From Limonium bicolor (taxonomy: Eukaryota > Streptophyta > Magnoliopsida > Caryophyllales > Plumbaginaceae), in NCBI GenBank assembly GCA_023374045.1, contig CM041777.1, forward strand, positions 478,059,594 through 478,123,593: a stretch of DNA of 64,000 nucleotides, in the 5' to 3' direction. The notes under the pieces are model-generated. The model was not told where the DNA came from and did no database searches. It was given only the letters and a program-made list of their open reading frames with translations. Of the stretch, positions 1 to 64,000 are shown piece by piece. Position numbers and translations under genes: made by a program. Position 1 is the first letter of the stretch. Each line of letters opens with the position of its first letter.

Positions 1-330
1 CGCTCCTCTGCAATTTTTATTTAAATAAAAGCAAAATTAAAGAAACTGGTACTCCCCTGATATTATTTTTGCTTGCATTAATCGGAGTTCCCCCACACTT
101 GAGCTTCAGCCTCAAGCAGCGTAGCTTGGTTGCGGTGTCCACATGGAGGTGCACCTGCATAAAACACTAGAAGCATCCATACTAAAAACGGGGTTAAAAG
201 TTAGCAAAATAAAATTTAAAGAGAACCTGAAAATTAAAAAGAACAATAAAGTAAATAAAATAAAAATACACCCGGGTTGCCTCCCGGGAAGCTGCCCTTC
301 TTTAACATCTTTGGCTAGACGCCTGCTCTG

Positions 331-884
331 TTATCCTGGATCAAAACAAAACGTTACCTCGGCATATAAAATAAGAAAATTAATACTCCACAAAATCTGA
401 TGTTTGAGGAGGTAATGCCGGGAACGTAGTTCTAACAGAAGACCCGGTGGTGGTGATTTTTCTTCCTCAAATTGGAGGATGTAAACATCATCCTCTTTTA
501 GGTGAGGCTCGTAGAAAGAACGCTGTTTAATATCATCTTCAGAGAAAGTTAATTCTTTAAAGGTGATAGTGGCGTTTTGTTTGGATATTTTGGTGGGAGG
601 TGATGGCAATTCCTTCTCTTCATTTTCGAGGATATAGATATCCTCATCTTCTGGGTAGAGCACAGAGAAGGATGGAAACTGGTGGTAGGCGATTGTAGAG
701 GGAAGAGAATAACTTACATCCGTAGTGGGGTGTTCTACCTCATGAATTATTTCGCTCTTCGGTTGCTGTTCCGGTTGAGCGAGTCTCTCCAGGTATTCTG
801 GTTGATCTTCTAACCATAGTTGTTCTGTAATATGAGACAATCTTCATAATCATGAGCTCCCCCACATACGGAGCAGTATAAATA
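331..884 (-). pseudogene. Gag remnant: zinc knuckle plus 169-residue acidic frame (E1)
   Basis: Near 884-838 the minus strand encodes YCSVCGGAHDYEDC, a C-x2-C-x3-H-x4-C knuckle of the kind that ends Athila/Tat Gag proteins, where it binds genomic RNA during packaging. That frame stops within about 30 bases. An overlapping frame starting at 840 runs for 169 residues to 331. It is rich in Glu, Asp and Pro, with stretches such as YPEDEDIYIL and HLKEDDVYILQFEEE. The two frames look like one protein broken by a frameshift. No capsid, protease or reverse transcriptase is present. The acidic part has no function I recognise; it may be a decayed Gag C-terminus or an accessory frame specific to this non-autonomous family. 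Confidence 0.5.
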
Positions 885-1290
885 CTGTGAATAGCAAAAC
901 TCTTGCACGTACACCTGTTCCATTTCCATTTTTTTTTTTGCGTTTTTTTTTGTATATAAAAACAAGACAGATTGGAGAAGAACTGAATTGAGAACGCGCG
1001 TTTTTTTTTCTGGTGTGAGTGACGTCCGCCTGGACAACCGCCTGGTACTGGGGCGGACAAGGGTGCTGCGACCGCGAGTCTGTCCGCGTCCAAAACAGGC
1101 GGACACGCCTCTGTTGCTTTTTTTTTTCGATTTCGATTAGATAGTTACTGAAACAAAACAACAGATTAGAAACAAACATATAATATAACAAGGTATAAAA
1201 GATAATTAATATAAACAACAAATTAGTATAGACAAAATATTCTAATATGACAAGTGAATAATCCGGGGCTTAGGGACTAGAATAAACTAG

Positions 1291-1308
1291 TCCCCGGCAG
1301 CGGCGCCA
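1291..1308 (-). other. Primer-binding site of E1 (tRNA-Asp type)
   Basis: The minus strand reads TGGCGCCGCTGCCGGGGA, which matches the TGGCGCCGTTGCCGGGGA site used by Athila, Tat and Ogre elements except at one position. It lies three bases inside the LTR end. It fixes the element's orientation and its LTR boundary. Confidence 0.85.
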
Positions 1309-2246
1309 TTTTGCAGACGTTATAAAGTGAGTGGTTAAACTGGTGTAAAATTAAAAGAAAAGAAATTAAAACTCAAATTAAACGTCGGGCTGCAAATAAA
1401 TCCCGGTCACAGTAGTATAGTGAAAATGTAAGCAACCGGATGTCGAACCGTGGGACTAATGTACATATAATAGTACCTAAGCGTGTCACAAAGGGGGGTG
1501 GATTAATTGACTTGTAAATGAATAAAAAGGACAGATAAATATACTAAGTTAACAGAAAAAATAAAATGGAACTCTGGGTCAGGTTAATATAATCTGCATA
1601 ATTAAGCTATCTCTACTGGTTTAATAATTTGGCAAGGTTCCTGTAATTATCTTAAGGACTAAGTCATAGCCTCATAAGAACTCGTTCACCTGTAATGCAA
1701 GGTTCTAATCAAGGTTCAAGCAAAAGCCTGCGAACGGCAGAGGAGTATTGAGGAATTACATTTGCAACTGAATACTAACTTATTAAATCATAACAAGTTT
1801 CCTCCAGTTTTACATCTTAATTAACCTATCTATTTATCACACGGTCTGATCAAAATGACTTAGGAAAGCAATTTAATAAACTCATGACATTTATTAAAAA
1901 GGTGCGAGATAACCTTTAAACGTAACAACTATATATAATTAAAACCAGTAAAAATAATGCATAATTAATACAAACACATAATAACCATTCCCAGAGTAAA
2001 CGTAAACTAGCCTAACATATTAAATAGATAGACAGAGACAAGAGTAATAGAAATCATCCGTAATCACTCCGGCTCACTCTGCTATTTTGTATACGTAGGG
2101 CTAGAGGTGGATTTGGTGGACTGTAAAATAAATAAAATGGAGAAGGCGAGAGAAGAGAAATGAGATGGCGTGAGGTGTGGTGAAGTGGTCGTGGATTGTA
2201 TGGGTGGTGGATGTGGATTGTTTTTTTGAAAGGAGAAGACTCGTGG

Positions 2247-2256
2247 GTTTTTATAG
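2247..2256 (-). promoter_or_regulatory. Probable TATA box of the E1 LTR
   Basis: The minus strand reads CTCTATAAAAACCC, a good plant TATA box. It lies about 830 bases into the LTR and downstream of the hairpin cluster, where a U3 promoter is expected. The transcription start is not otherwise marked. Confidence 0.5.
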
Positions 2257-2509
2257 AGAAAGGAAGAGGCAAAGGCAGCAGATAAGGAACGCGTGAATTG
2301 ATTGAGGCGGTGCAGCTCATTGATTGCTCATTTATTGCTTGCTTCATTGATTGCAGGGGGACAGAGCGTGCAGAGTAGATGGATAAATTGAAGACAGTGG
2401 ACGAGTTGCAGAAGTCGGCGAAGGCAAGTTGCAGACGGCGCGCGAAGAAAGAAACGTGCGTCGCTCTCAGATCTGGAATTTTTAAACACGCGTCCGCGTG
2501 GTGTCCTCC

Positions 2510-2705
2510 TTGTTGTCCGCATGACAACCAGGCGGTTGCATGGCCATATGTCCCGCTCACCATTCAGGCGGTAGTAGAGGCGGTTGCCCCTTCTTCTTGT
2601 CCTCTCGCGTCCGCTCAGAAGACCGCCCAACAACCATGCGGTTGTCACAAAGCCTCCTCTCTTCCGCTAGCTGTCCGCCTGCATTGCATGCGGTTGCAAT
2701 GTTTT
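2510..2705. repeat. GC-rich short hairpin cluster in the E1 LTR
   Basis: At least three inverted motifs recur about every 54 bases, for example CAACC-AGGC-GGTTG near 2525, CAACC-ATGC-GGTTG near 2632 and CATTGCATGCGGTTGCAATG near 2684. They share GCGGTTG and GTCCGC words. Related GTCCGC/GCGGAC words recur at 1024-1105 in the leader. The cluster lies about 250 bases upstream of the TATA box in element orientation, so it is in U3. The layout parallels the hairpin array of E2 but the motif differs. Confidence 0.6.
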
Positions 2706-3189
2706 GTTTTAGGCGATCAGTACGCTGCTCCTGAAATACAATTGAAGCATAGCTCGTGCTCGTGAGTAAAATTCAAACAATATAATGCCCATGATCACGA
2801 TGCAGTCACACGTGATTCATTTCCATCGTGAAGTGCTGTAGCCTTTACGTGATATTTTTAGTATATATATATATTTTCCTGCATTAGACACATAAAATAT
2901 ATCAGTTCATATCAATACATAATCTAAGAAAATATATAATAAGTGAGTAATATTATCGTGAAAGTAAGTAAGTACAAATAAACAAATTTAGAGGAAAACT
3001 AACAAAATGGAGAAATGAGCAAGAAAGTGTTTAATAATATATGACATACACCTATAAAACATGCTCATTTGGACACTTATCAGTAACAACAATTAAATCA
3101 AGCCCCAGCAAGCAGTACAATCCTTCCTATCAGAAGCAGCCACTGCAGAGTCAGCAGCACAGAATTCAGGTGCTGGAGCGTCTTCTAGT

Positions 3190-4613
3190 ATGGATGAAGT
3201 TCTGCCAGGATGGATGATTTCATCTCGGTTAGCGCGAAGAAGTTCAATGAGCTGGAAGTTTTCAATCAGGAGCAAAGAACTTTCAACGCTGATCAAAGGA
3301 CATTCAATAGAAACATCGAGATCAGCTGTCTCAGATATCTCAGCAGCTAGCTCACCGTCCTTCGGTTCCTTGCCTAGTCAGTCAGAGCAGAATCCGAGAG
3401 AGCATGCCAAAGCTGTTTTTGTTGTGGAAGACGATGCTCCACTTGTTGCTGTCATTCAGCCTGTTCGAGAAGAGGTTGAGGACTCTAGTAAAGCTTTTGA
3501 AACACCCAAGGGAAGGAGTCTCCTGAAACTCAACCTTCTTACTCTTCTTTTTCTAATCATAAATTTGAAGAACCTATTCCTTTTCCTGACAGGTTAAAGA
3601 AAAGGGACCTCGACGAACAACTTGGAAAATTTCTTACATTTTTAGGAAAATCAACTAAGGATATGCCTTTTTCTGAAGTGCTTAAGTTTATGCCAAATTA
3701 TGCTAAGCTAGTAGATGATATCTTGGCTAAAAAATCTTCTTTGCAGGAAAAGGAAACGGTGAAGAAGGTAACTACTAGGAGCGGTAAAGGTAAAACTAAT
3801 GAGCTTGAGGTGAATATAGAGGAACCGGTGCTAGAGAATGAGCGTAATTGCAAACCACCCAATCTCCTCCACCTACACCACCTGCAGTCGACGTTTCCCC
3901 TTCAGTTCCCTTCCCAGGAAGAACCAAGCGTTTCAAGGAGGATAGTGAGTTTGATAAGTTCCTTACTTTACTTCGTCAACTATCTGTTGATATTCCTTTT
4001 GTGAATTAGTTGCGAAGGTGCCTAACTATGCCAAGTATTTAAGGAAGCTTTTATCTAACAAGGAAAAGTTAGTTGAGACAAGGGACTATTCAGCTTACAG
4101 GAACTTGTTCAGCGATCATACAAAAGCGCCAACCAGAAAAATGCAAAGATCCTGGAAGTTTCACAATTCCTTGCAGAGTAGGAGACATTGACTTTGACCA
4201 CTGTCTTGCTGATTTGGGAGCATCATCAGTCTCATGCCATACACTATTTATGAAAAGCTTGGGATGGGGACTTACAGCCTACACGAATGACGCTTCAGCT
4301 AGCAGATCGCTCAATGGTTTATCCTTGTGGAATCGCTAAGGATGTGATGGTTAAGGTGGAGCATCTGTACTTTCCTTGCGATTTTGTCGTACTCGACATG
4401 GCTGCAGATCCAACAGTCCCTATCATCCTTGGAAGACCCTTCCTAGCAACAGCCGACGCCCGAATCGAAGTTGCTCACGGTACGATCACTTTGAATGCAG
4501 AAGGTGAGCAACTACTGTTTTATGCTGGTAGGTCTTCAAAACAAGTTTTGGAAGCATCTCGAACTTCTTGTCGCTGGGACCCCAAAACAGCCCAATCATC
4601 TGGAGCCTCTTGA
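3190..4613 (+). pseudogene. Gag C-terminus and retropepsin of an Athila/Tat element, frameshifted
   Basis: The reading frame changes near 3590, 4010 and 4300. A Ser/Glu-rich linker (3190-3590) is followed by a helical motif, KFMPNYAKLVDDILAKK (3685-3740), typical of the Athila/Tat gag-protease junction. A second copy of that motif follows (3950-4070: DKFLTLLRQL, then NYAKYLRKLLSNKEKL in another frame), so the module is duplicated. The protease follows: DPGSFTIPC (about 4150), the active site as DLGAS (about 4215), ADRSMVYPCGIA, and the closing IILGRPFLATA (4420-4455). Retropepsin would cut the polyprotein in the virus-like particle. Nothing after it resembles reverse transcriptase. The frameshifts mean no functional product. 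Confidence 0.8.
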
Positions 4614-4619
4614 GAGAAT

Positions 4620-5917
4620 GAGGCACGGTCTAGCCAAAGACCGAAAAGACGGGCGGCTGGCTGGGAGACAACCCAGTTTTGTGAGTTTTATTATTTTCAT
4701 TTTTGTTTATTTCTCGTAAGTTTTATTATTTTTCAATCTTTATTTTTGGGCTAATAAGTTTGTTAGACATGTTCTTCATGAGGGAACCAAGGGAAACCCT
4801 GTCGAGTTTTCTACAGAATTCAACACCCCGCTGTTCTACATAAGTGTGAGGACGTTGTCCTCACCATACTCCAGGGGCGTGATTTTCTAACTTCTTTTAT
4901 TTGAAGTTGTTTTCTGCGACTTGTGTTATCCTTCCGTCTTGATCATTTACATGAAGCAATGAGGGCATTGCTAATTTTTAAGTGTGAGGAAGGGAAATTG
5001 CACATACTCATATTCATGTTCAATTTCATTCGAATGTGCTAATTTTGACCAATTTTCTTTCAAGACAATCACTCCATTTTCACTATATTTTTGTTGGCCC
5101 TCAAAAATTTTGGTTGCATACATACCTGAGTCTTATTCAGTGGTTGGATAAGTTGGTTTGGAACACCGCACGAGTAGCACTAGTTTTTGTGAGATCGAAG
5201 TGGAAAACAGTTGTGGGAATTCTGGTTGCACTGCTTGTATGTACAGTTTTGATTAATGTTTGTCTATTTCTTCTTTAAAAAGTTAAGCCTATTAGTGAAA
5301 CTATTTGATTTTGATTTCACTTGGGGACTTTGGGAATGATTATTGAATGAAAGGAAGGAAGGACAAAGGCAAGGTACTCCTCTAATCGAACTTTTAACCC
5401 AGAAAACAGGCCTCGCCCATTTGGTAATTAAGTCCTCGGGGTGCCTCATCACCCATCTACCTAAGGTCATCTGATCTGGGATAGAAGACCCAACACCGCT
5501 ACATGAATGGAGAGAAAAGTCTGAGGGATATAAAAGAGAAAGTTAATGCTTGTTTAGAAAGTTGAAGAAATTTGCTAATTTCAAATGCAAAGTGCAAAAT
5601 CTTTCTTGATTATGAGTACGTGGTGATGAAAGGTAATATGGAATAAGATATTACTTCTCACCCCTTGTCGTCCATGGATTGTGGAAAGTTAATTGGAAAG
5701 TAGTCCCTGAGTGAAATTGGAGTCAGTGGTTTTACTATGTGCCTTAAGCTCTTGCAAAATACTTCTCAATTCACTGTTTATGAAAACCTGCAAGTGTGGA
5801 TCATTGTTCTATATGACTGCTTTTCATTATTAGATCTCCTTGTGCACAGTTCTTAACTGACGACTCCCTTCTGTAAGATTTTAGTATGTTTCTATTTGCT
5901 TGAGGGCAAGCAAAGAT
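4620..5917 (+). other. 3' untranslated region of E2 between protease and LTR
   Basis: This is noncoding sequence of the sort found between the polyprotein and the 3' LTR in Athila/Tat elements. It begins with GGGAGACAACCCAG (about 4660), the counterpart of the E1 block near 260-297. AAGTGTGAGGA-type words occur at about 4840, 4979 and 5918. The first forms a perfect hairpin, GTGAGGAC-GTT-GTCCTCAC (4845-4863). Short open frames inside it (for example 5036-5278) have no recognisable content. Confidence 0.55.
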
Positions 5918-5931
5918 TAAGTGTGAGGAAG
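5918..5931 (+). other. Polypurine tract of E2 (degenerate)
   Basis: AAGTGTGAGGAAG immediately precedes the LTR start TGATAAGT at 5933. This is the position and style of the plus-strand primer in Athila/Tat elements, which usually read AAGTGTGGGGGA. It marks the internal/LTR boundary. Confidence 0.6.
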
Positions 5932-6187
5932 TTGATAAGTCAGGAATTTGTCTAAGTTTACTAGACTAATTCATGCTTAATTTTCTACATTATGACATTA
6001 ACTTTCCTCTTTAATGCTTTAATTACTCTTCATTGTTATATTTGTCTCCAATGATTGATTTCATATGTTTTCAGGATAAATTACTCAACAAAGTGCTTAA
6101 ATGAAGATTTTAGAGGTTAGAGCAACATGGGAAGTCAAACCAGAGTCAAATACAGATTTTCATTCATCACTGTTGCACTTTATAGAG

Positions 6188-6436
6188 GGTCCGGGTTTGC
6201 ATCTGGGTTTATAAACCCGGATCCCCTCGTCGCAGAACATTCTGCCTAATTTCAGGCTTGTTCCGGGTTTGAGGAATGGTTTGAAACCCGGAACATACCA
6301 GGGCGAGACTTTCTGCCTCAAAATTCATATGTTCCGGGTTTGCATGTTGGTTTGCAACCCGGACCACAAGACCGGAGAAGCTACTGCCTCAATTTTCATA
6401 TGTTCCGGGTTTGCATATGGGTTTTAAACCCGGAAC
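6188..6436 (+). repeat. Tandem CCGGGTTT hairpin array, 4 units of about 71 bp
   Basis: Four units start near 6188, 6260, 6331 and 6401. Each has TCCGGGTTT, a loop of about 8-12 bases often containing GCAT or GGTTT, then the complement AAACCCGGA. Units are joined by spacers carrying TTCTGCCT or CTACTGCCTC, and two spacers end TTTTCATAT or ATTCATAT just before the next hairpin. The array ends about 125 bases before the TATA box. The same unit occurs in the unrelated LTRs at 18267, 49671 and 60442. Confidence 0.85.
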
Positions 6437-6561
6437 ATCACCAGCGGAGCGCGGAGTTCTGTTTCGAATTAACGGAATTAATGTATATCTTTAGTGGCCG
6501 TCGTTTAATGAGGCTTATTAGAGATAGATTTGAGAGGGAGAAAAGATAGAATTCCTTTTGT

Positions 6562-6570
6562 TATAAAAAG
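6562..6570 (+). promoter_or_regulatory. Probable TATA box of the E2 LTR
   Basis: TATAAAAAG lies 630 bases into the LTR, about 125 bases after the hairpin array. It suits the U3 promoter that would drive the element's genomic RNA. Confidence 0.5.
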
Positions 6571-7471
6571 AGGAGGCCAGCCAACGAAAAGGGGACGTCT
6601 TGGAACACACAAAATCCCCACAGTACACATCTTGAGCGCACAGAATAATCACGATACAGAGAGAATTAGTTTGAGAGCTTGGAGTCTGGTTTGGAGTTTG
6701 GAGCAGAGCACAGAAAGGAGTTCACCACGGAGACTGAACAGAGTTTCTTCTTGTTCTCTATTACTAAGCTTATTGTAAACATGTCAATGGCTGAGTAGTT
6801 CCCTTAGATTTCGGTTTGCTATGTATCCCTAAATTGACTATTCCTGTTCCTTTGTGATTTAATGCAATTTAATTGAGTAAAGTTATTTTCCTTGCTTAAT
6901 TTCTTTAATCGTTATAATTTGGCCAATTATAAGGATTAGTATTTTGTTAGCTTATATGTGACGACTGCGGCTTTCAATTGAATTCAGGAAAATAACCGGT
7001 TAGTTTAGAGACGGTAATTCCTCTAAATAGCTAATTGACTAATAAACTAGATTGTTCTTAAGGCGGTTAGTAAACAGTGGGTTCGTAACGAGAGTTAGAA
7101 TTCGGTCTTTATTAACTAGTATTTGCTAAGCGGGAGACCGGAGGTAAATTATCTTAGTTCTAGGGTTTTACTCAGAATTATCTTTTAAATCACTTAGGGA
7201 TAGGAATCACGGATTTAGGGTGCAGTAGTAAACCGGGATCTTCTTCTCCAAATCAGTTTCACAACATTTATTTTTCCTGCTTATTATTGTTTCGCATGTC
7301 GTTTACAGTATTTAATTGTCATCAAATCAAACCCCAATTTCCTGTTTTATTTTAATTCGGTTAGTAAAGATTAAACTAGACACATCGCCTCCTCTGGTTC
7401 GATACTTAGGGATTACTCTCTATTAAAACTTGCTAGAATTGACCGGTACACTTGCCGTTAGGTTTTATCCC

Positions 7472-10400
7472 AACAGCAGCAAACCATTTAAGTTTTTGGC
7501 AGCTTGGTTTTCTCATCCTGACTTTAATAAAGCTGTTAGTCAAAACTGGAATCCTAGGTGTAACCTTAGCTCTTCCATTGATCATTTAGGCAGTTTCTTG
7601 AGGGGCTGGAACAAGGACGTCTTTGGCCATATTATTGGCAATAAAAGAAGATGTTTAGCTAGGCTTAGAGGGATTCAGAGGGCTATTGATGAGGGTAGAG
7701 GAAATCACCTCCGCGGTTTGGAAAAGAAAATTTCCAAAGACTTAGAAACTTGGTTGATTAGGGAAGAATCTCTTTGGTGCCAAAAGTCTAGAGATAGATG
7801 GATCAGTCGTGGTGATAGAAATACTTCTTACTTTCACACTAAAGTCAATATTAGAAGAAATAGAAACAGAGTGCACAAGCTTTTGGGTTGTGACGGGACT
7901 TGGGTCACTATTCCGGAGGAGCTTGGGAAGCTTTTTGTGAATCTTTTCTCATCAATTTAGGAAATCTGAACTTCCCCTTGAGCCCCTAAATTTTAATGAC
8001 TTTAAGCCTCTCTCTTTAGGAAACCTTGCTGAGTTAGATAGAGAGGTTGACCTTAGTGAGGTTAGATTTGCTCTTAAAGGTATGAAAGCTTTTAGTGCGC
8101 CGGGCAAGGATGGCTTTCCTGCTGGTTTTTATCAAAGTTTTTGGAATTTGGTGGGTACCAAAACTGTCCATTTTGTCAGAGAGGTTTTCCCTTCTCAAAA
8201 GCTTGACCCTAGCCTGAATGAAACAATTATTACCCTTATCCCTAAGCTGGGACACCCGACCTTGGTTAGTCAATTTCGCCCCATCTCCTTATGCAAAGTC
8301 CAATATAAGATCCTTGCTAAAACCATTGTTAATCGACTGAAACCTTTTATGCCCTTTTGGGTTTTTTGTTCCGGGCAGGAGTATTTTTGAGAATATTACT
8401 CTTGTCCAAGAAGCTATTTATTGTATTCAAAACTCCAAGGTTAAGGATGGTTTCGTGGCCATGAAGGTAGATCTTGCTAAAGCATATGACTGTTTGGCTT
8501 GGAATTTCATTAAAGAGACCCTTGAGTGCATCAGTATTCCGTCTAGACTTAAGAATGTAATCTTACAGTGCATTACTTCGGTCTCTTTCCAGATCAGTTG
8601 GAATGGAGTCCTTTCTGAGTCTGTTGCTGCTGGGAGGGGGATTAGGCAGGGGGATCCCCTTTCCCCTTTTATCTTTGTGCTGTGTATGGAAAGGTTCTCT
8701 CAGCTTATCCAAGCCAGGGTGGATAGAAAGGAGTGGCTTCCTCTTTCCTTAGGCAAGAAAGAAACATCCATTTCTCACTTATTTTTCGCAGATGACCTTG
8801 TTCTCTTTGGAAAGGCTACTCCCAACCAAGTTAGGACTATGCCTGTTTATCTTGAGGATTTTTGTAGGGCTTCGGGCCAGATTATCAATTTTAATAAATC
8901 GTCTATCATTATTTCTAAAATGTGAGTGTGGAAAGAGCCCGTATTCTGGAACTAGAATTGGGCATGCGGTCTACTAGGGACTTTGGGAAGTACTTGGGTG
9001 TTTATATCGGTCAGGGTAAGTCTAGTAAGCAAGCTGATAACTTAATTGTGGCAAAAATCCAAGATCAGTTATCAGGTTGGAAGCTAAAATCTCTATCCCT
9101 AGCTGGACGAATTTGTCTAGTCAAGAGTGCAATTTCTTCTATTCCGATCCATAATATGCATTGCAAATTACTTTCTGCCCGTGCTTGTGATAGTATTGAT
9201 CGCTTAAGTCGAAATTTCATTTGGGGTCATGAGTCGGGTAAAAAAAGCTTTCATGATGTTGGATGGGATAGAATCTGTATGCCAAAAAATGAGGGGGGTC
9301 TTGGCATAAGAAAGACTAGAATAATGAATAGAGCATGCTTTGGCAAATTAGTGTGGAACTTGGTCTCAAACCCCAGCAGTTTATGTTTGAGGCTGTTGCG
9401 AAATAGGTATCCTAACCCTAACATTAATAGATGCTCCCCGATCTGGAAAGGAGTTCAGAGGTGTTCTGAGATTGTTGAGTTAGGGGCCCGGTGGATAGTA
9501 AGTAATGGTTCCCGAATTAATTTTTGGTCTGATTTTTGGGCTGTCCAGCCGTGCTTATCTTATTGGAAATGTTCTGAGATTCCTGAGGAGTTTTTGCAGG
9601 AAAACATTGCTAGTTATTGGTCGCAAAATTTTGGTTGGAAGTGGGAGAAAATTTCTCCTTTTCTTCCGCCTGAGGTTTGCAACAAAATCAAGAATTTTAA
9701 GGTTTTCCCTGATAGCAGTCCTGATTATATCTCTTGGATGTATGATCCGAATGGTAACTATAGTGTTAGCTCTGCTTATCTATTGTTGTCTGGTTTCTCT
9801 AATCATGCTAACAGTTTGAGGAACATTTTTCCTTTCAAGAAGGTTTGGAAATTGAAAGTGCAGGAAAGAAAAAAGGTGTTCATGTGGAGAGTCTGTCTTG
9901 GGAGAATCATGACCAATTCCAGGCGATTTAAAATGGGTTTCTCTCATGATAGCGCCTGCTATTTTCGCTGCCAGGAAGAGACTATTTTGCATGTCTTGAG
10001 AGACTGCCCTATTGCTAAGAAGATTTGGAAGAAGTTTCTTATGCCAAACTGTTTATGCGATTTTTTTAGCAAGGATCTGCATGTTTGGCTCTCTGATAAT
10101 ATCGGTAATTCAGCCAGTTTTATGTATAATGATGTAGAGAAGCTTTCTTTCCTATTGTATGTTACATGCTGTGGAACTAGAGAAACTCCAAGATCTTTAG
10201 TAAGGAAATAAGGAGGTTCCTACCGGTTACAATGATTACTTTGGCTATGTTTCAAAACAGAAGAGTGCGGCTGTTGAGTCTTGAATCAGATTGCATGGAG
10301 TCCAGCCGTCAATCAGCTAGGGGAGTATCTTGCTGGACACGACCTAATTTAAATTGCTTTAAATTCAATATTGATGGTGCTCTAAATTCTTCTTCTGGTT

Positions 10401-10642
10401 CTGCTGCTGCAGGGGGATTATGTAGAGATCATCAAGGAAATTGGATCAAAGGCTTTGTAGAGGTTTTTGCTGAACAAGGAGCGCTTCATGCTGAGACGAT
10501 GGCAGCCTGTAGAGCTGCTAATATGATTAAAGATCTCAATCTCAGCCACGTGGAAGTGTGTTCTGACTCTTCGGTGCTGGTTGATCTGCTCCAGTACTGC
10601 CCTCCGCTACACCCCTTGAAGCCCCTTATTAGTGAATGTTGA
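7472..10642 (+). pseudogene. L1 ORF2 remnant: reverse transcriptase, zinc finger, RNase H
   Basis: The coding sequence is split over several frames (7472-7958, 8082-8390, about 8390-8925, 8922-10211 and 10232-10642), so no protein is made. The first part has KPFKFLAAWFSHPDF and SRDRWISRGDRNTSYFH, the linker between endonuclease and polymerase. The polymerase shows APGKDGFPAGFYQ (about 8097), FRPISLCKVQYKILAK (8275), GIRQGDPLSPFIF (8638) and the catalytic FADDLVLF (8785). A thumb region with GKYLGVYIG follows, then an HVLRDCP zinc-finger motif (about 9990). The last segment has FNIDGA, HAETMAA and EVCSDSS, the acidic residues of the RNase H domain that plant L1 elements carry. The endonuclease is absent. 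Confidence 0.88.
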
Positions 10643-10722
10643 AATTTATTGTAAAGCTGTGTAGATTGTTATGTAGTTTTCTCTCCTAGAACGTGCAATC
10701 AGGTTGCTGATTCCATTGCTAA

Positions 10723-10794
10723 GCTAGGTCTAGGATGGTCATTTGGATGCCACCATGGAGGCTAGGTCTAGGATGGTCATTTGGATGCCACCAT
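10723..10794 (+). repeat. 38-bp tandem duplication in the LINE 3' region
   Basis: A unit beginning GCTAGGTCTAGGATGG and ending GATGCCACCAT occurs at 10723-10756 and again at 10761-10794, identical over 34 bases. It lies just after the RNase H frame, near the end of the LINE coding part. The identity suggests a recent slippage event or a feature of this LINE subfamily. Confidence 0.85.
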
Positions 10795-10860
10795 CTAGAT
10801 TCTCCTCCGGCTTGTATTCTTCCTCAACTTGTTGAGGATGCTACTTTAGGTTCTAATATA

Positions 10861-11093
10861 CTCCCTTCATCCCGAATTGACCGTCCTGTTTGCTTTATGA
10901 CACGTTTTTCCACTTCAATATTAAGCATATAAGATAAAATAATTTTATAAAACTAAATTTTATAACATATAGTTTATCATGTAAGGATTCATATGTAAAA
11001 CTTAAATTTTCAAAATTAATTTATCTGTTAAAAATTGAAGTCAAACGACATGTCCAAATAGTAAACAGGACGGTCAATTCAGGACGGAGGGAG
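10861..11093. mobile_element. Stowaway-like MITE, copy 1 (233 bp), inside the LINE
   Basis: Terminal inverted repeats of about 30 bases start CTCCCTTCATCCC and end GGACGGAGGGAG, with ACCGTCCTGTTT / AAACAGGACGGT inside. The element is flanked by TA on both sides (10859-10860 and 11094-11095), the Tc1/mariner target. Removing it joins the LINE 3' end cleanly to TAAAATAGGC...ATTCAACC plus the A tail. It has no coding capacity and would need a mariner transposase supplied elsewhere. Confidence 0.85.
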
Positions 11094-11133
11094 TATAAAA
11101 TAGGCTAATGCCTCCGTATTCAACCAAAAAAAA

Positions 11134-11593
11134 TAACAGGATTATCCTAAAACCTCAAGATTACTAATAATTACTCAATTTTATTTATGTAAAATAACTA
11201 AAATGAGTTATCCACCATCAACCCTATGATTGAATTATTGAACTTAGGTTAGGGTAGTCATGAGACTAACCCCACGTCTGAAATCTCCATCTGGGTTTTG
11301 CTTAATCATCAGTTTTTTAAGGTACAGCACTCCCTACCAAATTAACGATCTCCACTCGGAAACCGAACAAAAGGCAGTAAACCATCTGGGATACCATGAG
11401 ATCACAGCCGCCCAAGAAATAAAACAAAAAGGATTATTTAACAGATTAACCATCTTAAGTATCAGTTGAAAGAGGAAAAGAAAATTTTGAACATGAAAAG
11501 TTCGAACAAAACTTCATGCACCACACTCCCTATGCATAAACCCAGGCATCCTCCGAAATTTCATTGTTTTGAGATCATTACTAAAACACACTA
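11134..11593. other. Flank between the LINE tail and the CBSX5-like stop codon
   Basis: This stretch of about 460 bases has no recognisable gene. Its right part should be the 3' untranslated region of the minus-strand CBSX5-like gene. Small open frames on the plus strand (11260-11469 and 11466-11669) show no known motif and partly overlap the antisense of the gene. Confidence 0.4.
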
Positions 11594-13796
11594 CTATGAA
11601 ACACCATATATATGGTCCCTGAAAGCCTTCAGCATTCCAGCAAATGTCACCACACCAACAACACTATAATCCACATCCACAACCCATGCATAATTCACCC
11701 TATGTGCTAGAGCTTGGATCATCACAGCCACCAAAGAACTCCCAGGCTTGCAAACTACTGCCTCTGTAGTCCTTGCTATTCTCCCTGAAGATGATGAACA
11801 CCTGCTAACTTTCGCAATCCCTGCGAACCCAAACTCCTCATCAGATGAAGCGGAGGAAGTAGACGATGAATGTGTTGGTGATGATAATGACGAAAACGGT
11901 GAGCAAGTAGTGCTCTCATCATAGAGAAACTCCAACAGAGATTCCATGTTCTTGTCTTCCAGCTTCAGTTTCACCAGCTGAATTAGCTCATCAGGAGGGC
12001 TTCCACTGTTGATGTATGCCATGAGATCACCCACCGAGAGGGTAGCAATAGCAGCAGAGGCATGTTCACCACAAGAAGCAAGGTTGTAGGGCGAGATTTC
12101 ACCAGCTAATCTACCCTCCTCATCTTACTGCAACGCCCATTTGGGTCACAAGTGCTGTGTGCATCGATTTCACATAGGGTAACACCAGATCATCATAATT
12201 GAGCACCAGAATATCATGATCGATGATGTTGAGTGATTCAATCGTTTTAGTAGAGGTGGGGCAGAAGTGGTTGATGGAGTTGAGGAGGAATCGGACCACA
12301 TCTTCTGGTGTAATTGTGCAATATGTAAACCCATTGTGTTCCGTTGATGACCCAAAAGAACATTGGTGTTGGCATAGGATATGTTTTGTATGTGTTTCCT
12401 CTTCACAGGTATGATCAGGTTCTGTACACCTTCTTGGATGGACTCAATGGCTTCTAACAAGCTGTGAAATCAAGGGAAAGAAGAGTACTATTAGAATTCC
12501 AAATCCCTAAAATATCTCCAAAACTAATTAATTCTGGGACATCTGCAACAACACAGGTTATAACTAGAACTACAGAAGGTGTCCTTCACACCAAGAACAC
12601 TACTACAAACTTCTCCAATCTTAAGGGGTTTCATATCAGAAATCAGGGAAACGTACTTGAATAGAGATGCAGGATGCCATCACCACCAGACACCTGTTAA
12701 TGAGATAGCCTGATGGCTACTTGCATCTTGATTATTTAATCTGATAGCATTGAAACAAAGAAAATATAAAAAAATAAACCTTAATCCACATGTTTTTCTG
12801 GCAAGACACTGGAACACGTCCTTTTTATAAATCCAACCCCAGCCTAAACGATTCATCTTCCTCTCTGGCTTAATTAGTAAAGTACTCAAACCGGAAATTA
12901 GGAATTGTTCAGTTCCTCCATAGCCCATTCTGTTTCGGCTAGCAAGGTGGGAAACTCACATGCAAGCCAACGAGATGGAAGTCAAATTCTTCCCGAAACA
13001 AAAGAGTTCAAGATTCTAAAGCAGGTGGCTAGAAAGGGTTCTCTATTCGCTCGCTTCGACGAAGTTGTTCCCAAAAAAAAAAATTGTTCACAACCCCTCT
13101 CTAACTTTATGATCGATTCTACCAAAACCCAAGGAGCCACAAGCATTAAATCACCAAATATTCTACTGGACCATTATGGAACCACAAGTTGTAAATTTTA
13201 ATTGGTAAACTAGGCCCCATACCTTTCGGTTCCCTTTACCGAGTTCCGACAAGAAGAGACGAAAATGTAAGGTTTCTACACAGACATGTCAACAACATAG
13301 ATCCTCAATTGAGGTGAAAATAACAGAAATATAAGGAAAAATAACTGAAATCTTCTGCACTAGAACACACAATTTACAAGTTAGAATTTCTCAAGAGAAA
13401 GAAAGGCAAGGGAAGAAACAAAGGCTAACCTGGCATTAGGCTCCAAGTGCTTAACGAGTTGCGGGACCTTGTCGATAAGAACAGAGACAGGAGACTCAAG
13501 CGCTGTGAAAGGCTGAGACACATTCTCCTCAGCAGAAAGAAAACAGATCACATCAACCAGGGAAACCTTACCACACAACAACACTGCTTGATTTCTGCAG
13601 AGATCTCGCTAACGCAGCCGGTTTCAGACGAAGGAGATTGTTCACAGCAACTCCAGATGCTAATCCAAGGGTCTCCGGATCGCTTAAGCTCCGATAGAGC
13701 ATCGAAGACCGTAGCGATCGCCGGTAGACACCTTAGCGGCGGCTTTCCGATACAAAGGTCAGAGATTTCATGTGACGATAACAAGCAAACTGCCAT
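11594..13796 (-). pseudogene. CBS-domain protein CBSX5-like, two exons, three frame breaks
   Basis: Exon 1 (13796-13430) starts MAVCLLSSHEISDLCIGKPPL and continues with SGDPWISIWSC, VDVICFLSAEENVSQP and QLVKHLEPNA. Exon 2 (12461-11594) continues LLEAIESIQEGVQNLIIPVKRK, EDVVRFLLNSINHFCP, HDILVLNY, LAGEISPYNLASCGEH, a Ser-rich loop and the last CBS motif, VNYAWVVDVDYSVVGVVTFAG, to the stop. CBS pairs bind adenosyl ligands; the plant CBSX5/PV42-like proteins are small CBS proteins related to SnRK1 gamma subunits. Spliced length is about 411 codons, normal for the family. The frame breaks at about 13571-13578, 12358-12364 and 12124-12128. Outside these points the sequence is well conserved with no other stops, so either a very young pseudogene or indel errors in the assembly would fit. 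I did not find any other host gene in the window. Confidence 0.85.
12462..13429 (-). other. Intron of the CBSX5-like gene (968 bp)
   Basis: On the minus strand the donor reads CCAG|GTTAGC at 13430/13429 and the acceptor reads TTTCACAG|C at 12462/12461. Joining them gives the codons for EPNA-S-LLEAI, matching the family consensus at this point. The intron holds no recognisable repeat or open frame of interest; short frames there are noise. Confidence 0.8.
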
Positions 13797-14035
13797 GCAA
13801 AGAAAACCCTAGGCGTGGGGCCGAGTATTTTCCGATCAAGGAATGTAAGGAGATGAGGCAGCGAAAGGGGGAATGTGGAAAAAGTGGGGAGAGAAATTCA
13901 AGGGAGCAGGATTTGTTGTTCGAAGATGAGAGGATACAGGAGGAACAGAGATATTTGTTATTAGGAAGAAGATGACTCGACGCGGGACAGCTGGTGATAT
14001 GCCCAGAAAAGAAGAGGCTTAGGAGTTTGGTGAGT

Positions 14036-14045
14036 ATATTTATAG
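14036..14045 (-). promoter_or_regulatory. Probable TATA box of the CBSX5-like gene
   Basis: The minus strand reads CTCTATAAATATACTC, a strong plant TATA box about 240 bases upstream of the ATG at 13796. The interval 13797-14010 would be a 5' leader of about 210 bases, purine-rich on the plus strand (pyrimidine-rich in the transcript), with no intron seen. The rest, up to the MITE at 14317, shows nothing distinct. Confidence 0.55.
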
Positions 14046-14316
14046 AGAAACATCTGGAGGTTTGTTATAAGAGAGAGGAGACGGTGAGTGAATGACTAGG
14101 CTTCCGTACTTTGACGCCGGTAGCCATTCCACTAGAGACAAGAATATTTTTTTCTGTTTATTTAATCGTGAAGCCACCGAATTTTTATCAAAAAATCAGT
14201 GAAGCCACCCAAGATAAAAAGGGAAAGTATTTTTCCCCGGACCCCCGTAGAAGAACAATGAACAAAATCGTGAGAAAATACGGCAGTACTCGGTTTGCGG
14301 AAGCAGGCAACAAGTA

Positions 14317-14552
14317 CTACCCCGTCCCGTCATAAGTGTCCTGTTTGTTTTTTGGCACGTTTTTCTACCTCAATAGTTAAACATATAAGGTAAAATAATT
14401 TTATAAAACTAAATTTGTATTATTAGTTTATCATGTAAGGAATCATATACAAAACTTAAATTTTCAAAATTAATTTATCTTATATGTTAAAAATTGAAAT
14501 CAAACGACATATCCAAATAGTAAATAGGACGGTCAGGGTGGGACGGAGGGAA
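14317..14552. mobile_element. Stowaway-like MITE, copy 2 (236 bp), upstream of the CBSX5-like gene
   Basis: It is the same family as the copy at 10861. Shared internal blocks include AATAATTTTATAAAACTAAATTT, seen here in two pieces, and CAAACGACAT. Ends read CTACCCCGTCCCGTC and GGGTGGGACGGAGGGAA, flanked by TA. It lies about 270 bases upstream of the TATA box, so it forms part of the gene's distal promoter. Terminal repeats are more decayed than in copy 1. Confidence 0.8.
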
Positions 14553-14554
14553 TA

Positions 14555-15737
14555 TATACCAAAGAGTATCAAATGGATCATATGGGTAATTTGGTGGCCA
14601 CATTATATGTTATTCACATGTATATTTATTTTATAAAAATTATATATAATACATATAAAACTATACAAATATATATAAGGTTATATATTGAATTTTAATA
14701 TTTTTAAAAATATTAGTAATTTTTTTAAATGATATAATAAATATATATTTTTATTCTATATAAAATTTTATAATTATAAATAATAAAAAATAATTATATA
14801 GTTGTAATAAGAAAGAGTTGTAAAAATAAGTAAATTATCAAAGTGACAAAGAGCATCAACATCAAAGAAAAAAAAACAAATAAATAATAACTTTGTTAGT
14901 TGTCTGTGCTCCAATAGTTACCAGGTGAATTTAAAAAAACTAAAAAAATAACAAAAGTAAGAATGATAGTTATTCATAAAGTCTCTGTATAAATATTTTT
15001 TGGATCTTTATTTTAAATATATATAAGATATTTTAATTTTTTTATCTCTTTTAAGTTCTATCTTTAACTTAATAATACAAAATTCAAAAAATAAATATAT
15101 ATAAATAATAGTAATAAAATTATAGATCACTATTCAAAAAATCTCACACCAAATTCCTTCGTTGAGGAAAAGTACGTGGTCTAGTACTGCGGAATATTAT
15201 CACCGAAAATTACGGTTCCCTGGAGGGCTTGAAAATTATCATATTTCTAAGTTATAGTATAGTACGTTATTTTTATTTGATTGTATAAACTAATTTCGTT
15301 GTTATTACAACCTTCTTCAGTAACATAAGTACAATATTATTATCAAACTTTAAATATATATTTACTATAATAAATTATGACATCATATGACTCGGTGTAG
15401 TTTCGATAACATTTCAAACGATAAAATATAGATTGAAGATACTGAAGTGTATATAATTAATACAAAAGTAAAAATAATTCACCAGTACATGTATCTTATA
15501 TCATGGTATTAATATCAAATTACTGACAAATTTTATACAATACATAAATTTATGTTGCCTAAAACCCTTTTGTTACATAATGGGATAAGTTTATGGATTA
15601 ATTCGAAAGAAACTCATTTGCGCAAATAAATTATTTAAATATTATTATTCTTTTGAACTTTTTACATTATAAATAATAGTATGAATTAAGCATGTCAAGT
15701 TTTTATTAAGTAAGATGTGTTTTTATCACTTTTTAGT
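14555..15737. other. AT-rich intergenic DNA
   Basis: Long A/T runs and ATATATA words, no open frame of note, no terminal repeats recognised. I see nothing further in it. Confidence 0.5.
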
Positions 15738-16052
15738 GTTATAAATTGATAAGGTTAATGGTAAGAGATTGTTTGAATGCTAAGAGTAAATGAATTGGTA
15801 AACCATCATATAGGCCACCTTATAAATAGGCTAAATACATTAACTAATAAGAAATAGTTGTAAAAAGGGATGTCTTGTAATAAAAAGATATGTTACTACG
15901 GTTATGACATTCGTTTGTTGTTCTTTGTTCCTTCATAAATAGAGATCATTGTACTCACATATCAAGAATAGAATATCAATGGCCTTTTTACCATATCTTT
16001 CTTCAGTCTCTCTTCTATCTCTCATCCCGTATCTACATCATGTTATCAACAC
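15738..16052 (+). repeat. Possible Copia-type LTR remnant
   Basis: The segment opens TGTTATAAATTG and contains a TTCATAAATAGAGATCATTGTACTC stretch (about 15931-15955) like the end of a short Copia LTR. It closes CATCATGTTATCAACACCAAG, which resembles a Copia LTR end plus a decayed TGGTATCAGAGCC primer site. No target duplication was found and no second LTR is visible. Nothing is recognised from here to 16507. Confidence 0.3.
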
Positions 16053-16507
16053 CAAGTCACCCACAACCCTTTGTTGTTTTTGTATTGTCATCATCAGTCT
16101 CACTAACTACTACAAAATATTATATTGGTCACATTTTTATGTTCAAAATCTCCATACTTATAGGTGTAGAAAGTTAATCTTCTCACACTTATCAAAGTGT
16201 TTTCATAATGGATGTAGAGATATAATCACACTTACCAAAGACACAATTTAGTGTAGTTAATAGATTGTAGTCAACAAGCAACACTTAAAAGTGTAAAGAT
16301 TTTGTATACATATATATATACACATTTGTACCATATGTTGGAATACCTTGTACAAGACATAAAATCTACAATTAGAGTCAATAGCTCAGTAAGCCAACTA
16401 CAAATACAAATCTGAGATCCATCTCTATGTATTGATATATTTTACTCACTTTATATACAGTATAGAATCACAAACAATGTAGCTGATTAAACTAATACAA
16501 TTGATAC

Positions 16508-16670
16508 CTATTGTGTTGGCCATGGACCTTTGGAAATTTGAATACGGGACTTAATCCCCCTGTGTGTTGGCAATGTGCCTTTGGAACTGGATTGTGGGGC
16601 TTAGACCGCTTGTGTTAAGCCATGTGACTCTTGAATTGGATTATGGGATTTAATCTTTTTTTTGTATATC
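16508..16670 (+). repeat. Diverged tandem repeat, 3 units of about 50 bp
   Basis: Three units follow the pattern TGTGTTGGCCATG..CTTTGGAA.TTGAATACGGGACTTAATCC with many differences (starting near 16511, 16561 and 16612). A weaker fourth unit may follow (CCATGAGACTTTGGAAATGAATTACGAATGG). Each encodes no obvious product. It forms the left flank of solo LTR A. Confidence 0.6.
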
Positions 16671-18266
16671 CATGAGACTTTGGAAATGAATTACGAATGG
16701 TGAGCTTATATTGTGTTCTAATGATAAATTGTCAGGGCTATCTTGATAGTCTCTGTAACACTCCATCTCTAACAGTCGTGATTATCGCATAAACCATTTA
16801 ACACATATATTAAAATCGTAGCGGAATTCTTTACATTACCCAGCACCTTGCTACGGTCTGACTACAAAATACACCGAACTTAAATATTTACAACACTTAT
16901 CCGAAAATACTGACCGAGTTTCAAGTATTCTCAAAGTCTAACAAGTTTCTACAACTCCAATATCAACATACGGGTGTACATGCACAATCCGTACTCAAAA
17001 TAAACCCCTCCTAAGTCTACCCGCTCCTACTCTCGAGGTGGGTCTTCTGAGGCCTCTTTCCTGCAAAATTAATATGGTTGCCCCAAGGGGCTCAGCACCT
17101 TCACTGGTACGATTAACTTATAGCCCCAAGCTAACGGGGCTACGGTGAGTACTTGTCGATAGCATGCGGTTGATTATTAATACAACATAAATAAGAAGTA
17201 CAATAAACACCACATCACATATGAACAAATCATAGTTCAAACACAATGAACGACTTAAAAGCGTTCCTTAAGTAAGTGAGTTAGATTTTAACTCCTTAAG
17301 TCTATACTTCTCTTATTCTCATATCCACTCTTATCTCCATGTACCAACCTTTCTTTAATTAGAATTGGTTGTTTCTTATCTCAATGTTTATCTTTGTCGG
17401 GTCAAAAGTAACCCTAGCCAATGAGCTATTAACTCCACTGGTTAAATAAACAACTTATCTTAAATTTGGGATTTAGGTGATCCCACCGCACCATCTTAAT
17501 CTGGCCTCCCACCTTGAACTGTATTCCAAGGTGGTCGAGTCTATATGTCGACTCTAGGCGACAAGTCAAAGACGAGTCTCAACGGAAGTCGGATCTGATT
17601 CAGATACCGACCCCCTTTTCCTTAACATGCATGACCGGAGTCAGTCCCGGATTCCTCACACCCCCCAAGTTCCAGTTAATTGAAGTCTCAAAGACGAAAA
17701 TGTTAGTTAAACCTTTCATGGGTATTAACCAACCAATATAAGAGAGGGTGTTCTTACTCATACCATTATTACTAAGCATCGTTAGTAAATAATCGCAAAG
17801 TCAAGTGTGTTAGTACAATGCAAACACACAAGGGCACAATATTCCGGTTGCATGCTTTATCTTGTTTTAGTCGGAACACATAAACAAATAGCACACAAGC
17901 CGAGGGACACCTCGTTAGCAAGCAGGCTACAAGAAAACCATATGGTTCACCGTCGGTTGTCGTTTGTCTACTCCTCTCTGGAATCCAAATATTCAAATCC
18001 TATAATATTCATCCAATCAGGTGGTTAATTACTTTTAATTAACTTATCTTAACTAATCACTAATGATTCCCGATTAATAAACACTACGTCATCGTAGTTT
18101 AAACTTAATCTCATAAGTCATTTACTTCTCATTATTTCTTAAGCTTGTTTATGCCCCTAATGACCATTATATGTCATTAATTATATCCTAACTATCTTAT
18201 AATATCATTACCAAACAAGTCCCAACCTTAAAACCCCATTTTCAACATTCTGTAGCTTGTTTTGGT

Positions 18267-18447
18267 TGGTCCAGGTTTGTGTCCGAGGTTGTAAACCTGG
18301 ACCAACTCATCGGATGACTTTCTGCCATGTTTTGGGACTGGTCCGGGTTTGTGTACCGGGATGTAAACCCAGACCATCCCACGGTATAACTCACTACCTT
18401 GTTTTTGGTGTGGTCCGGGTTTATGTACTTGTTTACAAACCCGGACC
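18267..18447 (+). repeat. CCGGGTTT hairpin array in LTR A, 3 units of about 72 bp
   Basis: Hairpins start near 18267, 18340 and 18412. Each reads GGTCCGGGTTTGTGTAC or similar, then a loop, then TAAACCCGGACC. The first spacer contains GACTTTCTGCC, sharing the 10-mer ACTTTCTGCC with an E2 spacer (6308-6317). Small open frames through it encode repeated KPGP words and are by-products of the repeat. Confidence 0.85.
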
Positions 18448-20825
18448 AACACTAAATGTGTCCAGAATGATAATTTTTGACATCTTTTCAACCTCAATTC
18501 TTACCCAATCTTTTCCTAACCTTTCCACAAGTATCCTAGCATGTTTTAACATCATTTTGGCACCTTAAAATCCTCCTAATTCATCCACCAAACTCATACT
18601 CAATTCCTTGATCATTCACTCAAGTCCTTACAAATTCCTAACACTTATACTTAGTTCCTTACACTTCCAACATGTAAACTTTGCATAAAACCTCAACTAA
18701 CCAAAGTGTTTCTTCACAACCATTTTGACCACTCCTCAAGCATCCTTATCCATTCCCATTTCCTTTACTCAAACTTCCCAAGGTTTTATTCTCTAGTTCA
18801 TACCTAAGTCATTACAAGACATAATACCTCATTTACTACCAAACTTTGCACGAGTCTTAACACCTCTCATTCCATGATTTTGTTGTGTCTAACTCACCCT
18901 CTTAATTCCTTAAATCCTCCAAGACAATTCCTAGGTCATTCAAATCCTCAAGCACACCTTAGCTTATTCCTTTCCACCAACTTAACCATTAATGATTCCT
19001 AGTACAACCTAGGTCATAATATTTCATTAGAACACTTAAAACTCTTAGTTTCTTCACCAAATTTTGACATAGCTTCCCTAGTATATTCTTATACCCAAAC
19101 ACTTACGTTTTCATCCTTAAACAACCAAGAACACTCAATCTTCAATAAATATTCTCTACACACAAACTACACTCAAACTACACCAAATCATATAGTGCAT
19201 AAACTTAAATTGCTTGCCACTTAGGCCCTTAAATGACTTGGATCTTAGGACCTTAATTGACATAAATTTAACCACTGAATTTCCCATAATTAATAGCCTT
19301 CAACCTGTAATTACACCCATCAATCTCATAGTAGTTATACATGTGCTTGTAGTCCACCTTATAGTTGTTTTACTAACTCAATTCCCATTAGCTCTTTAGT
19401 CACAAGTTTACAAATATGATCATGTTGTTTTTCCTAGGTTTTATAGTTCATTATATAATGTAAGCTCTAAGCTACATTTAGTATCTATCTAAACCCCATC
19501 CCTTAAAGCATTAAACCACCTTAAGGTAAGTAATTTACCTTGTTTTTCTCAAGCTTTTCTCACTTTCCTCCTTGGTTTTCTTGATTGATTCTCGGCCAAG
19601 GACTTTTGTTCTCTTGCCAATCTTCTAATCAACATTAACATAATCTAATGAGTACTAAGGAACATGCCTAAACTCATAGAATTTACTCTTAGGTTAAAAA
19701 GAGTGCTTTAAGCCTTAAAAATGGATGATTACCTTTGAAGTCTCAAGATAGACTTAGGTAATGAATCAAGAAGGACCTTCACTAGTCCTTTGATATTAAA
19801 ACAATCTATTTCAAGGAGTAAAAACAAGACTCCATGAGAGGAAATTTTTGAACATTAAGAAAAATGGAAGGAACTTGATTGTTCTTTCACTTTCCTTACC
19901 TTGAATGCAAGGAGATGAAATGGAGCTCTTAAAACTTAATTTTCCCCCTTCAATGGAGCTTATCCATAGCATCAAACTTGAGCTTTTGAAGTTTTGAAAA
20001 GATAGGATTGAAGGGCATGCTCCAACTAAGAATAGTCTAAGCTTAGTTTTTTTATTTGAAGCAATATTGTGTATTTGGTGAGCAAGACAAGGTGGAGAAA
20101 GGATGGAGCTGCAACTTACGGTTTTATTTAGAGGAAGAAGAAGAAGAATACAGTGGAAGAAGAAGATATGAAAAGAAGAGAGGTGAGATGTAACGCCCCT
20201 ATTTAAACAAATACAGCGGAATAAAACTCTAAAGGCGATTACAGATCATCGGGTTCCAAACACCCGGTACAAAACCTCACCAATACTACTTACTAATGTT
20301 ACAGTCTGAACTCGAGAAAACGATGTAAACGTAACTTAAAATAAACAAAGCAACTCTCCACAATTCCTAGTTCCCATCCCAATCACTCATACTCTTCGTG
20401 GCCACCTGTATGAGCAATTTTGTACCTGCAAGATGAAACCAAGCAGCCCACCCCGGGAGGGGTGAGTCAGTTCCCTGGAATGGAACTGGTACAATTCTCC
20501 AAAACAATATTTAAAACATAACTCTTCAAAATAACCAGTAACTTGAAATCAAACTCTTGAAAGTAAAACAGGGAAACAAGGCACTTTAAGATCACCAAGT
20601 CAAAGATAACAAGTTAAGGATAGAGATAATTAATAGAAAGGTAAAGTTAGTCAATCCAAAAATCACACCATGAGTTAGTGAACATCCAATGCTCAAGTTA
20701 GAGCCAATTCCAGTTAGGAGTAGAGAGACCCAGGTAGTCACAAGGACTAGGAATGAAAGAAGATATCCAAGAACCAACAACTCAAGAGTGGAATAAAACC
20801 AATTGGGAGAGATGGCCCCCACCGC

Positions 20826-20966
20826 CAGATATCAATGTCCTTATGGACGAGGGATATACAGCCCCCTGCTGTCAAATATAAATGTCCTGGTGGACGAGGG
20901 ATATACAGCCCCCTGCTGTCTGATATAAATGCCCTTATGGACGAGGGATATACAGCCCCCTGCTGT
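20826..20966. repeat. Three 47-bp tandem repeats in LTR B
   Basis: The unit is AGATATCAATGTCCTTATGG / ACGAGGGATATACAGCCCCC / TGCTGTC. GGGATATACAGCCCCCTGCTGT recurs at 20851, 20898 and 20945, nearly identical. It lies about 650 bases inside the LTR, towards its transcriptional 3' end. Confidence 0.85.
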
Positions 20967-23449
20967 TACCGACCCGTTCTCAGTCATCGGTGAAGACGCG
21001 CGCACGTCATAACAAAAGACTCAGCTCATGGATGAAACAATATCCAGAGTCAAAGGAAGAATTACCAAGATTGTCCTTTTCCATACTTCCACTAGATCAC
21101 TAACTACACCAGAGCAATACCAAAACACTCAGTCCTACATAGTGTAGAAGCGTAAACCCTAGGCAGTTAATGTCTAATGAAATAACCCAATAGAAGGAAC
21201 CAAAAACCATGTAAGTTTCACATTCAAGGCTCAGTTAGTCACATCAAGCTGAGTTAGCCACACAAACAGTTCCCTTTGAAATCCATTCAAGCTCAGTTAG
21301 CGTTTTCCAAAACATTCCATAAAGTCCGTTAGCGAAAGTATCCGAGTACGAGAAATCGTACCTGGATAACGCTGTAGCAGTTCTAATCAACTTGCGCAAA
21401 CAATCAACAGTACTCTGAAGAATATTAAAGGTAGTCTATCATCAATCACTTGTAGCCTACGTTAAGCTTAAATAAATTCCTCTCTCTTATTTCTAAATCC
21501 CAATCATCTTGTAAGCCCTCGCTTAAATGTTATGTATAATCTTTGGGTTATCTGAGAATGGTGTATAGCCCAAGGTGGTAAGATCAAGGAATGTATTCTA
21601 TTAACATTTGCTAATTGTCCACTCCTATCCACTTTATTCGTACTTAACCACAATCCTCATATTCAAGACTTTTGAGACCTTTATATCATAAATGTGTTTT
21701 ATATTATATAATCAATCTTAGAATTCCAATGATAAACTTAAGCTCAATACTTTTATTATTAATTTAGAATAAACATTGTATTATGACCTATGATGGATTC
21801 ATCTCATAATACTATACTATTATTTCACACTGTAATGATTACGTATTTTATCAATATTTACTAGATAATCAATTGTGATTAAGTCTTTCCCTTAACTTAA
21901 TTAAGATCTACATCTTGTATATTGGAATCATAGTGTTGTAGACGCATTTTATTATAACTTAATTGAGCCACTAAACTCAATTATCATATCCTTAGTTCAG
22001 AATGACTTCCTACTGTAACCGTCTAATAATCTTGTCACAAGATGTTGAATTACCTCTCATATTGAAATAACTATATTATTATTAACTTAGACTTATCAAA
22101 CTCTTACATTTAGTATTTACAAGATATATTATTTATTTTATCATTAACTATATAATAAGTTGTTTTAAGATAACCTTTTATGTATCCTTGCTTACATTTA
22201 ATTTCCTAAATGTTTTATTTTTACACACATTCCCTCCATAGACTATGTATAATCCTTTTATACTAAACCTCAATAAACTTAAGTCTTAAATACGTTTTAA
22301 ATTATTTACAAAACCTAGGGTTTCAAAGGAGTAACGTAATAAATTATTTTCCTTTATTATGTTTTAGGATAAACATTATATCTTAGCATAAGGTAAAATT
22401 TATCTAAGAATTAAATCCCCATTCATAAGTGAAATTGCCAATTATTTAATAAGATCATCTATTCTGAAAATTCTCATATTTTATATTCAAATAACGTATC
22501 ATTATTTCCCATTACCGTAAAGTATATCAATATAATATCTTATGTAACTTAGTTTTATCTAATAAAAGGTTCAAATGTTTTATTTATCAAATTCCTATTT
22601 ACAAACCTTTCTATAAATTCTAACTACTAAATACCTCACTTAGTTGTAAACTCACATCCTAAGTATTGGTAATAAATGTTATAAATGTATTTCATATGGC
22701 TTATCTAATGCTAAGAAACTTAAGGATTATTATTTAGATAAATTTCCAAATCATAGTTTAATATAGTTTTATATCTAATCCTTTTATTGATTTTATCTTA
22801 AAACATTAGGTCATTATTCAATACAATAAATGTTATGAAACGATTAAACCTAGACTTACTAATCCACTTCACATTTAGATGTAAAAGTATTTCATTTATT
22901 TATTAATTATATAGTAAGTTCTATTTGTGTAAAATCTAATTACAAATATTCCTAAGTCCCAACTTATTAATTACCTAACCAAATTATAGATTTACATTCT
23001 GGTCTTTGACAAATGATATTACACATGTATTTTAATATGGTTTATATAAATCTTAGAAATTCAAGATAACACCTTAAGCTTAATTTCATAACCACAATTC
23101 AATACTACCTCATATAGTATTATGTATGGGTTTAGTTTAACTTATTAATTCCTTCATATTCTATTTGCTATAAGGTATTTTATTTCTTTTATTTATTTAT
23201 TTATTTATCGTATATGTATACTAGGATTTGTTCTAGACATTATTTATGTAGTTCTATTGCATTTAATTATTTATATTAACTTTTACATATATCTACATCC
23301 AAAATATGGTTTATAAAATAAAGTATTTTCCTTAGTTTCAATTAAGTATATTAACTACCATATTATATAATTAATATAAATGTAGATTAATTTAGTTCCT
23401 TGATTTAACCTAGGTTACTATTTTATTCTTTTATATATATGTACATATA

Positions 23450-23454
23450 TATAT

Positions 23455-23492
<38 letters not shown>
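23450..23492. repeat. (TA)n microsatellite
   Basis: An almost pure TA run in LTR B, preceded by a looser ATATATGTACATATATATAG stretch. Confidence 0.9.
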
Positions 23493-23495
<3 letters not shown>

Positions 23496-24007
23496 CTTCA
23501 CTTAAAATTTTATACCCAAAAATATTTATTAACATTCTGTATTAAATGTTAGTTTAGTCTTATTATATTTTCCCCAACCTATAAAGTTTATTAATCAGAT
23601 ATACTTTAATTTTTGGTTACATTAAAAACCTTATATTATAAGGTAACTTATGAAAAACCTTAGAAATACAATTTTTAAACCTATTTCATCCTGTCCAAAA
23701 TTCCCAAATTAAGTATATAGTAACTATAACATTTTAGACATATTATAAAATTTTTATTTCATAAAAATATCTTTTTAAATTTTCCAAATAATTCCATAAT
23801 ACTCATAACTTGCAAAAATTATAAATTACGTTTAAAAACTCAAAACCCATATTCATATACATCAAAATAAACTAGATTTTATCAGGAATCTATGGTTAAA
23901 ATTTCAAGTCAAAACACATTCGGGAAGGTATTTAAATTAATTCAACAAGTTAGGGTTTAATTCTGGAATTAATAAAAACTTAATATACTTAAATCTTATA
24001 CGTTTTA

Positions 24008-24053
24008 ATCTCGGCCGTCCGTTTCTTTTAACTACGATCGGACGGCCCGAGAT
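24008..24053. other. GC-rich inverted repeat in LTR B
   Basis: ATCTCGGCCGTCCG (24008-24021) pairs with CGGACGGCCCGAGAT (24039-24053) with one unpaired G, leaving a loop of 17 bases. It stands out in a very AT-rich LTR and sits where AT-rich DNA changes to more balanced, possibly transcribed sequence (24050-25000). Its role is unknown; a promoter or terminator element is possible. Confidence 0.6.
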
Positions 24054-26242
24054 CCCCGAGTTCATCAGCGAGGAACACAGTAGTGTCAAGTACTAAATTG
24101 ATCTTTTCTCTCAACTCACAGAACCAAATTCGTTGATTCTTGTTCCATTGGATTCGAAATTGAAAAACGAATCCATTGACACCGATTTCTCCACATATCA
24201 TGCAGTATTCTGCAAGATCGCTTCTGGGTTCGAGGAGGTTATGGTTTATGTTAATTCGAATCTTAATTTGCCAAATTCTCTTAGTATAACGCATAATAGG
24301 TGAAATTAGGACATGAGTTTGACCGATAATGTAAAGGCGAATGACAATAACGGGACAATTTGATCGGAAACTCACCGGAGAAGCAACAACGGGGGAAATC
24401 GAATTTGATGTTCTGGAAAAATTCGAACTTTACGAGTTGTAAAGTAGCCAACTTTGCAACACTATAAGTTTCGGTACGGATCGATTTAGGCTTTGTTCTT
24501 GGGCTTAATTTAAAGAGGAAACTTAACTCTACATATTGATAACAAGAACTCACTCTAACTCGCAACACACAAGGAGAAATCTAACCCGAAAGTTACGAGT
24601 CTATACCTGCGGTTTCTGTATGATTTTATGCAATGGTGAATCGAGATCTTTAGACGTCTCGCTCTCCCAATCGGTTATGAATCAGCCTTGGTCTTCAGCA
24701 CGAAAGTTGTAAAAGGATTAAAGAACTACACAACGAGCTATAGAAATCGAATTTTGGTTGAAAGATTAGGGAGTTATGGCAAGATGAATTTTACCTGAAA
24801 TCGAAGGAAACTAGAAATCTGCGTTTTCGGTTTCGCAGGGTGGCTACTTTGGATCGAAATTCCGGTTGATGTATGATGATCTAGGTTTAGTGTGAGTTAT
24901 GGTTGTAAAGAGGCAGTGTAGGAGAAGACAACAAAGAAGACGGCACTCAAAAACTCTCAAAGATGAGTGAGATATAGCCGTCTAAAGTTAGGGCAAAATC
25001 ACATAAGTCTGTTCCGATTTTTAAGCTAAGTGTGGGTGGCCTGTGACCGATTGACACGTGGCAGGTTTCAAAATTTTGACTATAAACTTCATTCCATCAT
25101 AACTTTGGCTAGGATGATCTGTTTTTTACGTTCTTTTTATCGATCTTCATGGTTTTCTATAACCTATTTATTGGTATAGGTTTCATGGGCTAGTTTGACC
25201 ATTCTCAAAAAGTCAACCCTAGCAAGGCTTGAGAAGCTTTAGGGTTCCATAATTTTATTTTGACTTTTATGAGTCAAATTAATGTCCAAATTATTTCTAA
25301 AATCTTTATAATATACTTGGAGTGTTTAGAAATTTTCCCAAGATTTATTGAATTATAAATCTTATTATTAAATTTATAATACTGTATAATAATATATAAT
25401 AATTTAATACTTAATAGTATTCTTTAGGGTTAAATAGAAGAAATCCCCTAAATTAATTTCCATAATTCCACATAATATTAATATTCATAATTCCATACAA
25501 TACTTTAATATTAAATAGTATTAATTAAGGTTTAACAAAATAAATCCCCTAAATTAATTTAAATTAATTAAGGGGTATTTCATGAGAGGTGAGCTAATAT
25601 GAGATATTTCCTTAAAAAGGTGAATAGTAGTTTTACTTACTTTCTCTCTTCTTTTCTGATTTTGCTGGAGCCTATGGTGACTCATAACCTTCAAAACCGG
25701 CCCCCCTTCATTCTCTAGATATTTTTAGGCTAGTTTGACCACTTAACTAATTAAAGTTTACTAAAGCCTTAATTGAGCACTATTTGGCCACTATTCATAA
25801 TTAGTGCACAAATTTGTGAAATTTTTGGTTCCTCATTGATTTTGGCTTCCTAATGTGATACTAAGTAGTACACATGTTGATTAAGGTATAATATTGGTCA
25901 TTTAGCCACTCAAAACCCCTTTCTAAGATAATTTCTCAAAAATGTGCTTTAAGACTCCTTAAAGCTCAATTTGTGTTTTAACTTGTTTTTGAGCTTGGTT
26001 TTCTTTGGTATCTGATTTAACATGTCCATTAGCATGTTAATAAGGTCTAAAAATAACCTTTGGGTCCTAATCAAGCTTACACCAAGTCTAGAGCATGTTT
26101 TTGCTTAAATTGACTTTATGGTGTTTCCTTGTGTTTTCTTTGGTTTAAATTGTTTACTAATATTTATAAGTCATGTTCTAGCCTTATTATATCTTAGTTT
26201 AACATCTAATCACGATATCTAGGTTTGGGGTATTTCAGTCTC

Positions 26243-27540
26243 TAAAGTAATTGATGCCCCTTACAGGGACCTTGAATGATGAAATACTTCTCATGATGCA
26301 GAGAAACTTTAGGTATGCACTTGTATGTGGTTGGGAATGGGACTAAATGAACCTTGTCATTGGGTTGAATAGTTAAATGAAAACATGAAGCATTAATAAA
26401 GGAATGTGAATGAAATGAGAGAATGGTCTTTGAATGGGATACTAATTCCATATCTGAAGGGAATTAAGAAGTTGAGCGTACTTTTTCAAAGTATAATATA
26501 TATATAAGAAGCTATAACTTAAGAAATGTAGTGGCGAAAATCTTGGTAATGATATTGTAAATGTCTTATGGGGTAGACTAGAGTTTACTTGGTTCTATAC
26601 TATTGGTTCATCTTGGTGTGGTACTTGTATGTGTTTGACAATTGATGCATGTGCTAAGGGCTATGAGGGTGTGGGTCTATAATAAATAAGCTTCTTGTGT
26701 TGTGAGAACTTTTTTTGTACAAACTTCTCTTTTAAGTTAGAATTATTTCATTTGCTGCTAAGGGCTTGGTTATGGTTCTTATATTGTGTAATACAAGTTT
26801 ATGAGAGTGCTTAACTATCTTTCTTTTTTGTAATTGAGTATGACATGTACGACAACCGTTATTAGTCAGCTCTTCTTTTATTTAAATTGAACAATGTGCA
26901 AGATGATGACCAAGTGTAAGGGCACTTGGTATAGGCTTCCTTGTGAATTGCAAGTACATACATACCATTCAGGAGCCACTAGTTGGTCGTGGCCGTGGGG
27001 TTTCTATTACGTTCATGTTTTCAAGCATAAAAAAATTAACAGATTCAGGGACCATATAAGTCATGGATAAATAATTTGAAATGCTTAAAGATGGTTTTGA
27101 GAATGGTTGTAAGCATTTACATTCTCATGAGAAGAATATGACGTCAAAGAGTTTAGTATTTATGCTACAGATTCTAACGATTTAAGATATGTTAATCAAG
27201 AGTTAAAAAAAATAAGGTGTTACAACTGAAGTACCCGTATTTGTTTTAAATGGCAAAAAAATTCCTTTGATAAATTCTTTGAGTTAAATCTGGATTTATT
27301 TTGGGTATATTTTCTTTGAGTTTTGATTGTGGATAAATTTCTTTTGTGTTTTTACTTGATGGGAGGTTTATTGTTAGGTATCCTTGATAAACGTGGTGAA
27401 TTGGTAAACTAAGGGAAGACATGAGATTTATTTTGGAGTTCCTTAAAATTCCATGATTGGAATTTCAAAAATTCTTGAGTGACCAAAAGGTGATTGAGAT
27501 TAAGTTTCATCCTCGAAACTTTCTTTTAGGGAAGAAGTAT
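26243..27540 (+). other. Probable internal remnant of the element whose LTR is F
   Basis: No coding motif is recognisable. The last part (27500-27540) reads CATCCTCGAAACTTTC followed by TTTTAGGGAAGAAGTAT. This resembles the region just before the 3' LTR in chromovirus-type elements (TCGAGGACGAA..TTTTAAGGGGGG) in decayed form, ending in a purine run directly before an LTR-like TGAATACC. Confidence 0.35.
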
Positions 27541-30500
27541 TGAATACCATGAGTTATACACATTTTATTAAATTTTTTTATTAAAATATGTGTATTTATT
27601 TGTTAAAATATAGATATTAAATACTAAGTTTATATTTATAAGTTCAATGCTTAGGTTTAAAATTATTATGGGAGAAGTAACTTTTAATAGTGTTAATATC
27701 AGCAATAAAATGTGTTATTGTCAAAGATCTTTCTATTTCGTTAACATCTAGATCGGTTACAACAGTAAATGTGTTCTTGTCCCTTTACATTGAATCATAT
27801 TAGAGTAGCTATCTGGTTATTTATTAAGTTAGTTCAAAAATTATTAATTTCTTTTAAACTCGTTTTAATGGTTTAGCCTATTTACACAATGTTTAATGAT
27901 ATTTTAAAGTATATGGTAATTCTACTTATGTATTCCGGTTGTTTTGATATGTTAGAAGTTAATAGCTCAATTAGCATGGGTTAGTTATGAGCATTTAAAG
28001 TTGAGAGTTAATGGTCTCATTTATAGCCTGTAAACCATGAATTTCAAAATATTATGTAGTAAACAACTCTTTAATTATTTTGGAACCTTCTAATTTATTT
28101 ATTAAGTTTGTAGTCTTTACTTGTATACATAAAGCTCTTTCTTTCATTTGCAATTCACCATCCTAAAACAGTTGAAAATTGGGTGAATCTTTCTTTGCTC
28201 CGTTGTTGTTGCTGCCAGTCTCTCTCGACTTCTTGTCGCCCTTGTAGACCAACTAGGTTGATCAGCTTCCATTTTCAATCACCCATTAAATATTTATTCT
28301 TCAATACTTACTCTAGATTCATAAAAGATGAGTATTAGCATGAAGTTGTGGTAAACTTGTTGTTACAAGTTCCTGGTATATATTATGCTCACCAAATTGT
28401 GTAATCTTTTGATATTTGTGATTGAAAATATTCATTTAAATTGTTTGGCGGATGATTTGTTGAATAATTTCAACTATCAATAATTTGTGGATTGAATGGT
28501 TTGACATGTTTTGTTGATTATATATTAGGTGAAATACCCTAAACATTAATCACCTTGATAAATAAGAGATTAATTAAATCAAAGAGTTTAAACCTATGGT
28601 TATTCATTAAAGGAAAGGCTAATGAGCCAAAATTCACTAAGAAATTTTACAACCTCTAAACATACATATATAAATAAATATGTACAGTCCAAAATGGGCA
28701 CTAAACCCCACATAAAATAATGGACTAAAGAGGGAACATTAATAAAGGAGAAATCAACTACTAAAGTTAATGTATCATGTAACACATTAATACTTGAATT
28801 AAGATCACAAACAATGTGATAAGACTACGTACAATATTTTATATAGTCAAAATAATTTATAAGTGCAATGACCACTTAGAAATACACCTTAGGACAAAGT
28901 AACAACATGTGTCACAACCTAATACATGAAACAAGTCTAAATAAATAACATGTAACACTCTAATGTTACAAGTGTCAAAAAAATTATAAACCCCCCCCCC
29001 CCCACAAATATCTACTATAAGTCATCCGACCAAAAAAGAGGAGGGAAATCAAAAGAGAAAAGAAATAGTGATTGTATGAGGAAGGTTCCTAAAAGTACAA
29101 GTCAACTTACCTTGGGAACTCCAACTCACACTCATGTTATACACTCTCTCACCCATCTTTTCTCCATTGCCCCATGCTGCTGTGACAACCTCATTTTTCC
29201 CTTCATTCCAGCTGAAAGTAAGTCATCTAATCCTTCCTTTAGTTCCTTCATTGTTGCTCCATTGATGAACACAAGTGTTCTTCCTCATAAACACATGTTT
29301 TGCCTTAAAACTTATCCTTTCTTCATCAATAACTAAAGTGTTCTTCTTCCGTTCTTCACATAGCCAAAAATCTTCTGTTTTGAAGGTAATAAAATCGGTT
29401 GTTAATTCATGGAGAAGCCAAGCCAAGTTCAACAAGGTTAAAGGTAAAAATGTGTTCTAAAACCCCTAGTATTTTTATGTTCAAAAATCTAGTTCTTCCA
29501 AGATCATTTCTTTCAATCTTTTCATACAATAATTAGAGCTCCCCCAACTCCAAGTGGTGACCAAAAATCTCAAGACGTTCTATAATTGAATCAAGCTAGA
29601 CTTCAAGTAAAGGTAAATCATGTTTTAAGGCTTCTAAGTACCTTAAATGCACCTTATATCCATGGATCCATACTAGATATAACTCCTAACATAATTTCTT
29701 AAGGTTGGCCGAAATTTTGGTGAAAATTATCACCTAGAGCTTCAAAGGTAATTCATCATTCTTAATATACATTTTTGTGCTTTAAGCTCTTGTTCATGTT
29801 AAGGAGTCATAAAGATCCTAAATTGTTTCCTTTTTCTTGTCCTTGAATGCGGTAGAAAATAGAGTTCAAAACCTTAGTTGTGTGGCTGAATAAATAAGGG
29901 ATTCAAAGGTGGAAAAATCAGCATCTTACAAGGTAAACCCCAATCTAAGCTTTATACTTCCTAAACCACCACTTAAACTCATGGTGGATTCAAAGATCTA
30001 AATCCCTATATTATATAAATAGGGCCAAAAATTAAAGGGCTAGAAAATCAAGCTTTGAACACTTAAGGGTAAGTTTCTACCTTAAAACACATTTTAATGT
30101 TTTAAGTGTTATATTTGTGGGGAGTTTGTTCTGGCTGAGATTAACCAGAAAAAAGGTCTATTATGACCTAATAATGAACATAATATTATATAAACACATT
30201 TGGTTAGGTTAGTTGATGATTTAATGACTTAAATAACAAGATTACAAAGTGTAAGGGCTTAAAATGTAAAAAGCTGAACGTTTAGGACTTGGGAGTTATA
30301 TGGCCGAGAGTCGGCTATTGTTTATGGACATTCATAGCATATTAAGTTTATATTATGTATATTGGCCAAAGGTTTAGGCTTGTTTTTATAAGTTTACGGT
30401 ATATTACATGCTATAAAAGCATAGGTTATGTTATGGGTGAAAATTTGGTGATATAAGTGTAACATTAATGCGTACACTTAAAAGGTTGTTAGACTTTAGG

Positions 30501-32375
30501 AAATGTTGGATTAAATTTAAGGGCAAACAGGTAATTTAAATAACATTAGGAGTTATTTAATGATATGGGGTGATATAACCTATGGTTGGGCTAAAGGTTG
30601 TAATGAAACAAAGTTAGGAGTATATTACAAGAAAATAGCCAAGTGTTTTGGGGTTACTTTGGTGAATAATGCAAAATACAAGTTTCATTAAAGTTAAGGG
30701 GTTAATGAAAACCCTAGGAAATACTTGGGTCATTTTGTAAATTCTATAAAAATATGGTCAAGGCAAATTAAAATTAGAATTTATGAAAATTTTGGGAGTT
30801 ATTGTATAGTTTGGAAATTTGGGGGTCAAAGTGTAATTACTAGAAAAATTGGGTCAAGGCAGTGTGTGATGGTCAAAGTTGGGAAAACTAAGAGTGTTAA
30901 CCAAATTAGAGAAAGAAATAATGGAAATATGATTTAAGGAAAGCTTAAGTAGTTATTTGTAAGTTTAGGAAAACTTATAGGGTCAAAATGTAATTTTAGA
31001 AAGATTGGTGTAAAAATCAGTACACACCAATATGGGGTCTATTGGGAATTTTTAGGAAATCTTTGGTGGAATTTTAATATTAATGTGAAAAATTATAAAA
31101 GATATAAGTTAGGAATTAAATTGTAAGGTTTATAAATAATATGGGTCACTTTATAATTTGAGGAAAATAGGGAGAAAATTAAAGAATGATATTTGGGGTC
31201 TGTTCGGCAGTTTAAATAAGTTGGATTGGAACTTTGGGATAAAATAAATAAGGAGTTAGATTTATTAGAAATGATGATTTATAATGTAATTGTAATGTTA
31301 GAAAATAATTGTGGGTAAAAGTGTAATAATTAGAAAGTAAAGGGATATGCCGTGAATTATTGAGAGTTAAGGATGAATATAATATAAGGTTGAAAGATTA
31401 CATGACATAGCATTAAGACTATGGTAATAATAATGTCATTATATGGATGTTAGTATGAATTAAAGGGCTTTATAATTCATATGCGAGAGTATGAAATTTG
31501 GGATATTGAGAATTATATAATATGGTTGGAGAATTAAATAAAAAGTAAGGTGAAGTTTAATGTAAGGTGGGGTTTACATTACATAACATTAACATAAAGA
31601 TTTAATGTTATAGTATAAAGAGATGCAATTCGGCTCAAGTCCGACGTGTCTCTCTGGTTATCAGGAACCCAAAATAAAGAACACTTTTTTTTGGAGACCC
31701 TTCCCAGGGTGTTGCAGTATCGCTCTCGTTGAGGCGATTTTGAGGCGAATCATCTTCGTTCTCTAGGTTCTCTTCTGTGTTCACAGAGAGATTGTGGGGC
31801 TCTCCTTCGGAAGCCCGTCCTTCCTCTTCTCCTTATCTTGCTCCAGTGGGGGTCGACGTATCCTTGCGCTTCGACAGTTTGGGACTCTTCTTCTCCGGTG
31901 GTCTTGGCGTCTAGTCTTTCATCGTGGGAGTGAGGAGGATTTTCGTTTCGGGGTTGGGGGCTCTTTCGCAGCCGTGTTTGATTCTCGGGCAACCGAGGAT
32001 TCTAGGTATTCGGCTTCTGTTTTCTGATTATCGGAATCCGAAGCTCTCCAGTCCAAGTCAGACAGATCTTGTTGGAGTCTCGGTAAGCTTCTTTTGTCCA
32101 GTGCCGGCAGGGTGTTCTTCTTGCTTTTAGGTTCTTCGTGTTGTTTGCGGGTGTGGATAGTTGCTGAATCCTTTTCTGGAGTTAAGGAGGCGAGTGGGTT
32201 AGGATCTCCTTAGCAGCATTCATGCGGTAGTGTGGTGTTTGTGAGAGTGGCTAGCTGATTAGGAGACTAGTTGAGCAGGTTATTGTTTCGGGTGTCGATC
32301 TATTGGTTGCTTTGGTTCGAGTGAATTTTCTGTTGGCTCTGTTACAGAGAAAAGGGTTTTGATTCGGTAGGAGAA

Positions 32376-32744
32376 ATGTTTACTCTCGTTCCTTGCTCTA
32401 GTCGTGCGTTCCTGCTTGGTTTTGTTTACTTGGTAGATATTGGGATTGAAGACTTTCTAGATCAAAACAGGTTGAATTTTGCTTCATCTCTGTCGGATCA
32501 GGAGGGAGATGAATTTCTTCTCTTCCATCTGAAAGTTAATTGTCATTTTACTGGATTGTGGAAGAAGAAGCTTGTGTTCTGGTGCGTCCGTGTCAGAAAC
32601 TGGGATGTGTTAACATCCTTTCAAATTGGAGTCCTGAAGAGTGGAATTTCCCAGACAGAGAAGGTGAAATCTGTTGTAATGTGCCCCAAAGAAAAACTGT
32701 TAAAGGCTGCCATTGCTAAGAAGCAAGGCAGCCAGGAAGAATGA
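32376..32744 (+). CDS. Hypothetical 122-residue frame in retroposon D
   Basis: The frame starts MFTLVPCSSRAFLLGF and ends AIAKKQGSQEE. It has a hydrophobic start, an acidic stretch (LSDQEGDEFLLFHL) and a Lys-rich tail. I recognise no family. A following stretch (32745-32889) is open in pieces only. Whether it is translated is unknown; it may be the front half of the 274-residue frame, separated by mutations. Confidence 0.3.
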   Translation: MFTLVPCSSRAFLLGFVYLVDIGIEDFLDQNRLNFASSLSDQEGDEFLLFHLKVNCHFTGLWKKKLVFWCVRVRNWDVLTSFQIGVLKSGISQTEKVKSVVMCPKEKLLKAAIAKKQGSQEE

Positions 32745-32889
32745 TTCGGCTAGATGTGTGCTGCTGGGGGTTGGGTCTCATCCTAGCGGCTATCCAGGAA
32801 GTTAAGCATTACTGGTATGCTAAGTATCCTTTATCTGAGACCGAGACGCAAGCTAAAATAGTTATTAAGGAGCTGGGAAATTCAATCGG

Positions 32890-33714
32890 TTGCTGGTGTT
32901 GGAGAATTGTAGTGTAAGCAAGTTGAGTAAGGTAGCTGTGTCTCAAAGGAGCAGAAGGAAGCTCTTTAGTTGGTTGTTTGGGCTGCTGATATATAGAAGG
33001 AAACAGAAGAAAAGGTGCAAGGGTGCTGATAAGATTGAGATGTTTAGTTGCAGTTTTCAGAAGAGACAGCAGAAGAAGGTGTTCTGTATTAGATTCAAGT
33101 CCTCAGTCAAAATTCCAATCAGTCAGATTTCAAGCACATCTATTGTGCAGATGATTAGAGTTTTAACACATCCAATAGCTCTGGAGCTTGTCTTTCAGAT
33201 GGGTAGCCTTAGCTTGTGTTATAATCTAATGTATGAATCGATCAAGAGGAGTGTTGGGTGGGATTTAAAGTCTAGAATTTCTCCTTCCTTCCAAGTCTGC
33301 CATGAAGCAGAGGTGGTTCGGTTCAGGTCTTTCCTCAGAACAAGGAAGAAAGGACAGGATAGGCTGGATGGTAGTAGTCATCAAAACTTCTCTAAGAATA
33401 GGAAGAAAGTCTTGTGTACGAGTAAAGCTGGTTGTAATTTCAGTTTAGACTCAGTGGAGTGGTCTGAATGCTATATTAGGCTGTTAGTAAGCCTTTTTTT
33501 GAGTTTGTTACTACAGGTAGATGTAGTTTCAGATTTAGTGGATTGTTTGTCTTTTGATTTTGTCACTACAGGAAATTGTAGTTTCAGATATGTTTATAGG
33601 ATTAGTAGTTTGCAGAGTATGAGGAAGGGGGAGGTTATCAGCCCTCACATCCCCAACAGTCTTGGGAGGGTGTATGTTGTTCTTGGTTGTGTTTTTATTA
33701 CGTATTATGAATGA
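32890..33714 (+). CDS. Hypothetical 274-residue frame in retroposon D
   Basis: This is the longest intact frame outside the LINE. The N-terminal half is basic (RSRRKLFSWLF, YRRKQKKRCKGADK, KKVFCIRFKSS), the middle has FQVCHEAEVVRFRSFLRTRK, and the C-terminal half is hydrophobic (YIRLLVSLFLSLLLQVDVV). It ends 27 bases before the poly-A. A short stretch repeats inside it: CTACAGG..ATGTAGTTTCAGAT and CTACAGG..ATTGTAGTTTCAGAT at about 33510 and 33567. I recognise no domain. The basic part is compatible with nucleic-acid binding, but that is only inference. Confidence 0.3.
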   Translation: MLVLENCSVSKLSKVAVSQRSRRKLFSWLFGLLIYRRKQKKRCKGADKIEMFSCSFQKRQQKKVFCIRFKSSVKIPISQISSTSIVQMIRVLTHPIALELVFQMGSLSLCYNLMYESIKRSVGWDLKSRISPSFQVCHEAEVVRFRSFLRTRKKGQDRLDGSSHQNFSKNRKKVLCTSKAGCNFSLDSVEWSECYIRLLVSLFLSLLLQVDVVSDLVDCLSFDFVTTGNCSFRYVYRISSLQSMRKGEVISPHIPNSLGRVYVVLGCVFITYYE

Positions 33715-34842
33715 ATGGAGAACAATGTTTATCAAAAAAAAAAAGAGATGCAAATAATGGAATTATACAAGGAACTATATTATAGATTATATAATAGTGT
33801 TGACTTGTATATTTTGACAAGTCAACCAAATTGACCAAAGAGGGTCAAGTTGACCAACTCATAAATTAAGTGGGAATTTAAATGCCAAAAGCTAATAATA
33901 CTTAAAGGTCGATTATATTAAATGACATATAGTAACAATAACTATATGGATATGAGTGCATAAATATAAACATATGCTCAAAGAGAAAAGAGATGATAAA
34001 TGTGAGAATTAAATCCTAAGTTTAGTACATTACTACATGTTAGTTACTAACGCAATCGAGGATTAAAATAACTAATCTCGAGCTTGTTCAATAACCCGAT
34101 AAACAACGATTGACTAATCGGGGTTAAATATTGGGAGGATTAGTAGTTACTCAGAATACCGAACATATTGAATTATAGTGTATCACTTATGCGGTATCTT
34201 CTAGAGTTGAGTACATTAGAGGGTGACGCTTGCTAGGACGTCAGTGTACCTCTCTGTCGGAGAACGGTGTGTTATTGTGTGATCCGATTGTTCTTGAGGA
34301 TTACCTTGGGTTCGGACATGTATGTGTGATGCTTGATAAAAGTGATATGTGTGCTTTATTATTGATATGTTTATATGATTTAATTGCCCGACTATCTGGT
34401 GATATTAATTGTGTGCAAACGTCTTTCAGAATAAGGCAATACTAAATACGAACTCGAACCGAGTTACAATTATTGGCTAAGGAAACACTGCTTACAAACG
34501 ATTAACAAGGTACATCATATTATCCTTAATCTTCCTAGGTAATTAACTTAGGCAGAGGATCGGTAAAACTGTCCTCACGAGCATATGTATTCAAATACGA
34601 AAATGACCAAGATGAAATCTAGGTAATGTGTAAAACATACAAGGCAACTATATGGAGAATATATTCACTATACCTAAGAATAGATCTTAGGTACGAGGAT
34701 TAAGCAAACTTAATCACATGGTGAAAGGAAATGTTATATGAGGGGAAATCCAGGGGACTAACTGATTACCTGGTTACGCATTACTATCACTAGAGAGATT
34801 ACCGTCGGGTCCACTCGTTATGGAAATCCAGCGAGCCACATT

Positions 34843-34972
34843 TGATCGTTGGTCGGAGGGCACTACCGTTGGTGCATGGCTATGATGGTTAAAGACGCCT
34901 TTACAGAGGCAACGAGAAAATCCAGAGATCTTCGGATCGTTGGTCGGAGGGCACTACTGTTGGTGCATGGGC
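34843..34972 (+). repeat. 92-bp spaced direct repeat in LTR C
   Basis: GATCGTTGGTCGGAGGGCAC followed by TAC.GTTGGTGCATGG occurs at 34843 and 34935, one difference in about 36 bases. It lies near the transcriptional 3' end of the LTR, in a place comparable to the 47-bp repeats of LTR B. Confidence 0.8.
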
Positions 34973-36689
34973 CACTGCCTAAATAAACATGGAGTACAAA
35001 GTACATTAATGGGTTGTCTCAACGTGACGCCTATCAAGAGTTAATGAATTAAGGTTTAAATAAATGAGTAAACGCACACTAGTTACAAGTTAATACAAGA
35101 TGTAAATAATGCTCGTAAATATGATAACAAATGAAAAAGGCCTTAAAGGCCGAATGAACGGGAACCTTTTGAAAGAAACAACACTCGTACCGTTATCTTA
35201 TGCATTCATTATTATTTGGTTGTATGCATAAATTATATGTGGAACTGTGTGTGCTATATTTGGATGGATTGTTAAATGTTTATTTATTGCATTTATAGTT
35301 TTGCTATATATCTGTAAAACGGAATAGCGTGTAAATGAACCGCATGACAACTCGACTAATTAACTTAAGCAGTTTAAAGGTTCATGACGGTTACATATTA
35401 GCATATTCAGCGGTTGTGCTGAGCCTTTATGGAAAACATATTATAGGTCTGTGATCAAAGACAGGAGTCGAGTGCGGGATATTTTGGGCAGTTAGCTGTT
35501 AAACTACCTTTTTTATTATTGTTGTTGGATTATATTTTCAGATATACATATGTTCTATATATAAGTGATACAATTTAGATTGCACCCTCTTTTGTTTAAG
35601 GTTGTATATTAAATTAGACTATCTCTTGGTCATCACAACATTTTTAGATGGTATATGAACGTATTGTAAGCCTTATTACTCACATGGGTGAGTAACGACG
35701 GTATCACCCGTGTTAGTAAAGTGTTTACGTTTATTTCCACTGTGTTGTTCAGTTTAAGTTTAAATCGATTGTGTAAAGTATGTAGTTAAGACCTGGTTAC
35801 GAGTTATGGGTGTTACATTAGGTGCTTATAAGGTGTTGGTAATATGCTGAGAATTAAGGTGATTATTTGAATGATTATTGTTTAAATGTTGAAGTTGAGA
35901 ATTATTATAACTATGAACGTATGAAATTATTGGAATATGGATATTAGAAGGAATTGTGGAAGTTTTGGAACATACCAGTAAGGCACAAATTCGCCTATGA
36001 GGCCATTTGTTATTATTGGGCCATTGAGTCACAAGACCGCGATCAAGATCAATGATCTACTTCTATAATGTCAATAGTACTTATAGGGGGTGTGCACACT
36101 TAAGGACTTAGAGTGAGGTTAGGCGTACAAACTCGGCTGATAGTTTCAGATGGTTAATGTACGGTTTCAGCTGTGGTTGAGTTCTAGTGGTGAAGTTCTA
36201 GAATTGACTTTTGGGATTAAACGGTAATAAATATTATGATGTTGGATTGTTAGGTTTATTGTGAATTTAATTAATACCACTCATTGATTGATATGTGGTT
36301 GTCAGGTGTAGCGGTGAAAGGTGTATTGATACCATTGATTGGTGATTCTGTGTCTTTGCAAAAGTAAGGTGATACTTACTCAATTTCACTGATTTTCGTG
36401 GTCCATTTTGTGTGTTGCTATGTTTTATAGCCGCAGGTAATGGTGACCAAGGCTTTGAGATTGGGAGTGACATGACATAGTTGGACCGTAGTTTAGCATA
36501 CATTGATTTTAGTTTCAATGACACAATAGTTAGTATTTTGCGATGAATACAATTTGTAGATTTTATGGTCATATATTACTTCATTATAATTCTAATGATG
36601 ATTTTTTTTAGATGTTGTTATGCCTTAGCACTCATTAATTTGAATGTGGAGCTAATGCCCTCATTTAGTTTTGATATTTTGCTGTAAGT

Positions 36690-36800
36690 TTAATATATTA
36701 TACCATTTATGAGAGTTTAAATATCGGTAGAAACCTAGGTGTTGTATATATTATACCATTTATGAGACTTTAAATATCGATAGAAACATAGGGTGTTACA
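36690..36800 (+). repeat. 53-bp tandem duplication at the end of LTR F
   Basis: TTATACCATTTATGAGAGTT, then TAAATATCGGTAGAAACCTAGG, occurs from about 36698 and again from 36751 with few differences. The second copy ends at the LTR terminus GGGTGTTACA; the first ends GGTGTTGTA at the same place. Confidence 0.75.
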
Positions 36801-38325
36801 ACAACACCCGCCTACATTGCTTGGGTATTTGCTAGGCTTGAAACCTAGAGAACATGTTGTCTTAATATTAACTGAAGTATAAGTTTAGTATTTATTATTC
36901 TTTATTAAAAATTTAGGAATCAAGACAATATTCTAGTAGGTAGGTTTTTATTTAAGAAATTGGTTTTATTTTGTTTTGTTTAAACAAAAGACACTTAACA
37001 AAAAAGTATCTTCCATTCCTTTTATCTCTTTCCCTCCTTCACACCTTTTTTCTACAATTATACCATTCATTTTACTTCATCCTTGTTAAATTTAGAAGTG
37101 CATCACTTCAACTTTGTTTCATCATAAATGTATTGTCTTTATGGGGGTATCACAGGTGATTTCTTTGAGTTACTTTCATGATAATAGGAGCAGCAGCAGT
37201 CTAGCCACTTTAGTTGTTCTAGTTTTAGTTAAGATAGTGTTTTTTAAATATATGTTGTAGACAAATCAATTATAATCTAATTGTAAATGGTAGTATACTT
37301 CCTACTTGACACCTAACTGTATATGAAGCTTTGCACTACTCCCATATGTGTTAAGAAGGACATAAAAAGACTAGGACTCTATCAAATTCACTTATGGTAA
37401 AACAATTAGGGGAGGATGGAGCTAGCTATACCTTGTTCTGTTGTTTCAGTGTTACATGGTGAAACACTAGCGGTTAAAATAAGGAATTTGTAGGTTTTCG
37501 TTAACTCTTATAATGTCATAACTTTGAAATATAATCTCTAAGATAAAAAGTTATATTGGTGTTCATCATAATTCGTGATCTTTAAAACAAGATGCAACAT
37601 GTGTGTGTTTTGGCAAACTTAATTTTTTTAAATGTATGTATTTTATGTATATTTAAAGGTTCTTATTTACTTTCAAAATGAAATTTCTTTACCAAATATA
37701 TCCTAATATCTATTAAATGAACTTGTTTTTACTACTGAACAAATATCAACAAAGCTCTAACATTGTCAATAGATCGATAAATATTAAAAATAAAACCTTA
37801 GCCCCATAAAAGTTAAAGGTTAGGATAATGATTAATCTAAAAATAGCTAACATGTTGAACAAGACTAACACTACAAACACCATCTAACTTTATACAACAA
37901 GCCCTAAAGCGTGACTTGATTATCAACCCTACTAGGAAAAGAATATCCTAACCCCCTACAAGTAAAAAATTGGGGTAGTGCTCAACCCTCTCACACCGCG
38001 AAAAACTGTAACCGTCGTTGAAGGAGGCTCACACCGTTAGAGAAGACTAATATCTTCGAAAACGATTGTAGGGTTTGAAAGCATAAAATAAAACTTTTAA
38101 TAACAAATATATCACATGCATTAAATTGTGTAATTTATTAATTAAAAGCGAATCTTGTAATATAATAAAGATTGTGAATTATGATAAACAACAGTTGGAT
38201 ATATGTTTTAAAAAATTCTACAATTAAAATAAACAAAAAATAAATAAATAGTTGTCACCTTAAAGTGGAGCATCTCTAGCATGTATCTATCGCTCACCTT
38301 ACGTTTTAGTACAACCATTTATCAA
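36801..38325. other. Intergenic DNA without recognised features
   Basis: AT-rich, with short open frames only (36971-37159). No repeats, inverted ends or known motifs were recognised. Confidence 0.45.
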
Positions 38326-38559
38326 TAATAGAAACAGGTGTAGCTATCTAGCTACATCCCCATCCTCCGTACAGGTGCACGCTTGTTTGATTTTTTTTTT
38401 AACCACAAAACTTTAAATTGTTGTAACTTTTAATATATAAGTCCAAAATGAAAAAAAAATTATATCATTGTTCACCTAAATTCAAGCTCTTCAAAACAAG
38501 ACCAGTCATGGATATATTTTGACAACATTAAAAAAATTTATTTTTATATGTATAGTGCA

Positions 38560-38935
38560 CTGAACATAAAAGAAAACTTTGTACAGATGGTCATACAAAC
38601 CTGTACAAATGTTCACTAAAATATGTACATCATCACATAAAAACATGTACATTAAAAACATACAGAAGGTCACACAAACCTGTACGAATCACTAAATATG
38701 TATATTCTTAGATTAAAACCTGTACATATTAGAAAGAACACTTGTACATACAGTCATACAAACATGTATAGACGGTCATACAAACATGTACAGGTGTTCA
38801 TTAAAACATATACATTCTCATAATTGAAAATGTACATTCTCACATTTGAACATGTACATCGTCACATTAAAACATGTACATTCTCACATTAAAATATGTA
38901 CATACGTCCTCACATTAAAGTATAGAACGGCTTCC
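38560..38935. repeat. TGTACAT-type minisatellite, partly duplicated at 39400-39525
   Basis: Variants of ACATGTACATTCTCACATTA recur about every 20-30 bases. The last 110 bases reappear nearly unchanged at 39415-39525, after the 180-bp repeats, so the repeats sit between two copies of it. Confidence 0.75.
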
Positions 38936-39400
38936 AAATAGATTACCCTAACCCCATGCACCCTAAAACCCACCCTAGGAAAGCTAAAAAACGTCGAAGG
39001 CATTTTTAGGGTTTGTAGTGGCGGGTTTAGGGTCTAACGACCCTAAACCCACGACCACAAACCCTAAAAACCTATCGAGTTAGTTGCTACAATATAAAGT
39101 ATAGAACAATTTCCAAATAGATTACCCTACCCCCCAAAACACCCAAAAACCACCCTAGGATAGCTAAAAACGTCGAAGGCATTTTTAGGGTTTGCAGTGG
39201 CGGGTTTAGGGTCTAACGACCCTAAACCCGCTACCACAAACCCTAAAAACCTGTCGGTAGTTAGTTGCTATAATATAAAGTACGAAATAAATTCCAAATA
39301 GATTACCCTACCCCAAAACACCCCAAAAACCACCCTAGGATAGCTAAAAAACGTCAAAGACATTTTTAGGATTTGTAGTGGCGGGTTTAGGGTGGACATA
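38921..39400. repeat. 180-bp tandem repeat, about 2.6 units, with TTTAGGG words
   Basis: Units begin with TTCCAAATAGATTACCCTA at about 38932, 39111 and 39291. Each holds CATTTTTAGGGTTTG, GGCGGGTTTAGGGTCTAACG, ACCCTAAACCC and ACAAACCCTAAAAACCT. The middle is an inverted repeat, GGGTTTAGGGTC-TAAC-GACCCTAAACCC. The third unit breaks off after GGGTTTAGGGT. Confidence 0.85.
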
Positions 39401-39881
39401 CAAACATATACAAATGTTAATTAAAGAACATGTACATTCTCACATTTGAACATGTACATCGTCACATTAAAACATGTACATTCTCACATTAAAATATGTA
39501 CATACATTCTCACATTAAAGTATAGAACAACTTATACATGTAAAAATATATTTTTTTCAAAGTTGTCAAAACATATCCATGACTGATCTTGTTTTGAAGA
39601 GCTTGAATTTATATGAACAATGATATAATTTTTTTTCATTTTAGATCTATATATTAAAAATTTAAAAAGGAAAAATCTTTTTCAAAAAAAATAGAAAAAA
39701 AAGGAATAGACGTCCGTGTTCCGAAATCATAAAAAAAAGAAAAAAAAAAGGAAAAAAAAAGTTCCGAAATAATAAAAGAAAAAAGGGAAGAGGAAAAAAA
39801 AGAAAAAAAAGAAAAAGTGAGCGCTGGATGTAGCCACCTCTGGCTACAGTGAGGTGTAGCCCAGAATTTGGGTAATAGAAA

Positions 39882-42800
39882 TAGTCATTTTTTTATGTAA
39901 AGAAAATCACAATGGAATTTTCTCAAAAAAAAAAAATCACAATGGAATCCTTGTTTTGTTTAGTTTCCTTTAAGAGCAGTTGCCTGCATTGTCTTGAATT
40001 TGAGTTTCTGTTCATCCATATTCTAGCTCCATGTGACGTATTAACTATAGCATGTAAATGAGGCATTAATTAGTAATCTTATATATATTGAATCTCTACG
40101 TTTCTACCTTAAAAGTAACATATTTGTTAACTATCATATTCCATATTAATATCATATTGAGGCTATCCAAAACCAACTTATTATCGAGTCTCTGTCTGGC
40201 CCATTGTTATTCTAGCAATTTACTATTTTTTGAAAAATGTATTTTTTTTTTCCGAACCGAATGTTAGGACGTATCACAAACTCAATTCGAGGAGGTTAGA
40301 TTAAAATGAAAAAAAAAATCATGAGATATACATAGGATCATTTTTCATAACTATTTTTGAAGGATTTTTTTTAAATATAAATGTTTTTATTTTTTTGATG
40401 GAATGCTTGTGATCAAGTTCTATAGAACTTTATTGTTTTTGTGAATAATATCATATATAAAGAAACTATATTTCAATAAAAAATAAACACACTCTATAAA
40501 AAGTTTGAACAAACTGATCCGTGTGTGCCGTTTTCATATCAATTTGGAAAACTTACAAAACAAAGTTCTTGAAATTGTAAACGTACGTCTGTCTTTGACT
40601 TAATGGACACCAAATTAATAGTCGAGCTTACTAGTACCGGCAGTAATACAATTACAATATTTAACTATCACATCCTTACTTAACTATAGTATTGGTAGGC
40701 TGATGGATATAGCTGAAAGAATTTGATACCGCACGAACAATAAAATAGAACTAAAAGATTGCCTAGAGACTTCTTCCTTCACTAATAAAGAACATCCACA
40801 TGCAAACAGATTAATATAAGTACTAGCTCCTCAATTACGGAGTACCATTCTACAAGTATACCCTTTTGGATATTTAATATTCTTCAAATTGTTTATGTTT
40901 TTTGTGAAAACTTTCTTTCGAATTCTCAAATCTTAGTAGGAGGTATATATAATATACTGAAAATGAGGTATTTGGTAAATAACTAATTTATGTTATATCT
41001 AAAAGTAATAAAAAACACTACACGAACCGTAACATTGTACTTACTACAAATAATTAAAAACTTTCTGTATATAGAATATAACTATACATGTATATTACAT
41101 TTAATATAAAATACTTTAGAGCATAGTTTTTTCTTATTGAATATTTTAATATCTATTCTTAAATAGCCATGTATGCAAAATTATTGTATGAAAAAACGAG
41201 AATAAGTAGGTATACTGATGTCCTTTCACTCATGTAGGAGGTCTTTCTTGGCCATACAAGTTGTGATATATTTGTTTGGATATGATTATTATACTTTGTA
41301 CGTGACACCCACTTTTTATATATGTTCTTATTATTTTGCTAGAAATAGAGGTGATAACCACTCCGCTCTACTTAACCTTAAAGTAATGGAGTCTCTAGCA
41401 AATGCCAAAAATACTTTATATCACTCCTTGTGATTCCGAATTTTCAAACCTTACTCTATGTATTAACGTCCGGGATTTGTTTAGGTTTAAGCTCCACTTA
41501 TAACCTAAGTTCAAAAACTATAAAAGAAAATTCGTTATAAGCTAAGGGTACCTCACCGGAACCTATTATGATTTATCACCAAATTTTAATCTAATCAAAC
41601 TAGGAAAGATAGAGCCTTGGATTCGGGGGCATGATAGTATAGCTTCTGTCAGGTTCAAATACTTTCATTGACCTTCGTAGCTGTTTTTCCTCTATGTATG
41701 TCATTTTAAGGTTTTAACCTAAAGTTGATTAACCATGTGAGACAACTTCTATATTTTTGGGGTTTTAACATTTTCACGGGAAATTCAAAGAGAAAATCAC
41801 TTAACCAAAACTATGATTTCTAAGCTCGAATTAAGTAAAATGAGCCATTGTTCGGGACCACATACCCCAAATCTAAAAAAATAATCAGAAACGTAAAAAT
41901 AACAAAAAATAAAAATTTTCTAATGTTTGGGACGACAATTTTAACCTCCGTGACCCCGGACCAACCCTAGAAATTCATAAAAACAAGTTTAAATTAATTA
42001 TCCTCACCGTCTGTGAGCTGTCTGGTACTTTAGACGGTGCATCTGGTACCCAGACAATGAGTCCATGGGTGAGGATAACCCTCATATGACGGCTTTATGA
42101 TAATTCTAGTTGAGTTTTCTGCTCAAATTTTGAGTGAGTTCCCTTGATGATTCTAAGTCGATTGATGGTGAAAAGTTTTAGTTATTTTCATGGCGAAAGT
42201 TAGCAAACAAGTTATCAAGTCAGAGAGCAAACAAATTCAGAAAAACTGCACTTTGAGATTAGATTTCGACATAAAACATATTTAGAAGTTTTGTGAAGAT
42301 TTTATAAGTTTGAGAGTTTGGGGTTCCTAACCTAATTTGAATGCTCCACGGGTTTGTCCACACAAATAGGAATTCTTTGACCGGTTCATCGGTAGTCCTC
42401 TCATTTTGGTGTGCATTGATTGCAAAATTAATGACTATAACTTCAATGAGAAATGAAAGATTGTGTTCTTATGTTATTTTGGTGTGATTTCGGTAGAGTT
42501 ATGGTGTTGAAGTGTGAATTTTTATGAGATACTGATTGGGAGGGGTTCCCTTGACTTCTAATGTATATTTAGGTCAATGAGAGGTCTTTATAAGGAAAAG
42601 GCTTAGACAAATATATCAAAGTAAACCTCGGTAAAAGATCTAAGTTTACCTTGACTTGTTGACTGACTTGTAGGTAGAATCTGATCACGAATTTTTAAAA
42701 GAAGATAAATAAGGATGATTTATACGAATTTCAAGAGTTGAAATCATGTTATTTGGATAAATGAGTGATTTTACAAAGTATATTGCACTCTAGCTCCTTC

Positions 42801-43132
42801 AATAATTATAAATAATTATTAGAAGTTCAAAATTATAGAATTTCAACTAGGTTCAATCCAAATATGATCCTCTACCATGTGTTTAAATTTAAAATAATTT
42901 GAATCGATTTAGGTATTTTTCAGAGCAAGAGCAAATTCAAAAGAGCCTTGAATTTTCCCTTTGAGAATTTGGGTTTTTTGCTCCAAGTGACAATTATACT
43001 TTTGGTAAGTAGAAGCGCCTCTATTTCTATTTTAGAAAGTTTTGGGCATTTATAAAAAAAAGTTAGCTAATATTAGGAATTAAAAGCTTTATTTTATGAA
43101 TAAACACTATTCCTAAAATTAGGAAGTGTACC
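39882..43132. other. Intergenic DNA without recognised features
   Basis: Mostly AT-rich with A and T runs. The frame 41218-41433 and others have no recognisable content and no gene model is supported. Some balanced-composition stretches (41450-42700) show no open frame or repeat that I can name. Confidence 0.45.
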
Positions 43133-43281
43133 CAGTAGCGGATCCAGGACTTTTGTTAGGGGGCCCAAATTTTTTTTGACACTAACATCTTTTAAACATT
43201 ATGTTATTCTATATTTTTTCAAAAATTTATAAGAGCATTTTACAAATTTTCAAAAATTTCGGGGGTCTGGAGCTGCCCCTG
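43133..43281. mobile_element. hAT-like MITE, copy 1 (149 bp)
   Basis: Starts CAGTAGCGGATCC and ends CTGCCCCTG, flanked by the perfect 8-bp duplication AGTGTACC (43125-43132 and 43282-43289). It shares ATTTTTTTTGACACT, AAAATTTATAAGA and AAATTTTCAAAA with the copy at 44775, and is shorter at the right end, missing part of the terminal GTCCGCCCCTG. It is noncoding. Confidence 0.8.
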
Positions 43282-43289
43282 AGTGTACC

Positions 43290-44175
43290 TTAGTGACGAA
43301 TATGATGTTGAAACCATTATAAGTTTGAACAAATCATATAAAACAGACAGCTTTGATAATACCCTTGAAAATTCTTCACCTTATGTTTTTGACCATTTTG
43401 TTCTTGTTTTTGCTGTTATCGGTTAGGACCTCTTTCAAGGTCAAAATTTTGGACATAACAATCTTGTAAATCCGCATTGGTTATTGGCATTATGAATATT
43501 AAATGCAAAAATAGTGGACTTTGTGTTCAGATGATCTGTGTAACAGACTTCTTCTCCCTCCTGGTGGCTGCGGTAAACATCTTTCTTTGGTATTTCAACG
43601 CATTCAAATGGGTTTGACCTCATTCAATATCCATTTTGCTCAGCTAATGCGGATCCAAGAAACTCTTGACCTGGCTTATATCCATTTAATACCCACTTGT
43701 GTATCCGAATTATACTAGACTTCAATGTTCAAACGCGCTAAAGCGGCGTTAGCGTGTTGATTGAATCCCCGTTCTAAATTGTTGTTATAATGCTTTAATC
43801 ACCAAAAATAAAACACCAACATAATTCACCTTCACAACCCAGTTACCCACCCCACAGTTCTACACACATCCCACCCAAGAAACTAACCATTGTCAAACCC
43901 CGCATACAGAGCATCAAGGCAATAACAAAAGCCAATAACAAAACAGTAATATACGTCAGGTCTTGGCCTCGCATACAGGCAAATTCCTCCTCCGTCATAT
44001 CCAACCAAATGATTATTATGTTCACATCTATTTTGATCTGGCTATTTTAGAACTGTTTTATATATAATAATATATTTTTGAAATAGAATGTATGACACAC
44101 GTGGAATCTACACAAGATCCACCGATTTATATCACAAATATATTATCAAATATGTCAAAAGACAAACAGAAGAGG
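43290..44175. other. Intergenic DNA without recognised features
   Basis: Short frames (43441-43623, 43521-43718, 43843-44025) overlap on opposite strands and show no known motif. Nothing else was recognised. Confidence 0.4.
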
Positions 44176-44176
44176 T

Positions 44177-44681
44177 GATCATTTGGACGGGCGGGCCGGG
44201 TTCGGGTCGGGCCAAGGAGATTTTTTGGGTTCGTCGGGCCTGTTCATGGAGACCAAGCCCGATTTTTTATATCTTTGGAGTTTGGTAAGGCCTGATTTTT
44301 TTCCATCTCTGTCAGTGTCTGATCCGTTCGGTCCGGTTATTTATTTACTTATATTCTTTTAATTAATTTTTTAAAAAAATATATTTAATTTCAAAATTGT
44401 TATTATATATAAATTTGAGTAAATTTTTATATCATATGTATATTAAATATAATTTCGATATATGTATATAAAAATAATATATTATATATATATATATATA
44501 TTTAAAAATAATAAATAATATTGAAAACCGGATCGTACGGGTGCGATCCACGGGTTTGAAAATTTGTTACGATCCGGCCTGATTTTTTTTTTTTGGTTTA
44601 TTTTTTTTCCAAGTCCAACCGAACAGCCCGTCAAATCTAAGACTAACAGGTTTTTTATCGGACAAGTTTTGAGCAGCTCTA
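44177..44681. mobile_element. Possible decayed hAT-like element
   Basis: The left end reads AGAGGTGATCATTTGG, then GGCGGGCCGGGTTCGGGTC; the right end reads TTTTGAGCAGCTCT. Their termini are imperfect inverted repeats. Flanking octamers AAACAGAA and AAACAAAA match at 7 of 8 positions. GGGCCGGGTTCGGG and CCGGATCG..CGGGTGCGATCC words near both ends resemble the subterminal repeats of hAT elements. The middle is AT-rich and noncoding. Confidence 0.35.
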
Positions 44682-44774
44682 AACAAAACTCCATCGCTCA
44701 CACCCTCTCGACTCGAACTCTAACCAAGCCAAGTATACACCCTTCACTCACTCTAGAAGCACACATCTCCTACC

Positions 44775-44943
44775 CAGTAGCGGACCAGAAATTTTGTTTA
44801 GGGGGCAAAAATTTTTTTGACACTTTCATTCTTTAAAACTTTATAATATGTTGTATTTTTACAAAAATTTATAAGAACATTTGACAAATTTTCAAAATTT
44901 TCGGGGGGCTAGAGCCCCCGCCCCTCCCCTGCGTCCGCCCCTG
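44775..44943. mobile_element. hAT-like MITE, copy 2 (169 bp)
   Basis: Starts CAGTAGCGGACC and ends GCGTCCGCCCCTG, giving imperfect terminal inverted repeats. It is flanked by the perfect 8-bp duplication CTCCTACC (44767-44774 and 44944-44951). It belongs to the same family as 43133. No coding capacity; it would need a hAT transposase elsewhere. Confidence 0.85.
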
Positions 44944-45367
44944 CTCCTACCTTACCACGGAAACAATGCTAGTACGTAGACCATATACGCACCACCTCAC
45001 TACACCTAAATATACAAGATCCGACTCCAGCACCTAAGGGCTAAGAACACGAGGACATAAGCCTTTCCAATCCGGCAACGAATCACGTTGGACCAAAGCA
45101 TCCCAGAACTCATCCATATATCACTCTGTAACAGCCACACCATTAGCCCACCCGAGGAAAAATTTTTCCAACAGAAATACAAGTTGTTAAGAACTCCAGG
45201 CTAGCCATTGCAACCTGCAAAGCACGGACATTAGATAAACAAGAGACCTCTCAAAACCATTTACATCACCCCTTCTATAGCACACACGTGATGATGCTGG
45301 TAAGCCACAGTATAGTAGGTGCGGCCCGCATAAGTGACAGTAGTCAGCTGCTAACTAATTGTTTTTA

Positions 45368-45643
45368 CCCAATTTCTTGGCTACAACCACATGTAGCTAT
45401 AGATAGCTACATACATGTATATTTGGTCATTGAAAACTGTACATGCGATCATTCAAAACTGTACGGATGTATATGTACATGTATACAGTGAATTGTGATA
45501 TTTCTGAATTTGTACTAAATGTACATACTAACTTTATAAACTGTACAACAAACTTATAAAACATGTACATTTACTCTACACAAACTGTACCATGAAAAAT
45601 GTAGCCAAAGATGGCTACATATGGTTGTAGCTAAGACTCATTG
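45368..45643. mobile_element. Mutator-like MITE (276 bp) with GTAGC inverted ends
   Basis: TTGTTTTTA (9 bp) flanks it at 45359-45367 and 45644-45652. Inverted ends read TTTCTTGGCTACAACCACAT, then GTAGCTATAGATAGCTACAT, against ATGTAGCCAAAGATGGCTAC, then ATATGGTTGTAGCTAAGAC. Each end is therefore itself a small hairpin. The centre has TGTACAT words like those of the larger element at 38335, so they are one family. Confidence 0.7.
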
Positions 45644-45652
45644 TTGTTTTTA

Positions 45653-46911
45653 TTAATTTGCAAATGGTTGCTTGTCAGAATTTTTTTTAAAGGGACCATA
45701 ATTCTTTTATAATATTAATTAATATTTTAAAATTAATATTAACTTTAAATTAATATAATATTTCAATATATATAATTATATTTTAAAAATTGATAGTAGA
45801 TATATAGTTTGACATAAAAGTTACATTAAAATTGAAATATATAAATTAATAAAAAAAATTTGTTTTATTTTTTTAGTTCTAGTTTAAAAACATGTATACA
45901 AAATTATAAGTTAATGTCATTTATATAGAACAATACTTTTAAACTAGTATTTTTTTCTAAAAAATTCTTCTAAAAATTATTTTGAATAATTGCAATATTA
46001 TTTTAATTTACAAAATATGTGATAACTAAAAACATCTGTATTATGGATAGTAGGGGTACATGATTACTAAGACTGACATAATAATCATCCTTACTTTAGA
46101 CCTGTTGCTAAAATAAAAATATTAAGAGTTTTTTTATCTACTGTAGACTAAATATGATTTTTTACAATATAATTCTAGAACAAATATTGCATATTAATAG
46201 AAATAAAACTGATAACAAATAGAATTTGTGATATGATAGTGATATGTTACAAAATGTTACGGGGGCCAACAAATATTTAATAACATAAATAAACTATATA
46301 ACAAAAATAATAAAGCTAATTTCAGCATGTACCCGAGGGAGTTGGGGGGTCAAACACCCACCCGCCCCCTTGTCTTCGCCTATGACCGTACGGTCATTTA
46401 TATGGCGTATCGCCCGTTTTTGCAATGAAGCGTATTGACACAGCCATTTGAAATCTGTCTCATCGAACACCCCGTCTCACAGTGGTGTACGGCCGAATAA
46501 TTATAAACTATATATTGAAGACAACGATTTGATGAGATCAAAAATAAGACTAATTTTTCAATTAAATCCCTAAATGAAAATAACGTTGACCTTATATAAG
46601 ATTTTACTTTATAAAAAATGATGATAGAAACACCACCCCTATTAGCTATAAATTGTATTTTTGTGAGGGAAAAATTACAATTATACCACTAACCTTGTCT
46701 ATCCTACTATTTTTTAATTTTTTCTATTTAATAATAGTGTGACTTTTTCTTAAAATTCACTTATGTAACTTATCATATCACTCAACAAAACTTCTACAAA
46801 ATTCTTATGGTTTAAGAATGTGATAAATTTAAATATATAAATGTACAATTGAAGGTATTAATAACAAACTACAAATATTATGTACAAAGTATCACATAAT
46901 TCAGATTGTCA
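45653..46911. other. AT-rich DNA, mostly featureless
   Basis: AT-rich to about 46260. Then a short GC-richer block (46260-46385) with GGGGGGTCAAACACCCACCC and GTCTTCGCCTATG resembles the right end of the MITEs at 43133 and 44775, but no left end or duplication was found. No genes are seen. Confidence 0.35.
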
Positions 46912-46978
46912 AGCCCTTGTGGCTTGGTCTGTAGAGGAGTGGTATCCTTGAACCCAAGGTTCTGGGTTCAAAACCTAA
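46912..46978 (+). other. tRNA-like segment (SINE head or tRNA pseudogene)
   Basis: The stretch reads GCCCTTGTGGCTTGGTCTGT, then AGAGGAGTGGTATCCTTGAA, then CCCAAGGTTCTGGGTTCAAA and ACC. It has an A-box-like TGGCTTGGTCTG and a B-box-like GGTTCAAAACC at tRNA spacing, plus a CCAAGGTTCTGG arm. Acceptor pairing is poor and the B box is off consensus, so it is not a working tRNA gene. It is followed by AT-rich DNA without a clear poly-A. Confidence 0.45.
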
Positions 46979-47004
46979 TAAACTATCTACTGAAAGTATA
47001 ATTT

Positions 47005-47135
47005 TCATGTACATTTTTATTGTACCCGGAATGTACAAGTTTGTATACCCACGTGTACAGGTTTGTATACCCATATGTACAATTAATGTAGCCAAAGATA
47101 GTTACAAGTGGGTGTAGCCAAGAGTTGTTTTTTAT
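47005..47135. repeat. Partial copy of the GTAGC/TGTACA Mutator-like family
   Basis: Repeated GTACA words (for example GTATACCCACGTGTACAGGT) are followed by ATGTAGCCAAAGATAGTTAC and AAGTGGGTGTAGCCAAGA. This is the right-end layout of the MITE at 45368. The sequence after it (AAGTCCAAAATGAAAAAATA, then TTCATCTAAATTCGAGCTTT) matches the inverted arms of 38335. No left end was found. Confidence 0.5.
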
Positions 47136-47329
47136 TAGATTGGCTTTAGATAGTTGTGACTTTAAAATATAAGTCCAAAATGAAAAAATATATATACAAT
47201 TATTCATCTAAATTCGAGCTTTCATAACAACCCCTAACATGGATATGGTTTGACAACTTAAAAATTTTATATTTTTTATATGTATATATCTATCCATATC
47301 ATCTAGACTTGTGATTCACCATATACAAT

Positions 47330-47942
47330 TTAAAATACAACATATAACAGTAATAATACACCACAAAACAATAATGATACATTATTAGTTAGAAATTGGT
47401 ATATGAGGGAAATATATGATTCACCATATAAGTCTTAACATACATCATACAAATAATAATATAATAATACCCCACAAAACAATAAAAATACATCACCAAA
47501 TAATAGTAATAATATATCACAAAATAATAATGATTTTTTTATTAGTTCTAAAGTTTGTTATCTAATTAACTACTTTTAAGTTAAATAAATTTTAATGAAT
47601 CATATGATCAATTTTACTGAATCATAATATCAAAATTAATAAAAAATATCATCAATTTAGTGTATCATCATAAACGTATAAATAATACACCACAAAACAA
47701 TAATAATACACCACAAAATCATAATGATTTTTTATCGGTTCCGAAGTTTGTTATCTAATTCACCACTTATTAGTTAATGAATCATAATATATGATTCAAC
47801 TTATAAGGCTTAACATATATCAAGCAAATAATAATACACCACAAAACAATAATGATTTTTTTATCGGTTCCAAATGTTGTTATCTAATTCACCACTTATT
47901 AGTTAATGAATCATAATATCAATTTTAATGAATCATGATATC
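47330..47942. repeat. AT-rich imperfect tandem repeats; target of the LARD
   Basis: AATAATACACCACAAAACAA, TAATGATTTTTTTATCGGTT, TTGTTATCTAATTCACCACT and GAATCATAATATCAA blocks recur in the same order at spacings of roughly 100-200 bases. The LARD is inserted in this array, which resumes at 62938 with ATCAATTTAGTGTATCAT (compare 47653). Confidence 0.7.
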
Positions 47943-48744
47943 TGTAACACCCCTACCATTAATACAATGCTTACCGTCCAATCTCCTTACACATCAGATA
48001 CACGCAGCGGATACATACTTACATAATGTGGGTGATACAATGCCGTTAGTCACCCACGTGACTAACAAGGCTACTGCTACTACATACAGCATCGGTCTGA
48101 TGGACCGGAATCCCGAGTGTTACATACCTACCATACACACTCCGTATACCAATAAATGCTACAATCTTCCATTCGATACAATACTTTAAATACAATACAA
48201 TATAATCCACATACCGAGTTTACTAAGATCCTTATACAAATATAATACCTCTTCCAAATTCATATCTACAACTACCCATTCCTCACAAACTACTTACTTC
48301 CTAAGTACAAGGCTGTACCACTTAGTACACCCCTACATCCTACTTCTACTATCCGAATGTAGCCACCGGTCTCTTACCTTGACCATATCCGCTTCGGGTA
48401 CCTGCACACTAAAAACGTTCCCCCTAGGGGGTCAGCTTTCGCTGCGCATGATAACCGCATACCCCGCGTACTAGTGAGGGTACGCCGACCACTTGGTCGA
48501 ATACATGCAGTTCATTTTCATACAAACATACATGCATACATGCTCTTATACACAATATTACAATACATTACGCAAGACATACACACATACATACACTTCA
48601 TTACATACCAGAAGTACAACATAAACCATCCAATACATACTTACCTTTTTCCGAATTACACATACACATTACATACACAATATACAATACTTGTTAGCTT
48701 CATTGTCCACCCGGGTTAATCGGGTGGAGATTACTCTTTTACTC

Positions 48745-48825
48745 GTTACTCCATACATACGCATACATACTCATACTCATACTCATACTCATACATACTT
48801 ACTTACTCTTACTCTTACTCATGTT
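48745..48825. repeat. ACTCAT/CATA microsatellite, length differs between the LARD LTRs
   Basis: CATACTCATACTCATACTCA runs here. The right LTR (59538-59585) has fewer units, so the run has expanded or contracted since the element inserted. Confidence 0.85.
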
Positions 48826-49670
48826 AAGTCGTCGGGACCTCCGGCCCTGGGGACTACTTCCCCCTCCGGGATTTACTTGACTCACCAATCCGGGATGCTA
48901 CCCATTTAAGGGATTTGGGCCGCGGACCAGTTTAAGAGTCAGGAATTGCAGCCAACCTCTTGTGACTCCGCATCCTCACGCGTGGCCGAAGCTATATCGG
49001 ACTTCTACTCATTCCAATTTACTCACTTAAGTTAGGAGTTAGGTAGTTAGGAATTAGCAGAAGTCATTCATGCAAGCCACATACACAATTACAATGCTCA
49101 ATACTCATTTATACAAAATACAATACAACACTTAAGTACAATACACGATTCGAATACAAGTCATCATCATTCATATATTTCATGAATTATACAAACTATT
49201 GTTCAAGACAAATATCAAGAACAATGTAAACAAGCACGAGTAAGTGCAATATAATCCGATTCGTGCATTTATCTTATTAGGTGGTCAAATAAGCACACAA
49301 ATCGGGGTAACCAGATTAGGATACAGGGCATGAAGAAATCATACCTTTCACCGTTGACTTTGGACTCACCGACTCCCTTCGGTGTTCAACTATTTGAATC
49401 CTATCACATACATACAGTTGGATGGTTAATCATCCATAATTAACCTTACTTATTACCTTCCAAAAGTTTCCTAGTTCATACTTACTAACTCTTTGTTACT
49501 TAATTACATTTACTTAAGTTATTTACTTACAATTATTTTCTAAGCTTGTTTATAGCCTTAATGACCATTAAACATCATTAGTTATGTCTTAATCATCTTA
49601 TACAATCATTACCCATCCTTACCCTACCTTAGAATAGCTTTAACACACATTCTGGAAGAATTTTTAGTAG

Positions 49671-49982
49671 TGTCCGGGTTTACAAACCCGGACCATAGTG
49701 CTTGGTCAGTCTCGGGTGGAATTTAAGTGTGGTCCGGGTTTAGGGCTGGGTTTACAAACCCGGACCATGCAGTTGCAGTACTCTCGGGTGTAAATTTTGG
49801 GTGGTCCGGGTTTAGGGGTTGGTTTGCAAACCCGGACCATTCCTTTGCAAAACTCTCGGGTGTATTTTAGGGGTGGTCCGGGTTTAGGTCTTGGTTTGCA
49901 AACCCGGACCATCCATTCTGAAATACCTTCTGCTGTTTTTTTGACATGTCCGGGTTTGTGTACTTGTTTACAAACCCGGACA
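49671..49982 (+). repeat. CCGGGTTT hairpin array, 5 units, in the left LARD LTR
   Basis: Hairpins start near 49671, 49731, 49803, 49875 and 49948, mostly 72 bases apart. Each reads GGTCCGGGTTTAGG or TGTCCGGGTTT, a loop, then CAAACCCGGACC. Spacers of three units carry CTCGGGTG; the last has ACCTTCTGCTG, close to the TTTCTGCC spacer of E2 and LTR A. The first unit has lost its loop and is an almost perfect palindrome. Confidence 0.9.
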
Positions 49983-52161
49983 AGTTACAATATTGTAAAA
50001 TATATATGTTTTTGATTATGTTTCAACTCCAAACTTCTACCAATCTCTTCCCCCATATTCCTACATATAATCTAGCGTGTTTTGATCTTAATTAAGCAAT
50101 CAAAACTAGCCTAATCCATCTCCATACCAATCTGTTACAAACCACCTTCCACTGTCAATTTTCCTCTGTTACAGTTGTTCTTTCTTCCACATATGTTACA
50201 GATTTTTACTCTATTCTTTCCAATAATATTGTGGCTCTTTCATTGCCTCATTTACATTATACTCAACCTAAGTCTTACTCAGTACAATGCTCTTTTCACT
50301 AACTCCTACCTACTAATTCTTCCTTGTTTCTCCAACACATTTCAATACTCTTTGCTACAAATTTTAGATCTTTTCATTCTCTTACCACAACTACTACTCC
50401 TTAGTTACCAAATCATCTCTACTAAATCCCAATACACACCTTGGTTCTCCCATTCACCAAGTCATTCTTAATGCACAATTCCTACTAAAATTTCGCCATA
50501 GTTCACCTACAATTTCTACTTATCCTCATCCACACTTTTTCACCAAAATCATCCCTATTCTAGCCACACCCTTACAAGGGTCCTACCAGCATTCAAAACA
50601 TTATCTCAATACATCAATACTCCATCAATTATAATACCAATACATCATTACTTCCTCAATCCACCATACTAATTCACATACACAATTTATTTGGCTCTAA
50701 GGCCTACAATCCCAATACAAACTCATAAATACTCAAACTTCCACAAACCACGATACTAATACAATAGTTTAGGTTATTTATTTGTTCACCCATTCCCATT
50801 ACTCTAATGCATTAAAATATAGCATTGATAAAGAGCTCTTACCTTTAAGCTCTTATTTCCTCTTCCTTTTCTATTCCTTCTTCTCTCTTTCTTGTACAAT
50901 CGGTCACATGGGGAATGGAGTTGCCAAACTCCATTCCCATCACCCAATACACACAAAATAAGTGCAATTAATATACTAACCCTTGATTTATACTAATCCT
51001 TTGAAATGTTCAAAACACAAATTCTAGGGTTTACCTTTGGAGTGTTTTAGGAGGGGTTTTAGCCCTTGGTTTGAGAAGGTGATTCCACCACCATTGCAAG
51101 TTTGAGATTATGCTCAAAAGAGAGAGAGAAAACAAGGCATTACATAGGGGTAAAAATCGGTTATGAAAGTAAATGGTGAGAACATGAGTTTTTCATGTAG
51201 ATTTTTACCTTAATGGAGAGAGGAGACTCCAAGCTACACATTAATGCCATTTTCTTCACCAATGGGGTTTACCCACGAAAATGAACTTCCTCATTTTTGG
51301 ATTTTGAAAAGAGGGAAGTGTAGAAAATGATGAGGGGAGTTCAAATATGTAATTTGTTTTTGATTTGGAGCTTGCATGTGGCTAGAGCAAGAGGATGAAG
51401 AGGGCTGCCATGGAAGCTTGTGGAGAGCTTCAAAAATCGCCAGATGCAGAGGGGAGAAAGAGAGGAGGTCGGCTGGGTGAGAAAAACGGAAGAGAGAGAG
51501 TAGAGAATGAGAGAGTGAGGTGAGAGAAAAGGTTAAAGCACTTTTCTACTTTTTCTATTTTACATTTTGGTTCCCTTTACTTATTAGCTAGTTACATGTG
51601 TGTGTGAGGGTTATTTGACCCATTAAAAATCGGCCCCACACATTACTACTAGTTGGAGCGTTTTTCGTCTTTTACAGAAAATGCTCGTTATTTTACCCGG
51701 TTTCGGTACTATTCACTAACCGGGCCCGTTTTCCGGAATTTTCTCGTCTCTTTATTTTTATTGGTTATTAAGCTTTCGTTAATGCTTAATTATTGTTTTT
51801 TGATGAATTATAATTTTTACGGGTTCGTTTGACCACTTAGAGTCACGTTTTCGGGTTTTCTCGAAAAACGTACACTAAAGCTCTATTAGCGTTTTAATAC
51901 ATTATTTGGATCCGTTTTCTTCGGGAGTTGTTCCCATCTATTATTTAGGCCTTATTAAGGCTTTAGAATCCATATAATATGCTAACCGAGGTCTCATACC
52001 TCCTATGGTTATTTAACACTTATTTAGCGTTTTTCGCTTTTTAAGCGTTTCTTTATTTCTTTGGATTTATTTTTCCTTACCAAAATTACTTAGGCACCAT
52101 TAAGCCATTAAATACCTATTAGGATCATTTTAATCACTATATTTAAGGTCGGGGTATTTCA

Positions 52162-52176
52162 ATCTACCCCCCTTAA
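52162..52176 (-). other. Polypurine tract of the LARD
   Basis: The minus strand reads TTAAGGGGGGTAGAT directly before the LTR start TGAAATACCCC. Upstream of it is TTTGAGGACAAAGTTC, the usual context in chromovirus-type elements (TCGAGGACGAA..TTAAGGGGGG). Confidence 0.85.
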
Positions 52177-55100
52177 GAACTTTGTCCTCAAAGTTGTTCG
52201 AGGTTACTGGATTACTTTACTTACTCATTCCTACATGTCTAATACCAAAGCCATACATTCTACTCCTTACAATTCCCAATTTCATTACTCAAGGTTTCTA
52301 CATTCCATACCATACCAATATACCATAATTACTCCAATCCACATCACATGCAACCATCCGGTTTTACTCTACAAGGTTTATACATACATACAGTGCAAAG
52401 CTATTCCCAAAGCAATGCAACACACATCACAATCCCGCAGGCACTCAGGTCATCTCGACACAGGACTCCTCTATGTCCTGCTGCCCTTGGAATAATACAA
52501 TATGCTACACTACTATCTTCTCCGGTATAAGCTTCTAACCAAATCCTTATTCTTAGTCTAAGGAAAATCCTTCCCAACAGCTAATTAGAAATCTTTCTAA
52601 AGCATCCAGCTCCAAGTTCCAATTTATATTCATTACTTCTATCCTATGTGTGATTCTTGTGACCACTTGAGGGGAGCTTCAAGAATCATTCAACCCTGAT
52701 GTGATCAGCATCAGTGTTGAACTATCTCTCCACCCCAATTTGTGTTCGGTTCCCCTTGATCTGATCAGGATCAAGTTCGACTTCCCACATCAGTTTCAAA
52801 CAAACAATTAGTTTAATTGTTTTCATTTTCTATCTTTTTACCCATTCTAGTCGTGATTACGAATTCATACATCTCCAAAGGATGGAATCAATCCATCAAT
52901 CATCCTCTCTCTACTTCCCAAATGCTTTACTCCGTGGTTCAATACCTAAATGCTCATTTCATCAACCTTCATTACTTCCATCCATTACTCACCATCATCT
53001 CCAATATTCTAACTAAGGAATACTATACCTATGAGATTTAGTTGCCTTCAATTTGATTCAAATAATTTACCTACGATTCCACTACTCATAAACTTCATTC
53101 ATCTACTACTCTCATTCATTTCGTACTACTTCTTCAAAGGCTACAATACTTGTGGAGCTCCGTCCACTACTCATTACTCTTCTTTACCAATACTCTTACA
53201 CTGGTGTTACCAGATGGGTATATTCATCCTATGGTATTTGCATGTCTAATGCCTAGTTACCATAATTACAATATGAATGAGTAGTTATGTTTATTTAACA
53301 TAGTATCAATCATCAATTTGGTTCTCATTGTGCTATGCACATTATGGTTTATGTGTTTTATTCACAAAACTTGCATTAAGCGGTTTTCGCTCTACCCCCC
53401 TTAAAAGGGATTACGCCCACGTAATCTACCATATGTTATTATTATTAAACATTGGTTTAATCAGTTTGGGCAAACTGAAGCGTTTAGCTTCACTACGGTA
53501 TACTATATAATATGCTCTGGTCAACAGGGTCTTAACCATACCAACGGTTTAGTCTTTGCACCAAGAGTTCCAATATGAGTTTATTTAACTCATATTTAAT
53601 TCGGTTCTAGCCTAATCGGCTTCAAGGCATTAATAGCCATTGTATTATACTCCTAGCTAGGGCCCACTAGCTTCTGCTGCGCAACCCTGATAACTTGGGT
53701 TATTCACCCCTCTTGTTATCCTTAATGTGCTATATATCACCTTCTTATCCGTCTATTATGGGAATAAGGTTTACTAAACAAATGCGGTATTCTTTCACCG
53801 TGTTTGGACTCAATGAGTTTAATATTTATACCCAGCTCTCTGGTAATCTTCTGCACATGCTATTCGTGCTTCTACGATTATTCGTTAAGTTCCTCCGACT
53901 TATTGTCAGGCGAGGTTAAGCCACTATTTAGTTATAGCGCTTCCTCTATTGTCAATAGCTTCTGGATTACACCAGTTCTTCTGGTTCAGTACAAGTGTTC
54001 TTCACTTGTATGACCTTGCATTTCCTATGCGTCGGTCCTAGTGACTTCCTTGTATCTCCTTTCACCTTATATTCCAATGGAATTCACATCTTGGGATTAC
54101 TAGTGTGTTGTACACTCTTCGTGCTTCTTTGGCCTTAGGCCGCACTGTATGTTGCTAAGCTTGCTTGACTGGCTTATGCCATGTTCGTGGTGAAAGGAAA
54201 GATTTACTACGATTTACATTCTCCAAATCCCTAGCCATCTCATTAGATCCTTAGCTGAACAAGTGCAATGCCAAAACACTCAGTCATACAGAGTGCAGAG
54301 GCGTAAACGCTTGACAGTAAGTCACTTATGTGATAGAAGGAATATTTCTGCCTGTCATCTCGTACTTATACTCCATGTCATTATCTGCTACTTCCTCATA
54401 TCGGTCGCTTGTTGCGCACCGTATTCTTACTCATTATACAACATCGTTTTTACTGTTTCTGTTACTGTGATAGTTTCTCTTTACTCATTGCCGTTGTCAT
54501 TGGCACCATTCCCTTATGGTATGAATACCCTGGGGTTCCCAATGTTCGTGTGTATGACGGTTGTCGTAGCATACCGTAATTTTATTATCTTCCCAATGTG
54601 GAGATGTCTTATTCCACTTAGGTTTCATGTGTAGGTTAGCTTACCTCACAATACTTCCTCATTCATGATATAGTTTGCCAACTAACGTGGTTGACCAAGG
54701 ATGAAGTGGTTTATCGGGTTGCAAGCTCTCTTGAGCGTTGGTCATTCGTGGTGTGCAATGTGCACTCACATTGATTGTTTTTGACAACTATTGTCTTCCA
54801 GTGCTGAGCATTGGTTTAGGCTCTAACTGTGTAGTTTTACTTGTATGTATATTACCAGGACATCCCAAGAAACTTCAAGGGTTTTCTGGTCCCGTTCTCC
54901 AATTGGAGGGTATTCTATCACTGACAAGTGAAGGTTCTTGTTGAGGGGTGTGCATCCACTCATAAGTCTCGTGACGAGGTTTATCATGTTGGTCTTTATG
55001 CAATGGTTCTCCACATGTATAGGTGCATATAGGTATGCTTAATCCTTTACGTTGTAATGGTTTGGAAATCTCATTTCCTTATTCCATCGCCCCTTGACAA

Positions 55101-57824
55101 TATTCATAAGCGTAGGCTTACTGTTATAATAGATGGAAGCCTTTCCAGGGGTTCACATCTTCACCACATTGGTGGTCTTTGGCTAACGAGGGGGGGTACC
55201 TTCCCTTGGGTTTCTCGTAGTGTCCAAGTGTGGACTAGGCCAATGTTGGCATTATCATGATTCTTATGCCTCTGTGCTACCATTGCTACATAAGGCATGA
55301 AGGTAATTAAAAGCTTGTCAACTGTATACTAGACTGATGCTCTAGTGACAGTGACACTGAGTTGGCCATTACTCTAAGCCACTCATAAGGTTGGGTTTGG
55401 ATCGATGGTCCAGTTATTGATTTCTTGTCGTACGAGGCAATATCTCTCGCAGGTCTTGTTAACAATTGGTGCCGGTTTTGCAACCGTTTAAGTTTATATA
55501 ACGTATTTGGTTTACGACTTCTGAGCCGTATTGCTGCAAGCTATGCTCTTTGCAAGCTGCTTATACATGTTTCCACTCCATGTATACCGTCATAGGTTGG
55601 AGATAGTATTGGGCTCCATGGTAAGTCGTGGCATCACACTTCCGTTCACAGGAGACTCTTAGGCAATCTGGTGTTGATCAGTGCCTTTTGTAGACTAGGG
55701 TATTTCCTGTCAAGTGAAATCCCTTCGGTGTCTTAACCGAGTGTTCGTTCTAACTTCCGTGCTTTTTTCATGTCGCTGTTGTTCGACTGTTGTAATTCAG
55801 ACACCCTTTGAGGATTGCTCCTGAGTGCTGTTGAATCATGCCGTTACATCCGGCTAACGTTTATGATATGTTATCACCATACCGCCTTGTGGTATTGTAT
55901 TTGAGTTATTCCCTTGGGGTTATGACGTCTCCCATCCTTGGGTAGACTGTCTACACTTGCTCATAGTGTTTAAGACTAGGTTTAATATCCACTTCAATGA
56001 TGGATTTTTCTTCGTGGTAATCTTGTGATTGCTCTTGGGAATTCCGTCCCGTTTGTTGAGCATCGTTGTGATTACTTTAGGCATTTGCCTTGCTGAGTTC
56101 AGCCTGGGTATACTTTCCAGCTGTCATGTACTTGCTTGATGTCTTTGAGACATATCCAATGTCTATACTCATTACTCTGCGCCTTTTGCGCTTCCTAATT
56201 CTCATTCCTCATCTTCAGATGGGTTCTCTAAATTCTTTTATGCTAATTACTTAGCTGAGTTCCTTCTCCTTGATTGTCTGAGGTGTCCAGTTGTTCTGGT
56301 TTAAACTTACTCGTGGTCCGTAGAACGGAGTTGACTACTTCCCGTGCGTCGCACACTACATGTATACATACGTGGGGAACCATATTGATACGTTACCACT
56401 TACCCAACTATATGTCAGGCCCGCAAGCTCCTTCGGAGTGCGGTTGTCCCACATCCCGTAACGGGTACACTCGTAGTGTTCGTCACACGCCTAGGTGAAG
56501 TATTCTATTGTCAGCTCCTCTTGTATCAATCTATGATACTCACCGTAATTCTGTTGGTTTTGTTTAAAAAATCCAAAGTTTAAAAGAAAAGTTGTGGTTT
56601 TGAAAGAAGATCTTTGGGTTTTGAAACAATGGTTCGGTGTTAAAAGAAGTTCTACATGGCATAGCCATGTTTGTGGTCTTGACCAAGTCCAGCTTCCCGC
56701 TGACTGGTATGTTCTAAATACTGTGGTTGGGCCGTTAGGCCTTTCCAAGGTTCCATACGTCTGGTTGTTAGGATGTGTGATCCTGTGGTTGTTTCATTAT
56801 GGTCTCAGCACATTACTATGTACTTGTGACGTGTTAGGGTTCCTCTGTATGTTCCTGTCCTTGCTGCACTTGCCGTGGCAAGTGCGTGGTATTGGTGGTT
56901 TTTGGGTAAACCTACACCGGTCACGGTATGGTTTTCACTGGTACTTGATAGTCTTGTTGACTCTTCCCTCGATCTTATCGATCTATAATTCGTATACTCG
57001 ATCTTTTAGTAGCTTCTTGGTGGTCTAGACGTGGCTGTCGTAGATCTGGGTACTTCTCCATTCCGTGGAGATTCCCGTTCTATTTGGTCTAGTGTTGTTC
57101 CTTGTGACTCGTTCCCACACATTCGTGGTGGTTACTGAGCCTACCTCGTTTAGGCACCACTCTTGTAGTCCTATTGGATTATATCTCATGGTCGTTCTTG
57201 CAGTTGTCTGAGCTATACCGGCCAGGTATTGCATCCTTAATGGCGCCGTAGTTTTGAAGTTAACCGCTTCCGACTATGTCCTTAGTCAGCTAGCATACCG
57301 TTGGTGGTATTATTCAAGTATCACTATCCCGTAGACTTGTGTCTCGGGTTCCGTTGCTGCTCCCTTTTCCATTCCGTTGCACGGTTAGTGCTTCTTTCCT
57401 GCTGTTGGTTGACTAGCTAGGTTTCGCGACTGCTAAGCACGTCGCCCCATGCTGTTGTAAGTCGCAGCCTCCTCGTGGTTGGAGTGCTCATCCTACCGCT
57501 ATTAAGTGCGGGTGTTGTGGTTCAACCGGGATCCCTCCCCGGGTCTTCCATTTCTGGGAATCTACGATATGTCCGGTTCTTTCCTCTTGTAGGAATAACC
57601 CATTACTGCCAGATCGGGTTTTCCCGAGTATGAGAGGGCTTTTCCTCTCTCTGGCGTCCTTTCCCAAGTTATACAAGGGGGATGCGGAGGGCGGGTCTGG
57701 TATTGTAGGTATCCGGTACTCACCGGTAGTTCCTAACTAGCATATCTCTAATGCTAACACTCAGCCCTTAGCCCTAAGCTTCCAATTCCTAACTCGGTAT
57801 TTCCTAGACTCGGTATTTCCAGTC
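52177..57824 (-). other. Internal region of the LARD, apparently noncoding
   Basis: Composition is balanced but all frames are short. The longest (56594-57028 plus, 144 residues; 54263-54634 plus, 123 residues) lie antisense to the element and have no known motif. A second polypurine-like block lies at 53391-53407. A stretch at about 54190-54330 resembles LTR B (21050-21200): both share CCAAAACACTCAGTC and a GTAGAAGCGTAAAC-like run. Two TGATCA-centred palindromes lie at 52694-52722 and 52754-52782. The region may supply packaging and replication signals rather than protein. Confidence 0.6.
53391..53407 (-). other. Second polypurine-like tract inside the LARD
   Basis: The minus strand reads CCTTTTAAGGGGGGTAGAG, preceded by ACGTGGGCGTAATC. 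This resembles the true tract at 52162 with its upstream GAGGAC context. It could be an extra plus-strand primer or the scar of an older LTR junction. Confidence 0.55.
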
Positions 57825-57848
57825 ATCAGAGCGATACTTCGCTCTGAT
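57825..57848. other. Perfect hairpin overlapping the LARD primer site
   Basis: ATCAGAGCGA (57825-57834), loop TACT, then TCGCTCTGAT (57839-57848): a 10-bp perfect stem. One arm covers eight of the twelve primer-site bases. Confidence 0.85.
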
Positions 57849-57852
57849 ACCA
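57841..57852 (-). other. Primer-binding site of the LARD (Met-tRNA initiator)
   Basis: The minus strand reads GTTACA-AAAAG-TGGTATCAGAGC, five bases inside the 5' LTR. TGGTATCAGAGC is complementary to the 3' end of initiator Met-tRNA, the usual primer for plant chromoviruses and Copia elements. The match extends 12 bases, then departs from the full 18-base consensus. Confidence 0.9.
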
Positions 57853-58421
57853 CTTTTTGTAACACCCCTACCATTAATACAATGCTTACCGTCCAATCTC
57901 CTTACACATCAGATACACGCAGCGGATACATACTTACATAATGTGGGTGATACAATGTCGTTAGTCACCCACGTGACTAACAAGGCTACTGCTACTACAT
58001 ACAGCATCGGTCTGATGGACCGGAATCCCGAGTGTTACATACCTACCATACACACTCCGTATAGCAATAAATGCTACAATCTTCCATTCGATACAATACT
58101 TTAAATACAATACAATATAATCCACATACCGAGTTTACTAAGATCCTTATACAAATATAATACCTCTTCCAAATTCATATCTACAACTACCCATTCCTCA
58201 CAAACTACTTACTTCCTAAGTACAAGGCTGTACCACTTAGTACACCCCTACATCCTACTTCTACTATCCGAATGTAGCCACCGGTCTCTTACCTTGACCA
58301 TATCCGCTTCGGGTACCTGCACACTAAAAGCGTTCCCCCTAGGGGGTCAGCTTTCGCTGCGCATGATAACCGCATACCCCGCGTACTAGTGAGGGTACGC
58401 CGACCACTTGGTCGAATACAT

Positions 58422-59284
58422 TAGGGGTGGCAATTCGGGTTAATGGGTCGGGTTGAAGTTCACCCATACCCGACCCGATTAAAATTGTATTGACCCATAC
58501 CCGACCCAATAATAATCGGGTTACAAATTATCAACCCATACCCGACCCATATAAAATGATCAAACCCATACCCGACCCGTATAACCCAACATAATTAGGC
58601 TATGCAAAATTTAAAAGACCTGGAATTAAATTTTGTATATGGTTGCTCAAAGGGAGTTACAAATGAATGAAATCTTACATTCAATATGGTAGATATTCCA
58701 GAGTTTTCATTATCCTCCGTATTTTTTCTTTTTCCACATACATGTCGTGCTCAGTAGCACTTAACAGAAGAAGATGATGTGTACGCGCCTGGGCCAAATA
58801 TAACTGTATTTTCTCCTTCAGAATATAGAATCAAAACATAGACAAAAATCTTCAGAGTACAGAAGAGATAGGACCACAGTGGGAGCTGTGGAGGAGAGAG
58901 CAGCACACTGTCTTTTGACAATCCACATAACGAATACTCTTGTTTTTGCTTTATAAAGAAATACAACAAAGTAATATTATCAAATAAACAACCTCTCATC
59001 AAAAAATACTACATAATCTATATTATACTAATAGTAGGTTAGCACTTAGTATTATATTTATATTTTTATCTAATTATTTATTTATTATTATTTTTAATAA
59101 AATAAAATAAACGGGTCGGGTTGACTACGGGTTAGGACTTTGAACCCATACCCAACCCAAAAATTTAATAGGTAACCCATACCCGACCCAATAATTAAAT
59201 GGGTCAATAATCATGACCCAAACCCACTATTTTCGGGTTGGGTATAGGTCGGGTTATCGGGTTGAATAACAATTGCCACCCCTA
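58422..59284. mobile_element. hAT-like non-autonomous element (863 bp) in the LARD 5' LTR
   Basis: Perfect 14-bp inverted ends TAGGGGTGGCAATT / AATTGCCACCCCTA, flanked by the 8-bp duplication GAATACAT (58414-58421 and 59285-59292). The other LTR shows the empty site, with a single GAATACAT. Both ends carry several subterminal CCCATACCCGACCC words or their complements, typical of hAT transposase binding regions. The middle (about 58600-59030) includes an 83-codon minus-strand frame (59002-58751) that I do not recognise. No transposase. Confidence 0.9.
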
Positions 59285-60441
59285 GAATACATGCAGTTCA
59301 TTTTCATACAAACATACATGCATACATGCTCTTATACACAATATTACAATACATTACGCAAGACATACACACATACATACACTTCATTACATACTAGAAG
59401 TACAACATAAACCATCCAATACATACTTACCTTTTTCCGAATTACACATACACATTACATACACAATATACAATACTTGGTAGCTTCATTGGTCCACCCG
59501 GGTTAATCGGGTGGAGATTACTCTTTTACTCGTTACTCCATACATACGCATACATACTCATACATACTTACTTACTCTTACTCTTACTCATGTTAAGTCG
59601 TCGGGACCTCCGGCACTGGGGACTACTCCGTCCCACCTCCGGGATTTACTTGACTCACCAATCCGGGATGCTACCCATTTAAGGGATTTGGGCCGCGGAC
59701 CAGTTTAAGAGTCAGGAATTGCAGCCAACCTCTTGTGACTCCGCATCCTCACGCGTGGCCGAAGCTATATCGGACTTTTACTCATTCCAATTTACTCACT
59801 TAAGTTAGGAGTTAGGTAGTTAGGAATTAGCAGAAGTCATTCATGCAAGCCACATACACAATTACAATGCTCAATACTCATTTATACAAAATACAATACA
59901 ACACTTAAGTACAATACACGATTCGAATACAAGTCATCATCATTCATATATTTCATGAATTATACAAACTATTGTTCAAGACAAATATCAAGAACAATGT
60001 AAACAAGCACGAGTAAGTGCAATATAATCCGATTCGTGCATTTATCTTATTAGGTGGTCAAATAAGCACACAAATCGGGGTAACCAGATTAGGATACAGG
60101 GCATGAAGAAATCATACCTTTCACCGTTGACTTTGGACTCACCGACTCCCTTCGGTGTTCAACTATTTGAATCCTATCACATACATACAGTTGGATGGTT
60201 AATCATCCATAATTAACCTTACTTATTACCTTCCAAAAGTTTCCTAGTTCATACTTACTAACTCTTTGTTACTTAATTACATTTACTTAAGTTATTTACT
60301 TACAATTATTTTCTAAGCTTGTTTATAGCCTTAATGACCATTAAACATCATTAGTTATGTCTTAATCATCTTATACAATCATTACCCATCCTTACCCTAC
60401 CTTAGAATAGCTTTAACACACATTCTGGAAGAATTTTAGTA

Positions 60442-60757
60442 GTGTCCGGGTTTACAAACCCGGACCATAGTGCTTGGTCAGTCTCGGGTGGAATTTAAGT
60501 GTGGTCCGAGTTTAGGGCTGGGTTTACAAACCCGGACCATGCAGTTGCAGTACTCTCGGGTGTAAATTTTGGGTGGTCCGGGTTTAGGGGTTGGTTTGCA
60601 AACCCGGACCATTCCTTTGCAAAACTCTCGGGTGTATTTTAGGGGTGGTCCGGGTTTAGGTCTTGGTTTGCAAACCCGGACCATCCATTCTGAAATACCT
60701 TCTGCCGTGTTTTTTGACATGTCTGGGTTTGTGTACTTGTTTACAAACCCGGACAAG
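60442..60757 (+). repeat. CCGGGTTT hairpin array in the right LARD LTR, 5 units
   Basis: It is the counterpart of 49671-49982. The second unit reads GGTCCGAGTTT and the fifth ATGTCTGGGTTT where the left copy has CCGGG. Confidence 0.9.
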
Positions 60758-62937
60758 TTACAATATTGTAAAATATATATGTTTTTTATTATGTTTCAAC
60801 TCCAAACTTCTACCAATCTCTTCCCCCATATTCCTACATATAATCTAGGGTGTTTTGATCTTAATTAAGCAATCAAAACTAGCCTAATCCATCTCCATAC
60901 CAATCTGTTACAAACCACCTTCCACTGTCAATTTTCCTCTGTTATAGTTGTTCTTTCTTCCACATATGTTACAGATTTTTCCTCTATTCTTTCCACTAAT
61001 ACTGTGGCTCTTTCATTGCCTCATTTACATTATACTCAACCTAAGTCTTACTCAGTACATTGCTCTTTTCACTAACTCCTACCTACTAATTCTTCCTTGT
61101 TTCTCCAACACATTTCAATACTCTTTGCTACAAATTTTAGATCTTTTCATTCTCTTACCACAACTACTACTCCTTAGTTACCAAATCATCTCTACTAAAT
61201 CCCAATACACACCTTGGTTCTCCCATTCACCAAGTCATTCTTAATGCACAATTCCTACTAAAATTTCGCCATAGTTCACCTACAATTTCTACTTATCCTC
61301 ATCCACACTTTTTCACCAAAATCATCCCTATTCTATCTACACCCTTACAAGGGTCCTACCAGCATTCAAAACATTATCTCAATACATCAATACTCCATCA
61401 ATTATGATACCAATACATCATTACTTCCTCAATCCACCATACTAATTCACATACACAATTTATTTGGCTCTAAGGCCTACAATCCCAATACAAACTCGTA
61501 AATACTCAAACTTCCACAAACCATGATACTAATACAATAGTTTAGGTTCTTTATTTTTTCACCCATTCCCATTACTCTAATGCATTAAAATATAGCATTG
61601 AGAAAGAGCTCTTACCTTTAAGCTCTTATTTCCTCTTCCTTTACTATTCCTTCTTCTCTCTTTCTTGTACAATCGGTCACATGGGGAATGGAGTTGCCAA
61701 ACTCCATTCCCATCACCCAATACACAAAATAAGTGCAATTAATATACTAACCCTAGATTTATACTAATCCTTTGAAATGTTCAAAACACAAATTCTAGGG
61801 TTTACCTTTGGAGTGTTTTAGGAGGGGTTTTAGCCCTTGGTTTGAGAAGGTGATTCCACCACCATTGCAAGTTTGAGATTATGCTCAAAAGAGAGAGAGA
61901 AAACAAGGCATTACATAGGGGTAAAAATCGGTTATGAAAGTAAATGGTGAGAACATGAGTTTTTCATGTAGATTTTTACCTTAATGGAGAGAGGAGACTC
62001 CAAGCTACACATTAATGCCATTTTCTTCACCAATGGGGTTTACCCACGAAAATGAACTTCCTCATTTTTGGATTTTGAAAAGAGGGAAGTGTAGAAAATG
62101 ATGAGGGGAGTTCAAATATGTAATTTGTTTTTGATTTGGAGCTTGCATGTGGCTAGAGCAAGAGGATGAAGAGGGCTGCCATGGAAGCTTGTGGAGAGCT
62201 TTAAAAATCGCCAGATGCAGAGGGGAGAAAGAGAGGAGGTCGGCTGGGTGAGAAAAATGGAAGAGAGAGAGTAGAGAATGAGAGAGTGAGGTGAGAGAAA
62301 AGGTTAAAGCACTTTTCTACTTTTTCTATTTTACATTTTGGTTCCCTTTACTTATTAGCTAGTTACATGTGTGTGTGAGGGTTATTTGACCCATTAAAAA
62401 TCGGCCCCACACATTACTACTAGTTGGAGCGTTTTTCGTCTTTTACAGAAAATGCTCGTTATTTTACCCGGTTTCGGTACTATTCACTAACCTGGCCCGT
62501 TTTCCGGAATTTTCTCGTCTCTTTATTTTCATTGGTTATTAAGCTTTCGTTAATGCTTAATTATTGTTTTTTGATGAATTATAATTTTTACGGGTTCGTT
62601 TGACCACTTAGAGTCACGTTTTCGGGTTTTCTCGAAAAACGTACACTAAAGCTCTATTAGCGTTTTAATACATTATTTGGATCCGTTTTCTTCGGGAGTT
62701 GTTCCCATCTATTATTTAGGCCTTATTAAGGCTTTAGAATCCATATAATATGCTAACCGAGGTCTCATACCTCCTATGGTTATTTAACACTTATTTAGCG
62801 TTTTTCGCTTTTTAAGCGTTTCTTTATTTCTTTGGATTTATTTTTCCTTACCAAAATTACTTAGGCACCATTAAGCCCTTAAATACATATTAGGATCATT
62901 TTAATCACTATATTTAAGGTCGGGGTATTTCAATATC

Positions 62938-63293
62938 AAAATTTATGAATTATAACATCAATTTAGTGTATCATTATAAACATATAAAAAAATTAAATTT
63001 GTCCAACATATTCATATCTGGAAGTTGCTGTAAATTTTATTTAAGATTTCTGAAAGATTCGAACTCCTACCAAAAATAGGCAACCAATGCACATTCGATC
63101 TCGGTCAGCAATCGGTTTTCATAGTTTCCCGCCATTGTGTCAGATAATTGTAAATCTCAATTTTCCACCAGACGCTTGTCACAGTTTCATTGGCTTTGTA
63201 GAGAGGGATGTGTCGACTTGGGGCACAAGCAACTAGTCGAGTGCTAACTGAGCTCAGTTGCAAGTTTATTAGCACCCACCTATCTCACCCCTT
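62938..63293. other. Continuation of the AT-rich repeat, then unannotated DNA
   Basis: The first 60 bases resume the array broken by the LARD. The rest (63000-63293) has balanced composition and no recognisable gene or repeat. Confidence 0.4.
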
Positions 63294-64000
63294 TGAAATA
63301 CCCCAAAGGTTTATAAACTAAATTAAAAGATAAATCATGGAATTATAAAGGCTAATAAACCTTAATGAATTATAATCATGAAAACTCCTAGCACACTTGT
63401 ATTAATAAATACAAACATTTCTGGAAGGTTAGTAAACCTTACATAAACATGGGCACAAGTCAAGCCTTATAAAGGAGGAAATCAACTCACAAGTTGATTT
63501 GTCATGTTACACATTATTACATGACCAAAGAAATATAACAAAAATATAATTAATCGGTTTTACATTGGGCGACGTGTCACAAATATTTTATAGGTGAAAA
63601 CGAGGTCTTGGACACTTTATAAGATTGTTTGGGTAATTATAGAGAAATTGGAAATTGGTTAAAGAATCGGTATAAAAGATGTCACATTTTTGCCTAAAAT
63701 GGTGAAACGCAAACCACTTAGAAATTAAATACTAATTAACCAAATTTATAAATAACAATAATATTTATTGTTGGAAAGTGTAAATTTGGAGTCACAAAAG
63801 GTTCGTCTCGTTAAACAGGATATCGCATTGCGAACAGCACAAAAAATGGGCACAAAAACGAGCTAGAAACGACATTATATATGTAACAAAAAAATATAGA
63901 GATAGCAAATGGGCCGACCCGACCATGACTGGGTCGGTCCAGTCATTCATTTACTCGCCTACTAAAATTAGCAGCCCAACCGGTACAATGACATACATGC
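63294..64000 (+). mobile_element. LTR G, related to LTR C, cut by the right window edge
   Basis: It opens TGAAATACCCCAAAGG. About 180 bases in it has AAAGGAGGAAATCAACTCAC and GTCATGTTACACATTATTAC, matching LTR C near 28745-28790. The rest lies outside the window, so the target duplication cannot be tested. It ends in GGGCCGACCCGACC-type sequence (63910-63945). Confidence 0.55.

What the first reader, a model, noticed from the sequence alone, without database searches (positions are those of the whole stretch)
6188..6436. A 72-bp hairpin cassette shared by unrelated LTR families, in opposite orientations
Seen: tandem units of CCGGGTTT-loop-AAACCCGG with a period of 70-73 bp occur in the LTR of E2 (4 units), solo LTR A (18267-18447, 3 units) and both LARD LTRs (49671-49982, 60442-60757, 5 units). 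Spacers also match: ACTTTCTGCC is identical in E2 and A, and ACCTTCTGC occurs in the LARD. E2 is an Athila/Tat-type element (Asp primer site in its relative E1); A and the LARD belong to a Met-primed lineage. The rest of their LTRs look unrelated. E2 lies on the plus strand and A and the LARD on the minus, yet the spacer reads the same way on the plus strand in all, so the cassette is inverted relative to transcription. Inference: a transferable U3 module, perhaps a regulatory or structural element gained independently or moved by recombination between elements. E1 has a different hairpin cluster in the same U3 position.
Basis: partly seen in the sequence, partly recalled or inferred. Interest (0 to 1): 0.78.

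Follow-up and report, generated by a model that had tools for sequence, protein, structure and literature searches.

The report
Shared hairpin cassette in unrelated retrotransposons
Two seemingly unrelated kinds of plant jumping gene carry the same 72-base tandem hairpin cassette in their control regions, reading opposite ways relative to each element's own direction, which suggests that a ready-made control module was passed between them.

Summary
The window has 17 hairpin units: E2 (4), solo LTR A (3), and the two near-identical LTRs of the LARD (5 each). The likeness is more than shared palindromes. With stem bases set aside, a profile of E2's spacers ranks A's two spacers 1st and 2nd of 127,258 positions on both strands; LARD spacers rank 165 to 14,081. 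E2 arrays match A and the LARD plus-to-plus only (0 of 1000 shuffles). E2's flanks are not detectably related to theirs, while A and the LARD are homologous left of the array. E2 is read on plus, A and the LARD on minus, so the module is inverted relative to transcription. Ordinary template switching does not explain that; it points to DNA-level transfer or an inversion. Stem arms stay 89-95% identical, spacers 41-55%. Best reading: a laterally acquired, orientation-free array of palindromic protein-binding sites beside the promoter; the binding function is inferred. Only one E2 LTR is in the window and no plant genome could be searched (13 requests unanswered), so spread across families is untested.

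The parts
5933..7475 (+). 3' LTR of E2 (right end tentative), read on plus
   Evidence: purine-rich tract then TGATAAGT; protease-like ORF 4254-4610 on plus, RVP_2 E 0.0033, 17.7 bits against a cut-off of 20.3
6186..6438 (+). E2 hairpin array, 4 units; a degenerate spacer-like stretch may follow to about 6475
   Evidence: array GC 0.49 against 0.36 in the rest of the LTR
16754..26237 (-). Solo LTR A, interrupted by nested solo LTR B (20189-25582)
   Evidence: TG..CA ends, TSD GTCTC; B TSD TGAGA
18266..18449 (+). Array of solo LTR A, 3 units; cassette reads on plus although the LTR is on minus
47943..52161 (-). 3' LTR of the LARD
   Evidence: 98.4 and 99.5% identical to the other LTR over the two aligned parts; TSD ATATC
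49669..49984 (+). Array in the LARD 3' LTR, 5 units (the first has a 2-nt loop)
57858..62932 (-). 5' LTR of the LARD, with about 0.86 kb extra near 58421-59285; tRNA-Met-type PBS at 57842-57852
60441..60757 (+). Array in the LARD 5' LTR, 5 units
6562..6567 (+). Candidate TATA box of E2, about 124 bp downstream of its array
   Evidence: TATAWA scan; consensus match only
49549..49554 (-). Candidate TATA box of the LARD LTR, about 115 bp downstream of its array in the sense direction
   Evidence: TATAWA scan; consensus match only, not found at the matching place in A

Best explanation
A promoter-proximal array of palindromic sites, about seven DNA turns apart, sits in the U3 part of two LTR lineages that look unrelated: a Met-primed lineage (A, LARD) and E2, probably Athila-type. 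Shown: the arrays are homologous in stem, loop and spacer; the surrounding LTR sequence of E2 is not detectably related; the arrays read oppositely relative to transcription. Inferred: the module entered at least one lineage sideways, at the DNA level (or was inverted in place using its own inverted-repeat arms), because RNA template switching between two sense genomes would keep its sense. Inferred: it works as a cluster of dimeric protein-binding sites (an enhancer), which needs no fixed orientation, so either direction is kept.
For: Homology beyond the stems in one orientation only: E2 vs A score 70 against a null maximum of 49, E2 vs LARD 89 against 75, 0 of 1000 shuffles each; reverse complement reached by 81 and 687 of 1000. 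In-register spacer identity 19.6 of 42 forward (null 13.9 +/- 0.9, 0 of 5000), 12.6 reversed. A hairpin model from 9 A and LARD units scores 4 of 4 E2 hairpins higher on plus. An E2-trained spacer profile ranks A's spacers 1 and 2 of 127,258. Natural null: 15 prokaryote loci with a CCGGGTTT hairpin followed by a further arm score at most 27 against these arrays. 16 comparisons of E2 flanks with A/LARD flanks: none does better than 5 of 100 shuffles; A vs LARD left flank 145 vs 22.5 +/- 2.8. E2-A spacer distance (16-21 of 42) is no greater than A-LARD (15-23). Arms 0.89-0.95, loops 0.49-0.67, spacers 0.41-0.55 identical. Nine of nine internal spacers are 42 nt although they differ at many places; the A-LARD flank has 8 gap events per 70 substitutions. 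Changes on both sides at 4 of 12 stem pairs, 0 of 500 shuffles, 0-2 in slid controls. E2 and LARD arrays lie about 124 and 115 bp upstream of a TATA-like motif.
Against: No expression, binding or methylation data. TATAWA motifs occur at 0.6-1.5 per kb in these LTRs, and A lacks one at the matching place. Symmetric stem changes can also arise by hairpin template-switch correction, that in A_1 could be two CpG losses, and shuffle counts overstate them for related units. Some units deviate: E2_3 has two broken pairs, A_2, right-LTR unit 2 and the outermost pair of the last LARD unit one each. Two of four LARD spacers are poorly recognised by the E2 profile (ranks 4224 and 14081). Spacer distances near 40-50% are close to saturation and the unit tree is weakly supported, so the timing argument is soft. 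Only one E2 LTR is seen.
Confidence: 0.45

Rival explanations
1. The array is a passenger: short palindromic tandem DNA captured separately by two LTR lineages from a common genomic source, with stems kept perfect by hairpin template-switch correction and by exchange between units, and no function.
For: CCGGGTTT hairpins in series with other spacers also occur in unrelated prokaryotes. Unit number varies (3, 4, 5) and one LARD unit is 12 bp shorter.
Against: All 17 units in the window are inside LTRs and the next model hit has E 0.032. Spacer length is fixed at 42 nt although spacers differ at about half of their positions.
Confidence: 0.22
2. The array in E2 is a private event: a piece of a Met-lineage LTR, or converted sequence, placed into this one E2 copy after insertion, so E2's family does not carry it.
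For: Only one E2 LTR is in the window. Plus-to-plus likeness to A and LARD is what a minus-oriented fragment would give.
Against: No significant A- or LARD-like sequence beside the array in E2 (the two nearest, E2 right flank against the left flanks of LARD and A on plus, are reached by 5 and 7 of 100 shuffles), although A and LARD share about 268 bp there. E2 units have their own stem version, TGTTCC..GGAACA in 2 of 4.
Confidence: 0.15
3. The hairpins act in RNA: U3 lies near the 3' end of the genomic transcript, where a row of stems could affect stability, export or packaging, or feed small-RNA production.
For: Strong single-strand folds: z -4.8 (E2), -8.3 (LARD sense strand), 0 of 100 shuffles each. 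Symmetric stem changes. Stems survive inversion.
Against: Any long palindrome folds well; in the E2 minimum-energy fold units 3 and 4 pair with each other. Fixed 42-nt spacers are not obviously needed for an RNA role.
Confidence: 0.13
4. Deep common descent: the array was in the ancestor of both lineages and was inverted once; the rest of the LTRs has diverged beyond recognition.
For: Both may be Ty3/gypsy types (E2 by recall; LARD only if its Met primer marks a chromovirus), and stems are strongly conserved.
Against: E2 spacers are as close to A's as A's are to the LARD's, although A and LARD are still alignable in their left flanks and E2 is not.
Confidence: 0.05

Closest known systems
Tandem U3 repeats acting as enhancers in LTR elements (tobacco Tnt1; retroviral U3 repeats)
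   Same: Tandem repeats in the U3 part of the LTR; [quoted passage not shown]
   Different: Here the units are long palindromes and the same unit is in two lineages in opposite sense; function untested.
Template-switch recombinants between LTR retrotransposons (Onsen; BARE2 and VejuL)
   Same: Sequence exchange that yields mosaic elements; passages seen of PMC5668417 and PMC1950507.
   Different: Those are ascribed to switching between two co-packaged RNAs, the Onsen case within one family, which keeps sense (my inference). Here the lineages look unrelated and sense is reversed.
[quoted passage not shown]
   Same: Tandem arrays carried inside plant LTR elements (PMC11963269, passages incl. part of the abstract).
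   Different: Those repeats are internal and described as family-specific; here they are in the LTR and shared.
Bacterial REP-type palindromes
   Same: Regularly spaced hairpins; CCGGGTTT stems occur in series in a Desulfobacterales MAG and in cyanobacteria.
   Different: No spacer or outer-stem similarity (scores at most 27); the REP name is by analogy, from a search listing.

Membership tests
LTR with tandem U3 enhancer repeats | Repeat array inside the LTR, upstream of the core promoter | tested here: inconclusive
   Inside LTRs. TATA-like motif 115-124 bp downstream in E2 and LARD, not in A; transcription start unknown.
LTR with tandem U3 enhancer repeats | Repeats bind protein or raise transcription | not testable with these tools
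   No binding or expression data.
LARD | Long LTRs, TSD, PBS and purine-rich tract, no coding domains inside | tested here: met
   LTRs of 4.2 and 5.1 kb, TSD ATATC, Met-type PBS. Pfam: none of the 8 sense-strand internal ORFs of 60 aa or more matched (list); of 23 on the other strand 5 were given, one with a sub-threshold DUF match.
Chromovirus (Met-primed Ty3/gypsy) for A and LARD | tRNA-Met primer site | tested here: met
   LARD PBS matches TGGTATCAGAG (tRNA label recalled). PMC6317226 (passages): Met used by most chromoviruses and by Ty1/copia lineages, not by non-chromoviruses. Copia is not excluded; A has no PBS (solo LTR).
Chromovirus (Met-primed Ty3/gypsy) for A and LARD | Reverse transcriptase and chromodomain integrase | not testable with these tools
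   A is a solo LTR and the LARD shows no coding domain; no autonomous relative could be fetched.
Athila-type for E2 | Non-Met primer and Athila gag-pol | tested here: inconclusive
   E2's PBS is not in the window. RVP_2 below cut-off; gag-like ORF search without hits; terminus TGATAAGT shared with E1, whose primer site reads as Asp-type (label recalled). Athila label by recall.
Template-switch recombinant LTR | Exchanged part keeps its sense relative to transcription | tested here: not met
   Cassette reads plus in E2 (plus element) and plus in A and LARD (minus elements).

The most novel reading that the evidence does not exclude
A portable, orientation-free promoter module: short palindromic units of fixed 72-bp pitch that spread between unrelated LTR families at the DNA level, multiply in place, and can flip through their own inverted-repeat arms, so that different retrotransposon lineages in one plant come under one host binding factor.
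Probability: 0.3. Interest if true: 0.75.

Novelty: new variant of a known kind. Interest (0 to 1): 0.55.

Why it matters
LTR control regions change faster than other parts of retrotransposons, and it is unclear how unrelated families come to answer the same host signals. A homologous module in two lineages, reversed in sense, would show that promoters of these elements evolve by taking up ready-made parts at the DNA level, not only by template switching inside one family. It can be checked directly in any assembly of this plant.

Tried and rejected
Convergence of GC-rich palindromes: rejected by shuffles that keep the arms, spacer-only tests and 15 natural unrelated loci. Homology of whole LTRs: rejected for E2 vs A/LARD (16 flank comparisons, the nearest to significance E2 right flank vs LARD and A left flanks on plus, 5 and 7 of 100 shuffles). 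Further copies in the window: none below E 0.032. Solo LTR B shows no BLAST match at E 0.01 to A, LARD or E2 LTR sequence. E1's cluster as a comparable array: weak.

Searches that led nowhere: array ORF against the protein database (439 candidates, none at E 0.001), E2 gag-like ORF (48 candidates, none), Rfam (none at gathering threshold), ARAGORN (none), plasmids (no match at 1e-5), viral contigs (60 stretches, none holding two such hairpins; 2 stretches, judged unlike ours by eye). The DNA collections among these are not ones of plants, so the blanks say little about spread. Literature: eight answered searches listed nothing that I recognised as this cassette; lists were cut at 25 of 56, 15 of 27 and 15 of 34, one search found no paper, and I read titles and abstract openings only, plus passages of six papers. 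That is not proof that it is unpublished.

First unit alignment put E2 right arms one base out of register and misplaced the first LARD unit; the hairpin-only alignment A2 replaced it for pair counts. In A2 the short first LARD unit has gaps in its left arm and is counted as gap. In one search the alignment step printed nothing, and one start there was a base off. One search shows A's spacers as 41 because I set two right arms a base off; one search gives 42. The change count (122 by Fitch, 96 by tree length) includes a tenth, degenerate E2 stretch after the array, whose length I set myself; nine internal spacers have measured length. In one search right-LTR unit 2 was left out of the identity table, and E2_1 and A_1 too because they have no preceding spacer. 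The full-window model was built from the units it finds; one search is the test without E2. In one search the profile was trained on all families; one search is the held-out version.

Full report
What is there. The window is AT-rich DNA (GC 0.357) with nested retroelements, plant-like by its elements (recalled judgement). Hairpins of the form CCGGGTTT-loop-AAACCCGG occur in tandem at 6186-6438 (four), 18266-18449 (three), 49669-49984 and 60441-60757 (five each). A covariance model of the units, run over both strands of all 64,000 bases, finds these 17, and its next hit has E 0.032. The typical unit is 72 bp: 8-bp core arms (12 bp with the outer bases), a 13- to 14-nt loop, and a spacer. All nine internal spacers of E2, A and the left LARD LTR are 42 nt. 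The first LARD unit is an exception with a 2-nt loop, so the first interval there is 60, and one spacer of the right LTR is 43.

Which elements carry them. The LARD runs from 47943 to 62932 on the minus strand: LTRs with TG..CA ends, TSD ATATC, a tRNA-Met-type primer site at 57842-57852, a purine-rich tract beside 52161. None of its 8 sense-strand internal ORFs of 60 aa or more has a Pfam domain. Solo LTR A spans 16754-26237 with TSD GTCTC and is split by another solo LTR, B (20189-25582, TSD TGAGA). A starts with TGTAACAC like the LARD LTR, its right end aligns to the LARD's over 31 bp (84%), and 268 bp left of the array align at 70%, so it too is on minus. E2 is on plus: a protease-like ORF at 4254-4610 (weak, below Pfam's cut-off), then a purine-rich tract and TGATAAGT at 5933. 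The neighbouring E1 (minus) starts its LTR with the same TGATAAGT and has what reads as an Asp-type primer site (label recalled). Neumann et al. (PMC6317226, passages seen) state that tRNA-Met is used by most chromoviruses and by Ty1/copia lineages and not by non-chromoviruses. So the two groups belong to different lineages, if E2 is like E1; E2's own primer site is not in the window.

Are the arrays homologous? I kept the arms fixed and shuffled the rest of E2: the observed local score against A (70) and against the LARD (89) was never reached in 1000 shuffles, while the reverse complement scored at about null level. Spacers compared in register give 19.6 of 42 identities forward against a null of 13.9 +/- 0.9 (0 of 5000) and 12.6 reversed. 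A profile of the three E2 spacers, stem bases excluded, ranks A's two spacers 1 and 2 of 127,258 positions over both strands; LARD spacers rank 165, 619, 4224 and 14081; the converse profile, from A and the LARD, ranks E2's spacers 2, 130 and 169 of 125,598; in all nine cases the reverse complement at the same place scores far lower. So A is clearly close to E2 and the LARD less so. A hairpin model built without E2 scores all four E2 hairpins higher on plus than on minus. As a natural control, the pattern of one such hairpin followed by a further left arm was sought in prokaryote genomes: 15 stretches, 10 from one Desulfobacterales MAG and 5 from cyanobacteria, align to these arrays with scores of at most 27. 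Hairpin series with this core can therefore arise independently; the spacer likeness seen here does not follow from that.

Outside the array E2 shows no significant likeness to A or the LARD: 16 comparisons, the strongest reached by 5 of 100 shuffles, the next by 7. A and the LARD are alignable on the left of the array (score 145, null 22.5 +/- 2.8) and barely on the right (35, null 27.4 +/- 3.3, 5 of 100). E2 spacers differ from A's at 16-21 of 42 positions; A's differ from the LARD's at 15-23; E2's from the LARD's at 19-30. The array in E2 is thus about as near a relative of A's array as the LARD's is. That fits a sideways transfer around the time when A and LARD lines parted better than descent from the common ancestor of both lineages, but such distances are near saturation, compare units that may be paralogous, and the unit trees are weakly supported.

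Orientation. In all three families the asymmetric parts (loop, spacer) read the same way on plus, whereas E2 is transcribed on plus and A and the LARD on minus. Exchange by template switching between two co-packaged RNAs, the known route (PMC5668417 and PMC1950507, passages seen), would keep the sense. So the transfer was at DNA level, or the array was flipped; arms that are inverted repeats of each other would allow such a flip. This step is inference.

Constraint. Across families arms are 0.89-0.95 identical, loops 0.49-0.58, spacers 0.41-0.54. Four of 12 stem pairs show changes on both sides, 0 of 500 shuffles, against 0-2 in slid controls. Those in E2_2, E2_4 and the last LARD unit are G-C to T-A exchanges, that in E2_1 T-A to G-C, while that in A_1 may be two CpG losses. 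Cells that break pairs are 6 of 156 (96.2% paired). Spacer length is fixed although the A-LARD flank has 8 gap events per 70 substitutions. 72 bp is about seven turns of DNA, which would put all palindromes on one face (inference). Both E2 and LARD arrays end 115-124 bp upstream of a TATA-like motif, but such motifs occur 0.6-1.5 times per kb there, and A has none at that place.

How it most likely works. Taken together I favour a promoter-proximal cluster of palindromic binding sites, indifferent to orientation (0.45; within that the homology and the reversed reading are well supported and the function is inferred). Candidate factors cannot be named from these tools. The rivals are a passenger array (0.22), a private event in this E2 copy (0.15), an RNA-level role (0.13) and deep descent (0.05).

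Limits. No plant collection was available, and search of the window's own genome was unanswered 13 times, so the distribution of the cassette is unknown. E2 contributes one LTR. The report rests on 17 units, 5 of them in a second LTR copy that is 98-99% identical to the first.

Noticed in passing
20189-25582: A 5.4-kb solo LTR (B) with TG..CA ends and TSD TGAGA sits inside solo LTR A; it gives no BLAST match to A or the LARD although its termini look alike, and it has a 47-bp tandem repeat at 20829-20966.
   Followed up: partly
38916-39393: A 179-bp tandem repeat carries a palindrome built of telomere-like GGGTTTAGGG/CCCTAAACCC; weak hits to the hairpin model, best E 0.034.
   Followed up: no
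49736-49745 and 49808-49817: LARD units 2 and 3 contain GGGTTTAGGG, a stretch of plant telomere-type repeat (label recalled), not seen in the E2 and A units.
   Followed up: no
58421-59285: The right LARD LTR has about 0.86 kb that the left one lacks, with 30-bp and 31-bp tandem repeats near its two ends.
   Followed up: no
8341-10639: LINE-like reverse transcriptase, zf-RVT and RVT_3 (RNase H-like) matches in separate ORFs on plus, about 0.9 kb right of E2's tentative LTR end.
   Followed up: no
L061-L075: CCGGGTTT hairpins in series in a Desulfobacterales MAG (10 of 15 stretches) and in cyanobacteria (5 of 15), apparently REP-like and unrelated to the plant cassette.
   Followed up: partly
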